From NCBI GenBank assembly GCA_950295325.1, contig OX485809.1, forward strand, positions 6,696,001 to 6,760,000: a stretch of DNA of 64,000 nucleotides, written 5' to 3'. Numbering within the stretch: the stretch's first letter is position 1; each line of letters opens with the position of its first letter. The notes under the pieces are model-generated. The model was not told the DNA's origin. It saw only the letters and a list, made by a program, of their open reading frames with translations, and did no database searches. The translations under genes and the position numbers were made by a program. Below are positions 1-64,000 of this stretch, in pieces. Source of the stretch: Polytrichum commune (Eukaryota > Streptophyta > Polytrichopsida > Polytrichales > Polytrichaceae).

Positions 1-164
1 CAGACACAATATTGTCTACTTCACTCACTTGTTGATGCACAGAATGCAGAATTGTATGTAACTTACTGCACAAATTGCAAGAAAGACGTATTGAGAATGT
101 TATGTCAACTTTGAAACAAACAAACAGAGAGGCTCAGACATAGCCATATTAGCAATAGTCTTCT

Positions 165-1262
165 GTTCAGTTCAGTGACAATTTGAGGTAATTGCAGTGG
201 CAATGTGAGATGAGTAGGAGACACACAAGAGGATGGTATCGAGAGGTTTGCAATGTAGCAGTCGACTGCAAAATTGAACCATCCCATACAAAAACTCAGT
301 ACTCAAATTCTTCACAGCTCGAAAAGTGGAGCACAGACAGCACACTCCAGCAGAACAAGCAATATTGACAACCACAAGCAAACTCAAAGCAAGTGCAGCC
401 ACAACAAGTTTAAAATTTTGAAATTAAAGAACATCAACATCAACACAGCTCTCTCTGCCTATGTGCATATTTTCTATTAGCCCCTGATGAAGTCACATAT
501 GGAACCCCTGGCCAAACAATGGTGTTCGGTCCTGTTACAATTTGAGGGGCTTGCAATGGCAATCAATGTGAGATAAGCATGGGATGACATACAAGAGACG
601 GAGAGAATATATCAAGAAGGTTTGCAGAGTAGCAGTGAACTGACAAATTGAACCTATCCCCAACAAAACTCTGCACTCCAAACATATAGAGCTCCACAAG
701 TGGAGCACAGATAGAACACTTCGGCAGAACAAGCAACTCCAAACATATAGAGCTCCACAAGTAGAGCACAGATAGAACACTTCGGCAGAACAAGCATTAT
801 CAACAACCGCAGGCAAACTCGAAGCAAGTGTAGCCAAAAACAACAACAACTCAAACAAAAAATATCAACATCAACATCAACATCAACACATCTCTCTCTG
901 CCTATCTGCATATTTTCTAGACCCAGACGAAGTCACACATTGAACCTTTGGCTAAACAATGGTGTTCAGTCCTGTTACAATTTGAGCTGCGTCAATAACC
1001 ATGTGACATGACTGTACGATGAAATACAAGAGACAGGATGGAATATATCCAGAGGTTTCCAAAGTAGCAGTGGACTCACAAATTGAACCTATCCCAACAA
1101 AACTCGAAACACATACAACTCCAAGCGTGGTGCACAGACAGAATACTTCCGCATTAACAAGAAATGTCAACAACCACACACAACACCTCAAACTAAATAC
1201 ACCAAAATAACGACAAAAACAAAAACAAAACAACACAGCTCCTCCTCTCTACCTATGTGCAT
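165..1262. repeat. Degenerate tandem repeat, three ~300-430 bp units
   Basis: Three diverged units follow one another, each with the landmarks 'cctgttacaatttgag', a 'gagaggtttgcaaagtagcag' type segment (varied), 'aattgaacc', and 'agctcc..gtggagcacagatagaac', and each ending near 'gcatattttct'. Unit 2 (about 530-955) contains a further internal duplication of about 60 bp (677-797). Short open frames on both strands come from the repetition and show no recognisable protein. Confidence 0.7.
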
Positions 1263-1986
1263 GTTCTCTTGTCAAATGTCAACCACGAATTTCCCGCTGA
1301 TCACCACCCCAAACCATAAATTCTACCACTCTACCCCTCGACATCGACCGTAACCCCTACACAGATATACATGCTAACCCTAAACACCACATCCCAGACA
1401 CAATGCAAGCGCCCAAATGCCAAGTTGGCTTCCAAGAACAAATGACGATGCCTTCAAGCCTATTATCTCTGACCTCGCCTTCCGATCACACTGGACAAAT
1501 GCAGACCTAAATATCAATACAGAAGATCCAAGACCCACATGAACGACATCCCATTCCTTATACCCACATAATGATTCTGTTACGTATTCCCTACCTAACC
1601 CTGCACAGCCCGGAGAGGTGTCTCCTCCGGTATCCTTTGCAAGGTTTCAATGAGGCTTGTACAGAAGACGCTTCTTAACGTCTAAAGAACAACACACCTG
1701 AGGCGAGCAAAGCGAATGCAAGAGTGAGGTGATGTACAGTAGAGAAGAAGAAGAACGATGTGTTTACCTTGGGGCGGGGGCGATGGAGAGAATGGACGAT
1801 GTTGCGGAGGAATGGCGAGGTGCCACCAAGAATGTTTGTTGCTGCTGCGAGGCTGCCGCGGTATTCGTATTCGTATTGTACCGTTGTGTATCGTATATGT
1901 ATCGTAAGTATATCGTATCGTATGTGTATTGAGTGTTTCAAATACGGTCTCCTACGTGGACTAGGTAGGAGATGGAGATGCAATCT
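1263..1986. other. Gene-free stretch with CGTAT-rich low-complexity tract
   Basis: I see no convincing gene. A low-complexity tract of cgtat/tcgtat words lies at about 1860-1930. Open frames on both strands here are short and show no family motif. Confidence 0.5.
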
Positions 1987-2345
1987 TTGTAAGGTAGACG
2001 TGCCTAATTCGGTTACATTTCTTATTTGAATACCTTATATGTGAGTGGTATGTGGTTAGATGTGGCTCCAAGAATGGATGCCAAAAACACATGATGCCAT
2101 TGAAAAAGATCGGATGATGTGTTCAAAATACAGTATGGTAATCATTTTCAATAATCGACATAATTGGGGGAACCTACATGACTATTTAATGAACATGAGA
2201 ATCACCACTTTGATAATGAATCAGATGTTCACATGAGCCTCGAAAATTTTGAGAAAAGCAACTACGGCTTGATCTGCATTTGCTCACCATTTTGTATTGA
2301 TCACGTGTTTCATATCCTACAAGAAGTGGGTCACTAGGCTAAACC
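1987..2345 (+). repeat. Dispersed repeat family D, copy 1
   Basis: This copy starts with 'aaggtagacgtgcctaattc' and runs through 'gagtggtatgtggttagatg', 'cataattgggggaacctac' and 'catgagaatcaccactttga' to 'catatcctacaagaagtggg'. The same ordered landmarks recur near 5982, 53030 and 62282 on the plus strand, and near 54290-54400 in reverse. It has no coding capacity, so it looks like a non-autonomous interspersed element. The boundaries are approximate. Confidence 0.75.
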
Positions 2346-3138
2346 AACCATTTAAGGTCTATTTACCTTATGCATCATGAGACTTTGATGTATGGGATTG
2401 GATGTATTAAGGTAGATGGGCTTGATTCGGTTAATGCAATATTTGCACACCTACTTCAGTTTATGCCACTCAAAGGTCAATGTATTTTTTTTAATGAACA
2501 CCGTAAACAAATTTCTAAACCCCAATGTCAAGTGGACCGTAGTTGACTTTGTTGCTTTCAAACTACACTAATCATCTTATTTATTATGGCTTACTCTATT
2601 TCATCATCAGCCCACATTGATAAGAGAAACATCTTTGCAAAGGGGAATGCATAGCTTGAACTTCCTCTTTTCAAAAGCCAAATCCTTCACATTCTCCTTC
2701 TTTACAATACATGGAAGGATGGTGTGGGATCATATTCAAGACAAGATTACACCATTCTTAAAGCATGACCTCAATCTAACCTAATTGGAATCAACGTATG
2801 TTTCAAATTTCTATTACATCACAAGGTAATTGCTAGGCTATTGTATTTTGATTGATGCAACTACAGTGATTATCCCAATAAGTGCAATTACTATTTAGAG
2901 TTACGCAGTGCAAAAAGGTCTTACTCATGAGTTTGTTCTTTACTAACAATATTATGTATATATTCAGTAGGTTGTGTGGACATTATAGAACATAAATGAC
3001 TTTAACTGGTAAAATATTACATTCTCATTAAATAGTTATAGCATTGGGTAACTATGAATAGTAACATGCACTAATCGAGATGATCAGCGTAGTCTTAGAT
3101 CATATGTTATGATTGCTTTTCGAAACGGGCATAATTGC
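2346..3138. other. AT-rich gene-free stretch
   Basis: No gene is visible. A second, truncated head of repeat family D ('aaggtagatgggcttgattc') lies at about 2410-2470. The rest is AT-rich unique-looking DNA. Confidence 0.5.
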
Positions 3139-3141
3139 TAA

Positions 3142-3653
3142 GGGTCGCTTCACACTATGGGCGTCCAAGTCAAGAGGCCATGGAATTGAATGGCCAAACT
3201 TTGTTGAGAGTCCAAAGAAATGAGTTGAAAATAGCCAATCAAATATAGGAATTGGAGCCTTTGGTCAAGCATAGTGTGAAGCCTCCAAAGGCCAAGCCCA
3301 AAGTCCAAACACGTACCTAAGGAGGAAGAAGAAGCATCCCACTTTATTCCTGCCCAAAACAACCCCTCCAATCTAACAGCCACGATCTTGTCAGTTTTTT
3401 TTTTTTTTTTTAATGGAAAAAGATCGACAACCTCTTGACCATAGTTTGGGTTTCCATTCTTGTCCGACCCAAACTTTTTCGAAAGTTTGTTGCCTTGGTC
3501 AAAAAGTACTACCATGTAACCATTTGGAATGCGACAGCCTTTGGACTTTGGCCTTTGGTGTGAAGGGTCGAAAGGCTGAATTCTGGGTTTCTTGCAATTT
3601 GATTGGTGAAAATCGACGGCTTCTAGACCTTCGGCCATTGTGTGAAGTGACCC
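3142..3653. mobile_element. PIF/Harbinger-type MITE with TAA duplication
   Basis: Terminal inverted repeats GGGTCGCTTCACACTATGG (left) and, read inward from the right, GGGTCACTTCACACAATGG enclose 512 bp. TAA occurs directly before (3139-3141) and after (3654-3656), matching the 3-bp TWA target duplication of PIF/Harbinger elements. No transposase is encoded, so it is non-autonomous. It shares its termini with the element at 6706-7067. Confidence 0.85.
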
Positions 3654-3656
3654 TAA

Positions 3657-4345
3657 GAACACTCTTGATAGCGCCATGTACTAGAATAATGGAAAGCATT
3701 GAAGAGATTGCAGCCAAGGTTAGTAAACTGTGAAGATTCGAAGTAAAGTGCAAGTCTTTGAGACCTCAATGTATTGCAATAATGTGTCATATCTCAACTT
3801 TTGACCATACGTAAGCATGTGGTGACCACCTATTGCAGGTTTTACTACACTAAATATTCTAGTTAGTGTTTCCAATTCTATGTGTTGTGCTCAATACTCA
3901 TTGTCAACCACCCGTGTAGTGTCACCAACACTAAATGTAAACCTAACATTATTATCATTCCTTGTCAAAAAAAAAATTGGGCATTATGGATCTACATGTT
4001 GCACTTATTGTCACTTGCTAAGTGATTTTTCATCCAAATTTCAATCATTCATGACAATATTTTATTACATGAATATTAAAATGTAGAATATACCAAGCAA
4101 TGTGAATGTACAACATGTGAAGTCCCTTTGCTAAAGATAACGACGTTCTCCACTAAAATGACTTAAGTTAGATTGTCTCAAAACTTTGATACCGAACATA
4201 AGTATTTGATTCAGGTTGAACAACACCCAAGGGTTCCTTTCATGTAAAGTTAAAAAGAACCTAACTTGCATTTAAAACTAATCTCCTATAGTAACTTCTA
4301 AGATTATCAATTAGCATTTTGTTTTTACTTTTAATTTATATATAT

Positions 4346-4407
<62 letters not shown>

Positions 4408-5979
4408 TTTCAATTTTTATCACAGTTGTAAACCCATACATAAACATGACACATGTTTCATTACAAAGCATGGCTATGGAACAAGTCTAGAGACACTTAA
4501 TGCAACCTAACATGTCACAAATACCACTCTAAGTATAACATGACATGCCAAAATTTCAAATGCCACACTTAAACATATGTATAATGTAATGCGTTGAGTT
4601 TCTTGTTCTCATACTGACATCACAAGTGTTTACTTACATTCACATCTACCAACACAATGCATGCCTCCATAAGTAGGAGGGAGGGAGGGTCAAATTGCAA
4701 TATAGCCCTAATTGGGCCTTTGTCGCAAAATAAGAGGTGAAGTATTTTGCAATATCTCCTTCCCTCCCACCCTAGCTTGATAATAATCACAACACTACAC
4801 AAAATATTGTATCCAATGTCACTTACTACTTGAAACTACACATTTTCATAACTATTTATTGTATATCTCATTTTTTTGGCCAATAAAGTCAAATTGGTTA
4901 TTTGGACATTATAGAACAATAGCATCTTTACTTGATAGAATATTACATTAATGGAAAAAATACCATTGTGTAACTCCAAATAGTAAGTGACAATACTTAC
5001 AATATTTTATGTAGTACCCTACCTCCAAAATTGGTGTATGCATTCCAAATTTTGATATAGAGTGGCTCAATGTCTTTTATTGGTATAATATCCTTAATCT
5101 TCACCTCTAGTATTAATATGTGGTAAATATAAATTTAAAAACATGAATACTTGGAATTAGTGTGATCCACATTCTTTAAGATATCTATTAGAAAGTTGTA
5201 GTTTTGGTTCCATTCTCAATGAAGCCATCCTAGAGTTAACCATTTATGGTCAACTCAATCATTGTGGGGGTCATTGAGTCAACAAGGTTTGTGGGTATTG
5301 AGGGCCTCAATGAGCCTAATAAATAGGGAGGAAAATGGGTGAGCAAGTTGCCTTACTTGCGGCTATTAGAAAGTGTCCACCTCATAATTGAGGTAGTACC
5401 CTTTGCACAAAGGACACCATAAATCATCAAGTTGATGTTATCAAACATCGATGTCGGTCACCTCTTTAAAAAGTAATAAAAAGTAATAAATCTTCAAACA
5501 AACAAGAAGTAAGCTAATGCAATTTTACCTTAACTACATAATGTTTTCTAATCCTTGTCTAGAGTGTTTGTCCATCTTGTCATTCAGAATCAAGAATGAC
5601 CAGATCCTCACAAATTATTCTCACCTTGGAAATTAAAACCTAGGATCGTTAGATTGTCTTGAAAATTATCGTCAAAGAGTGGTTCTTCTGCCCTCATTTC
5701 ATTATAAATCACTTGGCTTTCACACATTTATGTGTGGTTAAAATGTATGTTGATGTTAGTGGGTTTAAATGTTGTCAACATCAAGAGTGGTTTGGAATTT
5801 TCATGTTCATTAGCATGCACCATGGGAAAGAAATGGTTAAAGGTCCAAGAAGGCTCAAGGGAGCTTGTGCAATATGTTTTTGATATGGCACACCTACATA
5901 ATCGCATTTTAAGCAATTGTCATACATTATGAAAGAAACCGAATTCAACAAGACAAGAAGGGAACGAATCATCAAAATT
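3657..5979. other. AT-rich gene-free stretch
   Basis: No supported gene is seen over 2.3 kb. The only structured sequence is the GA microsatellite at 4349-4405. Short open frames have no recognisable motif and no plausible splice partners. Confidence 0.5.
4349..4405. repeat. (GA)n microsatellite
   Basis: An uninterrupted GA dinucleotide run of about 57 bp. It creates an artificial Glu-Arg open frame on the plus strand. Confidence 0.98.
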
Positions 5980-5981
5980 CC

Positions 5982-6180
5982 TTAAGGTAGACGTGCCTGA
6001 TTCCAACACAACATCAACCTGGACACCTATACTTGAGTGATTATATGATTAAACGTGGATCTACGACTGGAACGCCACAATGACATGTGTTTAACAAACA
6101 CTGGACTGTGTACTCAAGAGATGCTAACCATTCTAGGCTCAATAGGCAACATGATTGAGAAGACCTCTATAATCAACCAT
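5982..6180 (+). repeat. Dispersed repeat family D, truncated copy 2
   Basis: It begins 'aaggtagacgtgcctgattc', continues with 'acacctatacttgagtga' and ends near 'caacatgattgagaagacct'. This matches the first half of the copies at 1987 and 62282. The 3' half is missing. Confidence 0.7.
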
Positions 6181-6702
6181 GTGTTTCCATATCCTCCTAG
6201 GAATTGGATGCGGATAGAAAAACATCCAAATATAACACACATATACCTTAATTTGGAGGGCAATGAGACTTGTCGTGCCCCCCCCCAAAGCCGGAAATAC
6301 ACCAAACATATTCTAGGGAGATGTGCATGTGTTTGGATGGTTGTGCACATTATTGAAGCAAAGTGCCATTGTTGTGGATGTTGGCCTTACACTTGCATCA
6401 TCCACTTCCACCTTTTATGCAAAGAAAAAGAAAAGAAAAGGAAGGAACAAACTTAGTAGCCGAGATCGATTTGGAGGATTCTATTCATTTCGTAGCAATC
6501 AATGAAACAAAAGCGGAGGAGTGGGAAGAAAAAACACAACAACAAGGGTTTTGGTTGAAGCCGTACCAAGTGTATTATTCTCATTTTGTTTGTTGAAAGC
6601 CGCCAAAGTCACAAGTGATCACCGACATAGCAAGATTCCTATTCCATGGCATTACTTTGGGTAGAATGTCACAAGTCATCCATAAGTTCACCAGTTCTAC
6701 TC
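6181..6702. other. Gene-free stretch
   Basis: No gene or repeat could be supported here. Overlapping short open frames lack family features. Confidence 0.4.
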
Positions 6703-6705
6703 TAA

Positions 6706-7067
6706 GGGCCGGTTCACACTATGCCCAAGTCGAGAGGAGAAGCGTCACTTTTCTAGACCAAATTATGTCGAGAGGAGAGGCCTTTGGGCTGAAAAAGTAT
6801 ATTAAAATAATCCACGGCTTAAAAAGTTTGGCCTCTCAACGAAAGTTTGGGTCGAGCATTTTGCTCGACCCAAACTTGGCTCGAGAGGCCGAACTATTGG
6901 CACCATGACTTCCTAAAAGTGTTGCCACGTAGGCTCTTTTGGAGGCGACGTCCTTTGGACTTCGGCCTCTAGTGTGAAGGCCGAGAGGACGGACTTTGGA
7001 CATTTATGCATTTTCATTGGTCCAAACGCTTCTCCTCTCGAAGTTTGGCCATAGTGTGAACCGGCCC
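6706..7067. mobile_element. PIF/Harbinger-type MITE with TAA duplication
   Basis: GGGCCGGTTCACACTATG at the left end is repeated perfectly in inverse at the right end. TAA flanks both sides (6703-6705, 7068-7070). The 362-bp interior is itself rich in inverse-complementary 'gtcgagagg' / 'cctctcgaa' words, so the whole element can fold back. It belongs to the same family as the element at 3142-3653, with better-preserved ends. Confidence 0.92.
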
Positions 7068-7070
7068 TAA

Positions 7071-8737
7071 GTATGAGGTTTAGTGTCACATGGTATTTTG
7101 AGTCGCTATGGTAATTTGTCGGATGAACCTTCTTATGAATAAGTGAACAAAAAGACGGTCATGGATGATGGATGAGTTCCATCCATTGGCCAAACCCCGG
7201 TCTTCTCTTGTCAACAACTTGTGATGAAATGTTGTCACGGATGATTTGGAATTTGGTTGAAAAAACACTTGGTAAGTGACCGTAATTGCAACAATGTAAA
7301 TCTTACACTTACAAGAACACCTGGCCCCTGATCGGACCTTAAAATTCTTGAAAAATAGCAACACTACAAAACTCATTTGAATGGCACATACAATCCTACA
7401 TTCATATGTACAATTGCATAACACTCACCTTGACAAATTTACCACTACAAATACCATCCATATCTATATATCTATATCTATATATATCTATATATCTATA
7501 TCTATATCTATATATATCTATATATCTATATCTATATCTATATATATCTATATATATATATATGTCCCACCTTAAAGCCACAAAATATCCAAAATCTACA
7601 AGAAATATTCTCATACCTATCATAACAACTCCTTTTAGAAGTATTGAGATACACTAAGCTTTTGATAAAATATACACATTTCCCCCCTCCCCCCCACAAA
7701 CACCCCCACATTGCCATGCCAGTCAATATCACTTACAAATCAAGAAACATGTCTCATGAATTGAAATGCCTCTTTACTTAACACCACAATGCCATGTATC
7801 CGGGATATAGTTGGGTGCAAGCACGTTAAAGTGGTCATCTGCTAATCCCTACCTAGTGTTAAGGGAAAGTGATTCAAAACTATACATTAACTTTGAATTT
7901 TGTGAAGAAAAAATCATAGCCTTTAAAATAAAAAACACATTAATATACAAAGCCAAGCAATTTATGATGACAATTTTTTTTTCAATAAAAGTCTACACAC
8001 TTTAGATGATGGTGCAAGTGGTGTGCCAGAGGTGATATTAAACAAGTAGTTGTCTACATTTTTTTTTAAATATAATAGAATTACACTAAATTGACAGTTT
8101 CTACAAAGTTTTGTGATGGTTCCCTTGAGTAGATAATGAATTCAAGGAATATGAAAAATTCCAACTTCAAAATATTTAAGATCATGAAATCTACGTCCAA
8201 AACCATATTCAACCATTTGTTTTTGAGCATCACTTTTGATGATAAGTTTTGAAGATCTCATCTTGATATTCTATATTTGGTTATGTAACACAACAATAGA
8301 GGTCATCATGAAGAAATATATAATTTAAACAACATTTTTCTACTACTTTCAGGCTTTTGACCAAAAACATTATGGTTCTAGTATACTGGGGAACTTTTCT
8401 TGGTCCACTTTACCATGCTTGCACCCAATTGCATACTCACAAACACCCTTCGCTATTCTCTCTATACAAGAGACCAAACTCAGGGCCACCAAATTTGCAA
8501 AACACATACAATCATTATTCACACACTTTAATTTTTTTAAATAACATACATAACATCACAAGGACTATACAACAAACAATGGCATATAGAGGCCATAGAG
8601 GAGGACTACTTAGACTTGTCTACAACAAACACACATTCCTAGGCAACCTCTTTAAAACACACACCCTTGTATATATAACACCATCCTCAAAATAATATGT
8701 ATACCAAACCAACCATGTGAGGCCAAACCACCCACCC
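7071..8737. other. Gene-free stretch left of the piggyBac insertion
   Basis: No gene is supported. A 'tatctatatc' microsatellite occupies about 7461-7563. The remainder is AT-rich. The last bases are the left flank of the TTAA insertion site. Confidence 0.5.
7461..7563. repeat. (TATATC)-type microsatellite
   Basis: A run of 'tatctatatctatatatatc' words about 100 bp long that produces spurious open frames on both strands. Confidence 0.95.
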
Positions 8738-8741
8738 TTAA

Positions 8742-8757
8742 CCCTTAAAAGAGGTTG
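8742..8757 (+). repeat. piggyBac left terminal inverted repeat
   Basis: CCCTTAAAAGAGGTTG, next to TTAA at 8738-8741. It is identical in inverse to 41993-42008. Confidence 0.9.
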
Positions 8758-11371
8758 GCCTGTGCTGTATAGTGCATGTAGAACCCGCGTATTTTGCAGT
8801 GTTGGTGCATTTGGGTTCTCAAATGGACCGCTACCCAACACCGAATTTAGTGCCGCTTTCTTAGGAGGGTGGGCCCCGAAGTGTGGAAGACAGAGGTGAT
8901 GGTCCTGATTGAAATGTGCCATGCCGAGATTTTTGGATGTTTTTAACAGTGCGAGGTGGTGCTTTGAGTGCACTAAACTGGGATACGTAGAAATCCTCGG
9001 AGTATACGGTGTGGCGTGGGGGTGTGGACGTACGCTGGCAGCAATGTGGGCGCGTCCTTTGTGGGCGATGTGGACCGCGACAGGGAGTTACCCGGTGACT
9101 CTAGTGACCGGTGCAGTCTGTGAACGCTCCAACCACCTTGTGAGGTGACCACACGGGCAATACCTGTGTGCCACATGGACGAATGTGGAGCGTCTACTGT
9201 AGCATGGCGTGACGTGGGTCCCTGTCCCACGACAGGGGCATCACAACCGTAAGTGTGTCCCAGGACTGCGGCACGCTGAGTTCCGGTGCGAGAGGAGTGT
9301 GCAAGAACGATGCGATCAGGTTGCGTGCTTGCGAGTCACATGTGCAAGAATATGTGCATACTTATATATAGCAAAAATGTGTTACATGTCCACAGGTTCA
9401 CAAATCCAAATCGCTCAGCCAGAGATACACCGTGTTTGTACAGGATTGGAACGCAAAAAATCTCAAGGCCATCCCTACACAAACCCCTCCCCCCTGAGAC
9501 TATGTACAACAATAAACACCACTGTGTCTGGGTAGGGTAAACCTCGCAGCAAACTTGCAAGAACGTTGTGCGAGACCTCCACGACACTCTGTTTGGGAGA
9601 GCTACAGCGACCACCAATGTCCGACACCTACGCCGAATTCTCTCCGACACCGCGCAACGACGGAAAACACAATGGAGATCTTCGAGACAGGCGTACCCAG
9701 TTGTCAGCGACAACGACCTCCACCCTTCAAACCTTCCTCACCTCGAAATCCGCCGGACCAACCTGCGTGAATATCACCGTAGCTCCGATCGAGCTTCAGG
9801 GCGTTGGCGGTGCAGAATCGCGCCCAACCCTTTGTGAAAGAACAAATGGTCTGCTTGCCATGCGTATGTACTACTGTCTTCACCGAGCATGCCTCCATCG
9901 GGCCGTGTAGGGTGTACCAGCAGCCATCGAACCCGGCCACTCCGTGAGTGCGCCAGAACTCGGTTGGTATGTCCTGCGATCACCCCAAGCACATCATGTG
10001 GTGAATTTTCTGGCGTGCGATCTCCATTTCTCTGAGTGTCCCCTGGCACGCCATGCACCTTAAACCCTAAACTGCCAATAAGAGTGAAAATTGCCTGGCG
10101 TGCATGACCCATTTTCCCCCTGATGAACCGTAACGCCATTCACCGAAAACCCTAGACCGCCAATAAGAGTGACAATGAGGTGACCAGCAGGTGCGCATTT
10201 ACAATTCTGCTGTTGTCATGCGTCTTCAGGTGCGTCTTTCGAATGGTTTTGCGAAACTGGGGAGACGTCGCGCTCCGGACCTCGGGGTGCACAATCGACA
10301 CAGGGCAGTGAGAGTGCTCTGCCTCGGGAGGTTCGCGAGGACGAGGATCCCGCACTGCAGAGGAGTCGACGTCGTGTTGCTGTGGCCCCTCGCAGTCGAT
10401 GGCAGCGCAGCGAATGTGGTGTGCGGCCACCAGACGCCGCTCGTCCACGACCTCAGAGGTCAGGAACGATCCAACGCCAAGGTTCTGGTCGGTGAGGAAT
10501 TTCGCCCACCCGCCACCTACGCTCACGGTAGAAAACCCAGAGCTCACGTCGGGGAGATGCCGCAATTGCAGGGGCCACTCCTCTTGCGCCGATATCGATG
10601 TCACCAGTGCGCATGACTCCTCGCCCGGCCAACCTGTTTCGGCCGTCAAGGTCGCCGGAATCTTCTGTTGCATACCACCCTCAAGCAGAGTGAGAATGCA
10701 GACAATGATATACCCAATACACAAGGGAGCACAAGGGGGAGCACAAGCTGGGGTTGAGCACTTTACTTCGGGCCACTTGCGGCCTAACTGCCTCGTAAAC
10801 TTACCAATTGCTGCAGCGAAGCCGGAGAGCGAAGTGCGAGCGCGAAGTACCAAGCACCCGCTTCCTCCAGCTCGCGCAACACCTCCAGCGCCATCCAATG
10901 ATCCGCCATGGTCAGGTGTGCATTCGCTCCCTGGATGCTGCTGGAATTGGAGCGTCCGCGGTGAGTCGAGGTGCACTGCCGCCTTCGAGGGAAACACCTG
11001 CGCTATACGGGAGCAGCGGAAGAGGTGTTTAGCGGATAATGAGATCAAAATAGTTGCTGAGCTTGGTTTAGGGGTTGTGGAGCTATTAGTACCATGGTGC
11101 GCACCTGCTCGAACAACGCCTCCAAGTAGTGTGGCATTATGGCCGAATCGAATCGGATTTAGGGACATCATGCCAATATCAACTTGGATCATCATGGTTT
11201 TCCATATGATGTGCAGAGCAATGATCTCGTTTTCACCATTATTGCACATCTGGTACAGGCGGGGGGGGGGGGTACTCGGCGGGTCACACTCGAAGCAGTT
11301 GCAAGGATGTCTCCCTCTGCCACTTTCCTTGCAAAATGGCACAACACCAACATTGACTGCCCAAATCCATT
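8758..11371. other. piggyBac left arm, no recognised gene
   Basis: GC-rich interior of the element. A long minus-strand open frame continues downstream of the methyltransferase remnant to 10152, but it shows no motif I recognise. A short duplicated motif, 'gccaataagagtga', occurs at about 10070 and 10160. No start or splice structure could be assigned. Confidence 0.4.
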
Positions 11372-14300
11372 TGAGGGTCTCCATGGCTGTTGCAAACAGC
11401 CGAGGCACAACTTCCGCCACATAAGTTACATCTGTACCCACAATCAGTTCGAACCCCAAATTGTCAGAAAGAGATTTCACCTCCTTGATATGGTGCCACT
11501 AACACCACTCCAGGGAGCGGCACACCACTTTTGTCACCGGAAAAGTCTCTGAATTGAGCTCCAAATTCTCCTGAAGAAGCTCCATGCTGGAAAGATCACC
11601 GACCGTTCTGACGATTGTTGTTGCAAATTTTGATGCAATTACCTTGCAGAAAGTTGTTGCCCCACATCCGAGCTCCACGATTCACTTGTTGGTTAGAAGA
11701 AGTGGATTGGCGTTTAATATGGATGCTAAAGCAGGGGCTGCGTCCCACAGAAGACGTCCTGTTGCCTCAACCCAGTGTTGGTTTTCCTTTGAGAGGCCCT
11801 TGGCGAGTATAACCTCTGTCCCGACTTCAACCTGTTGCCATCTGCAAGAAACACATGTCATCAATGTTGGGCTAAAAACCTTCTCCTTTCTTCCACTAGA
11901 TACAAGTCACCTCTAGACACTTGACATCGGATAAAGATAAAGATATAGATTAAAAACAAAATTACATACAGTGAATTCACATAAGATAAATCTCCAAACC
12001 CTCAGGGAAGTATTTCAAATAATGTTACTATGTAGTTGGGCATAGCAACACAGAGCACTGATTAGCCTGGAGATTTTGATTAGTTGTGACTAGATACAAG
12101 TCACCTCTGGGCACTTGATACCTGATGATTGATGTCCAACATTGTCCTGTAAGAGGCACTTTACATCAGAGCTTGAGGGCCTGTGACCCTGGAAACGTAA
12201 CATCACTCATTGGTGGAAAATGCTGAGACTGTCCCACTTCACTTTATACTACACACTTGAAGGCCATGACCACACACCATTCAATTTCATATTTCCATGG
12301 TATGGCCTTCAGATGAGTTTCAAGCGCCCTCATAATTTCATGGTCATGACCCTTGGCCCTAAGTGACTCCACGAAATGAGAGTCTGCTATATGAAATGCC
12401 TATGTAAGGGCCCACAAAAAATACTTAAGAGGTGATTTCAGTTGTGGGCATATAATGATAATGTTAATACTATCTCTCAATTTAGAATTGTAAAAGTTAT
12501 ATCTGGAAGATATAATGAGCATAAGCAAGGCGTCTACTCACCTACCTCAAGTGTGGATGTTGTTGCAAATAGGGACATTGCAATGCCCTCAGAAAGATCA
12601 ATTTCCTCCACCTCATTCTGCTCTGTCAAAATATTGCTGTCTACCTCAGGTTGCTTTTTCAGCTCAAGAGCAGTAAGTTGTTCGGTGACATTTAGTTCTC
12701 CATCAATAGGAAGATGAAACTCTCCTTGAATCCACCGACTGTATAATTATTGCAACCACGAGTCAAAGGCACCCATGTTGTGTAGTTGAACCTGAATCTT
12801 CTATTACATTACGGTATTTGAACCAATTTATTGAAGGCACTTGATGAATTAAACAATTTAGCCAGGGTCATTTTCCCCCAAATTTTGCTAAAATGGGGGG
12901 GGGGGGGGGATAAAGCTCACAAACATGATTCTATTTGTGGAGAGCCCAAAATGGGCCTCTTGGACACTACCGTTCCCAATCTACTGACATTAGATGCTCA
13001 CAGCCTATTCAAACTGCATTGTTGATTTCAATTTAAGAGCAAGATGAAAAAGACATGCTTGAGCTTGCATTATGAGGTTGATATCCACTATAAACGCTGG
13101 ATTTAGCTCTTGAAACTCGTACCAAGATGTAACTTTGTCTTATTTGTGGAATTTAATTCCTTCCATTTATCAAAGAGGGAGTAGTAGTGGGATTGAAGGA
13201 CAACAAACCTTTAGGACTCGCTTGAATCTTTGTAACACTTCCACCATTTTTTCTGGTGAAACAGCTGATAGCATAAACACCTGGATCACACCCCAACTCA
13301 TATTCAGCGTTTCTGATTTTTTTTTTAAAATTCCTTGATGTTAGGTAAATTCTAACCTCTTAAAAACCACAGCAGAAGAATGTTGATTTGACTATGATCA
13401 TAAAGCATCTATAAAATCCATTAATTTCATCAGTGACGTGAAGGTGTGCCACTAACATCCACTCACTTATTGTGCAATATAAACATACTAATGGTTCTTG
13501 CAGTACCAGGAGCAGAAAGAAATCCTACTTTAGCTCTTTAGAGTGGTTGTGGCCAAATCACAACCACAAATATTTGATAGCTGAAACAAAGGAAAGATTT
13601 GGTCTTGCCAAAGTCACACCATGGACAGATGCAGGTTGTATGAAAGTAGTTAGGTCCTGCGATGTGACATCACACACAAAAGCATTCACTTGGCTTTCGT
13701 TGTACTCTTGGTGTCCCTGCAATCACCAACACAAACATTAATTGGCACTAAAAATCAGCTATCTCTTCATACTTACCAGTTGCGATAAAGCAACTGTAAA
13801 CGGCATCAGTAAATATGACCTCTTATATACATGTTGTTGTCCTAAGAGACTACACACATCTGGCATGCTCTCAGCTATATATTTGAGTGTTGACTGATAT
13901 CGCCTTTAATTTGATACCACTTAGTGGAATATATTTAGGTTTTTTCCTTTTCCTTTGATACTGGTAGGGTATGGGCATTTAAGGATATTTTTTTGTGTTC
14001 GATGTCATTCAGGTCTACATGCAAGAACCTTGATACCCTAGTATCAATATGGTATGACTTAGATATTGACCAAAATAATGACAGGTATGCGAAGATCTTG
14101 TGATACCCACCAAGGATCAATACTTGACTGGTATTATGAATTTGGTACTGGTCAGATAGGTTACTTGCTGCCATTGTTGATCGTGTATTGATTCCATGCA
14201 TTCACCTATATACCAGTCCAACATCGGTACATACATGAAGAAGTATTCGTTTTTCAAGCTATTCTACACAGGTTGACAAGGTTTACTGCACGAGCAGAGA

Positions 14301-15130
14301 AGTCGCATGCATGCACAAAGATGTTAGGGAACTCTGGCAGCAATGGAAACACTGTGTTCCCCGTCCCACATCCGGCCTGTTACACCACAATTCAGAGCCA
14401 TAATTTATAAAGCTGACAATTTACAATCCCCCTTCTCCTCATAATAAGTACACCCTCATGATTATCCTTACGATCTTGTCGTCCACAAAAATTCAATGTT
14501 GCTATGTTAACAACCCATAAAGAAATAAATTATTTCAAGGAGATGATTGTTCTTCAGGTGACAATTACCAATGCCTACCTCCAATATTACGCGTTTACCA
14601 TCTGCATGCCTGTTGTCAACATCCTGCAAATAGAAATAAAATGAATATTTATGCCAACAGTTCACAACTGGAGGATGACCAATGCTCTTTTCGAAAAGCA
14701 GAGGAGGAATTCAAGGGAATGCAGAAACTATGGACTTCTGTGATTTGTGCAGATTGCAACATAGCTTCATCTACTTGTTCATGTTCTGCCTAAATGAAAG
14801 GGTCATACAATCCAAAGAATAGAAGCTTGTGATTAGTGAGGAGCAACGAAGGCATACCTACCAGGTCCCCAATGTAGTCGCCCCATTCTTTGTCTAGGTA
14901 ATGCCGATCCTTAAAAAACTGCATCAAACAAACATAAATTCCTCAATTCTCACTTTCAACCTTCATATTGATTTACCCTCTAGTATTCGTTAGCCTTCAC
15001 AAAGAGGTAACGTACAATTTGGTTAACTGAATGGATTACATACATTGCCATGGGTAAGATTCACATACACGGTCAACATTTTGTTTGTAAAATAAGTCCC
15101 AGTTCTTGCTTGCTTCCTTCTCATACTTCT
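11372..15130 (-). pseudogene. Captured, broken METTL2-like fused tRNA methyltransferase gene
   Basis: Minus-strand exons reconstruct a plant METTL2-type protein: an N-terminal tRNA m3C-methyltransferase-like domain joined to a C-terminal Methyltransf_16 domain. Visible exons: 15130-15069 (EKYEKEASKNWDLFYKQN), 14918-14862 (FFKDRHYLDKEWGDY), 14623-14579 (GKRVILE), 14376 to ~14283 (AGCGTGNTVFPLL, HACDFSARA), 13716-13609 (NAFVCDVTSQDLT), 13280-13209 (VFMLSAVSPEKM), 12738-12546 (RWIQGEF..IDLSEGIAMSLF), then 11864-11372 (LSKENQHWVEATGRLLWD, IVELGCG, FELIVGTDVTYVAE). It is not functional as seen. There is an in-frame TGA at 11682-11684 just before IVELGCG and a TAG at 11499-11501 after LEW. The ~90-residue part with the FRDY and FYVRGDGT-like motifs is missing between 13209 and 12738, and junction phases clash there and at 12546/11852. 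The donor of the HACDFSARA exon is lost. The copy lies inside the piggyBac ends, so it looks like transposon gene capture. Confidence 0.85.
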
Positions 15131-16292
15131 CTGTGCATGAAACAAGACACGGGTTAGAAGAAATGACGCTCTTGGAGATTCGAAATTGCTAACTGGAAAT
15201 TTGGGCTGGAGCAGTTGAACAGAGTGGCCCACCTCAACCTTCAGAGCATACAAGTGGATGCACCTGCGCCCGTGCCTCGCGCTGCGTGGAGACCGCACAA
15301 GCTATCTGCATAGCACTCACAGGAAAGTCTGGCATCCCCTATCGACCACCTGCAAAATACTCACACAAATTGGCGCTAAGAATATGGTAAATCCTTGCAC
15401 AACGATCTCTGCAATTATCCTGGAAGAAAATCGTCCTTAAATCCCAAGTAAATCTGCAGGTAGTATCACATTCGGACGACCCGGTCCCGTCCAGGATGAC
15501 CTTCACATCCTCGCCGGCCTATTTCGGGTAATGGGCAGACGTGGCCTGGGCCCAATTTGCCTGCACAGAATTAGCAGACCCAAAAAGTCAGTGATATGGA
15601 GGTGTTCAGAGAGCAGGAAGAGTTCAACAAACCTAAGAACTGGCTTTCACAAAGGCTCTGCCTCGAGGTTTGCACTGGGACGGCGAATAGCATATAGCCA
15701 TCGTCGAACATAATAGATGAAACTCCAACAACAGAGCACGCCATGCAACATTTACAATAGTTTAGCATTTACAAGCAGAGATGACGACCTATCACATGGT
15801 CACGACAGAGGACGGGCTGTGACGCAGAGTTACAAAAAATTATGACAGTGGAAGCTCGATTTGCAAAAAAAAAATCACCCAGTGTTCCTATACTGCATGT
15901 GACCAAGGCCAAAAGGTTTCCTAAGTGAGTCCCGAAACGCATCGACCTCCACAAAAACGCCCGTGCGACTGTGACCAAACATGCACATGTGCCTGTACTT
16001 CTGCGACCCGGCTGTGTCAGAATGGCCTAACCCTGTCTCTAGTACGAGACCAAATGTCCATCAAAACATCAAGAGCAGATGATGCATCCGACGCCAAACT
16101 CCGTTCATATTGAGGATACTCAAAGCGATCGCCGGCGGAATTGCGGTGGAGAAGATTGCCCGCACTGGCTTTTCGCGGAGTCCACGCCAACGCCGAGATC
16201 CAGACAAGCTTCCGCACACATCCGCTGTGAAGCTCCTTCCTGTGACAACATCCTTCCAGCATGTTAGATGCGGCACAAGCATCCCCTCGAAT
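15131..16292. other. piggyBac interior between captured gene and transposase
   Basis: The first exon of the captured methyltransferase should lie upstream of 15130, but I could not identify it. No other gene is seen. The stretch also holds the 3' flank of the transposase gene. Confidence 0.4.
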
Positions 16293-19148
16293 CTATAAAC
16301 TCTCGTGTTGTGCCTGGTAACAGGATTCCGGGCACATCCACTTGTTTCCGCAGGAGGTGCAGAACCACTTTTGCAGACGGCCACAGATCACACATCCTCG
16401 CTTTAATTTGGACCGCCGTAGTGTGTGGACTGGGTGATGGTGTCGAGGTCTAGGCACAAGAGGGACTTGCTGTCTTTGGCGGGCCTCTATTGCCTCTGTA
16501 GCAAGGTACTTCCCGACAGCGATCTTGAAGGCGAGGTGCGAGGTGACAGGCAATCCGAGGACCTCCATTTGCTTCGCCCAAGTGACATAGGCGTTCACCA
16601 TCGTCTGGTCCACGATGAGATGAAAAATCTTCACCCACCACTTGTGGCAGCGAAGCTGCGACGAATAGTTGCCACGGAGTTGATCCGTCACATCGACTCC
16701 GCGCATGTACTCGACGTACTGCCGGTGCATGGGAGACGATGGCACCACCAACTGGCCTTGAAGGCCGGGTATTCGTCGAAGCACTTTATTGTTCGGCTCC
16801 CAGGGTGCAGCCGCAGTGCTCAGCAATGTCACCAACTTCTTGTCTTGCCAAGAAACAACGCCCATCTGTCGATGGACGTGATTCCAGATTATCATGGATC
16901 CCCTTACGGCGGTGTCAGGATCCCGGTAGAGTCCAGAGGGCAGATTTTTGCTGGTGCGGCGCACGGTGCCTGTGGCCCATATCCCCTTGCACATGAGCTC
17001 ATGAAAGAGGTTCACACTTGCAAAAAAATTATCGATCACCAAACAGTGGCCCCGGTTTTCAAGACCCTTCACCATCCGTTCAACCACGTGGTAGCCCAAC
17101 CCGTGAGGGCCCGCCCCTGTTCCCTCACCAAAATACACCTCCATCTGCCAGACAAACCTGCTCTTCGAGCTCGCCAACAACCAAACCTTAATCCCAAACC
17201 TTACAGGCTTATCCGGCATGAATTGCCTAATGAAACAGTAACGCCCTTTGTAGGGGATGACACACTCATCAACTGTTATCTCCCTCTCCAAATTATAAAT
17301 TTCCTTTGAAACGTTTACAAACATTTCAACGAGCCATCTTGTCTTGGCAATCCGATCAAACAACGGGTCAGACACATCTCTCACTATACTGTTGTTATCC
17401 ACTAGATGCAAGCAACGCATGATCTGCTCCCACCTCTCTAGCGTCATGATGGATGAGATAAGCGGACAATACAGGAAAGGTTGGCTACGCATCCAATACT
17501 GCCTCACGCTTGGGAGACGTTTGCAACCCATGAGGATACAAATTCCCAACCACCCCCGAATGTCGGATCGATTCACATCCTTCCACAGCCGTCCACCCTT
17601 TGTGCGTGGCAACTCATTCTCCACGGGATTCAGAACTGCCCTTGCATACCTGTTGGTCTCAAGCACAATTCGATCTACAACGGCATCAGTCCAGTACAAA
17701 TCAAACACCGTATGTGGCTGAGGAATTCCTTGCGCTCTAGGGGACTTCAAACCTGGCGTAGGTCCCGTGAAGTTATCACGGGTTCTAACAAAGTCGACGC
17801 TTGTGGAGTTCCAGGATTCCTTCCTATAGTATACAGCAAGCTGGTCACTATCCATGTGGACGGGCGTGAAAGAATCCGGTGTCATGCACCACCGTTCTAG
17901 GCCAGGCGCAGAGGGCCCACTTTCATCTAAATTATCGACATCAAATTCTGATCCCGAGCTCTCCAAGGTATCACAGAAGTCGGGGAGCCACTCCTCGCCA
18001 CTAGAGTCCTCCAACACCATCCCGTTTTCCGCTGAACCGCTGGAGTGTACAGAAGTGTTAGAACAGAGCATGTATTCTGGCAGCCCTATACTCACCTTAG
18101 GAAAAGTGTCCCTGGCAGTCGAGTCATGCGTACCATCGACCCCCTCAGTATCGGAGGGGGCATCGTAGTCTGCAATGGGGCAGCCTTGTGGTTGACTGGG
18201 TATCACTTGCGCTTCGATGTTTTCAGCCACCTGCTCCGTTAGGCCAGGGCCGTTGCCACTCCCCACTCCGCTTGCAGAACCGCCTAAAAGCTCTGTGGCA
18301 CTCCCCACTCCGCTCGCAGAGCCCCCTAAAAGCTCCGTGGCACTCACTCCCGCGGCTGCCCCACCATAAACACCCGCAGAGTCAGGTGCAGGGCTGAAGT
18401 AGTGCTGCCTCTTCCACCAGCCGTAGCCGTGACCCCCTTCACTACCATAAGCGCGAACATGCGGCCCATCTGCAACTCTCACGCTCTCCTCGTTTAGGTG
18501 GCACTCCATGTCCGATCCCCCTAGGTCGCACAACACCATCCTCTTCCCAGTCGCGGCATGCACACCTTCCCCGATGACATCCCCTTGCGTCCAAGATGGT
18601 GTGTCGCCAGTGTGGAACGAAAGCTCGGATATAAACCTATTTGGGACAAGAACAGCCCACCCTGCCCGCCTGGAACTCCAATGCACATACGTCCCTTGGA
18701 AACGGTCCGGCATAACACCGACCTCGAGAAGCACCGGCCTCTCCAAGGATCCGCCTGGGTGTGTAGCTCCAAAGCCCGTGTGCTTCGAAATAGGGGCTGC
18801 TGACCTCCAAGCGTCGTCGCGGAACACATACTCCCAAAGGTCGATATTTACGGTATCCATGCTGCCAACGGAATGTTGCCCTTCAGGCGCCACAAAGTCT
18901 TCAAGGCCCTCAAACCCACCATAACTCGCCAACACCTCGCAGATCGCGTCGTCGTTCAGCACTTGCTGCTCATACATCGCCACTGTCCTTGCCAAAGCTC
19001 GCGTTCGAACACCGTCGGTGAGGTTAGGCTGGGGTGTTGGCGGCAACCATGCGCGCGGCCTCCTCGGCTTGGAGCGCAACAACTTCCCTTTCTCCTCCTT
19101 TGTGCATCTTCCACTTGGAGCCCGCTGTCCACCTGTGCAGCGACGCAA
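16293..19148 (-). CDS. piggyBac-type transposase (DDE_Tnp_1_7), intact 951-codon ORF
   Basis: Cut-and-paste transposase of the piggyBac superfamily, acting in the nucleus on TTAA-flanked ends. The DDE_Tnp_1_7 core is plain. The catalytic aspartates sit in ITVDECVIPYKGR (about residue 625), LVIDNFFAS (about 705) and MRGVDVTDQLRG (about 818 and 821). The spacings of about 80, 113 and 3 residues resemble the D-D-D(D) pattern of insect piggyBac. The C-terminus is a cysteine-rich zinc-binding domain (CVICGRLQKWFCTSCGNKW, then CPESC). The N-terminal ~430 residues are an unrecognised extension, with a duplicated ELLGGSASGVGS repeat near residues 265-290 and an acidic stretch near 380-410. That makes the protein longer than typical ~600-residue members. 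There are no stops or frameshifts, so it may be active. The start could be a later Met, since the first ~58 residues look low-complexity. It lies in the same orientation as the captured gene downstream of it. Confidence 0.93.
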   Translation of the reverse strand: MRRCTGGQRAPSGRCTKEEKGKLLRSKPRRPRAWLPPTPQPNLTDGVRTRALARTVAMYEQQVLNDDAICEVLASYGGFEGLEDFVAPEGQHSVGSMDTVNIDLWEYVFRDDAWRSAAPISKHTGFGATHPGGSLERPVLLEVGVMPDRFQGTYVHWSSRRAGWAVLVPNRFISELSFHTGDTPSWTQGDVIGEGVHAATGKRMVLCDLGGSDMECHLNEESVRVADGPHVRAYGSEGGHGYGWWKRQHYFSPAPDSAGVYGGAAAGVSATELLGGSASGVGSATELLGGSASGVGSGNGPGLTEQVAENIEAQVIPSQPQGCPIADYDAPSDTEGVDGTHDSTARDTFPKVSIGLPEYMLCSNTSVHSSGSAENGMVLEDSSGEEWLPDFCDTLESSGSEFDVDNLDESGPSAPGLERWCMTPDSFTPVHMDSDQLAVYYRKESWNSTSVDFVRTRDNFTGPTPGLKSPRAQGIPQPHTVFDLYWTDAVVDRIVLETNRYARAVLNPVENELPRTKGGRLWKDVNRSDIRGWLGICILMGCKRLPSVRQYWMRSQPFLYCPLISSIMTLERWEQIMRCLHLVDNNSIVRDVSDPLFDRIAKTRWLVEMFVNVSKEIYNLEREITVDECVIPYKGRYCFIRQFMPDKPVRFGIKVWLLASSKSRFVWQMEVYFGEGTGAGPHGLGYHVVERMVKGLENRGHCLVIDNFFASVNLFHELMCKGIWATGTVRRTSKNLPSGLYRDPDTAVRGSMIIWNHVHRQMGVVSWQDKKLVTLLSTAAAPWEPNNKVLRRIPGLQGQLVVPSSPMHRQYVEYMRGVDVTDQLRGNYSSQLRCHKWWVKIFHLIVDQTMVNAYVTWAKQMEVLGLPVTSHLAFKIAVGKYLATEAIEARQRQQVPLVPRPRHHHPVHTLRRSKLKRGCVICGRLQKWFCTSCGNKWMCPESCYQAQHESL

Positions 19149-19681
19149 GTGTCAGGAATAGAGAAATTGTGTCATGACACCTGCACAGCCACCTATGCCA
19201 CAGCCACAGCCCTTGGCCACATTCTCCATTTCTCTGGCAAAGGTCCAGCAAGTATTCCCTTCTTAGTCGAATTCACATGCAAGGTAGGCAATTCAGGTGT
19301 GAAAGGCACTCTGAGGAATGCTTGCTTGACATCTAAGGGGGCATCAAATTACAACTAGTCGGAAAGAGCCAACTCTTCAAAGTTAACAGGCGGTACCAGT
19401 GGCCAATATTTCAGACACGGCAGAGACGAGAATGTTATAAAGTGTTAGATGTCAAACAGGCAATCAAATGCAAAGGTGATCGGAAGATACTCTATCTGAC
19501 ACCAATAGCAGAGACATTGTCCTCAAAGCATCGTTGCACAACCAAACTAGTGAACCTCCAAATTGCATTGAAGAGTGAAGAGAGGGATCACAGTGGGAGA
19601 AATGGTATTCTCCGTTCAGCAAAATAGAACTGAATTGAGCTTCAATCCAAACTTCTGCCCTTCATTCTTAACAATTAACTG
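19149..19681. promoter_or_regulatory. Upstream region of the piggyBac transposase gene, cut by the MULE insertion
   Basis: About 530 bp separate the transposase start from the nested element. The promoter should lie here or beyond the insertion at 37315 and onward. No specific element can be assigned. Confidence 0.35.
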
Positions 19682-19693
19682 CCGAAGCTGCAT
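19682..19693 (+). repeat. Target site duplication of the MULE, left copy
   Basis: CCGAAGCTGCAT, repeated at 37303-37314. Confidence 0.85.
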
Positions 19694-19704
19694 GGACGAC
19701 ACTC

Positions 19705-19733
19705 GTATGTGAGCGTAGAGCGGAGAGCGGAGA
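19705..19733 (+). repeat. MULE left terminal inverted repeat core
   Basis: 29 bp identical in inverse to 37265-37293. It begins GTATGTGAGCG and is followed by GAGAGCGG-type short repeats. Confidence 0.92.
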
Positions 19734-20191
19734 GCGTAGAGGAAATAAAAATAGTAAACTTGTCAGACTAAAATTAGGATATTTCAAAATAGCCAAGAAT
19801 ATACCAAGAATATTCTAGAATCTGACAATAATAGTAAAAAATGGACCTATTTCCGTGGGATGTATAGGTCATAAAATAAAATAAAAACCCTGAATTTGAA
19901 ATGGTCTCATTAAGTTTGGAAACCGTGAGGTGGTTGAATTATTAAAACCAATGATGACTACAAGAAAAAATCAATGAAAATGGATTTTTTGAGATTGGTA
20001 TAATTGAAGAATGAGTCAATCAAAATACAAAGGAATCAAAATAATAAACTTGCTTGGTTTTTATTCATCACTTTTCTCTTTGTCTTATATGTGAGTCTAT
20101 TCTATAGCTTAGACTTTAGCAATTATCGTTTGTGGCCGAATAGATTATAAATTGGACTCATACCCAACATCATTGTATATACAGTTGCACA

Positions 20192-20658
20192 ATGGGAGAT
20201 GAGAGAGACATGTTTGCTGGATTAGGATGGGATAAGGAAATTAGAAGTCTAACAGATCCTCATATTCCGGTTAATCCATCGCCGGAATTTGAGTTTGTTG
20301 CTGGAAATCGAAGTAGTGATGACTATGAGCTGACTTCATTTTCGCAGTCTACACAAGTATGGAGGTAGAGGGTGCGGGAGGAGCAAAAAAAATATGAGAA
20401 AAAGAAAAAAGGCAGGAAGATGTGCCGGAGAAGGATGCTGATTTGGATGAAGACAAATCGAACGAAACGGAGGAGGAGGTGAAGGTGGAAGGGGAATCTT
20501 CGAAGTTTCTTTCATTTCGCAAACGGATAAGAGGAATGACGCCGCATCATCTTCCGCTAAAGGATCAAAAGAGAGATAAGACAGTTTCTTATATGGATTT
20601 GCTTGGACCGGGTCCACCTCCCTCACAATCATCTAAGAAGTATGCAAAACGAAAATAG
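20192..20658 (+). CDS. Small element-encoded protein, 135 aa, two exons
   Basis: Proposed exons are 20192-20356 and 20416-20658, around a 59-bp GT-AG intron with a purine-rich body; phases agree. The product starts MGDERDMFAGLGWDKE, has an acidic middle (EKDADLDEDKSNETEEEV) and ends in a lysine/arginine-rich tail (SSKKYAKRK). I do not recognise a family. It is the first gene inside the left end of the MULE and converges with the transposase gene, ending 161 bp from the transposase stop. Its position and basic C-terminus suggest a nuclear accessory protein of the element, but no function can be assigned. Confidence 0.55.
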
Positions 20659-20819
20659 AGTTGATAGACATAAGAAGCATTGTAATACAAAATTTTGAAG
20701 CAAATAAAATTAATCATTGAGATTATACCTTTATTATATCAATCAATTATTGCTTCACAAGAGGTCCAGAAATGGATACATATATCATAGCCCAAAGTAC
20801 TGCTAGGCTGAGATAAATC

Positions 20820-23800
20820 CTAAGAAGTAGACTTTGTCAAAAGACCCCCTTCGAGGATGAGTTTGACTTCGTTGAAGCTAAATGTCGGGGCGTGAATAAA
20901 CAAATTCACTTCCGCATCCAAATTAGAAACCTTGATGAAAATGTAATACAAATGCTTACAATTCAGATAAGAATTTCGTTTGCGGCTGAACTTGGAAATC
21001 ATATCCAAGAAGTATGCGCAGTTGCACTCTGGAAGAGAACTGACTGTCACTTGGTAGATCGGTGGTTGGGGTTCTGATTTGGACTGCAGTGTGATAATGC
21101 AACCAAATCCCGGTTGAGGGATCATAGTTAACTTCAGAACGGTACCATGCACAGCTTCAGCAGAGGCCACCATCTGCCTCTGCTTTGCCGAAGGTGCGCT
21201 GCTGGATCGCCGAACAAGCTTGGACAATATTGTCGGAGGGATCATGTCGGGGTTTTCTGGAACACGGATTCCAGACATATCCAGCTGGGGAGCAGAGTTG
21301 GTGAAGAGTTGAGTCGGTGTGATGCGCTCCTTTGGTGGGAGTTGAAAACCTGCATTCTCAAGGGCGAAGATCTCCGAGCGGGTGAGGTTGGTACCAATCT
21401 TCACGGGCCAGATTGGGGGAATAGGAGGCTTCTGGTCATCAGCAGAGAACTGCATGACCCATTTCCGACGAGGGCCCTTCACGCAACGCTCAATGTCGTC
21501 TGGGCAAAAGACAAAGTCCGTGCGCTTCATAGATTGGAGTTTGTAATGATGCCACATACCGGTGTAGGTCGGCGCAGGGACGCTCTTATTATTAGTGACG
21601 ATTCTTGCGGTGCACTTCTTCTTCGTGCCCGCATGATTAACCCAACAAGACTTCCCAGACGTATAGGGTATGCGGGCAATATGCCAAAGAGAGGCATCTA
21701 CTTTGGTTTCTTGCACGGCAGTGACACGTTGGAAACCAAGTCCTGCAGGTGAAGGCACTTGAACCTCTTGTACAGAGGGGGAAGACTCCTCAATGATAGT
21801 GGGTAGTGTTTCTGGTTGAGATCGAGTGACACGCTTACCGGGGGGAGGGCGAGAGAAGTTCACGGTATCGGGGCGGTGGGTCTCGCCATCATCACCAATT
21901 GGAGTGTCTGGTCTTCGCTTCTGCGATCCAAACACCTCGGCGCCCTCAAGGTGTGGATCGCGAGTGCAAAATTCTTCCCCACCGGACATGTCAAGCAAGA
22001 CCTTCTGCAACACTGTGGGATCGCCAGTACGCTGAGCTCGACGTTGAGCACCCCTGAGCTTTAGTTCTTCTTTGCTTGGACCATCTCCGCCAATTCCACC
22101 TTTAAGGAACTGGTAGTATGCAACAACTTGTAAGAAGGCGTGAATGTAGTCGTCAACCGTAGCCACGTATAGATCTCCACCCTTGTTGCCGGAGGCTTGA
22201 AGCCACTTGTTGTGGACGGACTCCGCAAGATTGCACGACGGCATCTCGGCCAATTGGTCTTGGGTTAAAACCTTTTCCTGATTGGAGAAATCAAGTATTA
22301 ATATAAATGTACAGAGAGAGGAAATCGAATCCAAGAAAAACCAATAATGAATTATAAAGGAGATGTACCAGTTCCATGAAACCACCCCATTGAAGGTAGC
22401 GGAAGTGCCAAAAAGCAAGCCAGAGCTGAAGATGCTTGAGACCGTCCTCACTTGTACAATTCGATGACGCCCACCAAGCCTTGATAGCTAGGTACCTAGT
22501 CTCAGCCTCTTCCATAGATGACGCATTTCGATATTGAAGGCAAAGATGTCTATGTTGGTCTTGTAACTCATGCTTTATATACGATTTCGTATGTTTTTCG
22601 AGCGATTGTTTCCAATGGAAAAAACAAGTGCGCTCACGACCCTCCATTGGAACTTTGGGATCCCCTGAACCATACACAATGCGAACATCGTTCCAATTGG
22701 CTTGGGCACTGTCCGCCATGAAGCCTATAAAGTTTGGATGTGGGATACCGTGTCGGGCCATGACGTGGTTGAGGTTCTGCCAGAAGAGAACTTGGGCATC
22801 CTTATCCTCCAATTGGAAATCACAACATGAAATGGTCATGACCCGTTGATAAGTCCCATCGTACACATGAGCGGCCATGGTGGTCCACCCTTTGACCCGC
22901 TTCACGTGATCGGACATCATCCACGCGTTCTCCAGGTCCCCACCCGGTTGCATCCGACGAACCAAATCCACTCCACTTCCAGGACCAACCTCCGACATCT
23001 TGAAGACGAACACCTTGTCTGTATCGTCACCTTGTCCTGGGAATTGGTTCCGTTGGACGTAGGCCCAATTGCTAACGCCTCGGAGCTTCGCGATGCCATC
23101 CATAACACCAAACCTCCGCAAATATTTGAAAGAGGTAACCTTAGAGCGAAGGTTTGGGGAATTCAACTCTCTACAGCTCTCAAAAACAGGTTCAAGCTCT
23201 TTTAAAGAGAAGAGACGGTGTGTGTCATTATCGCCAGAAAGGAGAAACTCACCAACAATGTCCTTGCTAGCTTCAAGGACGATCTTGCTGTGGGTGGCTT
23301 GAGGCGTACGTTCAACGTGCTCCTCAAGAAGTGCGTTGATACGTTTCCGACTGTCTCTGCAGTCTCCAACCTTCACTGGATGTTGATGAGAACCGAGATG
23401 AATGCAGGCTCTTTGGGATGACTCCTTCCCATGGACGTAGAAGATTTTGGCCTCGCATAGTGCAATGCATTTGGGAGGCTCTTTACAAATCCTGCAGACA
23501 AGAGTAGATCCGGATGGCACAATGCCAGAGAGAGGGAAAGGATCTTTAGTGAAACCTTCAAATTCTGTGTCATTGACCTTAGAGGTACGATGGGCGCGTT
23601 GAAGGTAATCACAACTCGGGTTTTGGCATTGGAGATGGCCAACACAGGTAGAGGAACGAAATGCAAGGCCAACGTCGTTTGTAATGTTGGTGGTTTGAGT
23701 CTTAGTCCAAACATGGCCATCATATTGCTTGTCCATGCCGTCCAACGACTTGGCCCTGGTTTGAGATGAAGAGACTTCTGCTGCAGGGAGGACAAATAAC

Positions 23801-24480
23801 TGGGTGCCATCGAAACGAGGGGGAAGGTGAATTTTGATTTTATCGTAATCTATTTTCTTGAGGACGTTCTTACTACCGGGCATAGAGCCAAGACGACGAA
23901 GACATTGAACAATAGTTTGAGGAGGTTTAGATGTAGGGACCGAAGTAGTTGAAGGGACAGAGCTAGATGGAGAAGGCGTTACGTAGGATGCAAAGGGAAA
24001 CAAATGAGGGGAATCATGGACAACAGCCTTATGCACTGGTACATCTTCACTCGAAGAATCAGACAAGTCTATAACGTTGTCTACACCAGGCTCGGTCTTG
24101 ACGCTTATTACCGGGGGTGTGCTAAAGGCAACAGTGGATGATCGAAGAGGAGGAAGGATTTCTGTTGACACTCCCATCTGAGAATCTGGCCAGCCACAAA
24201 CCCTATACTTTCCCGCGCCAAGCTCCCACACTACATTGCCATTGTCAGTTACCTTGGAGGTCTCATGGAAGGTATGAACGAGCAATCCAGTATCAGGATG
24301 GTAGATCTCACGCTCTACACATATTGTACTAGCTTTCAAAGAGAACCTAATGCTAAGATGAAGCTCTGAGACAACAACAATACCTTGTGCACCAATGGGG
24401 AATATAATAGGGACCCCGATGCCATGTGAACGAAGTTCGGCCATCTCAGAGACGGGAGGAAGAATTGAGGTGGAAGCCAT
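20820..24480 (-). CDS. MULE-type transposase with SWIM zinc finger, 1189 aa, two exons
   Basis: Exon 1 is 24480-22369 and exon 2 is 22277-20820. The 91-bp GT-AG intron joins in phase and there are no stops. The Met of MASTSILPPVSEMAEL is chosen; an in-frame Met lies 13 codons upstream. A cysteine cluster (HLQCQNPSCDYLQRAH, then CRICKEPPKC..C) at about residues 278-340 resembles FLYWCH/GCM-type DNA-binding fingers. The MULE catalytic domain follows: YDGTYQRVMTI (first Asp about 540), GFMADSAQANW (second Asp about 590), the TCFFHWKQSL motif (about 620), and the Glu in CNLAESVHNKW (about 720). A SWIM finger (ECNCAYF..NCKHLYY) lies near 1120-1148. This is the classical Mutator-like arrangement, which cuts the element's ends and integrates it with a duplication of roughly 9 bp. 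It is divergent from the gene at 24800. Confidence 0.88.
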
Positions 24481-24799
24481 GAAGGCAGAGAAAGCAAACG
24501 TGAAGGAACAAAGATGCAAAGATGCATAGAGAAGGAGAATGGTGATGATGATGAAGTTATAAACAAATACGCATGAATATCAGGAAGGAGACAAAATTGT
24601 CAGGCATCCTAAAAAAAGATACCCCTAATTACAAAGATGGTTGTCAGATAGTAAAGCGCGCCTCCCATCGGGAGGTATTGCAATTATATACTGAGAAGAA
24701 TGCGATTGCTCACTTTCTTTCCAATGTGTGAGTTTGATGTGGTGAGGTTGTGGAAAGGAAATAGAGCGAATAGGTCTGAATTGCGGGAGGGTTGAACAC
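24481..24799. promoter_or_regulatory. Putative bidirectional promoter of the MULE genes
   Basis: A 319-bp gap between the divergent starts of the transposase (minus) and the basic protein gene (plus). I see no clear TATA or operator motif; the call rests on gene orientation only. Confidence 0.45.
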
Positions 24800-25799
24800 A
24801 TGAAGGAAATAGGCAATTCACAACCTCCGACAACGGAACCATCTAAGAAAAAGAAGAGGAGGCGATCGTCTACACATTACACTGATAAGAAGAGAAAGAC
24901 AGTGAGGACACAAAAGTCACAGGCAAGGAAAGCGCCAATCGAGGGCCGTGGGACGCCCGAGGATTTGAGCCAAAGCATAAAGGACCTGCGGAAACCTTCG
25001 TGGAGGCTAGACTGTGGGATTCGGCCTTTTCATTTATCACCGATTGTAGAAGAGGCGGACGGAAGTAAAGCGCAACCAATGGCAGAAGTGGAGGAGTTGG
25101 GAAACGACAGCATCCAAGAGGACTCACGCGAAGAGACAAACTCTACAAGTGTCGTACGTATTCTTCGGGTTCTCCATATATTCAGTTGTTTGAGCACATA
25201 ATAAAAATGGTAGAACATATTCAACTGTGAAACAACTTTTCTTTTAGATATTATGGTTTGTCATCATTGTTATAAACATTGTTTTATCTTAAATATAGGA
25301 AGAAGGGGGGAGTGGAGATAGTGGAAATATCTACGAAGAAGACAACAAGGAGGTAGCACAACAAATTGAGAAGGCGTTAGAAGAGCGAGAACCGATGTCG
25401 GGACAACCAACGATTCAAGCAAGAGAAAAAATGAAGGCGTCCAAGAGGAAAGCGGCAAAGGAAGATCTGAAATCAAATTTGTTGGGAGGCCGCGAAAGAG
25501 CTGAAGGAGGAGACCCATGCGCAGAAACTCTAAGTGTGGATGTTGTGACCCCTGCTTCAAGATTTCAGCGAAGCAAGGCGGGCGGAACACAACAAACATC
25601 AAGGCGAGGGCGTGGCCGCGGGAGAGGAATGGCACAAGTAAACCTCGGAGATTCGAGAAGCACTCCAATAACGCCGACAGAGGACGGGACCTCGGAAGAT
25701 AGTGGCGCCAATATAGGGGCTTTAGTGGAGGGCATACTCCAAATTCTGGTAAGGTGTCGGGATCTCGGCCAAGCTATGTTCGCCAACGTTTTTGCTTAA
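24800..25799 (+). CDS. Basic, Arg/Gly-rich element-encoded protein, 284 aa, two exons
   Basis: Exons 24800-25153 and 25299-25799 join in phase across a GT-AG intron. The N-terminus carries a strong nuclear-localisation-like stretch (PSKKKKRRRSSTHYTDKKRK, about residues 15-34). A conserved-looking patch follows (SWRLDCGIRPFHLSPI), then an acidic segment, and then an RG-rich tract (RRGRGRGRGMA, about residues 223-233). The C-terminal 20 residues look helical. I do not recognise a family. By position it is a second regulatory or accessory protein of the MULE; accessory genes of autonomous Mutator elements are known (MURB, VANC), but no sequence similarity is claimed. The satellite begins 200 bp downstream. 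Confidence 0.6.
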
Positions 25800-25996
25800 T
25801 TTCTATCACCTTGATTTCTCATAGTATTTGGAATATCAGCTTGACTTGCTTTCGGCCTTGTCCTGATTTAGGTTTAGGAACATGTCAGGAAAGGTATGTT
25901 TGTGCTTGAAAAATCAAAAGGTTATGTGCACATCATGTTGCTCTCGGCCTTGTCTCATTCTGTGTAGTGCACAAGAATGAGCTAGGGGAAGAGGCC

Positions 25997-26320
25997 TCGG
26001 ATCCGAGGCCTCATATTTGTGTAAGTTTGAGTATGTGAAAGGTAGGGTTTTGAGAGAGGCGAGGTTCTTGATTTCTCAAACAAATGGAATGTCGACTTTC
26101 TTGCTTTCTTGATTCCTTGCTCTCAGCCATTTCTTCTATTGTGTAGTGCATAAGTGGGAGGCATAGGAAGAGGCCTAGGATCCGAGGCCTCTTATTTGTG
26201 GGTAGGTTTGTGCTTGAAAAATCAAAATGTTATGTGCACATCAATTGCTCTCGGCCTTGTCTTGTTTTGTGTAGTGCATAAGAAAGAGCTAGGGGAAGAG
26301 GCCTCGGATCCGAGGCCTCA
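25997..26320. repeat. Palindrome satellite, left flank (long-period type)
   Basis: Three copies of the 22-bp palindrome (half-site GAGGCCTCGGA plus its inverse) near 25999, 26171 and 26299. They are set in a linker containing 'ctcggccttgtc' and 'tagtgcataag'. The linker differs from that of the main array but matches the right flank at 30590-31945. Confidence 0.85.
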
Positions 26321-26441
26321 TATTTGTGTAAGTTTGAGTATGTGAGAGGTAGGGTTTTGAGAGAGGTGAGGTTCTTGATTTCTCAAACTAATGGAATGTC
26401 AACTTTCTTCCATTTTTGATTCCTTGCTCTCTGCCTTGTGC

Positions 26442-26492
26442 CCCACGGGTGAACGCCCGTAGGCCATGTAACAAGTAACTTGGTTAGGCATG
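26442..26492 (+). repeat. Sub-repeat with ACGGGTGAACACCCGT-type palindrome, copy 1
   Basis: 'acgggtgaacgcccgt' followed by 'ggccatgtaacaagtaactt'. Copies 2 and 3 lie at about 30811-30860 and 31204-31252. The three bracket the main satellite on both sides. Confidence 0.8.
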
Positions 26493-26529
26493 TCTTTATG
26501 AGGCACTTTGGTTGGTTCTAAGTATGTAA

Positions 26530-29500
26530 ACTAGTTTGTGTGTGAGGCCTCGGATCCCAGGCCTCTCGGCTGAGGCCACTTGAGGTTTTTTGATTCAAAG
26601 TATAACTTGTATGAATGAGGCACTTTGCTTGTTTTTGAGGATGTAAACTAGTTTGTGAATGAGGCCTCGGATCAGAGGCCTCTTTTATGTGTTCCAAAAC
26701 AAGTGTACGGAAGAGGCACTTTGGTTTGTTTTGAGTATGTAAACTAGTTTGTGAATGAGGCCTCGGATCCGAGGCCTCTTTTATGTGTTCCAAAACATGT
26801 GTACGGATGAGGCACTTTGGTTTGTTTTGAGTATGTAAACTAGTTTGTGAATGAGGCCTCGGATCCGAGGCCTCTTTTATGTGTTCCAAAACATGTGTAC
26901 GGATGAGGCACTTTGGTTTGTTTTGAGTATGTAAACTAGTTTGTGAATGAGGCCTCGGATCCGAGGCCTCTTTTATGTGTTCCAAAACATGTGTACGGAT
27001 GAGGCACTTTGGTTTGTTTTGAGGATGTAAACTAGTTTGTGAATGAGGCCTCGGATTCGAGGCCTCTTTTATGTGTTCCAAAACATGTGTACGGAAGAGG
27101 CACTTTGGTTTGTTTTGAGTATGTAAACTAGTTTGTGAATGAGGCCTCGGATCCGAGGCCTCTTTTATGTGTTCCAAAACATGTGTATGGATGAGGCACT
27201 TTGGTTTGTTTTGAGTATGTAAACTAGTTTATGAATGACGCCTCGGATCCGAGGCCTCTTTTATGTGTTCCAAAACATGTGTACGGATGAGGCACTTTGG
27301 TTTGTTTTGAGGATGTAAACTAGTTTGTGAATGAGGCCTCGGATCCGAGGCCTCTTTTATGTGTTCCAAAACATGTGTACGGATGAGGCACTTTGGTTTG
27401 TTTTCAGGATGTAAACTAGTTTGTGAATGAGGCCTCGGATCCGAGGCCTCTTTTATGTGTTCCAAAACATGTGTACGGATGAGGCACTTTGGTTTGTTTT
27501 GAGGATGTAAACTAGTTTGTGAATGAGGCCTCGGATCAGAGGCCTCTTTTATGTGTTCCAAAACAAGTGTACGGAAGAGGCACTTTGGTTTGTTTTGAGT
27601 ATGTAAACTAGTTTGTGAATGAGGCCTCGGATCCGAGGCCTCTTTTATGTGTTCCAAAACATGTGTACGGATGAGGCACTTTGGTTTGTTTTAAGGATGT
27701 AAACTAGTTTGTGAATGAGGCCTCGGATCCGAGGCCTCTTTTATGTGTTCCAAAACATGTGTACGGATGAGGCACTTTGGTTTGTTTTGAGTATGTAAAC
27801 TAGTTTGTGAATGAGGCCTCGGATCCGAGGCCTCTTTTATGTGTTCCAAAACATGTGTACGGATGAGGCACTTTGGTTTGTTTTGAGTCTGTAAAGTAGT
27901 TTATGAATGAGGCCTCGGATCCGAGGCCTCTTTCATGTGTTCCAAAACATGTGTACGGATGAGGCACTTTGGTTTGTTTTGAGTATGTAAACTAGTTTGT
28001 GAATGAGGCCTCGGATCCGAGGCCTCTTTTATGTGTTCCAAAACATGTGTACGCATGAGGCACTTTGGTTTGTTTTGAGTATGTAAACTAGTTTGTGAAT
28101 GAGGCCTCGGATCCGAGGCCTCTTTTATGTGTTCCAAAACATGTGTACGGATGAGGCACTTTGGTTTGTTTTGAGTATGTAAACTAGTTTATGAATGAGG
28201 CCTCGGATCCGAGCCCTCTTTTATGTGTTCCAAAACATGTGTACAGATGAGGCACTTTGGTTGGTTTTGAGTATGTAAAGTAGTTTGTGAATGAGGCCTT
28301 GGATCCGAGTCCTCTTTTATGTGTTCCAACACAAGTGTACGGATGAGGCACTTTGGTTTGTTTTAAGGATGTAAACTAGTTTGTGAATGAGGCCTCGGAT
28401 CTGAGGCCTCTTTTATGTGTTCCAAAACATGTGTACGGATGAGGCACTTTGGTTTGTTTTGAGTATGTAAACTAGTTTGTGAATGAGGCCTCGGATCCGA
28501 GGCCTCTTTTATGTGTTCCAAAACATGTGTACAGATGAGGCACTTTGGTTGGTTTTGAGTATGTAAAGTAGTTTGTGAATGAGGCCTTGGATCCGAGGCC
28601 TCTTTTATGTGTTCCAAAACATGTGTACGGATGAGGCACTTTGGTTTGTTTTGAGGATGTAAACTAGTTTGTGAATGAGGACTCGGATCCGAGGCCTCTT
28701 TTATGTGTTCCAAAACATGTGTACGGATGAGGCACTTTGGTTTGTTTTGAGTATGTAAACTAGTTTGTGAATGAGGCCTCGGATCCGAGGCCTCTTTTAT
28801 GTGTTCCAAAACATGTGTACAGATGAGGCACTTTGGTTGGTTTTGAGTATGTAAAGTAGTTTGTGAATGAGGCCTTGGATCCGAGGCCTCTTTTATGTGT
28901 TCCAAAACATGTGTACGGATGAGGCACTTTGGTTTGTTTTGAGGATGTAAACTAGTTTGTGAATGAGGCCTCGGATCCGAGGCCTCTTTTATGTGTTCCA
29001 AAACATGTGTACGGATGAGGCACTTTGGTTTGTTTTGAGTATGTAAACTAGTTTGTGAATGAGGCCTCGGATCCGAGGCCTCTTTTATGTGTTCCAAAAC
29101 ATGTGTACGGATGAGGCACTTTGGTTTGTTTTGAGTATGTAAAGTAGTTTATGAATGAGGCCTTGGATTCGAGGCCTCTTTTATGTGTTCCAAAACATGT
29201 GTACGGATGAGGCACTTTGGTTTGTTTTGAGGATGTAAACTAGTTTGTGAATGAGGCCTCGGATCCGAGGCCTCTTTTATGTGTTCCAAAACATGTGTAC
29301 GGATGAGGCACTTTGGTTTGTTTTGAGGATGTAAACTAGTTTGTGAATGAGGCCTCGGATCCGAGGCCTCTTTTATGTGTTCCAAAACATGTGTACGGAT
29401 GAGGCACTTTGGTTTGTTTTGAATATGTAAAGTAGTTTGTGAATGAGGCCTCGGATCCGAGGCCTCTTTTATGTGTTCCAAAACATGTGTGCGGATGAGG

Positions 29501-30350
29501 CACTTTGGTTTGTTTTGAGGATGTAAACTAGTTTGTGAATGAGGTTTCGGATCCGAGGCCTCTTTTATGTGTTCCAAAACATGTGTACGGATGAGGCACT
29601 TTGGTTTGTTTTGAGTATGTAAACTAGTTTGTGAATGAGGCCTCGGATCCGAGGCCTCTTTTATGTGTTCCAAAACATGTGTACGGATGAGGCACTTTGG
29701 TTTGTTTTGAATATGTAAAGTAGTTTGTGAATGAGGCCTCGGATCCGAGGCTTTTTTTATGTGTTCCAAAACATGTGTACGGATGAGGCACTTTGGTTTG
29801 TTTTGAGGATGTAAACTAGTTTGTGAATGAGGCCTCGGATCCGAGGCCTCTTTTATGTGTTCCAAAACATGTGTACGGATGAGGCACTTTGGTTTGTTTT
29901 GAGGATGTAAACTAGTTTGTGAATGAGGCCTCGGATCCGAGGCCTCTTTTATGTGTTCCAAAACATGTGTACGGATGAGGCACTTTGGTTTGTTTTGAGT
30001 ATGTAAACTAGTTTGTGAATGAGGCCTCGGATCCGAGGCCTCTTTTATGTGTTCCAAAACATGTGTACGGATGAGGCACTTTGGTTTGTTTTGAATATGT
30101 AAAGTAGTTTGTGAATGAGGCCTCGGATCCGAGGCTTTTTTTATGTGTTCCAAAACATGTGTACGGATGAGGCACTTTGGTTTGTTTTGAGTATGTAAAG
30201 TAGTTTGTGAATGAGGCCTCGGATCCGAGGCCTCTCAGCCGAGGCCACTTGAGGTTTTTTGATTCAACGTATAGCTTGTATGAATGAGGCACTTTGCTTG
30301 TTTTTGAGTATGTAAACTAGTTTCAAAATGAGGCCTCGGATCCGAGGCCT
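26530..30350. repeat. 96-bp satellite array, about 40 monomers, each with a 22-bp palindrome
   Basis: The monomer is 96 bp, and consecutive palindromes sit exactly 96 bp apart from about 26757 to 30213. Each contains half-site GAGGCCTCGGA plus its inverse (StuI and BamHI words inside), 'gtgttccaaaacatgtgtac', and 'gatgaggcactttggtttg'. Most palindromes are perfect. Variation in the linker reveals higher-order units of three monomers (288 bp; e.g. variants at about 28243, 28532, 28820). Because 96 is divisible by three, the minus strand stays open for up to 334 codons as a 32-residue repeat (EHIKEASDPRPHS...). I treat this as a by-product, not a gene. Confidence 0.97.
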
Positions 30351-30589
30351 CCTTTTAGTGCCCTCGATCAGCAGTCCCCAGGGAGTGGCTCCCGGGACTA
30401 CGAATGTTTAAACAGGCATAACTTCCTTGATTGTTGCCCAAATGGGGCAAGTGAGGTGTCCATCGGCATCTACATTTCACGTAGATGACGATAGAGTGGT
30501 TGATTGTTAGATTCGGAGACCACACGTGGAAGATATAGAGGTCTGAAGCTGCGGGGGGGGGGATTGTATTTTGTTAACTGCATAAGTAG

Positions 30590-31945
30590 GAGCTTTGGGA
30601 AGAGGCCTCGGATCCGAGGCCTTTTTTTTGTGTCAAGGTTTGTGCTTGAAAAATGAAAATGTTAGGTTCATTTTTGAATTCTCTCGGCCATTTTTTGTAG
30701 TATGTATTTCATAAGGAGGGGCATTCGGAAGAGGCCTCGGATCCGAGGCCTCATTTTTGTGTCAAGGTATGTGCATGAAAAGTTAGGTTTTAACATGATC
30801 AAATGTGTGCACCACGGGTGAACACCCGTGGGCCATGTAACAAGTAACTTGGGTAGGATTTAGCATCATCACGGGGAGATGTCTCCATGTCAAATATTTT
30901 TAAAAATTATGATTTTTTTTCTCTATATTCATAACCATTGATTATACCTTTTGGTTATTTTTTTGAAATTTTTTGTCATCTTCATTTTTCCTAGTAATTG
31001 TTTTAGTTGAATTCTGCGTCATTCTAGGTAGAAATGGTATGTTTTCTAGAAAAATATGATCATCAAATTTGGTCATGATATTTTAGTCCGTAATAGATAT
31101 CATGTATATCTACCTTCCAAAAAAATTTGAGAAAATTTTGACCCATTTTGGTGATGCAACTTGGCAATGGAGTGACCTCCCCTGGAACATCATCAAATGT
31201 GAACCTCACGGGTGAACACCCGTGAGCCATGTAACAAGTAAATTGGTTAGGTTTTAAAATCATCAAGGAGGGGCATTTAGAAGAGGCCTCGGATCCGAGG
31301 CCTCATTTTTGAATCAGGTTGTGTGCTTGAAAAATGAAAATGTTAGGTTCATTTTTGAATTCTCTCGGCCATTTTCTGTAGTATGTATTTCATAAGGAGG
31401 GGCATTCGGAAGAGGCCTCGGATCCGAGGCCTCATTTTTGTGTCAAGGTATGTGCATGAAAAGTTAAAATATTATGCTCATTTTTAAATGCGCTTGGTCC
31501 TATTGTTTTGGGTAGTGCATAAGTAGGTATTTTGTGAAGAGGCCTCGGATCCGAGGCCTCATTTTTGTGTCAAGGTATGTGCTTGAAAAATGAAAATCTT
31601 ATGTTCATTTTCGAATGCTCTCGGCCTTCTTGTTTTGGGTAGTGAATAAGTATGTGTTTTGGGAAGAGGCCTCGGATCCGAGACCTCATGTTTGTATGAA
31701 TTTTATGCTAGAAAAATCTAAATGTTATGTTCGTGTAAGATTGCTCTCGGCCTTCTTGTTTTGGGTACTACATGAGTAAGAGGTTTGTGAAGAGGCCTCG
31801 GATCCGAGGCCTCATTTTGAAGACAATGTATGAGCTTTAAAAGTCAAACTGCTATGTTCACATAAGATTTCTCTCGGCCTTTTTCTTTTGGGTAGTGCAT
31901 AAGGAGGAGGTAGGAAAAGAGGCCTCGGATCCGAGGCCTCTCATT
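30590..31945. repeat. 126-130-bp palindrome satellite, right flank
   Basis: Eight copies of the same 22-bp palindrome at about 30603, 30733, 31284, 31412, 31541, 31667, 31793 and 31919, with a different linker ('gtgcttgaaaaatgaaaatg', 'ctctcggcc', 'ttttgggtagtgcataag'). Two copies of the ACGGGTGAACACCCGT sub-repeat lie between. Outside the palindrome this linker has little in common with the 96-bp array. Confidence 0.92.
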
Positions 31946-32112
31946 CGTAGGTAGGTTTGTGCTAGAGTTTACCACTTGACTTAGCATTCGGCCATTTCCA
32001 TTTGTAGTTTGCTCTCGGCTTTGTATTGTTTTTGTGAGGATTTGTTTCTTTATAGTTACGAAGTTATTGACTTTTCTTTGTGAAATTCTCATTTTCTCCA
32101 TGTTCTTAGGAT

Positions 32113-35100
32113 ATGAACTCTTCACAGGTTGCGCAATCGCAACCCCAATCTGGAGAGGATGTTGTTCTTGCGGCCCCCACGGTTGAAGTTGAAGCTGTGC
32201 AGGTTGAGAGTCTCAATTCGCAGGGCCCATTACAAGTAGAGGTGAGTTGGATAGTTGTTGAGTAATTTGTTGAGCAAGTTTTTTGAGTTCTAGCTTTCTA
32301 AGCATGGTTTTACTATTTGTGTTTTTGTTAGGCTCTCGCAATGAGCGAAGATGCCGTTCAAGTAGTTGCCGACACGGATCCCGTGGTGTGTGAGCTTGAG
32401 CTTCGGAAATCACAAAAGGAGGACTCCATTGGTGTTATCCAACGCCTCCGGATTAAGCCAACCTGTAAGTCCCGCTTATCCATTCCTTTGTGCCGCTTGA
32501 GAGCCCTCCCTCTCGTCCGTCCTATAAGTGAGGTTGAGGTGTAGCGCTTGGAATGTGAATTTGTAATGGGATACCGAGAGGGTGATCGGGTTCTTTACGT
32601 GTCTGTTTTCAACGACGTTCCCGTGGACCTGCCCATTCCCCTTGGCATTATGGCCTCTTGGAGCCCTCTCTGGTAAGAGGCCTCCGCAGAATTTGACGCC
32701 AAGCTCAAGGAGGATCCGGATCTTACACATTTCGCCGGGAAGATGTTCTTCGTCTGGGAATGCAATCATCGTCTCACCGCTTGGTGGAGACACATCAATA
32801 ACCACCACACCGATGACAAGAGTTGGCATATCTCGGTGGATTGCATTGTTGTTGACCCTAGAAGATACACCGGTGTATTTCTCAATGCCATGAGCGACAT
32901 TAATTGGTAAGCTCACTCATTTTTTTTATTCATTTTTCATTTTTGTTTCAATTCTTTTCCATTCTTTTCACCTCACGTTCCTCACATATTTTTTCTCAGG
33001 TCAACCGAGCATGATTATGTCAAGGCAAACATTCCGGCCAAGCTCCTTCGAATCCGCACTTTTGGAAGGTTAGAGTTGTCCACCTTCAAGGATCTCATAT
33101 CGCCATCTGACTACAAAGCATACGAGAAGATAAAGGAGAGTCGTCCAACTTGGTACACATTGACCACGGATGTGTTCGTTAAGTTTCTTTACAAGGTATG
33201 GTTTGTGCATTCAATCATTTAGAGCTTCCAACATAAATAATTTCCATGCCGATTATATGAACTTACAAGATCATTTCTTGCAGAGAGACATTTCGGCTCA
33301 AGCAGACCTTGCAGTGAGGCATTACCGTGAGACCACACCCGTTGCGGAGAGGTCGGCCACTGAGATTTGGAATGTTATGACCAAGGCCCAGGAGAGGACA
33401 ATCAAAAATATTCGGGCCCGTTCTTTTGAGAAGTACATATCCGTTGGACACCCTGACAATGGAGAGGATTTATTTTATGAGGTACTCTTTTGAATTCAAA
33501 TCACTCTTGAACGCAATTCATCCAAATCACTCTTCAACTCTATTACTCTTTTGAACTCAAATCATTTTTATTTTGTGCACAGATTGACCGCCATTTTAAT
33601 GAGTTCTCTTCGACGGACATGACAATTGAAAAATTGCAAAAAATTGTCACATGCCCGGTCGAAGCTTCGTTAAAAGCTAAGTGGCTTTACTGGTGGAACG
33701 CCCCCCTTCGTGAAAGGTTAGATAACAAGTTCCCCGTCGACAAGCCTATGAGGGAGAGGGCTTTGGACGACTGGCTACACAAGGCGTCCTTCTGGGCTCA
33801 GGTAAATCCATTCCTCGGCCTTCTTCATTTTCATTTTCCTCTATTCCATTTATGTCATATCTAATCATCTCCCTCTCTGCAGTTGGAGAAGGAAGTCGCG
33901 GTTGAAATTGAAACCTTAGAGGAGAGCCTCTCCGTCGACATAGATTGGGACGCATCAGAAACTATCTTGCGCCCTCGTGAGTATGTTGATCATTGGCGGA
34001 TTGTCCTTTGGGACAAGGCCTTCAAGCCTTACCTCGGCGATAAGCCTGACATCGCCTTTGTCAAAGGTGATAATCTCTTGGAGTTCGAGGAGGGGGCTCT
34101 CGCTATCAAGCGTGTGGCCTATCAGTAATACATCTATCCTCCACTTTGCACCTCTTCTTAATTTCATTTCTTGCTCGTTTTCTTGGTTTTCTTACATTCT
34201 TGTTTTGTCATGTATGTATATCATGAGAGAATTCGTTGTGAAGAATGCATTGGCCTCATCTTCCTTGCCGGACTACCTCTCGGACTGGGTGAATATTTTT
34301 TCTAGCCTCTGCGTGTACACGACCGCGCAAACAAACAAGTTCTCCGAATTGCACTTGCAAGGTGGTGGATGGTACTTGGATTGTGCTGCAGGATTTGTCC
34401 CCGGGGAAGAGAAGGCTTTGTTTGCTAGCCTTGTGGGTAGTGCTCCGGATGATAACATTGTTACTTTGGATGAGCCTGACATCGTTGAGCTTCCCCCTCC
34501 TCCTTCTAAGGCACCAAGGAGAAAGGGCAGAGCAAAGAAGACCGCCACTCAAGCATCTTCCCAAGTTCTCACTCAGTCTGCTTCTAAGACCCCGGTTGAG
34601 CCACCCACCTTCCCACACAATCCATCTATCGCTCCCTCCGTTGCTCCCTCTCTGGCCCCCTCTGTTACTCCATCTGCATTTCATCCACAATTTCTTACCA
34701 CTCCATCTCACAGTGGCACTTCTCTCCTCTCTTTGCCTCGCAAGAGGAAGGTCGCTCTCTTGGATACTAGTGTCACCTCTTCGGATGCCCCTAACACGCT
34801 TTCCCTCATCGAAAATGTAGACATGGTTCAACTAATGCTGGATTCCGAGGTTGCCGGAGGTCCCCTCCCCGCATATACCCGCATCCAAGAGTTCATTGCC
34901 AAGGTTTGTATATTTGCCTTCGTCAATTCTCAATTTTTTTTCCTTTGCTTTGCTTATTTCTTTCCTTCTTGTTTTCTCATGAAGTTTCAATTGCAGGTTG
35001 GGGCAGGTCGTTCCCGTGTGAATACCTCGACTACAACTCACAAGGGCCTCGATTTGCTCTTCGCCGACATTCCCGAGAATTTGCCGGTGCCAAACATCTC

Positions 35101-36309
35101 CACCGATGTTCCTGCTTGGAACAAGCTCCATGAATCATACTATGAGTGTATTTTTGCATTTGCGAAATCTAACCTCTATGATCATGGTGTCCTTGTTCTT
35201 ACCCATTGTGCAAGTGCCAGTGTTTCTAGGAGTATTTTCGATTGGGCACACACTTATGACTTCTACGTCGCGGAAGATTGGTTTGGAATGAATGATTTGG
35301 ACCTCCAATCTCCCGTTGTTCCCTCTGGAGTGGTAAGCAAGTCTCCCTCTCTTCCCCTTCCGTATTGCTTATCATTTCAATTTCAATTCAATTTCAATTC
35401 AATTTCATTTCAATTCAATTTTATTTTCATTGTTGCAGACTCGGAAGTTCAGCATCAAAGTTCTTGTTCGTGTTAACTCCGTTCTTAGAGTGCGGGAGGA
35501 GGCCATACAAGAGTGTGGTTACAACCTCCAACGAGATGGATGGTTGAATACCTTCACCGATGAGAACAACCAGACGATGCGCAGTGATGGGGTACCTTGG
35601 CGAAGTGCCCATGAGAAGCATCCTATTTTTTTTTCCATCCTTCTCGCTACTCTCACCGACAAGAATGATGTTATTATGGACTGGCAGTGTGGTGTAGGTA
35701 CGCCTTGTTTTTCAACTTCATCCTTACTTTGAATTTTCTATTATTTTTCCTTGACTAGTTTCCATACTAACATTTTACCTCTCGTTGCTTTAGGTGGTTC
35801 GATTACAGCATGTCGCTCCCTTGAGCGGCATATTGTGGCCCTTGAGAGTGACCCCGTCATTTTCAATTCACTCCTACTCCCCATGCGCGATCCCCAGCCT
35901 GCGCGTATATCTCGCTCAGTTACCGCACCGTCTACATCTATCTTTGATCCTCCTCAAAAGATGACCAAGAGGGCATTCGGATTCCTTTGTGTGTAAGTTT
36001 GCTTTCTATATTTTGCCATGTTTGCCTTGATTTCAAATTCTCATTTTCTAGTGTCATCATGTTTCTAATCCTTTTGCTTGGGTGTTTAGAGAGCCAGCGG
36101 AGGTCACAGTCATTCGTCGAGACATGTTTTCAAGTCCTCCAAAGCCGTTTGAGCTTCCCCCGTATGCTAGTGCAATGGCGGATTGTTTTGCGAAGGCGGA
36201 GTCCCCATCTCCTCGCGTTCGTCATTTCTCGCATGGGACACGAAATCTTTTCTTGTTAGAAGCAAATGAGGGTGAGGAGAGTGATAGGGAATGTTCTCCA
36301 AGCCCTTAG
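32113..36309 (+). pseudogene. ParB-like / N6-N4 DNA methyltransferase-like fusion, 11 exons, two in-frame stops
   Basis: Exons: 32113-32241, 32332-32906, 33000-33195, 33284-33481, 33583-33801, 33883-34124, 34228-34903, 34997-35332, 35439-35697, 35794-35992, 36090-36309. All ten GT-AG junctions agree in phase, giving 1082 positions. Residues ~95-240 look like a ParB/sulfiredoxin-fold domain: IPLCRLRALPLVRPISEVEV, then FFVWECNHRLTAWWRHI (compare the G-x-H/R-R motif of ParB; the expected Gly is Cys here), then VDCIVVD. A Pro/Ser-rich basic linker (APRRKGRAKK) is at ~590-640. Residues ~745-965 look like a beta-class DNA methyltransferase: LDLLFADIPENLP at the DPPY position, DHGVLVLTHC, AHEKHPIFFSILL, and DVIMDWQCGVGGSITACRSL followed by ERHIVALESD for the D-x-F-x-G-S/G-G motif. 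In-frame TAG (32542-32544) and TAA (32674-32676) break the ParB-like part. The catalytic DPPY is not canonical. Family assignment is by motif only. Confidence 0.7.
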
Positions 36310-37264
36310 TTTATCATTTTGGTTTTGGAGATAATAACTCCGTTTGTTGTTGTTATCCGGCTTTAATAAAAGTTGTGTGTTGGTTTTATTTTTGATATCC
36401 GGCGCAAGTTTCATTCTTTCTCTCCATTATTTCATATTCATAATGTCAATCCGCATTGCATTCTTTATTTTTTCTTCATCGTTCGGATCTCTTAACTTCT
36501 ATTCACAAAACAATCTAGCTCTCGGCTCTTAGTGTGAGATCTTAGTTATAGGGGGACCATACTTTCTATTAGTGTGGATGGTTTATTTTATGGTTGTGCA
36601 CACTAATCACATTGGCCGTCTTCCAATCCCAATTGTTATATAGCAATTGGAAGTTTTGTTTGGCACGCGAACATAACCTCGTCAAACTTTTTAAATTGAA
36701 CTTCATGTTGTTCTCAAAGAGCCGGCACGTCACCTCAAAAATTTCCAAGAGGATTCTAAGGTTGGACTTGGGGGATTTGTCTTTGAGGTCTTTGGCTAAG
36801 CTAAGGACTGAATTGGAAGGTTGTTATGGTGCGACGGAGTTTTATGGCATGTTCTTTGGATCATTTTACCCATATTGGACATGCCCGGCAGATAGGGTGT
36901 AGATGGCCCTAAACTAGAGTATATAGCTATTTTAACTAACTACCCATTTTTGTAAGTCTTGAGGTTGGCTACATTTTGTTAACCAATAAAATATTTTGTG
37001 TATGGTATTTTGATTTCAATTTGGTGACGTCAGCCTTAATTTAATATGATACATTTGAAAACATATACTATAAGATGTTTGATAACAAATGCAATCTTCC
37101 ACGCCTATAGGATCCGTTGGTTTCTCAAACAATTCTGGGTTATTATGTCCACGGGAATGGGGGTACCTTTCCAAATATAGAATTCAAACTATCTCTAATT
37201 CCACGGAAATAGGCACTGCTTCTCCTAAAATTACCCAACAAAATCTAAATTTTCCGCTCTCCAA
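36310..37264. other. MULE right-end sequence without a supported gene
   Basis: A 102-codon open frame (36594-36902, plus) has no recognisable motif. The remainder is subterminal sequence ahead of the inverted repeat, including the 'ccacggaaatagg' word that matches the left end in inverse. Confidence 0.5.
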
Positions 37265-37293
37265 TCTCCGCTCTCCGCTCTACGCTCACATAC
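37265..37293 (-). repeat. MULE right terminal inverted repeat core
   Basis: 29 bp identical in inverse to 19705-19733. Confidence 0.92.
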
Positions 37294-37302
37294 TTGAGTT
37301 TC

Positions 37303-37314
37303 CCGAAGCTGCAT
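37303..37314 (+). repeat. Target site duplication of the MULE, right copy
   Basis: CCGAAGCTGCAT, same as 19682-19693. Joining the two flanks at one copy restores continuous piggyBac sequence. Confidence 0.85.
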
Positions 37315-38331
37315 ACTTCAAAGTACAATAATCTTCATAATGAAGAATTCTTCTAAACTGGGATGGAGAACACAATCTTCTGACTCGCGTCGTACTAGCC
37401 CAACTCCCTTCTTTAATTCCCTGGAAGTAGTGGCACTAATCTACTACAGTAAGCAATTCGTGCACAACACCCGCTCCGAAAATAAGAATACTGCAGTTAT
37501 TTCGTTATTGACACCCAAACCTTCTTACCCATCTCCCTGATCGACTGGACCTACAGTCCAGCTGCTACATTGCATCATCAACTCAATTGAACCCCACAAA
37601 CAAGGTTAGCGGAATCGACAGCTGGAGGGGAAACAACCCCAAAAGAAGGAAAAAAATAAGAAGGGCAGTGCGTCTTGACCACAGTGACTGCTGGCAAAAT
37701 CAGCAACACATCACAAAATATTGGACTTTCTAATCCTCTAATAACCTTAGCTGACAAACATTGCAGAAGAATATCGCATTTCCTACCGCTTCAGCTACAT
37801 ACTCTTCATACTGGCACAAAAAATGTCCCCAAAGCTAGGATCTGCAGCACCAAGACTGCAAAATGCTCAGAAACACCTGAAGCTCACAATGGGTTCTGAA
37901 GCTTAACCAAGTCTGATTGATCACGCTTGTGTTCACAAAATCTAAAGTAGCACTCTCTGGAAAATGTACTGGAACCCACAATCTAACTCTCCGCTTCTAG
38001 TAATACCTCTTTATGTGGCAGAAGTAACCAGAACGTCAATAAAAAAGCTTGCAAACTGTCAATCCCACAACTAGACAGAAAACAAATTTTCGGCTGACAA
38101 GTGTTTTCACGGCCCTCCTCAAACAATATCTTTGCTATCAGTTTGCAGCTCAAAGATGGTTGGCATTAGAAGTGCCCTGCCACAGACCTTCACAATTCAG
38201 GTGTCCAATAATTCGAAAAAGAGGTATTTAGACACACCCAATGTATCCCCAGGAGATAGATAGTGTAGTGCAGCTCAGAATAAAGAGTTTGAGAGGATCA
38301 TTATCGCCCAGATTATCTACACAGGACTCAC
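37315..38331. other. piggyBac right arm, gene-free part
   Basis: Short open frames only. The terminal exons of the minus-strand gene described at 38332-39339 may lie here, but I could not place them. Confidence 0.4.
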
Positions 38332-39339
38332 CACGTTGGCGTGCCGGTGTCGAATCAGGGGGGGAGGTCCAAATGCGTTTGGTACATCGCTCTCCGGCAT
38401 GGGCATCTGCAGCATGGGCGACAGATCCGCCAATCCGCACTCTGCTGTGGTCGCCTTCTTCAATCTCCCTGAACATCGAGGTTTCGGCGTAGTCTCCCCC
38501 ACCTCTGCAAACGCCTTCCACTGCTGTTCCTTCCTCAGGCGCTTGAAGCCTGACTTCGCCGTCGTGAAGGGTGGCTGCGTGCAGTGGGCAACATCCACGT
38601 CCTCTGTCATGCCCCCTTTGTGAACATGGATCATCGGAGGAACGACCACCTGCAGAGGCAGTCAACAGGACAACGGAACAACGCGTCGAACTCTTAGTGT
38701 CCGGCACATCACAATGAGGCAGGCGCAAGCCATCTGCACTGACACAACTACTCGAACAATGCAAAACAGAATTTACCTTCTTCGCCCTGGACTTCCGAGT
38801 AGGCTTTGACTTCGTGATTGGGTCGACATTCTCCTTCCCACCGTCCTGGACTATCCCCCCCTACAAGGTGTTCCACGACAAGAAACAAACATTTCAACAC
38901 AGGGGTTAACCAACTATTATATTTGAAACATGTTGAGACTTACGAAACCATCATCATCTAAATATACTTGTGTCCAAACCCTTGGTCTCCGAACAGCTGG
39001 AACCAACAATGTATACACACTGCCTCCCCAAGCACATGTCTTGCACAACTACAAAGTTTTCAGATGCGGAGGATCATGTGTGATGTGAGGTTCCTTTACT
39101 CTCTTCATCAAAGCGGGTAGAGCAAGGTCAGTTGTTGCAAGAATTAATGATGTGGATGATGGGCGCTATTTCAATGTCATCACAATTGTGTAGATGATTG
39201 TGTGCACTCAATGTGCAGGGGAACCGCAGGTGCAATCTGTACACACTACCTGGGTGTGCAGAGGCTGTCTTTGGTCCAGTGGTGGCCCTCGGCTCTCGTC
39301 CGCCGCGAGAGGAGTGCATAATTCCGCATGGCATATCTC
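38332..39339 (-). CDS. Unrecognised spliced gene in the piggyBac right arm (partial model)
   Basis: Three minus-strand exons are supported by open frames bounded by AG and GT. 39339-39250 encodes EICHAELCTPLAADESRG and onward. 38860-38777 encodes IVQDGGKENVDPITKSKPTR and onward, ending SRAKK. 38649-38332 encodes VVVPPMIHVHKGGMTEDVDV and onward, ending RHRHANV. All three have lengths divisible by three and join in phase. The product is rich in Lys/Arg and Pro and resembles a nuclear regulatory protein, but I recognise no domain. Start and end exons are not identified; the open frame at 40921-41490 may be its 5' part. It is transcribed toward the transposase side of the element. Confidence 0.45.
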
Positions 39340-40920
39340 CTGGAAAGCAATTACCTCACGGGAATGAGTCAGTTTGCCCAACGACGCATATCTCAAATTA
39401 ACAAAAACAGAGCAAGGCTACCCCAAGCCAATTCCACCAAGCCTTAGCAACACAAGCAAATGTCTCTACTGCGGTCACGCCATAGCCATTACCACGCCAA
39501 TCTAAGGGCCCTTGAAAATCGTTCGAAGGGCATGCCGTGAGAAATAGGAATCCAACTTTGTAATTGATGGGCTGTCAAGCTTAGTGTAAAGTGAAGTGGA
39601 ACATGGTGAGGGACCGCAACATATTATGTGGGCATATTCAAAATTGTGGGTGGTCATGTAACATGTGTTATTTCTTATATTTTCACATGGTGGAGTTTCA
39701 CCACTAAGTGTCTAATCCTTTCACCTTGTCGTGACGGAGTTAGTTTGAGAAAATCCAAGGTCTCACATATCTAGTCCAATTATCAAAAGAATTCCAAGTT
39801 TAGTGGATTGCAAATTTTGTAGCACCTAACACACTGAAACCCGAAATCCAGATTGTTTCGATCCAAAGTTTGCGCTCGATAGCTGCAAAACCCAAAACCA
39901 CTCCACAGTGCGAACGTTGTGCAGAGTATGCAAAAGCAGATGGAACTCACGCAAGTATCCGCCTCTAAACCAGAAGAGCTCATCCCTCTGCCTTTTCAGA
40001 CTATGACTGAATATTCAACAAATCATCGCAAAAAAACCAGAAATGCGGAGCACAAAATAGTTGTTGGGTTTAACAAGACTAATGTGACACCAACTCCTGA
40101 TGATGAGGACACAGTAATATATGGAACAGATGACCTCCGACATCAACTTAGGGTCCATCAAATTTTTAGCAAAAAACATAAACTCAGAGCACAAATAGGT
40201 GTTGGACTCCAAAATTACCAACGCTACTAATATGTCGAAGCACTGTGCTTATGAATGCACGGTAACAACATCACCCCCCCGCACCGCCGAATCTGGCGTC
40301 GCAAGGATATCAGGCCGACACGCAACTATCAACAAATTCTCACCATAAACCGTTAACCGAGAGTGAAAATACCTGCCGGATTCCAACACCACCAAGATGA
40401 CCCCAACTCGTGATGATGAGGAGAGCACATCACTAACATCACCTCTGACCGGCGAAGATGACCCAAAACCCTGACCCCCGACCGAAACATATGATTCAAA
40501 TTCTCACGAATGACCATAAACCCACTTCGTTATTGGTGTTGATCCCAACTGAACCTATGTGTCCCGAGTCGCAATGAAGCTGAACGATATGGCCATCACC
40601 CTTACCAATTGATGTACATGGTGAAGAAGCTGATCGCTTCCCACTGCGGAGAAGGGGCGATCCGAACCACGGCGGCTGACATCAAAATATAAACAGCAGC
40701 ACGAACCAAGGAAAGTCACTAAGCTACTCATGATAACGATGTCGATGTCGACCCGGCGGGAGCGGTCCCAGGATCATGGCTTTTATCGCCGAGCATCTCG
40801 GTGAACAAAGTATCCTTCCAACAGAAGACTGCAGATGGAATACCAACCGCCAGCAATTCAAAGACACCTCACACTAAACCAACATAACTCCCCACAGAAG
40901 GAAATGGAAAATCGGTGCAC

Positions 40921-41490
40921 TCAATAGATGATGGATGGCTTGCCTGCGTTGTGCCGATCGGGGTCGATGGCGATGGATCCCGCATGTGCAGCGGCTGTGA
41001 CCCTCCCCGAGCCATCCTCGCGAGTCGCTTCAGTCCTCCCTCCTTCCGTGGGAAAAACGTGTCCACGTAGAATACCCGTCACAATGTCGGGGAACCTCCG
41101 GCGCTCACACCAACCAAGAATTCGAGCCGCGTGCCTGTACCACAGATAGCGGCACCGCTCCTGGACTCCAAATGTGCCTCTGCGATTCCAACGGCCCGGG
41201 CGTGGCTGTGCCAGGAGTGTGCGTGCATCCAGGAGCAACACAGCCCGTGCTGCGCCTTCCTCTGAAACTCCCTGCCCTGTGAACCAGTTGTGCAATTCAG
41301 CCTCCAAAGAAATGTGGTTAGCGAACTCCCAGGTGCTGCTCCTCTCCATGTATACGCGACCCTCGTGGTGAAACGAACTTGGGTGTGCAACCACGGATCG
41401 GCTGCAGAGTTTGAAAAGGGGTAAGGGACAATCTCTATCAACCAAAGCCTCTTGTTCCAAATCCATAAGCGCCATTTCCCCCTCTCCCAA
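40921..41490 (-). CDS. Unrecognised 189-codon open frame in the piggyBac right arm
   Basis: An uninterrupted frame starting MGEGEMALMDLEQEAL. It contains a segment that reads like a folded domain (WEFANHISLEAELHNWFTGQ, then VQERCRYLWYRHAARILGW) and an Arg-rich end. I recognise no family. GC-rich composition makes chance open frames likelier here. It could be the first exon of the minus-strand gene that continues at 39339. Confidence 0.35.
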   Translation of the reverse strand: MGEGEMALMDLEQEALVDRDCPLPLFKLCSRSVVAHPSSFHHEGRVYMERSSTWEFANHISLEAELHNWFTGQGVSEEGAARAVLLLDARTLLAQPRPGRWNRRGTFGVQERCRYLWYRHAARILGWCERRRFPDIVTGILRGHVFPTEGGRTEATREDGSGRVTAAAHAGSIAIDPDRHNAGKPSIIY

Positions 41491-41992
41491 AACCTAGTAC
41501 CACAGACGTGGTGGTCACGATCGCAAGAGGCTGTCTACGGTATCCAAATCGCCGGCGCCATGACGTCCGGAGGGCACTCAACAAAACATGGATCTACAAG
41601 AACCCTAAACCTGGAATGGGGAAGGTGGAATGCGATGCAAAAGCGGGGGAATGCCACTGCGAGGCGATGTGCCACACGAGCGTGTCCTCCCAACGACCGT
41701 GACCGGGGGAGGCGGTCACCAACGGCCTCATGATAGAACGTTGCGTCACCACGAGGACCATCCCTGCCGGCACTTCTACGACTACAGTATTCGCTAGGAA
41801 AGCGTAGAAATACCCAAAATACCTCACTTATCTCGACCCCGACATCGCCAACCGGCTCCGAAAATTCCGCGAAAAATCCTGCAGGTTGCATCTGGGTAAC
41901 GCCCACATATCCGTAGTTCGGAGAAAGACCTGGTTCGGTGAATACAGTTCACCAGCAGCCCAGCAAGTTTAACCGTAGGCCATATTGGCTCA

Positions 41993-42008
41993 CAACCTCT
42001 TTTAAGGG
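41993..42008 (-). repeat. piggyBac right terminal inverted repeat
   Basis: CAACCTCTTTTAAGGG, the exact inverse of the left end, next to TTAA at 42009-42012. Confidence 0.9.
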
Positions 42009-42477
42009 TTAAGCGTCCTAGTCCAGGTGAGGGAATGGATATCACATTCATGTTTTCATAACTCAATCTTACCAAATTCGTGAGAATCCATTACATTTCC
42101 CATCAAATCTTGCACACCAATTTATTTCATAACAAGATTACAAGTGTTAAGAAACACTCTTCTCTATCATGGCGCTATTAGCGTACTCAAGTACAATTCC
42201 ACACAACTCAATCACAAGTCCATCTCCTAACGCCACCTTATAATGCCTAATGATCAACCAACTTGCTAATGACTAATCATCTAACTGACATTTTGTGCTA
42301 ACTCTATTAACTAGCTATAACATAATCTAATGTCACACTCATATATTTCTCCCCCCTTATACTATTGCAATCTCACCCCCTTGGACACTTGCCTAAATCC
42401 CACACTATCCTAAGGTATGCAACCCTACTCTAAACCCGGCCCGTTCTCCTAATTCCCACTAGCCAAGCATCCACCTC

Positions 42478-42750
42478 AACCAGTTGCGGCAGTATCCCAA
42501 CTAATTAAGCCCTTCCAGCTGCGGCAGTCTCCCAATCGATAATCCCTTCTAGTTGCGGCAGTATCCCAGCTAAGTAAGCCCTTCCAGCTGTGGCAGTATC
42601 CCAGCTAAGTAAGCCCTTCCAGCTGCAGCAGTATCCCAGCTAAGTAAGCTCTTCCAGCTGCGGCAATATCCTAGCTAATTAAGCCCTTCCAGCTACGGCA
42701 ATATCCCAGCTAATTAAGCCCTTCCAGCTATGGCAGTCTCCCAGTCAATA
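42478..42750. repeat. ~35-bp minisatellite, about eight units
   Basis: Units of the form 'aagcccttccagctgcggca' followed by 'gtatcccagctaagt', with single-base variation between copies. Confidence 0.93.
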
Positions 42751-42869
42751 ATCCAATGTCTACTTAATTTTTAACAAGCCCCCTAACTAATTACTCTACC
42801 AAACCCACTAATTCTACTAAACAACTACCTAATCCCCACATTTTTCTAGCTCTAAGAGCTCACGTTCCT

Positions 42870-42955
42870 AGAGAGGAGAGAGAGAGAGAGGAGGAGAGGA
42901 AGAAGAAGAAGAAAAGAAGAGAGAGGAGGAGGAGGAGGAGGAGGAGGAGGAGAGG
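42870..42955. repeat. Purine-rich GA/GAGGA microsatellite tract
   Basis: An almost pure purine run on the plus strand (gagag, aagaag, gaggag words). It is a compound microsatellite. Confidence 0.9.
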
Positions 42956-43689
42956 GCACCCAAGACCACAAACCCCTTAACCTTCTCCTACTTAGTAGGA
43001 CCTTATCCTATCCACTAAACCCTCACCCCCTAAACCAACAAGAGCATGTTCTAATTCAAACATTTAAATCCAAGGCCCTTCCTCTTGCTTCATCAACCAC
43101 TACTCACTTAACCACAACACTCCCTAATATCATTAAGCTTCTAATTAACCACACAAAATAGGCTTAAGGCCTAAAACATAAACCACACCAAGCCTCACTC
43201 TTTTTATACTTTTGATTGTTTCAATAACACTTCAAATGCAATTCTAAATAAATTCTAAACATAAAACAAATATGAGCAACCATGTTGGGCTCATAAACCA
43301 CCATAATCATGGTTTCTGATAAACCTATACATGTCTTCACACAAATAAGATTTACCTCTTATCCCCACTATCCAAAATACCATAACAAACAAGATAAATG
43401 CCCACCATGACTGTGCATACATATTATGTGGTAATTTCAACCATGATATAACCCTAATTTGTTCGCAAAATAACCTACAAACAACACCATTGCAACCCAA
43501 AGATTACCAATGAAGAATGTTTACAAACAACTTAGGCCTAACCTACATCCCAACAAACACGAACTTCTCAAAATAAGGATGATACAACTACACACAAATT
43601 AGCTTAAACAGTAGGTTTTTTCATAAAATTTCCCAAGAACAAGCATTATGGCTCAATCACAAATACGAACATAGGTCTCAACTTGGATT

Positions 43690-46600
43690 GCTTACCTATA
43701 CAGTTGTATATCCTCCAAATACACTATTCGCCAAAATATTCCCACTACCATCCAACCCAACGCCATGGATAATCAACCCAATCCTAAAAGAAAACCTCAA
43801 AACCTTGTCCACACAGTTCTTTGAAAATAATTCAACCCAATTAAACAAACTCATATAGCTACTCAAAACCAATAACCAATTGACACTAAAACAATGGCAA
43901 ACAACTTGTACCTCACTAGACACCCTTATTTCTAACATCTCAACTTCAATTCAAAACACATGCAACGCACCACCAACTTCAACATTGCAAAACATAATCA
44001 CCAACCAAAAAAAATACCTCCCCAAAAAGCTCCGAAAAAGCTCCGAAAAACATCTTGCAACCTATCATCTTATCCGGAAACTATACATAATTAAAAACAA
44101 CCAAAGATGGAGAAATCAACCCATCATTCAAGACGTCTGCAACCACATTTGTACCAATATACCACCACCTTTGGACCCTACATCACCACATGACCCAATG
44201 GATAGAAGAATTAGCCAAGAAAGTAAAAAATTAAAATTAAAAAACCCGGAAAATCACTACGGAATACACATGAGAACAAATTTCAAAAAACTATATCAAA
44301 ATACCAACAACTATATAATAAAAACCCTAGGAATTAAAGTGAGAGTATTAAAAAACAACAATAACCCCCACTGGATTGCCTCATTGATATATATAACAAC
44401 ATCCTCATGAACCTGGAAGATATTGTCCAAGAAATTCACATCGGACAATCAATCAACAATAAACCAATAGTCCCAACATGCCACTACCAACCCGTTTGCC
44501 AAGAATATTGTACTTGTGGTGTTAGACAATACCCATGGCACAAAGTCCCTAAGTCCATACTCAAAAACACATGCCACCACGATTCTATAAACTCCTAATT
44601 CTATTCTTCATCCATTGTTATAAACAAATCCCTACATTTGGGAAAACAAACCTCATCATATTCTTTTATATTAAAGGTAATACATACCACCTTATCAACC
44701 ACAAACCAATAGCGTGTGCCAAAACATTATTTAAACTATTCACTAGCACATTTACAAGAGTTCTTTCCAAATAATAATGGGGAACGACACCAAAATTTTA
44801 CATGACAATTAGGAAGAATTTAGAGTTAAAAGATGCACATCATGCCAACTACAAACCTTAATATCAACACTAGAAGATACTAGATTCACAAGTTGAGATA
44901 TCTACATATTATATAGAGATCTAAAAAACCCCTTTGGTTCTATTGACCATGCTAGACAACTTGCTATCATGGAAGATTTTGGCTACCCACAAGATGTTGT
45001 AACCTTAGCAGGAAACATATACTCACAATCCACCACCACATTTGTCAGAGACTATTTTGGCAAAACATAACCAATCCCAATACAAAGAAGAACCATACAA
45101 GTATATGCACTAAGTTCATGTCTCTTTATATCTTCGTTGAAACACTCCTCATGTAGTTACACGGAGGAAATAATGGATATTTTTTCAAACCTCCTCATCC
45201 GCATAGGTTGCATACCACAATCAACTCTGCAACCTATGTGGATGATCTAGAACTTATAGCTAATAAACTAACATCCTTTCAACTCCAACTGGACAAACTC
45301 GATAGATATTGTAAATGGGCAAGAATGGACCTTGGCATCACCAAATGTGTGGTCACACGCTACCCCAATAAATCAAATCTAAATCCACAAGCCTTCAAAT
45401 GCGAGCCACAAATGTACTTTAAAAGTTAACCAATACCCATACTTAGCCAACACAATTCATACATCTATATCGGAATCAACCTAGTCCCTTCTCTACAATG
45501 GAAAATACCAACTCACAAAACCACAACTAAATTAATAAACACAATGTAAAGTGCTAGTCGCATGGTCAACCACCATGAATTACAAAAGTAAATATGGCCA
45601 AATTCTTCAATTCACTAGCATACTACAAACAAACTTTTATCTTGAACAAATGAGAGATACTAGACAATCCCCCCCCCCCCCCCCTCGACGGCACAAACCA
45701 TACATGTATATCACATATACATCAGTAACTATCACCCAAAATACGACATAGCCTATAGTTAACACGAGACCTAATCACCATCCCTAAAACAAGATTAGAA
45801 TGGCTATAGAAACAATACCATTAAGCACTAAACCAGTCCCGTAACCTTGAGACCCCTACGTACCTAGCCATTTGAAACATAATTAGGATGGTTGTACCAA
45901 ATTTATAATTATAGGTGACCCCCTCAAACTTTCACAATATACACTTCCAAATGTTATCCTTGACTGTCTTATCAACCTCCTTTCAAATAACCCACTCCTA
46001 CTTTTCATAACTAGTAACAAGCCCTATTACACTCAAACAATTCTACTCCATTCCCTAGAGGCGTAATGTTTGAATCATTAGAAACAACCTTCCAACAAAA
46101 ATGGCAAGGTAATGGATATGCCCACCCACATACAAGAAACAAAGCACAACAAACCCTCCAATGGGCATGCCTTGTTGTTACAAAACTAATATTACCATAT
46201 TAAAATTGGTAGCACAACTTCCATCCCCATAATGGACCCTTCCCATACTCACATGATATTACATACTTCAAAGCCAACACAATCATTTATGAAGAACCAA
46301 CAATCCCGCCAAAACCAAAAATTGAACCTAGGACAAAAAGTAGCGCCATCCATATACTTTGCATACACCATAAAAATACATTTATTGCATCCAATGAATT
46401 TACACATCAAATTGTCACTATTGCTAGCACCCTACAAATTCATGTAACATCCTCACAAGCCACACCACCTACACCATCAGATGTGCCAATAAACCATAGT
46501 ACAAAATGGTACTTTCAGATACATCCCTCAACCAATCACCCAAATCCTAGATACCCACCAAGTCATTAATCTACAACAAAGCCTACTCCTCATATACCCG

Positions 46601-47560
46601 CCATAATTAGGTTGCTACATAGATGGATCATTCAAACCACCTAAAGAAATAACTTGTGGACATTGGAAACGTGAAAAGGCTGGTTATGGCATCTATAAGC
46701 CCATCAAAGACCTAAAAATTGTCAAAAGATTATTAGGATTACAAAACATTCTACGAGCATAAATGATGGCCACACACCACACCCTCCAATTTCTCACCAC
46801 TACATACCATGATGATATGGCCCATATCTTCACAAATTGCCTCAATTTCCTATATCTACTAAACACCCAAGTCAAACACCCCACTATGCATAATAGCCAC
46901 CCACACAAAACTATCTTTAATTCTATGGTTCGAATGTTATAATCCCGCACACAAACCACCACACTCCAAAAAGTCGAACCCCCCACTAATATCAATGGTA
47001 ATGAACAAGCATACACACTAGCCAAATGGGGGTGCAAATTAAACCATAGAAATGCCTTAGCACCAAATGAACACCCCACACCAAACTACCTCCAAAAAGA
47101 TCGGTGGCACTCATTGTAAGAAATACCCGACAAAGGCCCCATTAGACAACTAGAAAAACACATCCTCAAATATGACAAAAGAAATAACTTAGCAAGTACA
47201 ATAGACTAAACACACCAATTAAATAAATGGCTTGAAAACAAATACAGATAAAGTATTATCAAATGATTTCTAAAAAAAACCCTACTATCATAGATTAAAA
47301 AAATTAAAATGCCTGATCAAATTCTAAACGGGACAACATACAGGCCACGTGAAAACAATTCTTCTTTAGTAGAGAAGCATGCCCAATAAAAAATGCCCTA
47401 TTTGCAGTTCACTGGACAACGCAAATACATGGCTACATGTACTACTTAAATGCAAACAACAACACATTCATGTGCTAATACAAGAAGACGCAACAAAGCT
47501 GTCTAAGAATTACAAGAACTCCTCATATTAAACAAATTATCAAGACACTACATACTCATG
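43690..47560 (+). mobile_element. Decayed LINE (non-LTR retrotransposon) with RT, RNase H and zinc-knuckle remnants
   Basis: Broken plus-strand frames follow the order of a LINE ORF2. A pre-RT region is at 43880-44410. RT blocks follow: YHLINHKPIACAKTLFKLFT (44685-44745), DLKNPFGSIDHARQLAIMED with GYPQDVV (about 44915-45000), and YVDDLELIA with KLDRYCKWARMDLGITKC (45230-45345). Then comes an RNase H-like segment (CYIDGSF..KAGYGIY, about 46610-46705) and CPICSSLDNANTWLHVLLKC (about 47395-47455) at the C-terminal zinc motif position. Many stops and frameshifts make it inactive. The upstream endonuclease domain is not recognisable, so it is probably 5'-truncated. Confidence 0.85.
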
Positions 47561-47859
47561 AATGCATGAACTTACAATGAACTACCTGAAGACAACACCG
47601 TACCAACATGGCTAGAGTTCTTCTTCAAGACACCTAATTCTTTGAAGCAAGTTGAAGCCATATCATGTGAGCATAAGAGTTTTCCAACTGCTCAATCAAG
47701 TACATAAGTAAATTGCACGATTCACTTTGCAAAATCCTAATGGATGAGACACTGAGATAATGACAATAGTTGTAGCAATTTTGTAGCAAAGCTTGTATAT
47801 ACAATCTCTAAAGTTGGGTGAACACCAATTTTGAAGGACATCTCATGAAATGGACATAT

Positions 47860-48340
47860 GTTCATTGACAAAACTGATATGAGCCATTGTGATAACATTG
47901 CGAGTTCGTGCGAAACATTTCTAAGTCAACTTTCTTTCTTGGACAAAGTATGTCATGATTCAATCTGGGTTCGAAATATACCCAACAAACACATGCCATG
48001 CTCAAATTTCTTGACATGATACAAGAATGGAAGAACATGACATGAGATACAAAACTAACAGACACGCTACTCAAATTCCATTTGACATCATGCAAGAATG
48101 ACATGAAATAACACAACGAATAAATGCTTCGCTCAAATTTCTCTTGACATGATACAAGAATGCCGATTATGACATGAAATACACAACAGATAGATGCATA
48201 ACTCAAATTTCTTTTGACATGAAATACTAAGCAAACATACGCAATGCTCATTTTCTCTTTGACATCACACAAGAATGTCAAACATGACATGAATTACGAA
48301 ACAAACAGATGCAATGCTAAAGTTCTTTTGGCATAGTACA
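47860..48340. repeat. ~70-bp minisatellite downstream of MPDU1
   Basis: Degenerate units containing 'gacatgatacaagaatg', 'gacatgaaatacacaac', 'aacagatgcaatgctcaaat' and 'ttcttttgacatg'. The same unit fills the MPDU1 intron at 49445-49937. Confidence 0.9.
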
Positions 48341-49057
48341 AGAATGACAAACTTGGGTGCATTCAGGGCACCAAATTAGGGTCTACTGATCTATCAAAGC
48401 TTTGCGAACATAAAATTCACAACTGCATTTACCCTTCCTGCATTCCTAAGTTTGTGCTAATAATTAGACTACCCTCACTCCATAACTACAGTACTAAGAC
48501 TCCGAATGGCTCTACGAAACAAATTCAATACAAACATATGGGTTGCATTAAATTACCCACATCATCATAAGATCCTTGCCACAGGCTAAATAAATTCAGA
48601 ATCATGCCGAGCATCGCTATTCGCTTCCTCGGAGTGGGTCATAAATATGTGCTAGTTGTGCTCACTAATTGCCAACACAGGTGAGAAACTGTCCTGCGAC
48701 TACTTACTCGCATTCCATCTCCGGAAATTAAGTATGAGATTAGAACACAATCTGTAAAAATTTAGGGATACCATTGAGGCGCATATAGAGCCATCCTGTG
48801 TCACCAATCTGAATTGACTACGAAGAAAGCCCCGATAATAAACTCCAAACATTTCAAGATAATCCGACTGACTACCACAGGGTGCTGCTGTCTGGTTCGA
48901 ACAAAACAATGAATTTTTCCGAAGACGTTTGCCATGTGTCGGATTCAGATTGTTCAAGACCTTGTCGCATCCCACGTGGATATCATCTTCTGACAAAGTG
49001 TTGAACCAGACATCACTCTACGGTAATTCTTCCAATCAAAAACCCCAGCTGAGAAAT
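48341..49057. other. 3' flank of MPDU1
   Basis: No independent gene. The minus-strand open frame at 48700-48996 shows no motif and probably lies in the 3' untranslated region or flank of MPDU1. Confidence 0.45.
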
Positions 49058-50304
49058 TCAAAACAAGTGCTTACTCCACTTCTTCACCTTCTCCAATTGT
49101 GCAACATTCTCAGGCTTTGGAGCATACGCGGCGATTTGCGCACAGACGACACCGTTTGTAAGCAACCCAAGCAAACAACCAACCAACATGCTCGTAGGCG
49201 CATTCTCCTGGATGCTTGTGAACGTTCGAACAACGCAGCCTGCGAATGACATGAAATTTGTCATGAAGCTCAATTGTCCCGTGCTCTTGGTTTGAAAGTT
49301 TTCGTAAATCTGAGGTAACCTCGCCGCGAAGAAAATACCGTGTTGGCATGCGTATAAGGTTTCGAATAGGGTGGGCTCCAAGTTCCCTACGAGGAGAGTG
49401 GGCGCCAATGCGCAGTAGAGTGCGGTTTTGATCCACATGCCTGGAAAAAATGAAAACAAACGGATGCAATGCTCAATTTTTTTGAAAATTATACAAGAAT
49501 GCCAAACGTGACATGCAATACACAGCAAACATACACATTGCCCAAATTTTTTTCCTACATGATACAAGAACGACGAATGTGACATAAATCACACAACAAA
49601 CAAACACAATGCTCAAAATTTCCTTTGACATGATACAAGAATGACAAGCTTGACAAGCATTGACAAAGGATGACATGAAATACACAACAAACAGACAAAA
49701 TGTTCAAATTTCCTTTTGACATGATAACAAGAATGACAAGAATGACAAGCATGACATAAAATACACAACAAACAAACACACTACTCAAATTTCTTTTGAG
49801 ATTTATAGAAGAATGACAAGCATGACATACAAATACACATCAAACAGACGCAATGCTCAACCCTTTTTTTGACATGATACAAAATTGACAAGCATGGCAT
49901 GAATTACACACCAAACAGACACGATGCTCAAATTTCTCGCAGTAGAGTGCGGTTGTGATCCACATACCTGCACCATGGGTGGGGGAGTAGTAGTAGATGA
50001 GAGCAAGGCATACGATGCTTTGTATAAGAATGAAGAAAACTTCGCCGTAAGCGGAGAAGGGGAGTTGCTTGAAGAGGCAGTATGCCAGAGCTATGGTGAA
50101 GCCTGCCACTTCGAGCTCGAATGAGGCTACGCTCAAACCTTTGATGCTCTTGTTCTTCACGATCACGTAAATTTGTGGTACCTTCAAAAAGATTGAGGAT
50201 ACCACGATGGCGTACCCTAAAAACGTCGACAGGAGCGGTAGCACACAATCTTTGTTGGGAACTTGGTACTTCTCTATGGACTCCATCATGCATGACATGT
50301 CCAT
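49058..50304 (-). CDS. MPDU1: MPDU1 homolog, PQ-loop protein for dolichol-P-mannose/glucose use, 239 aa
   Basis: Exons 50304-49968 and 49440-49058 join in phase (phase 1) across a GT-AG intron; the stop is TGA at 49058-49060. The product is a multi-pass ER membrane protein of the MPDU1/Lec35 branch of the PQ-loop family. The branch is needed for use of dolichol-phosphate mannose and glucose in N-glycan and GPI-anchor assembly. Two PQ loops are visible: [20 protein letters not shown] (about residues 37-56) and [20 protein letters not shown] in exon 2, each followed by hydrophobic helices ([11 protein letters not shown] near the end). Length matches the family (human protein 247 aa). The start chosen is [13 protein letters not shown]; a Met at codon 3, 6 or 7 is possible. 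The intron begins with a copy of the first 30 bases of exon 2 (see findings). Confidence 0.95.
49445..49937. repeat. ~70-bp minisatellite filling the MPDU1 intron
   Basis: About seven degenerate units of the same family as at 47860-48340 ('caaatttcttttgacatgat', 'acaagaatgacaagcatgac', 'acaacaaacagacgcaatgc' words). They occupy nearly the whole 527-bp intron. Confidence 0.93.
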
Positions 50305-53300
50305 TGCGCTTGTTGCCGACTGATTGATGAACCTAACCCCAAATCTGCTTTTGGCAAGGTTACAAAATCCTTACTGATTGAATCCTGTTGGTAACTAGAA
50401 GAAATGTTTCGTTTCCTCTCGATTTTGTCCACTGATTGAAGGACCTAAGATAACCCTGCTTTACTTTTCGGCAAAAAAATCCCTGAACTCTCAACACCTG
50501 AATCTTAACAATAAAGCAGGAATTCGCCAATAACAGATCAAAACCGTGACCAAAACCCACCCAACGATATGCTCTCAATTCGACGCCGATATCTCCTGAT
50601 AATCTGCGTGCAACAGAACAAATTGTTTTGTTTGGAACGATCCTGCCTCCGAGGGGATGATTGCTTGCATGTATTTGTTTGTGAGACCGGGAGAGGAGAA
50701 TTTCAATATTCTCTCTCTCTCTCTCTCTCACCTAGAGGCAAGATACGGAGCTGGACACAAAGATTTCATACACGAGTTAGCTTGTTGTAAAAGTATACAA
50801 CATGCACACCTTAAATCTTTGCCACTCTAGTGAATGAAAGGAGAATCGTGTGACATCTGGAATTCTTTAAGTCGAGAGTCGAAGCATGTGGTCAAAACTC
50901 GAGACCTACTAACTTACTCCATGTGATAATGTGCGTGAACAAAAAATACATCTGGCACACTCACCGATTTATTTATTTTTTCCTTATTCCTGGATTTGGC
51001 ATTCGTATTGTAATAAATATTCCCTTAGGGCAGTTTAAGCAAAAGTTGAAGGACTCAGTCAAAGCTGTATGCCACGTGTCAAGAGGAAGGCTTGAGTCCC
51101 CAGGAAACTGGCAGGTGGAGCAAAGACCACCTGTAGAGAATTCAAGTCAGGATTCAAGGTATGACTGTGGTGCCAGGTGCCAGACTGGTCAAGCTTTTGG
51201 GTGACTCATCATCCACATAGGTAATGATTGGGTATTCCACGTGGATATTGTAAATCTTTAAGCATCGATGTTAATGGGTAAGTTAAGTTTGTGTGCATTC
51301 AAACGGCATCCATGACTCCACAAATCCAGGAAGCGCTATTCTTGGAAGCCTGGAATTCGAGGAGGCACACTGTTTCACTGGAAATTCTAAGAGCCAACAG
51401 ACACAATTCTTCACCACAACACACTTCTTCGGAAGGTATAAAAGACAAGGTGGCACTAAGAGAGCGCATCAGCGCAAATGAGTGGCAGTACAATTTCTGA
51501 TAGATGTTTTTTGAGGTAAGTAGCTATTTAGGTTTACAAGTATGTAAGTTGACACCCTTCCTCTTTGTGGGAGCTTGGACAGAATTATTAGCTGGAAGGA
51601 TTATTGATGGCTGGTGGTGACCTTCTGAAGAGTTTCTCGATCAATAATTGAGTTGCGAAATTGGGGGCAACTCGGTGGGGGTGGTCTCTGCTACAAGATC
51701 AATGCAAATCTATCAATCCAAAGGACGATATGACTCTTCATTTAGGTGAATCCAGGGAGGTTCCATCTACTGGAATTCATTGAATTCACCTAAATGGAGT
51801 GTTAAATCCTCCGTATTGGTGTTACGACGACTTGGAAGTAAATCTGATTCAAGAACATTCAAGGGAGGATGTAAGTGTGTAATGGTTTTCGGCATAACCT
51901 TCTTTCTGATTTTCAGTAGCCCTTAAACCATAACGATGAAGCTACTATACTGCATTTACCTGTGAATTTACCGCTCCAGTATTTATGCGAGATTTTCAAT
52001 TATGGATGTGTGTACATGCTTTTGTTTATTAGCCGAAGTGGCTGATAACCAAGTTGAGAGGACACTAAGCACGATTTTTAGCAATATCTGTAGGTAAACT
52101 GTGCATGCCAGAATTAGATACTTTTTCAGTCCCGCATTCTTGACATTTTTATGACCACCTGCAGACAATTCGTAATTTTAGCGTCCCACTTGAACTCTAA
52201 AATGGAACCATGAAATCTCCACAAGAGCACCCTCATTGACTTATTAGTGTCATCATAATCACCAGTTATGATCCTGGCAGGACAGAGAAAGTATCCCTTC
52301 ACAAATCCTGTAGAGATTGAATTGCAAGTTAACTGAACTTAATACAGTTTCTAAAAACATGTGGACCAATCCAAATTGACCAAAGGCTCTTGTGAATCCT
52401 GTGACATAATAGACTACTGAAAGAAATTTACAGCTTCACTTTAGATTTTAATCGTACACTGTTGTACATTTAGAGCAATCCAGCTACTTTGATTAGTAGA
52501 TATAAATTATGAACTCCTCTCAGCTATTTTTATTTCATCAGTGAAACATCTTTTCTGCAAAGCTGGGATCTAGAGGTGCTGTGCTAATGAAAAACTCTCA
52601 AATTTTGTGCAATTTGATCACTAATGATGAGTGCCAATTGTAAGCCACAATGAAGTAATCTTCCTGCCTCTACCTCTGATGATACCTTCAATCAAACTTG
52701 CTTCGTCAAACCAGGTGAAAGGTGTTTATTCCACTCCAGAGACATCCATATGATTGAGCCACCTGCAAATTGCGTTTTGAAGTTTGCTGCGAATCAGTTT
52801 TGCAGCAAATTAACCAACTCTTTTCATCTAAATAATAATAATAATAATAATAATAATAACCACAAGATGCAACTTTAAAACAACTAGGCATTTTCTATCC
52901 GCTCTGATTTTGGTTTGCAAACATAGACCACACTGCCTTTTTTTTTTCAAGGGAAGGATATTTCAGAAATTTGACACAACAGTATGTTACCTCTGTACCT
53001 TTAACAAGGCAATTTTGAAGGGTCCAAAAAGTAGTGTGTCTTTGCATGTGTTATAAAGAGATTGGCCAATGTGCTCAAAAATATGATAAACTATTATGGA
53101 CTCAAGAGTCAAACATAATTGGGGGGACCTATTATGACCATTTAATGAGCATGAGAATCTTCACTTCGATAATGAACAAGATATTCATATGAGCTTCAAA
53201 AACAGGACAGTGAGTATGGCCTCTACGGATTTGCTAACCATCTCGTACTAATTGCATGTTTCATATCCGTTTGAGAACTTGGCTAGTCAGAGAAGTGACC

Positions 53301-53862
53301 ATATAATACCCATCTACCTTACCTCACCTCTATGTCCCTTATATATGGCAAACTTTTTTAGGGTCCCTAATTGGTATGAAAGAAACCAATGCACTTTGAC
53401 TTCAAGACTTATCAACCTTAATCTCAATTACTATCCGCTCTGATATTGTCTGCACTGCTTTACTTTCAAGGAAGGGATATTTCAGAAATTTGATACAACA
53501 CCATCTCTCTGTATGCCTTTCATATGGCAAATTTTTTGGGGTCCAAAAACGGTAGTGTGTTTTTGCAACCATTAACCGAGCAATTAACTTATAGAAAAAA
53601 AACCTCATGACAATGCACTTCGACTTCATCAAGACTTGAAACTTAAATCATCAGCATTGTCTTGTACCAATTTAAGAAGCACATTCAGAGCCAATCCAAG
53701 TTCCAACTTACACGACATTTGAGTTCAGATAAGAAAAAAAGAACTATTGTACAAAATCACCTCTGCTTCGAGGCTATTATTCAACTCCTGCATTGCTTTT
53801 TGTTATTATTGGCAAACAACTTTAAGAAAAAAACGACAGAGTAAGGAAAGAACCCAACACAC
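50305..53862. other. Intergenic region between MPDU1 and ERG28
   Basis: The first ~430 bp are the probable 5' leader and promoter of MPDU1, including a CT run at 50713-50731 (GA in the transcript sense). A (AAT)n microsatellite lies at 52831-52858. A copy of dispersed repeat D lies at 53030-53290. No independent gene is supported. The last exon of ERG28 must lie in the right part of this region, but I could not identify it. Confidence 0.5.
53030..53290 (+). repeat. Dispersed repeat family D, copy 3
   Basis: Landmarks 'gtgttataaagagattgg', 'cataattggggggacctat', 'gagcatgagaatcttcac' and 'tgctaaccatctcgtac' occur in the same order as in the copies at 1987 and 62282. The 5' head is missing. Confidence 0.8.
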
Positions 53863-54706
53863 CTGCGAAAAAGAATAAGCTGAGGAGATTCTTGACCGCC
53901 ATTGTGTGATAGACGAAGCATTCGAGAAGAAAGTAGCCAAGAGCAAATACGAAGGACAGAAATGTGATTTGATAGAGAGGCTTGTTGTCTAGGTTGAATG
54001 CACAAAACACACATAATGTACATGTCAAAAGTGTCCATACTCCAAATGTGCGTCCGTGCACATCTTGCACTGCAAAATTTGCCACAAAACCCACGGATCA
54101 ACAGAGCTCCTAAATCTCTTAACCCAACCTTGCAATCTCAAGAAGTGTTCATCTATCCTCACCTCCATCGGATGATGCAATGGCCATAATGTATGTGGCA
54201 TTTGAAATGGTTATGTATAGGACACACTTCAGGGTAAGCGGGTCTTAAACGGATGCTTTTAGCTCTAAAAGCGTCCTTATTGTGTCCCAAGCCATTTTCC
54301 TCATAAGTTTTGGAGCTCATATGCATATCTTACTCATTGTCAAAGTGAAGAAGATTCTCTTTTCAATTAAATGATCATCATATAGGTCCCCCCTTGAATT
54401 CAGATGTTGACTGTTAGAATGGATAATCAAACTTCTCACCCTAACCTGAGCTTGCGATCTTAAAAAGGGTAAATACAGACTCCATCACATTTGGCAATGA
54501 CAAAAGTATTTTTACCTACATCGAAAGCAATAGCAATGGCCATAATGTATGTGGCTTTGATTGAAAATGGCGTGGAAAAAAAACTTACTAGTTTTGAGCC
54601 TGGAGTAAACTGCAAGACGAAGAGCCCACACATCGAAAAAACCGAAGTAGACGGCCGAAAGGCGGCAGAATCCTACAAACAACAGCCAAATGCTCAACCG
54701 CTCCAT
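53863..54706 (-). CDS. ERG28: ERG28-like sterol biosynthesis scaffold protein (last exon not found)
   Basis: Exon 1 is 54706-54589 (MERLSIWLLFVGFCRLSAVY, then FGFFDVWALRLAVYSRLKT). Exon 2 is 54069-53863 (QDVHGRTFGVWTLLTCTLCV, NKPLYQITFLSF, LECFVYHTMAV). The junction is in phase with GTAAGT/AG signals. Exon 2 ends in phase 1 after FFFAG at a GT donor, so at least one short 3' exon (about 15-25 residues in plant homologs) remains unplaced downstream of 53862. ERG28 proteins are small ER membrane proteins with four hydrophobic helices that tether sterol C-4 demethylation enzymes. The visible ~108 residues carry the family's HGRTFGVWTLL signature. The start matches plant homologs; a Met 8 codons upstream is the alternative. 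It is divergent from DNMT2. Confidence 0.92.
54285..54405 (-). repeat. Dispersed repeat family D, fragment in ERG28 intron 1 (inverse)
   Basis: Read in reverse it contains 'ggggggacctatatgatgat', 'gagaatcttcttcacttt' and 'gcatatgagctccaaaac', the central landmarks of family D. It lies in the 519-bp intron 1 of ERG28. Confidence 0.7.
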
Positions 54707-54987
54707 TTTATCAAGGTTTCTCGACACCAACTTGATGAAGGGAGGTCAAGATTTGATCGGAAATGGCTAGCAACAAATTTCTGATTCCTCCCCCTCGTTT
54801 CCGGTGCATCAAATCCTTGCAAAGGTTGCGACCAAAATAACCTCCGAGCCCAAACTGGGACATGCTGAGGTGGCATGCCACAAACCCTAATCTGGTGTCT
54901 TTTTGCTTTACCAAATGCCAACCTCCCCCTCTAGTCTTTTTTGGGGGTCTAGGTTAATTTGAGTCCTTTGCACTGAAGGCTGTGGCG
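54707..54987. promoter_or_regulatory. Divergent promoter of ERG28 (-) and DNMT2 (+)
   Basis: Only 281 bp separate the two start codons. The gap must hold both 5' leaders and core promoters. No TATA box is obvious. Confidence 0.6.
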
Positions 54988-57900
54988 ATGGCGGACCCCG
55001 TGCGCGTCCTCGAATTCTACAGCGGCATCGGTGGCCTCGTAAGCAATTTAACTCTCAAATAGCGAAATTTGTAGAGAATTTGTCGACGAATTGTATGTTT
55101 ATTGTCAAAAACTTCCATGTTTAAAATTTCGTTCTTAAATTCCATGTTCAGAAGTAGGTTGCTTCTGTTACGCAGCTGAATTGAGACTTGGTCTTTTTGG
55201 GTGCCTAAGAGGTCACGAGATTTGCGAAGATAAAACCAGGGGATTTAGGGTTTAAGGGTTGATGGTTTTATAAATATTAAAGTCGTTCTTAAAATCATCT
55301 CAAAAAATAGGCGGTTCTGTCACGCAGCTGAATGAGACTTGGTCTTGTTGGGTGCCTAAAGAGATCACGCGATTTTGCGAAGCAACAAACGTGGGAATAA
55401 GGGATAAGGTCGTGGTGGTTTCACAATGAAGGTTTGGACAATTTCTGCTTAAGAATCTTTGGCCTGAGAATGCTATCTGCCATCTGGCCGCACTATTTTT
55501 TTCTGGCTTGCAAATACATCCGCAGCTTGAGTGGAAACGAATTATTGTCAAAACAATTCCATGTTCATGATTTCGGAACGAAATTCGTCCTTAAAAATGA
55601 GTTGCTTCTGTCACGCAGCTCAATGAGACTTGGTCTTGCTTGCCTAAAGAGATCACGCGATTTTGAGACGAATCAAACAGGGGCATTAGGGTTTAAGGCG
55701 CGGTCGTTTCACAATGAAGGTTTGGGACAATTTCTGCTTAAAAATCATTGGCCTGAGAGTGCTATCTGCCATCTGGCCGCACTATTTTTCCTGGCTCGCG
55801 ATTACATCCACAGCTTGGGTGAAAACGAATTATTGTCAAAACAATTCCATGTGCATGATTTGGAACGAAATTCGTCCTCAGAAATGGGTTGCTTCTGTCA
55901 CACAACTTAATGACACTTGGTCTTGCTAGTTACCTTAAGAGATCACGTGACTTTCCGAAAAAAAGAAGAGGGGCATTAGGGTTCAAGGCGCAGTAAGTTC
56001 ACAATGAAGACCGTGGACAATTTCTGGTTTAGAGTCTTTGGGTTGAGAATGCTATTGGCATATTCCTTGGCCACACTATTTTCTGACTCACCAGATTGTA
56101 TATGCAGCTTGGGTGGAAACAAATTCGTGTTAAATATTCCATGTTCATTATTTCGTTCCGAATTTGCTTCAGAATGAATAGGTCGGTTCTGTTATGCAGC
56201 TGAATGAGACTTGGTCTTTGTGGGTGCCTTAAGAGATCATGCAATTTTGTGAATAAGCAAATAGGGAGTTAGGGTTTAAGGTGCGGGTGGTGTCACAATG
56301 AATTGAAGTTTTACTTCGCAACGCTGTCCTTGAAAGGATTTTATTCATTGTCAAGTATGGTGCAGGGGATGAGTATTGATGCCAATTTATATGCTATCAA
56401 TGTGATGAGTGTGCAATATTGTTACTGAGCATGGAAGAAATCAAATCTCCAATTGCTCACAGATGTTTTACCACTAAAACCTACTGTGCTCAGTAGGCTG
56501 TAATGGTCTACGTTTGTAGCTGATATTTTCAATTTCATTGTGATTGATGCAGAGGTATTCCTTGAGGGAGGCAGGAGTGCAGGCTGTGGTGGTTGAGGCC
56601 TTTGAAATCAATGATATTGCCAATGATGTGTACCAGCACAACTTTGGCCATCGACCTAGCCAGGTGTGTACTAAATTCTAAATCTTTGTAAACAAAGTTG
56701 CATAAATTTTGAGTTTTTCTAAGGTTGGTAACAGCGGCTACTTGTTGATACTAGAGTTTTCCTCTGACCCAATGTGACTTTTGGTTAGGAGTTAATACAC
56801 CGCATGCACACGGTGAACATCCAATGTTTCAAAACGTCAAGGGAATTCCTGCAAGTTCGGAAGTCACCTTTTTGTGCACTTTAATGTCGGACTCCCAAGA
56901 ACATTCAATGTTCGATTGCGGTGTTCTACATGGTCATTGAATGTTTTGAAACGTTTGACGACTCTCAAAACACAATAAGATGAAAGACCAAGTTACCTTC
57001 CTTGTCACAAATCTCGACTTGCGATTGGTGACAACTTCATTGGTTTCTCATGCTTGTGTGTGAGTCATGACTTTCTATTGGAACACTTTACCCGAATGTT
57101 GGACGTTTCGGAACGTTGACGTCTCAGAAACTTTTTGCACTTGCACACACGAGTCTACTTTATGAAATGTCGAACATTTGGAAACGTCCAGCGTTCAGTG
57201 TGTGCGACCAATGTCTAACTTAGTTGTTTTGCATACAATATCTTCCATGTTCAGTGAGTTTTTTGGTCCACGCTTGGAGGTAAGGTAGTAGAGTGGAGGT
57301 TTTAAAGAAGAACACTCTGTATTGGTTCACTAAGGGTCAAAACTCATTTTGGCATGCCAAAAGGTCCTAAAACGAGTTTGGCCCTCAATGAACCTCACAA
57401 AGTAGGTTGCTCTTCATTCAATTTCAAATACTACATCTGAATGTGCACCACAAGTGGAAAGAAATTATTGCTTTGTATGCAAGACAACCAATGGAGAATC
57501 TTAGGGACCAACTCTTGACAAAAAGTCCCATTGAGTGAAAACGATGATTCCACTGTGAACTACTTCAACACCTTGTGGCCAATTTCATCATGTAACAGTT
57601 TATAGTGATCAGCTTAGACTAATCTTAGCTCACTCTGATCCACTTCTTTCATGGCTGGTCTCAAATTTTTGGTTTGCTTCACTTTTCTTGAAGTGTAGGT
57701 TCTAGTCTTTAATTTACAATAATCTTGTGCTATGCTATTCACAGATAAATTCTGAACCTTAAAGCAAGTAGTGCTATTCTTGTGTATTTTAATGTGGTTA
57801 GTGCACATAGTTTCTTTTTTCTTTGACTCATATGGCAAGTGCTCAACAGGGAAACATCCAGCGGTTGACGGTGCGTCAATTGGATTCTTACAAAGCAGAC

Positions 57901-60900
57901 ACATGGATTTTGTCTCCACCGTGTCAACCCTACACCCGGCAAGGTGATTTCAGTCAATTTTTCCAAGTATTCCATTTTACAGACTGACTTTTAGAGCAAG
58001 CCTGCCTGTCTTCTCTGAAAACAAGGCTGCATTCTTGTTATAATGGCAGTTTTATAACTTCAGTCAGGAAGGTTAGGGCAGCCCTGATGATGACGACGAA
58101 GTTGTCTGTCATGATTGTTTATTTTTTTATCCTTGTTTCTTATGTATGTGGTCCCACAAATCCTCTAGCATCCAACCACTTTTTTCTTTCTGGATGTGGA
58201 TGCGGGTGAGTGCATTCTTCTCCCACCAGTTGGCCGTATCCATAGCCACATTTGGGAAAAACTTATTTGATTCCATGTTGGCTTGCAAAAAGACATTGTC
58301 AAAGAGCTCATCAATTCAAGTACTCTAAACTATTACAGGTTGGACTTTGATGGGATACTAGAGTTATCCTTAAAGTCTCTTAAAAACTCATGGTTTGGTA
58401 GGGAGTTTTGGCCCACTTTTGACATTTTAATATGTATAAAGAGTGTCAAAGTGGTTTCAGAACTTCCGATTTTACTGAAATGAAGGAGAGGCATGTGACT
58501 TTAACCAAAAGATGGCTATATAAAGATGATTTTTTTATGGCAAACTTTTGAAGGCGCCTAAATTGGTGCTCTCAAAAGTTTGATAGGGATTTCAGATTTA
58601 CACAGCCATCTTTTAGCCAAAGTCAAAGGCTCCCCCTGTGAAAGTCACACTAGCTGGTTCTGACCAACATTTATGATTGGTCCGGTGAAGGTTGCAGGCT
58701 TGCGGAAAGATGCTGAGGATGCCCGTGCCCATTCATTCCTTCAAATGCTTGAAATGCTACCTCAAATGAAGTTTCCTCCCCATCACATTTTGGTTGAAAA
58801 TGTTGTTGGTTTTGAGGTTTGTGAAACAAACATCTAGGGATGAATATGTAATATGTTGCCTCTAGATTCTTAGAGCATCCCCACTCTCTTCCACTACGGA
58901 CAACTCTTAACTAATACTGCCAATTTAAAAGTGAAATTGAACAAAGTAGTCATCCACAAGTTCCCTTTACCCTGTAAATTAGGGGTGCTCTCTCCCTGAC
59001 TTCCACACCTTTAAATATGTATAGTTTCAACTCCTGAATAAGGGAATCAACTATCATCATATCTCACAATCTTCGACCAAATAGAATTCTTAGCTTGAAC
59101 TTTTCTATGTTGAGCCTTATGTATTGTAAAAAAATTAGTTTTTGATTATGGTACCCACAACTTCAAGTGCTCATATATAGAGTGAACATGTGGAATAAAT
59201 AGATGGGCTGCTCTTCTTTAAACGAAAGTCAACTGATTTAAAACTTCTTGGCTTGGTGTACAATCACTCAACATTGAGAATGCTTGAAGGTGAGTGAAAT
59301 TATTTATTATTTTGCACTCCAAAATGCCTCAAGCTTTCAATGCCTTTCACTTATTTTTTGTGCAGAACTCAGTCACTCATGGCCACCTTATGGATGTATT
59401 TGAGGAAGCTGGTTTTGTGACTCAGGAATTTATACTGAGTCCACTCCAGTTGGGCATACCATACTCTCGCCCACGGTACTTCTGCCTGGTATTTTTTTTT
59501 TAATCCTTTGGCTTACAGTGATGAGCAGGTGTAGGTTAATAAACTTGTGTGCAAACTGTACAAAGTTAAATTGGGATACAATAGATTTATTCTCTAACTT
59601 AATGGGACTTTTTGTTGGGAGTTAGTCCCCTATGATTTTCCATTGGCTGTTTGCATATGAAGCAATGATTTCTTCCCACTTGTGGTGCACGCATGGAGGT
59701 AGTGCTTGAGTTTGAATGAAGAGCGACTTATCTTGTGAGGTTTATTGAGGGCCAAACTCATTCTAGCACCTCTTGGCATGCCAAAATGAGTTTGACCTCA
59801 ATGCACTGGTATAGAATGTTTCGCGACCAAAACTTATCTTGAGTTAGAGGATAACTTTGATACCTATAATTTTGTTCATGGACTTGCTATTGAACTTCCT
59901 TTGTGTACATGTCGATAACTAATTGCAATGTTGTGTTCCAGGCAAAGAAGAAACCCAATAATTTCTTATACCCGGAATTCAACAATTCTTTGCTCTTTGA
60001 GTTAGGACCACTTGCCAATGTCATCACACCACCATCTCGGGTGGAAAAAAGCAACATCATCAAAAAACAGGATGTAAAGGACTCATTGGCAGCTGTGACG
60101 GATTTTTCATTAGAAAGGAGTGATGATATAAAGGAAATGTTACACCCAAACAGGTCACCTATGGTGAAAATGAATGAACCTATTCTTGATCCTGCTGTTT
60201 GCTGCCAACCATTAAGTGAATTCCTGGAGGAAGAGCCTTGTGTAATTGATGGTACCAGCGCACCTCCTTTATTGAGGAAGTTAAATAATCAAGATGATGA
60301 ATTTGAAGCTGAAGGAGAGAGGTCTCAAAGTCAAGAAGGGACCTCACAAGGTGCAATTTTGACTACTCGGTGGGAACCTTACAAAGTGCCCTCAGCTGTT
60401 ACAGAGCGGTGGGGTGATTGTTTCGGTATCCTTTTAAGATCAGTGAGTATCATGAGTTTTTCATGTGTTAAAGATAATGCCGAATTTAGCTTTGAAAAAG
60501 GTTTCTCTGTTTTATTTTACTCATTGAAGTTGATGACTCGTTATTTAGAACATTAGGTCCTTAATTTTCCAAACAGACATTGTGACCAAGGACTCGAAAA
60601 GATGTTGTTGTTTCACCAAGAGCTATGGGAAATATGCCAAGGGCACGGGCTCCTTCCTAGCAACTCAGGTACACTAACTACCTTGGACTGCCTTTTGGTG
60701 CTGATGTCACAGTTGAAGAAGCTTGCTGGTTTTGTGGTGCTGAGGAATAATTTTGGGATTTGTGTGACCTTGAATAGAGTTATCCTTTAACTTCATGGGA
60801 CATTTTGTTGGGAGTTGGTCCTGTGATTTTTCATTGGTTGCTTTGCATCCAAAATCATAAGTCGATTCCACTTGTGATGGTGCACACTTGGAGGTAGTGT

Positions 60901-63091
60901 TTGAAATTGAGTGAAGAGCAACCTATTTTGGTTCATTAGAGTTATTCTTAAAGCTCAAGAGCTCATGGTTTGTTTGGGACTTTTGACCCATTTTTGACAT
61001 TATGATAGAGTTATCTGTTAATGCAACGGAGTTTTGGTTGGGAGTTGGTTGTTCTGCATACAATACCTCCCATGTTCGGTAAGTTTTTGGTTCATACTTG
61101 GGAGTTCAGTGTGGATATTTGAATAAGAGCTCCCTTTATCGGTTCATTGAGGGTCAAACTCATTTTGGCATGCCAGGAGGTGCTAAAATGAGTTTGGCCC
61201 CCAATGAACCAATATAAAATGTTCCTTGTTCAAACCTCCACACTGACTCCAAGCATGCAGTGAAAACTTACCGAACATGAAATTTTTTGTATGCAAAACA
61301 ACCAACTCCAAACCAAAATTCTGGTTGATCCAAAGGATAACTCTAATGACTAAGGAGTGTTATAGTGGTGTCGGAACCCCCAATCTTACTTTAATGAAAC
61401 GGAGGCATTTGACTTTGGCCAAACAACGGCTATATAAAAATTTCATGGAAATGTTTTGAAGGCACCTATAATGGTGCTCTTGAAAGTTTGATAAGGGGTG
61501 AATTTTTATATACTACTTTAACACTCCTAATGTGAAACATATCAAAATGTGAAAAGTGGGCCAAAACTACCTACCAAACCAAGAGTTTTTGAGAGACTTC
61601 AAGGATAACTCTATTGAGGGCCAAAACTCATCTTAGCACTTTTTGGCATGCCAATTTGACCCTGGATGAACCAATATAGAATGTTCTTCAGAACTCCACA
61701 CTACTTTTGAGCATGCACTGGAAGCTTACCTTACATAAAAGGTTTTGTATGCGAATAAACCAACTTCCTACCAGAAGTCCCATCTTTGAGACCGTTGTTG
61801 AGTTAAATGAAAACTTCAATATGCACTTCATATTTGGTATCAAGCTCTCTATTTCATCAAAAATATATTTTCAAGCAAAGAACCAAAAAACAGAAACTGA
61901 ACGAGATGATAGTGGATTTTCCACTAACCCAAATATATAGGTCTTTTAAAAAAATCAGCCCTGGTTTTTTTGTATGTTGGTCAATAACGTTTTGTTGCTC
62001 TCATATGTTGTGTTGATATTTGAACGTGCAGAATGTTTGGGAGAATGGTAAGAAGTTTGAGGCCGCTTTAACAGCAGATGACTTGCCTGGAGGTGTGTCT
62101 CTGGCTAGTCTTGGATTGCGTTACTTTACACCAAGAGAGGTGAGCAAATGCCTTTTTCTTTTATTTTTATTTTTATTTTTTTAATGTTCATTGTTCTGTA
62201 TTTACTTAAGCAAGTCAGCAGTTCACTATAAACCAGGTTTTGAAATTTACTTGAACAGATTGCCCTCCAGATATTTATATGTAAGGTAATCAAACCTAAT
62301 TCTGCTACTTATTTTAGTCAGACACCTATATTTGAGTGGTGTGTGGTGTAGATGTGCTTCTAAGAACAGATACCAAAAAGGCATCCTGTGTTTAAAAGAG
62401 ATTGGACTATGTGCTCAAAATTTGGTATATATTCTAGGTTTAATAACCAACATAATTGAGGGGACGTATATGATCATTTATGAAGAAAGACACTCTTACC
62501 TTTTATGATAATGAACATGAGTTTATATGAACTTCAAAAATCATAAGGAGTACGGCTATGGCGTTGATTTGGATTTGCTAATCATCTCGTCCTTATCATG
62601 TGTTTAATATCTTAAGGAAGTGGGTGGACTGGCAAAAAGACCCATTTATGACCTGTCTAACCTTAGTGCGAGGCATGTTGCTGTTGCAGATGGCCAATCT
62701 CCATTCATTTCCTAAAGATTTCACATTCCCTCCTCATGTGAGCTTGAAGCAAAGGTAGCTATTGTCCTTTTGATCTCCTGATTGACATTGTTATTTTTGT
62801 GAGATCTCAAACTTGGTTATGTTTCTGAAATTATTTCCAAAGCAAGTGAAAAAGTAGGTTTAAGATGGCCACTTGAGGATAAGTATTCCTTTGGGTGGTT
62901 TGCATGTATTCTTTTGATGATTTTGGTTAACGTTGCATCATAAAAAATAAAATAAACTCATGTTGCTGTGCAGGTATGCATTACTAGGAAATAGCTTAAG
63001 CGTGGCAGTTGTGGGTGCTCTCCTGCGGTACCTCTTTTTAGACAGGAATCAACAAACAGATATGTCCAATTTGAAAGGTTCAATATCATAA
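54988..63091 (+). CDS. DNMT2: DNMT2 (TRDMT1) tRNA-Asp cytosine-5 methyltransferase, 454 aa, 10 exons
   Basis: Exons: 54988-55038, 56553-56663, 57850-57943, 58698-58816, 59366-59488, 59942-60425, 60577-60668, 62032-62139, 62690-62754, 62974-63091. All nine GT-AG junctions agree in phase; stop is TAA. DNMT2 methylates C38 of tRNA-Asp with a DNA-methyltransferase-like fold. Motif I is [11 protein letters not shown] (start of exon 1). The catalytic PPC loop is in [13 protein letters not shown] (about residues 90-100) and motif VI is LVENVVGFE (about 124-132). The DNMT2-specific CFT motif is in [18 protein letters not shown], after the exon 6/7 junction. Motif X is [14 protein letters not shown] near the end. 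No catalytic residue is missing. It is about 60-70 residues longer than typical members (~385-390), because exon 6 carries an extra acidic segment. The introns total 6.7 kb and are packed with foldback and dispersed repeats. Confidence 0.96.
55160..56300. repeat. ~290-bp tandem duplication in DNMT2 intron 1
   Basis: The landmark 'ttctgtcacgcagctgaatg' and its variants recur at about 55312, 55605, 55891 and 56185, with a partial copy at 55163. Spacing is 286-294 bp. Each unit also carries 'ggcctgagaatgctatctgc' and 'cagcttgggtgaaaacgaat' variants. Confidence 0.92.
56765..57235. repeat. Foldback element C in DNMT2 intron 2
   Basis: The left arm ('acatccaatgtttcaaaacg') and right arm ('gtcgaacatttggaaacgtc') are inverse-complementary. 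A second inner pair (arms around 56905-56960) nests inside. It is non-coding and MITE-like, with poorly defined ends. Confidence 0.65.
57236..57560. repeat. Foldback element A in DNMT2 intron 2, copy 1
   Basis: A hairpin centred on 'attttggcatgccaaaa'. The outer arms read 'ttgttttgcatacaatatct' and, in inverse, 'tttgtatgcaagacaacc'. Related copies lie at 59575-59875, 60785-60930 (half), 61005-61350 and 61610-61800 (partial). Confidence 0.8.
58343..58650. repeat. Foldback element B in DNMT2 intron 3, copy 1
   Basis: It starts 'agagttatccttaaagtctc' and is closely related to the inverse of 61356-61620. It contains the inverse pair 'cttttgaaggcgcctaaatt' / 'ttggtgctctcaaaag'. Confidence 0.75.
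59575..59875. repeat. Foldback element A in DNMT2 intron 5, copy 2
   Basis: Ends 'attctctaacttaatgggac' and 'cttgagttagaggataact'. The centre is 'cttggcatgccaaaatgagt'. Same family as 57236-57560. Confidence 0.8.
60785..61800. repeat. Nested cluster of foldback elements A and B in DNMT2 intron 7
   Basis: A half copy of A (60785-60930) is followed by the left arm of B (60940-61015). Then come a complete A (61005-61350, ends AGAGTTATC..GATAACTCT), a B copy in the opposite sense (61356-61620, ending 'aggataactctattg'), and a partial A (61610-61800). The 1,363-bp intron is almost entirely made of these elements. Confidence 0.78.
62282..62640 (+). repeat. Dispersed repeat family D, copy 4, in DNMT2 intron 8
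   Basis: It starts 'gtaaggtaatcaaacctaat', then 'gacacctatatttgagtggt', 'cataattgaggggacgtata', and ends near 'cttaaggaagtgggtggact'. It is a near-full-length relative of 1987-2345. Confidence 0.82.
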
Positions 63092-64000
63092 TAACTCAGA
63101 TTTCTGAGATGTCAGAATGGCATTTATCTGACAGGTGTTAAAGCCATTTGTATCTAACATAGACAAGTTTGAATCTGTGCCGTTCTGGCCCATTGCACTT
63201 GTGTTATGAATAATGAATCATTTTAACATGGTCCTTGGTGGTCTAAGCTTGCCATCTCACTGATCAATGTCCAACGGTGGAAGGACAGTCTCAACACCAC
63301 CACATTGTCTGTTGCATAATAGATTATCAAAGCTTGTATGTCACATATTCATAACACAATAAAACACATAGATCAATGATGCATAATTCAAGCACAGATC
63401 AGTCGATTTGAGGAGTTGGAATGGCCTTGAGTAGTTATAAAATTTCATGGTTACAATGGAGGGAGGTTTTGAGGGAGATTCAAACAATTGATTCATGAAA
63501 CCATTTTGGAATTGAAATGTTTCTTGTAAACAAAGTCAACCAAATGCTATTCTCAAGGAGTGTGTATAGTTACTTGCTTGAGCCTTGCAGGAGGGTCTAC
63601 TGCTTGCTTGCTTCAAATGCAAAGATTTTTTGGGTGTGAGTGGAGGTTTATTCCCTGCATAGAACGTAGTTATGATAATGTGCACGAGTGTCGCAAACTT
63701 GACCCGCAAAACTTGTCTCAAGATGTATGTTGTTTCAAATGAGCATAGATCACTTGATGAGGAGCTGGAATCGCCTACAATAGCTCTAAAACTTTGCACT
63801 AGTCCACATGACATGATTAATTTCTAGCCCATCATGAACTGGGGCTACAATCACTTGGTGCGCGGGTGAGGTGCATTGTATGGGACAGGACATTTGCTAC
63901 AGTCTATATTTGTATTTGTATTTGTTGTGCTTGTGTGCAATGAAAACACAACACATCGGTGAGATTTGAGATGGTGAGCGCTACAGGAAAAAGAATTAAA
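63092..64000. other. 3' flank of DNMT2, no gene seen
   Basis: Short open frames only. Two loosely similar segments ('gatcagtcgatttgaggag' near 63397 and 'gatcacttgatgaggag' near 63748) hint at an old duplication. No gene is supported up to the window end. Confidence 0.45.

Follow-up and report, generated by a model that had tools for sequence, protein, structure and literature searches.

Fusions of a ParB domain with an N6_N4 methyltransferase domain are reported to be frequent in phages (PMC12704722), and DNA nicking has been reported for one ParB-methylase (PMC5512222). The phage and bacterial representatives (PF02195 plus PF01555, e.g. L052, L053 and L059) share with a protein encoded in a moss transposon a common domain order, a permuted beta-class methyltransferase half, and an association with mobile elements. 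Unlike them, the transposon protein lacks a significant ParB match, mostly carries D-x-P-acidic rather than DPPY at motif IV, and is distinguished by 11 exons, long linkers and location in a eukaryotic DNA transposon. The best solved relatives of its C-terminal domain are DpnA and CcrM, whose catalytic DPPY is intact, in contrast to the moss protein; the ADPPYNL of CcrM aligns with ADIPENL of the latter.

Two eukaryotic systems offer further parallels. N4CMT of bdelloid rotifers, for which 4mC methyltransferase activity in E. coli has been reported, likewise contains a bacterial-type permuted N6_N4_MTase domain and is tied to transposons and tandem repeats; it differs from the moss protein in having a chromodomain, whereas the latter is element-borne and altered in its catalytic motif (PMC8885841). 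VANC21 is reported to bind short motifs tandemly arrayed in the non-coding regions of VANDAL21 (PMC5735166), and the VANC systems of the Mutator-like VANDAL elements of Arabidopsis similarly combine an extra gene with a family-specific motif multiplied as non-coding tandem repeats (PMC5735166, PMC10398659). The likeness noted is one of organisation; the motif of the moss element is a dyad of 22-24 bp, and its protein has a methyltransferase-like half. Our literature searches, covering titles and abstracts of open-licence papers, turned up no plant transposon described as carrying a ParB-methyltransferase.

The element and its second gene

The window, i.e. the whole stretch of 64,000 nucleotides analysed, contains an entire element (Table 1). 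Its terminal repeats, together with a target duplication of exactly 10 bp that is identical on both sides in this element and in 12 of 15 other copies tested, confirm the setting inside a DNA transposon given in the original prediction. Mutator-like elements (MULEs) generate target duplications of 8-11 bp, typically 9, and the observed length lies inside this range. The transposon is probably of the Mutator type, with its superfamily unconfirmed by a Pfam scan of the two minus-strand transposase frames, searched separately, which gave no transposase match. DDE- and SWIM-like features were read by eye in these putative frames. The element is large, recently active and present in many genome copies, and the methyltransferase-like gene is its second gene.

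Table 1. Features of the transposon and its methyltransferase-like gene (window coordinates)
Feature	Position	Strand	Remarks
Left target-site duplication copy	19684..19693	.	10 bp, GAAGCTGCAT; duplication test
Entire DNA transposon	19694..37304	.	17,611 bp; left terminus GGACGACACTCGTATGTGAGCG, right terminus ...CATACTTGAGTTTCCC; flanked on both sides by the 10-bp duplication
Terminal inverted repeat arm, left	19705..19741	+	92% complementary to 37257-37293
Probable transposase gene	20820..24519	-	Reading frames 22291-24519 and 20820-22451
Non-coding palindrome array	25991..31940	.	51 copies (<=3 mismatches) of 22-bp palindrome GAGGCCTCGGATCCGAGGCCTC; 0 in 100 shuffles
96-bp tandem repeat	26608..30235	+	About 38 copies, one palindrome in each unit
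11-exon gene, ParB-like plus methyltransferase-like protein	32113..36309	+	Two in-frame stops in exon 2 of the window copy
Putative ParB/sulfiredoxin-like domain, exons 2-3	32413..33195	+	Includes intron 32907-32999; GNHR-type motif (CNHR here) 32761-32772
Motifs, N-terminal half			SIPLCRLRALPL 32479-32514; NHRLTAWW 32764-32787
Exon 7, linker of low complexity containing basic stretches	34228..34903	+	dN/dS 0.88, open copies, aa 600-745
Permuted N6/N4 amino-methyltransferase-like domain (exons 8-10 and their introns)	34997..35992	+	Profile evidence and motifs
Motifs, methyltransferase-like domain			IV ADIPEN from 35063 (ADIPENLP 35063-35086); X-like HEKHP from 35610 (35610-35624); I CGVGGS from 35688 (DWQCGVGG 35679-35798)
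Terminal inverted repeat arm, right	37257..37293	-	92% complementary to left arm 19705..19741
Right target-site duplication copy	37305..37314	.	10 bp; duplication test

The eleven phase-consistent exons and the motifs originally quoted were all located in this gene, which has GT..AG introns and encodes a protein of about 1082-1083 residues. Its full 4197 bases are matched at 28 further genomic places beyond the window copy, with 96-98% identity, and the gene model is therefore not a product of chance. We examined 28 copies, comprising 27 of those places and the window copy. Nine of these are open from exon 1 through exon 11, with every splice site intact. Two others contain neither stops nor frameshifts but differ by a changed splice site or an in-frame loss of 27 nt; the remaining 17, among them the window copy, are broken. 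Both protein parts have been under purifying selection between subfamilies: comparison with the diverged copy L042 gives a dN/dS of 0.16 for the complete gene and 0.07 for the ParB-like part, while the methyltransferase part yields 0.15 (L042), 0.15 (L039) and 0.10 (L040). Among recent open copies the value for the methyltransferase part is 0.92, based on few changes.

The methyltransferase-like half

The C-terminal half is a genuine permuted N6/N4 amino-methyltransferase domain, as profile evidence from its divergent relatives shows. One of these, the two-domain protein L050 of the same genome, matches N6_N4_Mtase with an E-value of 1.1e-7 (32.4 bits against a Pfam cut-off of 26.7) over positions 1-216 of the 221-column PF01555 profile. 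The A5 profile recovers DpnA (PDB: 5hek; E 2.9e-5), and hhalign against seven phage and plasmid enzymes gives E 3.3e-9 across 54 columns. The window-family domains fall below the PF01555 cut-off (E 0.092, 0.037, and a third without a match), no PF01555 match was recovered in Pfam with the complete window protein, and a search for the domain in plasmids returned one match only, with E 0.9. The predicted assignment to PF01555 is thus upheld through divergent relatives.

The catalytic motif IV of N6/N4 amino-methyltransferases has the form (D/N/S)-P-P-(Y/F/W). In the window family, no motif of this DPPY type was read: 27 of the 28 copies show DIPE, the remaining one not being matched by the pattern. 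The aromatic position is also lost in L029-L042, L051, L055-L058 and L076 (DIPE, DVPE, DIPK, DIPD or DLPE), with seven of L029-L038 being copies already counted among L001-L028. The majority of copies read, one of them from another eukaryote, have D-x-P-acidic in place of DPPY, so that the non-canonical character of this motif, suspected from the window, recurs across families. The AdoMet-type glycine of motif I, which follows motif IV in the permuted order, proved to be conserved, with CGVG in 22 of the 28 window-family copies, CGIG and YGVG in one each (four unmatched), and VGTG in 5/5 copies of family B; the pattern was not matched in L057 and L076.

The prevalence of D-x-P-acidic renders ordinary base methylation doubtful. 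Given that the AdoMet-type glycine motif is kept while the base-stacking aromatic is mostly replaced by an acidic residue, the domain probably serves in binding or sensing rather than as an ordinary base methylase.

The palindrome array

The array is internal, situated between two divergent genes and adjoining the methyltransferase-like gene. The window contains 40 exact cores, all within the non-coding region of the element. In 13 units outside the 96-bp array, the palindrome is 98.6% identical to the consensus as against 72% and 68% in the 40-base flanks, a comparison somewhat biased towards higher palindrome identity in that the units were chosen by palindrome likeness (<=6 mismatches). Arrays with the same core are present in two other subfamilies, and the palindromes are conserved, with their arms differing symmetrically between subfamilies: the window form is GAGGCCTCGG-AT-CCGAGGCCTC, the commonest form in L040/L041 is GACCCTCTCGG-AA-CCGAGAGGGTC, and that of L039 is CACCCTCTCGG-TT-CCGAGAGGGTG.

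The two-domain gene is complete in L042, yet no such core is found in the 4.4 kb analysed there, and no 14-mer is repeated four or more times in the L042, L054 and L076 stretches; the tandem repeats present in L057 and L065 are led by 14-mers that differ from the dyad. All of these stretches may stop short of the array. In L039-L041, which possess arrays, the stretch of roughly 1.9 kb preceding exon 6 yielded no match to the ParB-like domain, implying that reading of the array may not fall to this domain.

Proposed role and alternative explanations

The most likely role of the protein is that of a sequence-specific anti-silencing or transposition-accessory factor acting on its own array. We tentatively propose, as a model with a little less than an even chance of being correct as a whole, that a transposon-borne protein, combining an N-terminal domain of possible ParB/sulfiredoxin type with a C-terminal permuted amino-methyltransferase fold, would bind as a dimer to the palindromes between the divergent genes. 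Thus bound, it could keep the promoters of the element accessible, as VANC does for VANDAL elements, or alternatively might help transposition assembly. The palindrome could instead be bound by the transposase or a host factor. A more specific scenario, which we consider rather unlikely, is that a ParB-methyltransferase of phage or plasmid type was captured by a lineage of plant DNA transposons and converted to self-recognition. As a dimer sensing nucleotide and AdoMet, it would load on the parS-like palindrome arrays of its own element, and protein and palindrome would have co-diverged among many element families. If the model is true, a bacterial-type two-domain DNA-modification protein lives and multiplies inside a eukaryotic transposon, with a replaced catalytic residue and with its DNA target travelling alongside in the form of a palindrome array. 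A defined protein-site pair would then make it possible to test how transposons evade plant silencing, and the system would provide a second, independent case for comparison with VANC. The symmetric arm changes would represent a natural series for studying protein-DNA co-evolution.

The N-terminal domain, conserved and greatly expanded, has at least 150 matches (all those scored), and certain features of its sequence hint at membership in the ParB/sulfiredoxin superfamily, which is reported to be marked by a GxxR P motif (PMC12704722). This motif is represented by GNHR in 25 of 28 window-family copies and by CNHR in one, the window copy (two unmatched by the regular expression), whereas L054 reads GNHP; GNHR, R38 and N166 are invariant across ten aligned rows of A8. 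A pattern picked after viewing the domain, [ADE]GxxR[hydrophobic]xA, arises in 274 of 100,000 shuffles, and sub-threshold matches on the GNHR block were obtained in two proteins with phrog_1033, a 'ParB-like partition protein', and in one with DUF1015. Unrelated matches with similar or better scores accompanied them. These features speak against the alternative that GNHR arose by chance in a plant-specific N-terminal domain, joined as an unrelated module to a methyltransferase-derived factor. We nevertheless regard this alternative as quite plausible, if short of probable: hmmscan against Pfam, PHROGs and NCBIfam found no significant ParB match, hhalign against eight phage and bacterial ParB N-termini gave E 0.46, none of six matches in a PDB profile search was a ParB, and the four matches of PF02195 across the genome all lie on small contigs outside the transposon. 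The GNHR motif and the sub-threshold matches are hence what stands of the ParB-type N-terminus originally predicted, the expected ParBc match having appeared in no test. Searches of phages with the ParB-like region gave a best E of 3, and viral contigs contained no confirmed relatives of A1, A2 and A8 by short patterns that distant ones can escape. AlphaFold2 returned pLDDT values of 33.5 (window exon, one sequence) and 34.3 (L076 and window exon, two sequences).

With regard to function, the protein might act purely within the transposition reaction, through end pairing or copy-number control via the array, and have no role in silencing. The joint travel of array and gene, with three to six exact palindromes within the 7-kb loci of all 28 fetched copies, agrees with this; the array is, however, placed away from the element ends, and we judge the explanation improbable. 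We deem it still less likely that the protein is an active DNA amino-methyltransferase marking palindromes (e.g. at a central GATC or GGATCC) and so protecting or labelling element DNA. The retained fold and glycine motif, the purifying selection between subfamilies, and the report of a bacterial-origin N4-methylcytosine enzyme at work in bdelloid rotifers (PMC8885841) are in accord with activity, yet the catalytic aromatic is missing from all but one copy in which motif IV was read, making the marking role first suggested for this gene less likely than a binding role. The one exception, DIPY in one of five family-B copies, could be catalytic. GGATCC does lie inside the window palindrome, but the exact cores listed for L039-L041 have TT or AA at the dyad centre and not AT, with a single AG.

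Architecture and copies of the element

The gene under study lies, as the original prediction had held, inside a transposon. The borders, the complementary terminal arms and the 10-bp duplications identify the element as a recently mobile DNA transposon of 17.6 kb. Likeness among the copies begins at GGACGACACTCGTATGTGAGCG (19694) and ends at ...CATACTTGAGTTTCCC (37304), and the window copy has an exact 10-bp duplication at its borders, as have 12 of the 15 other copies tested. In one further copy (L012) nine of the 10 bases match, and in two (L018 and L010) the flanking 10 bp have no match at the left end paired with each. There are 165 places with the left end in the genome, 27 of which were picked by eye among 100 listed; 26 of 29 gene copies have one of these on their own strand, 7.7-29.3 kb upstream, by proximity alone outside the tested pairs. 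The duplication length and long terminal repeats fit Mutator-like elements. The two large minus-strand frames, which by eye resemble a DDE/SWIM transposase, gave no Pfam transposase match, and the piggyBac-like frame lies just outside the element. Two small open stretches are possibly exons of additional element genes.

Features of the element and its surroundings (window coordinates)
Feature	Position	Strand	Remarks
piggyBac-like frame	16293-19148	-	951 aa, open; DDE_Tnp_1_7 transposase domain, E 8.1e-72
Terminal arms	19705-19741 and 37257-37293		92% complementary
Small open stretch	20190-20660	+	within element
Two large reading frames	20820-24519	-	DDE/SWIM transposase-like
Small open stretch	24800-25799	+	within element
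96-bp tandem repeat with second palindrome	26608-30235		within element
Gene under study	32113-36309	+	11 exons

The predicted 11-exon structure is upheld, with all introns GT..AG and phases consistent. The window copy, on a 42-Mb contig of the 408-Mb genome, would encode 1082 aa and has two in-frame stops in exon 2. A genome search recovered full-length 4197-base matches at 28 places beyond the window's own (96-98% identity), 27 of which were examined together with the window. Nine of these 28 copies have every exon open and every splice site intact, and the model is therefore no artefact. Two others (L019 and L025) are free of stops and frameshifts but carry an altered splice site or a deletion of 27 nt, and 17, including the window, are broken. 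Two damaged copies with identical breakpoints and opposite orientation (C4:47465022-47468984 and C4:47574195-47578157) suggest a duplicated segment.

The gene has clearly been under long-term constraint. Between a window-family copy (L003) and the diverged L042, dN/dS is 0.16 for the whole gene, with 0.07 in the ParB-like and 0.15 in the methyltransferase part. For the latter, comparison with L039 yields 0.15 and comparison with L040, whose synonymous sites are saturated (dS 2.5), 0.10. Across 36 pairs of open copies the values are 0.40 overall, 0.29 for the ParB-like part, 0.88 for the linker and, on very few changes, 0.92 for the methyltransferase part, a value that does not speak for recent constraint there.

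The two domains and motif IV

The C-terminal methyltransferase fold proposed originally is established at the level of sequence profiles, through a relative and a combined profile. The whole window protein gave no Pfam N6_N4_Mtase match, remaining below the cut-off; that profile reached E 0.092 and 0.037 with two of three domain versions and did not match the third. The window domain itself matches DpnA weakly (E 0.009), a PHROG methyltransferase (E 0.0019) and, among 23 phage records, a Cronobacter phage methylase (E 8e-4). A genome-wide Pfam search yielded 118 N6_N4_Mtase places at E up to 10, five of them over the cut-off: three on small contigs (C10 and C12) and two on chromosomes. One chromosomal place, the divergent relative L050, has a 577-aa frame covering profile positions 1-216 of 221 (E 1.1e-7); it is 27% identical to the window family and shares with it D-x-P, PWRGAxEK and GxG. 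The combined methyltransferase-domain profile retrieves DpnA at E 2.9e-5 and, over 54 columns, phage and plasmid enzymes at E 3.3e-9. The small contigs, which are probably bacterial contamination, carry ParB-methyltransferase fusions of 443 aa (C12) and 711 aa (C10), the latter with an intein-like insertion recognized by eye.

The non-canonical DPPY motif noticed originally proves widespread: the aromatic residue is missing almost everywhere, mostly with an acidic replacement, in families down to 27-28% identical. Among the 28 window-family copies 27 have DIPE as motif IV, the remaining one being unmatched by the pattern. DIPE also stands in L029-L039, of which L029-L038 include seven copies from the window-family count. 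Motif IV is DVPE in L040 and L041, DIPK in L042, DLPE in L057, and DIPD in four and DIPY in one of five family B members. DVPE recurs in a relative outside the assembly (L076), on a contig filed under a cyanobacterial (Synechococcales) MAG; its gene is interrupted and eukaryote-like, and the contig therefore looks mis-binned, its probable source being another plant, perhaps a moss.

The N-terminal half is harder to place, and we lean towards a ParB/sulfiredoxin assignment with some reserve. In family B the methyltransferase is likewise preceded by a matching exon (BLASTP 30% over 144 aa, E 5e-21). A genome search with this exon gave at least 150 matches at 36-100% identity (150 of 987 candidates were scored, all being matches), and comparing this search with the Pfam one by eye gave nine same-strand pairs, each a methyltransferase place preceded at 5.1-6.3 kb by such an exon. 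Ten aligned versions agree without exception in GNHR, in a VR before it and in an N after it; outside that alignment the motif reads GNHP in the L054 copy and CNHR in the window. GxxR is described as the P motif characteristic of ParB folds (PMC12704722). In favor of the assignment are the GNHR motif and weak matches on its block to phrog_1033 "ParB-like partition protein" (two versions, E 0.046 and 0.17) and DUF1015 (one version, E 0.19); the same lists hold unrelated entries of similar or better score, such as MSL3 chromodomain-like (0.0072) and an unnamed PHROG (0.011). Against it, eight ParB domains from phages or bacteria, compared profile to profile, gave no significant match (E 0.46), and a PDB profile search no ParB match. 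AlphaFold runs with one and two input sequences gave pLDDT 33.5 and 34.3. Directly upstream of the family B exon, L054:1600-2761 reads by eye as protein-kinase-like (GRGSYGVVWK, HCDLSFTNI).

Palindrome arrays and the proposed function

The palindrome GAGGCCTCGGATCCGAGGCCTC occurs in 51 copies, allowing up to 3 mismatches, between two divergent genes, versus none in 100 shuffles, and the element contains every one of the window's 40 exact cores. Units were selected for their resemblance to the palindrome; in the 13 outside the 96-bp array, identity to consensus is 98.6% for the palindrome and 72% and 68% for its flanks, and inside the array the contrast is small (97.3% versus 95.5%). The diverged copies L039-L041 have arrays upstream of exon 6 with dyads differing from the window's: GACCCTCTCGG-AA-CCGAGAGGGTC is commonest in L040 (11 cores) and L041 (6 cores), and CACCCTCTCGG-TT-CCGAGAGGGTG is found in L039 (4 cores). 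All share the core CTCGG..CCGAG with the window, with the arms altered on both sides, and symmetry of this kind would be required by a DNA-binding protein that acts as a dimer. No core occurs within the 4.4 kb of L042.

We favor the gene product as a binding factor that would recognize the element's own array, because the anatomy, a motif array within its own element, resembles that of VANDAL21. The VANC protein of that element is described as binding a short motif multiplied in its tandem repeats and removing silencing (PMC5735166). The main rival, an enzyme methylating the array, could draw on the methyltransferase fold but is disfavored by motif IV. Which protein binds the array is an inference. 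In L039-L041, which have arrays, the available 1.9 kb gave no ParB-like match, and the array may therefore be read by the methyltransferase-like half or by a protein whose gene lies elsewhere. Another palindrome, AAACTAGTTT, 10 bp long, is also part of the 96-bp unit and occurs 29 times in the element.
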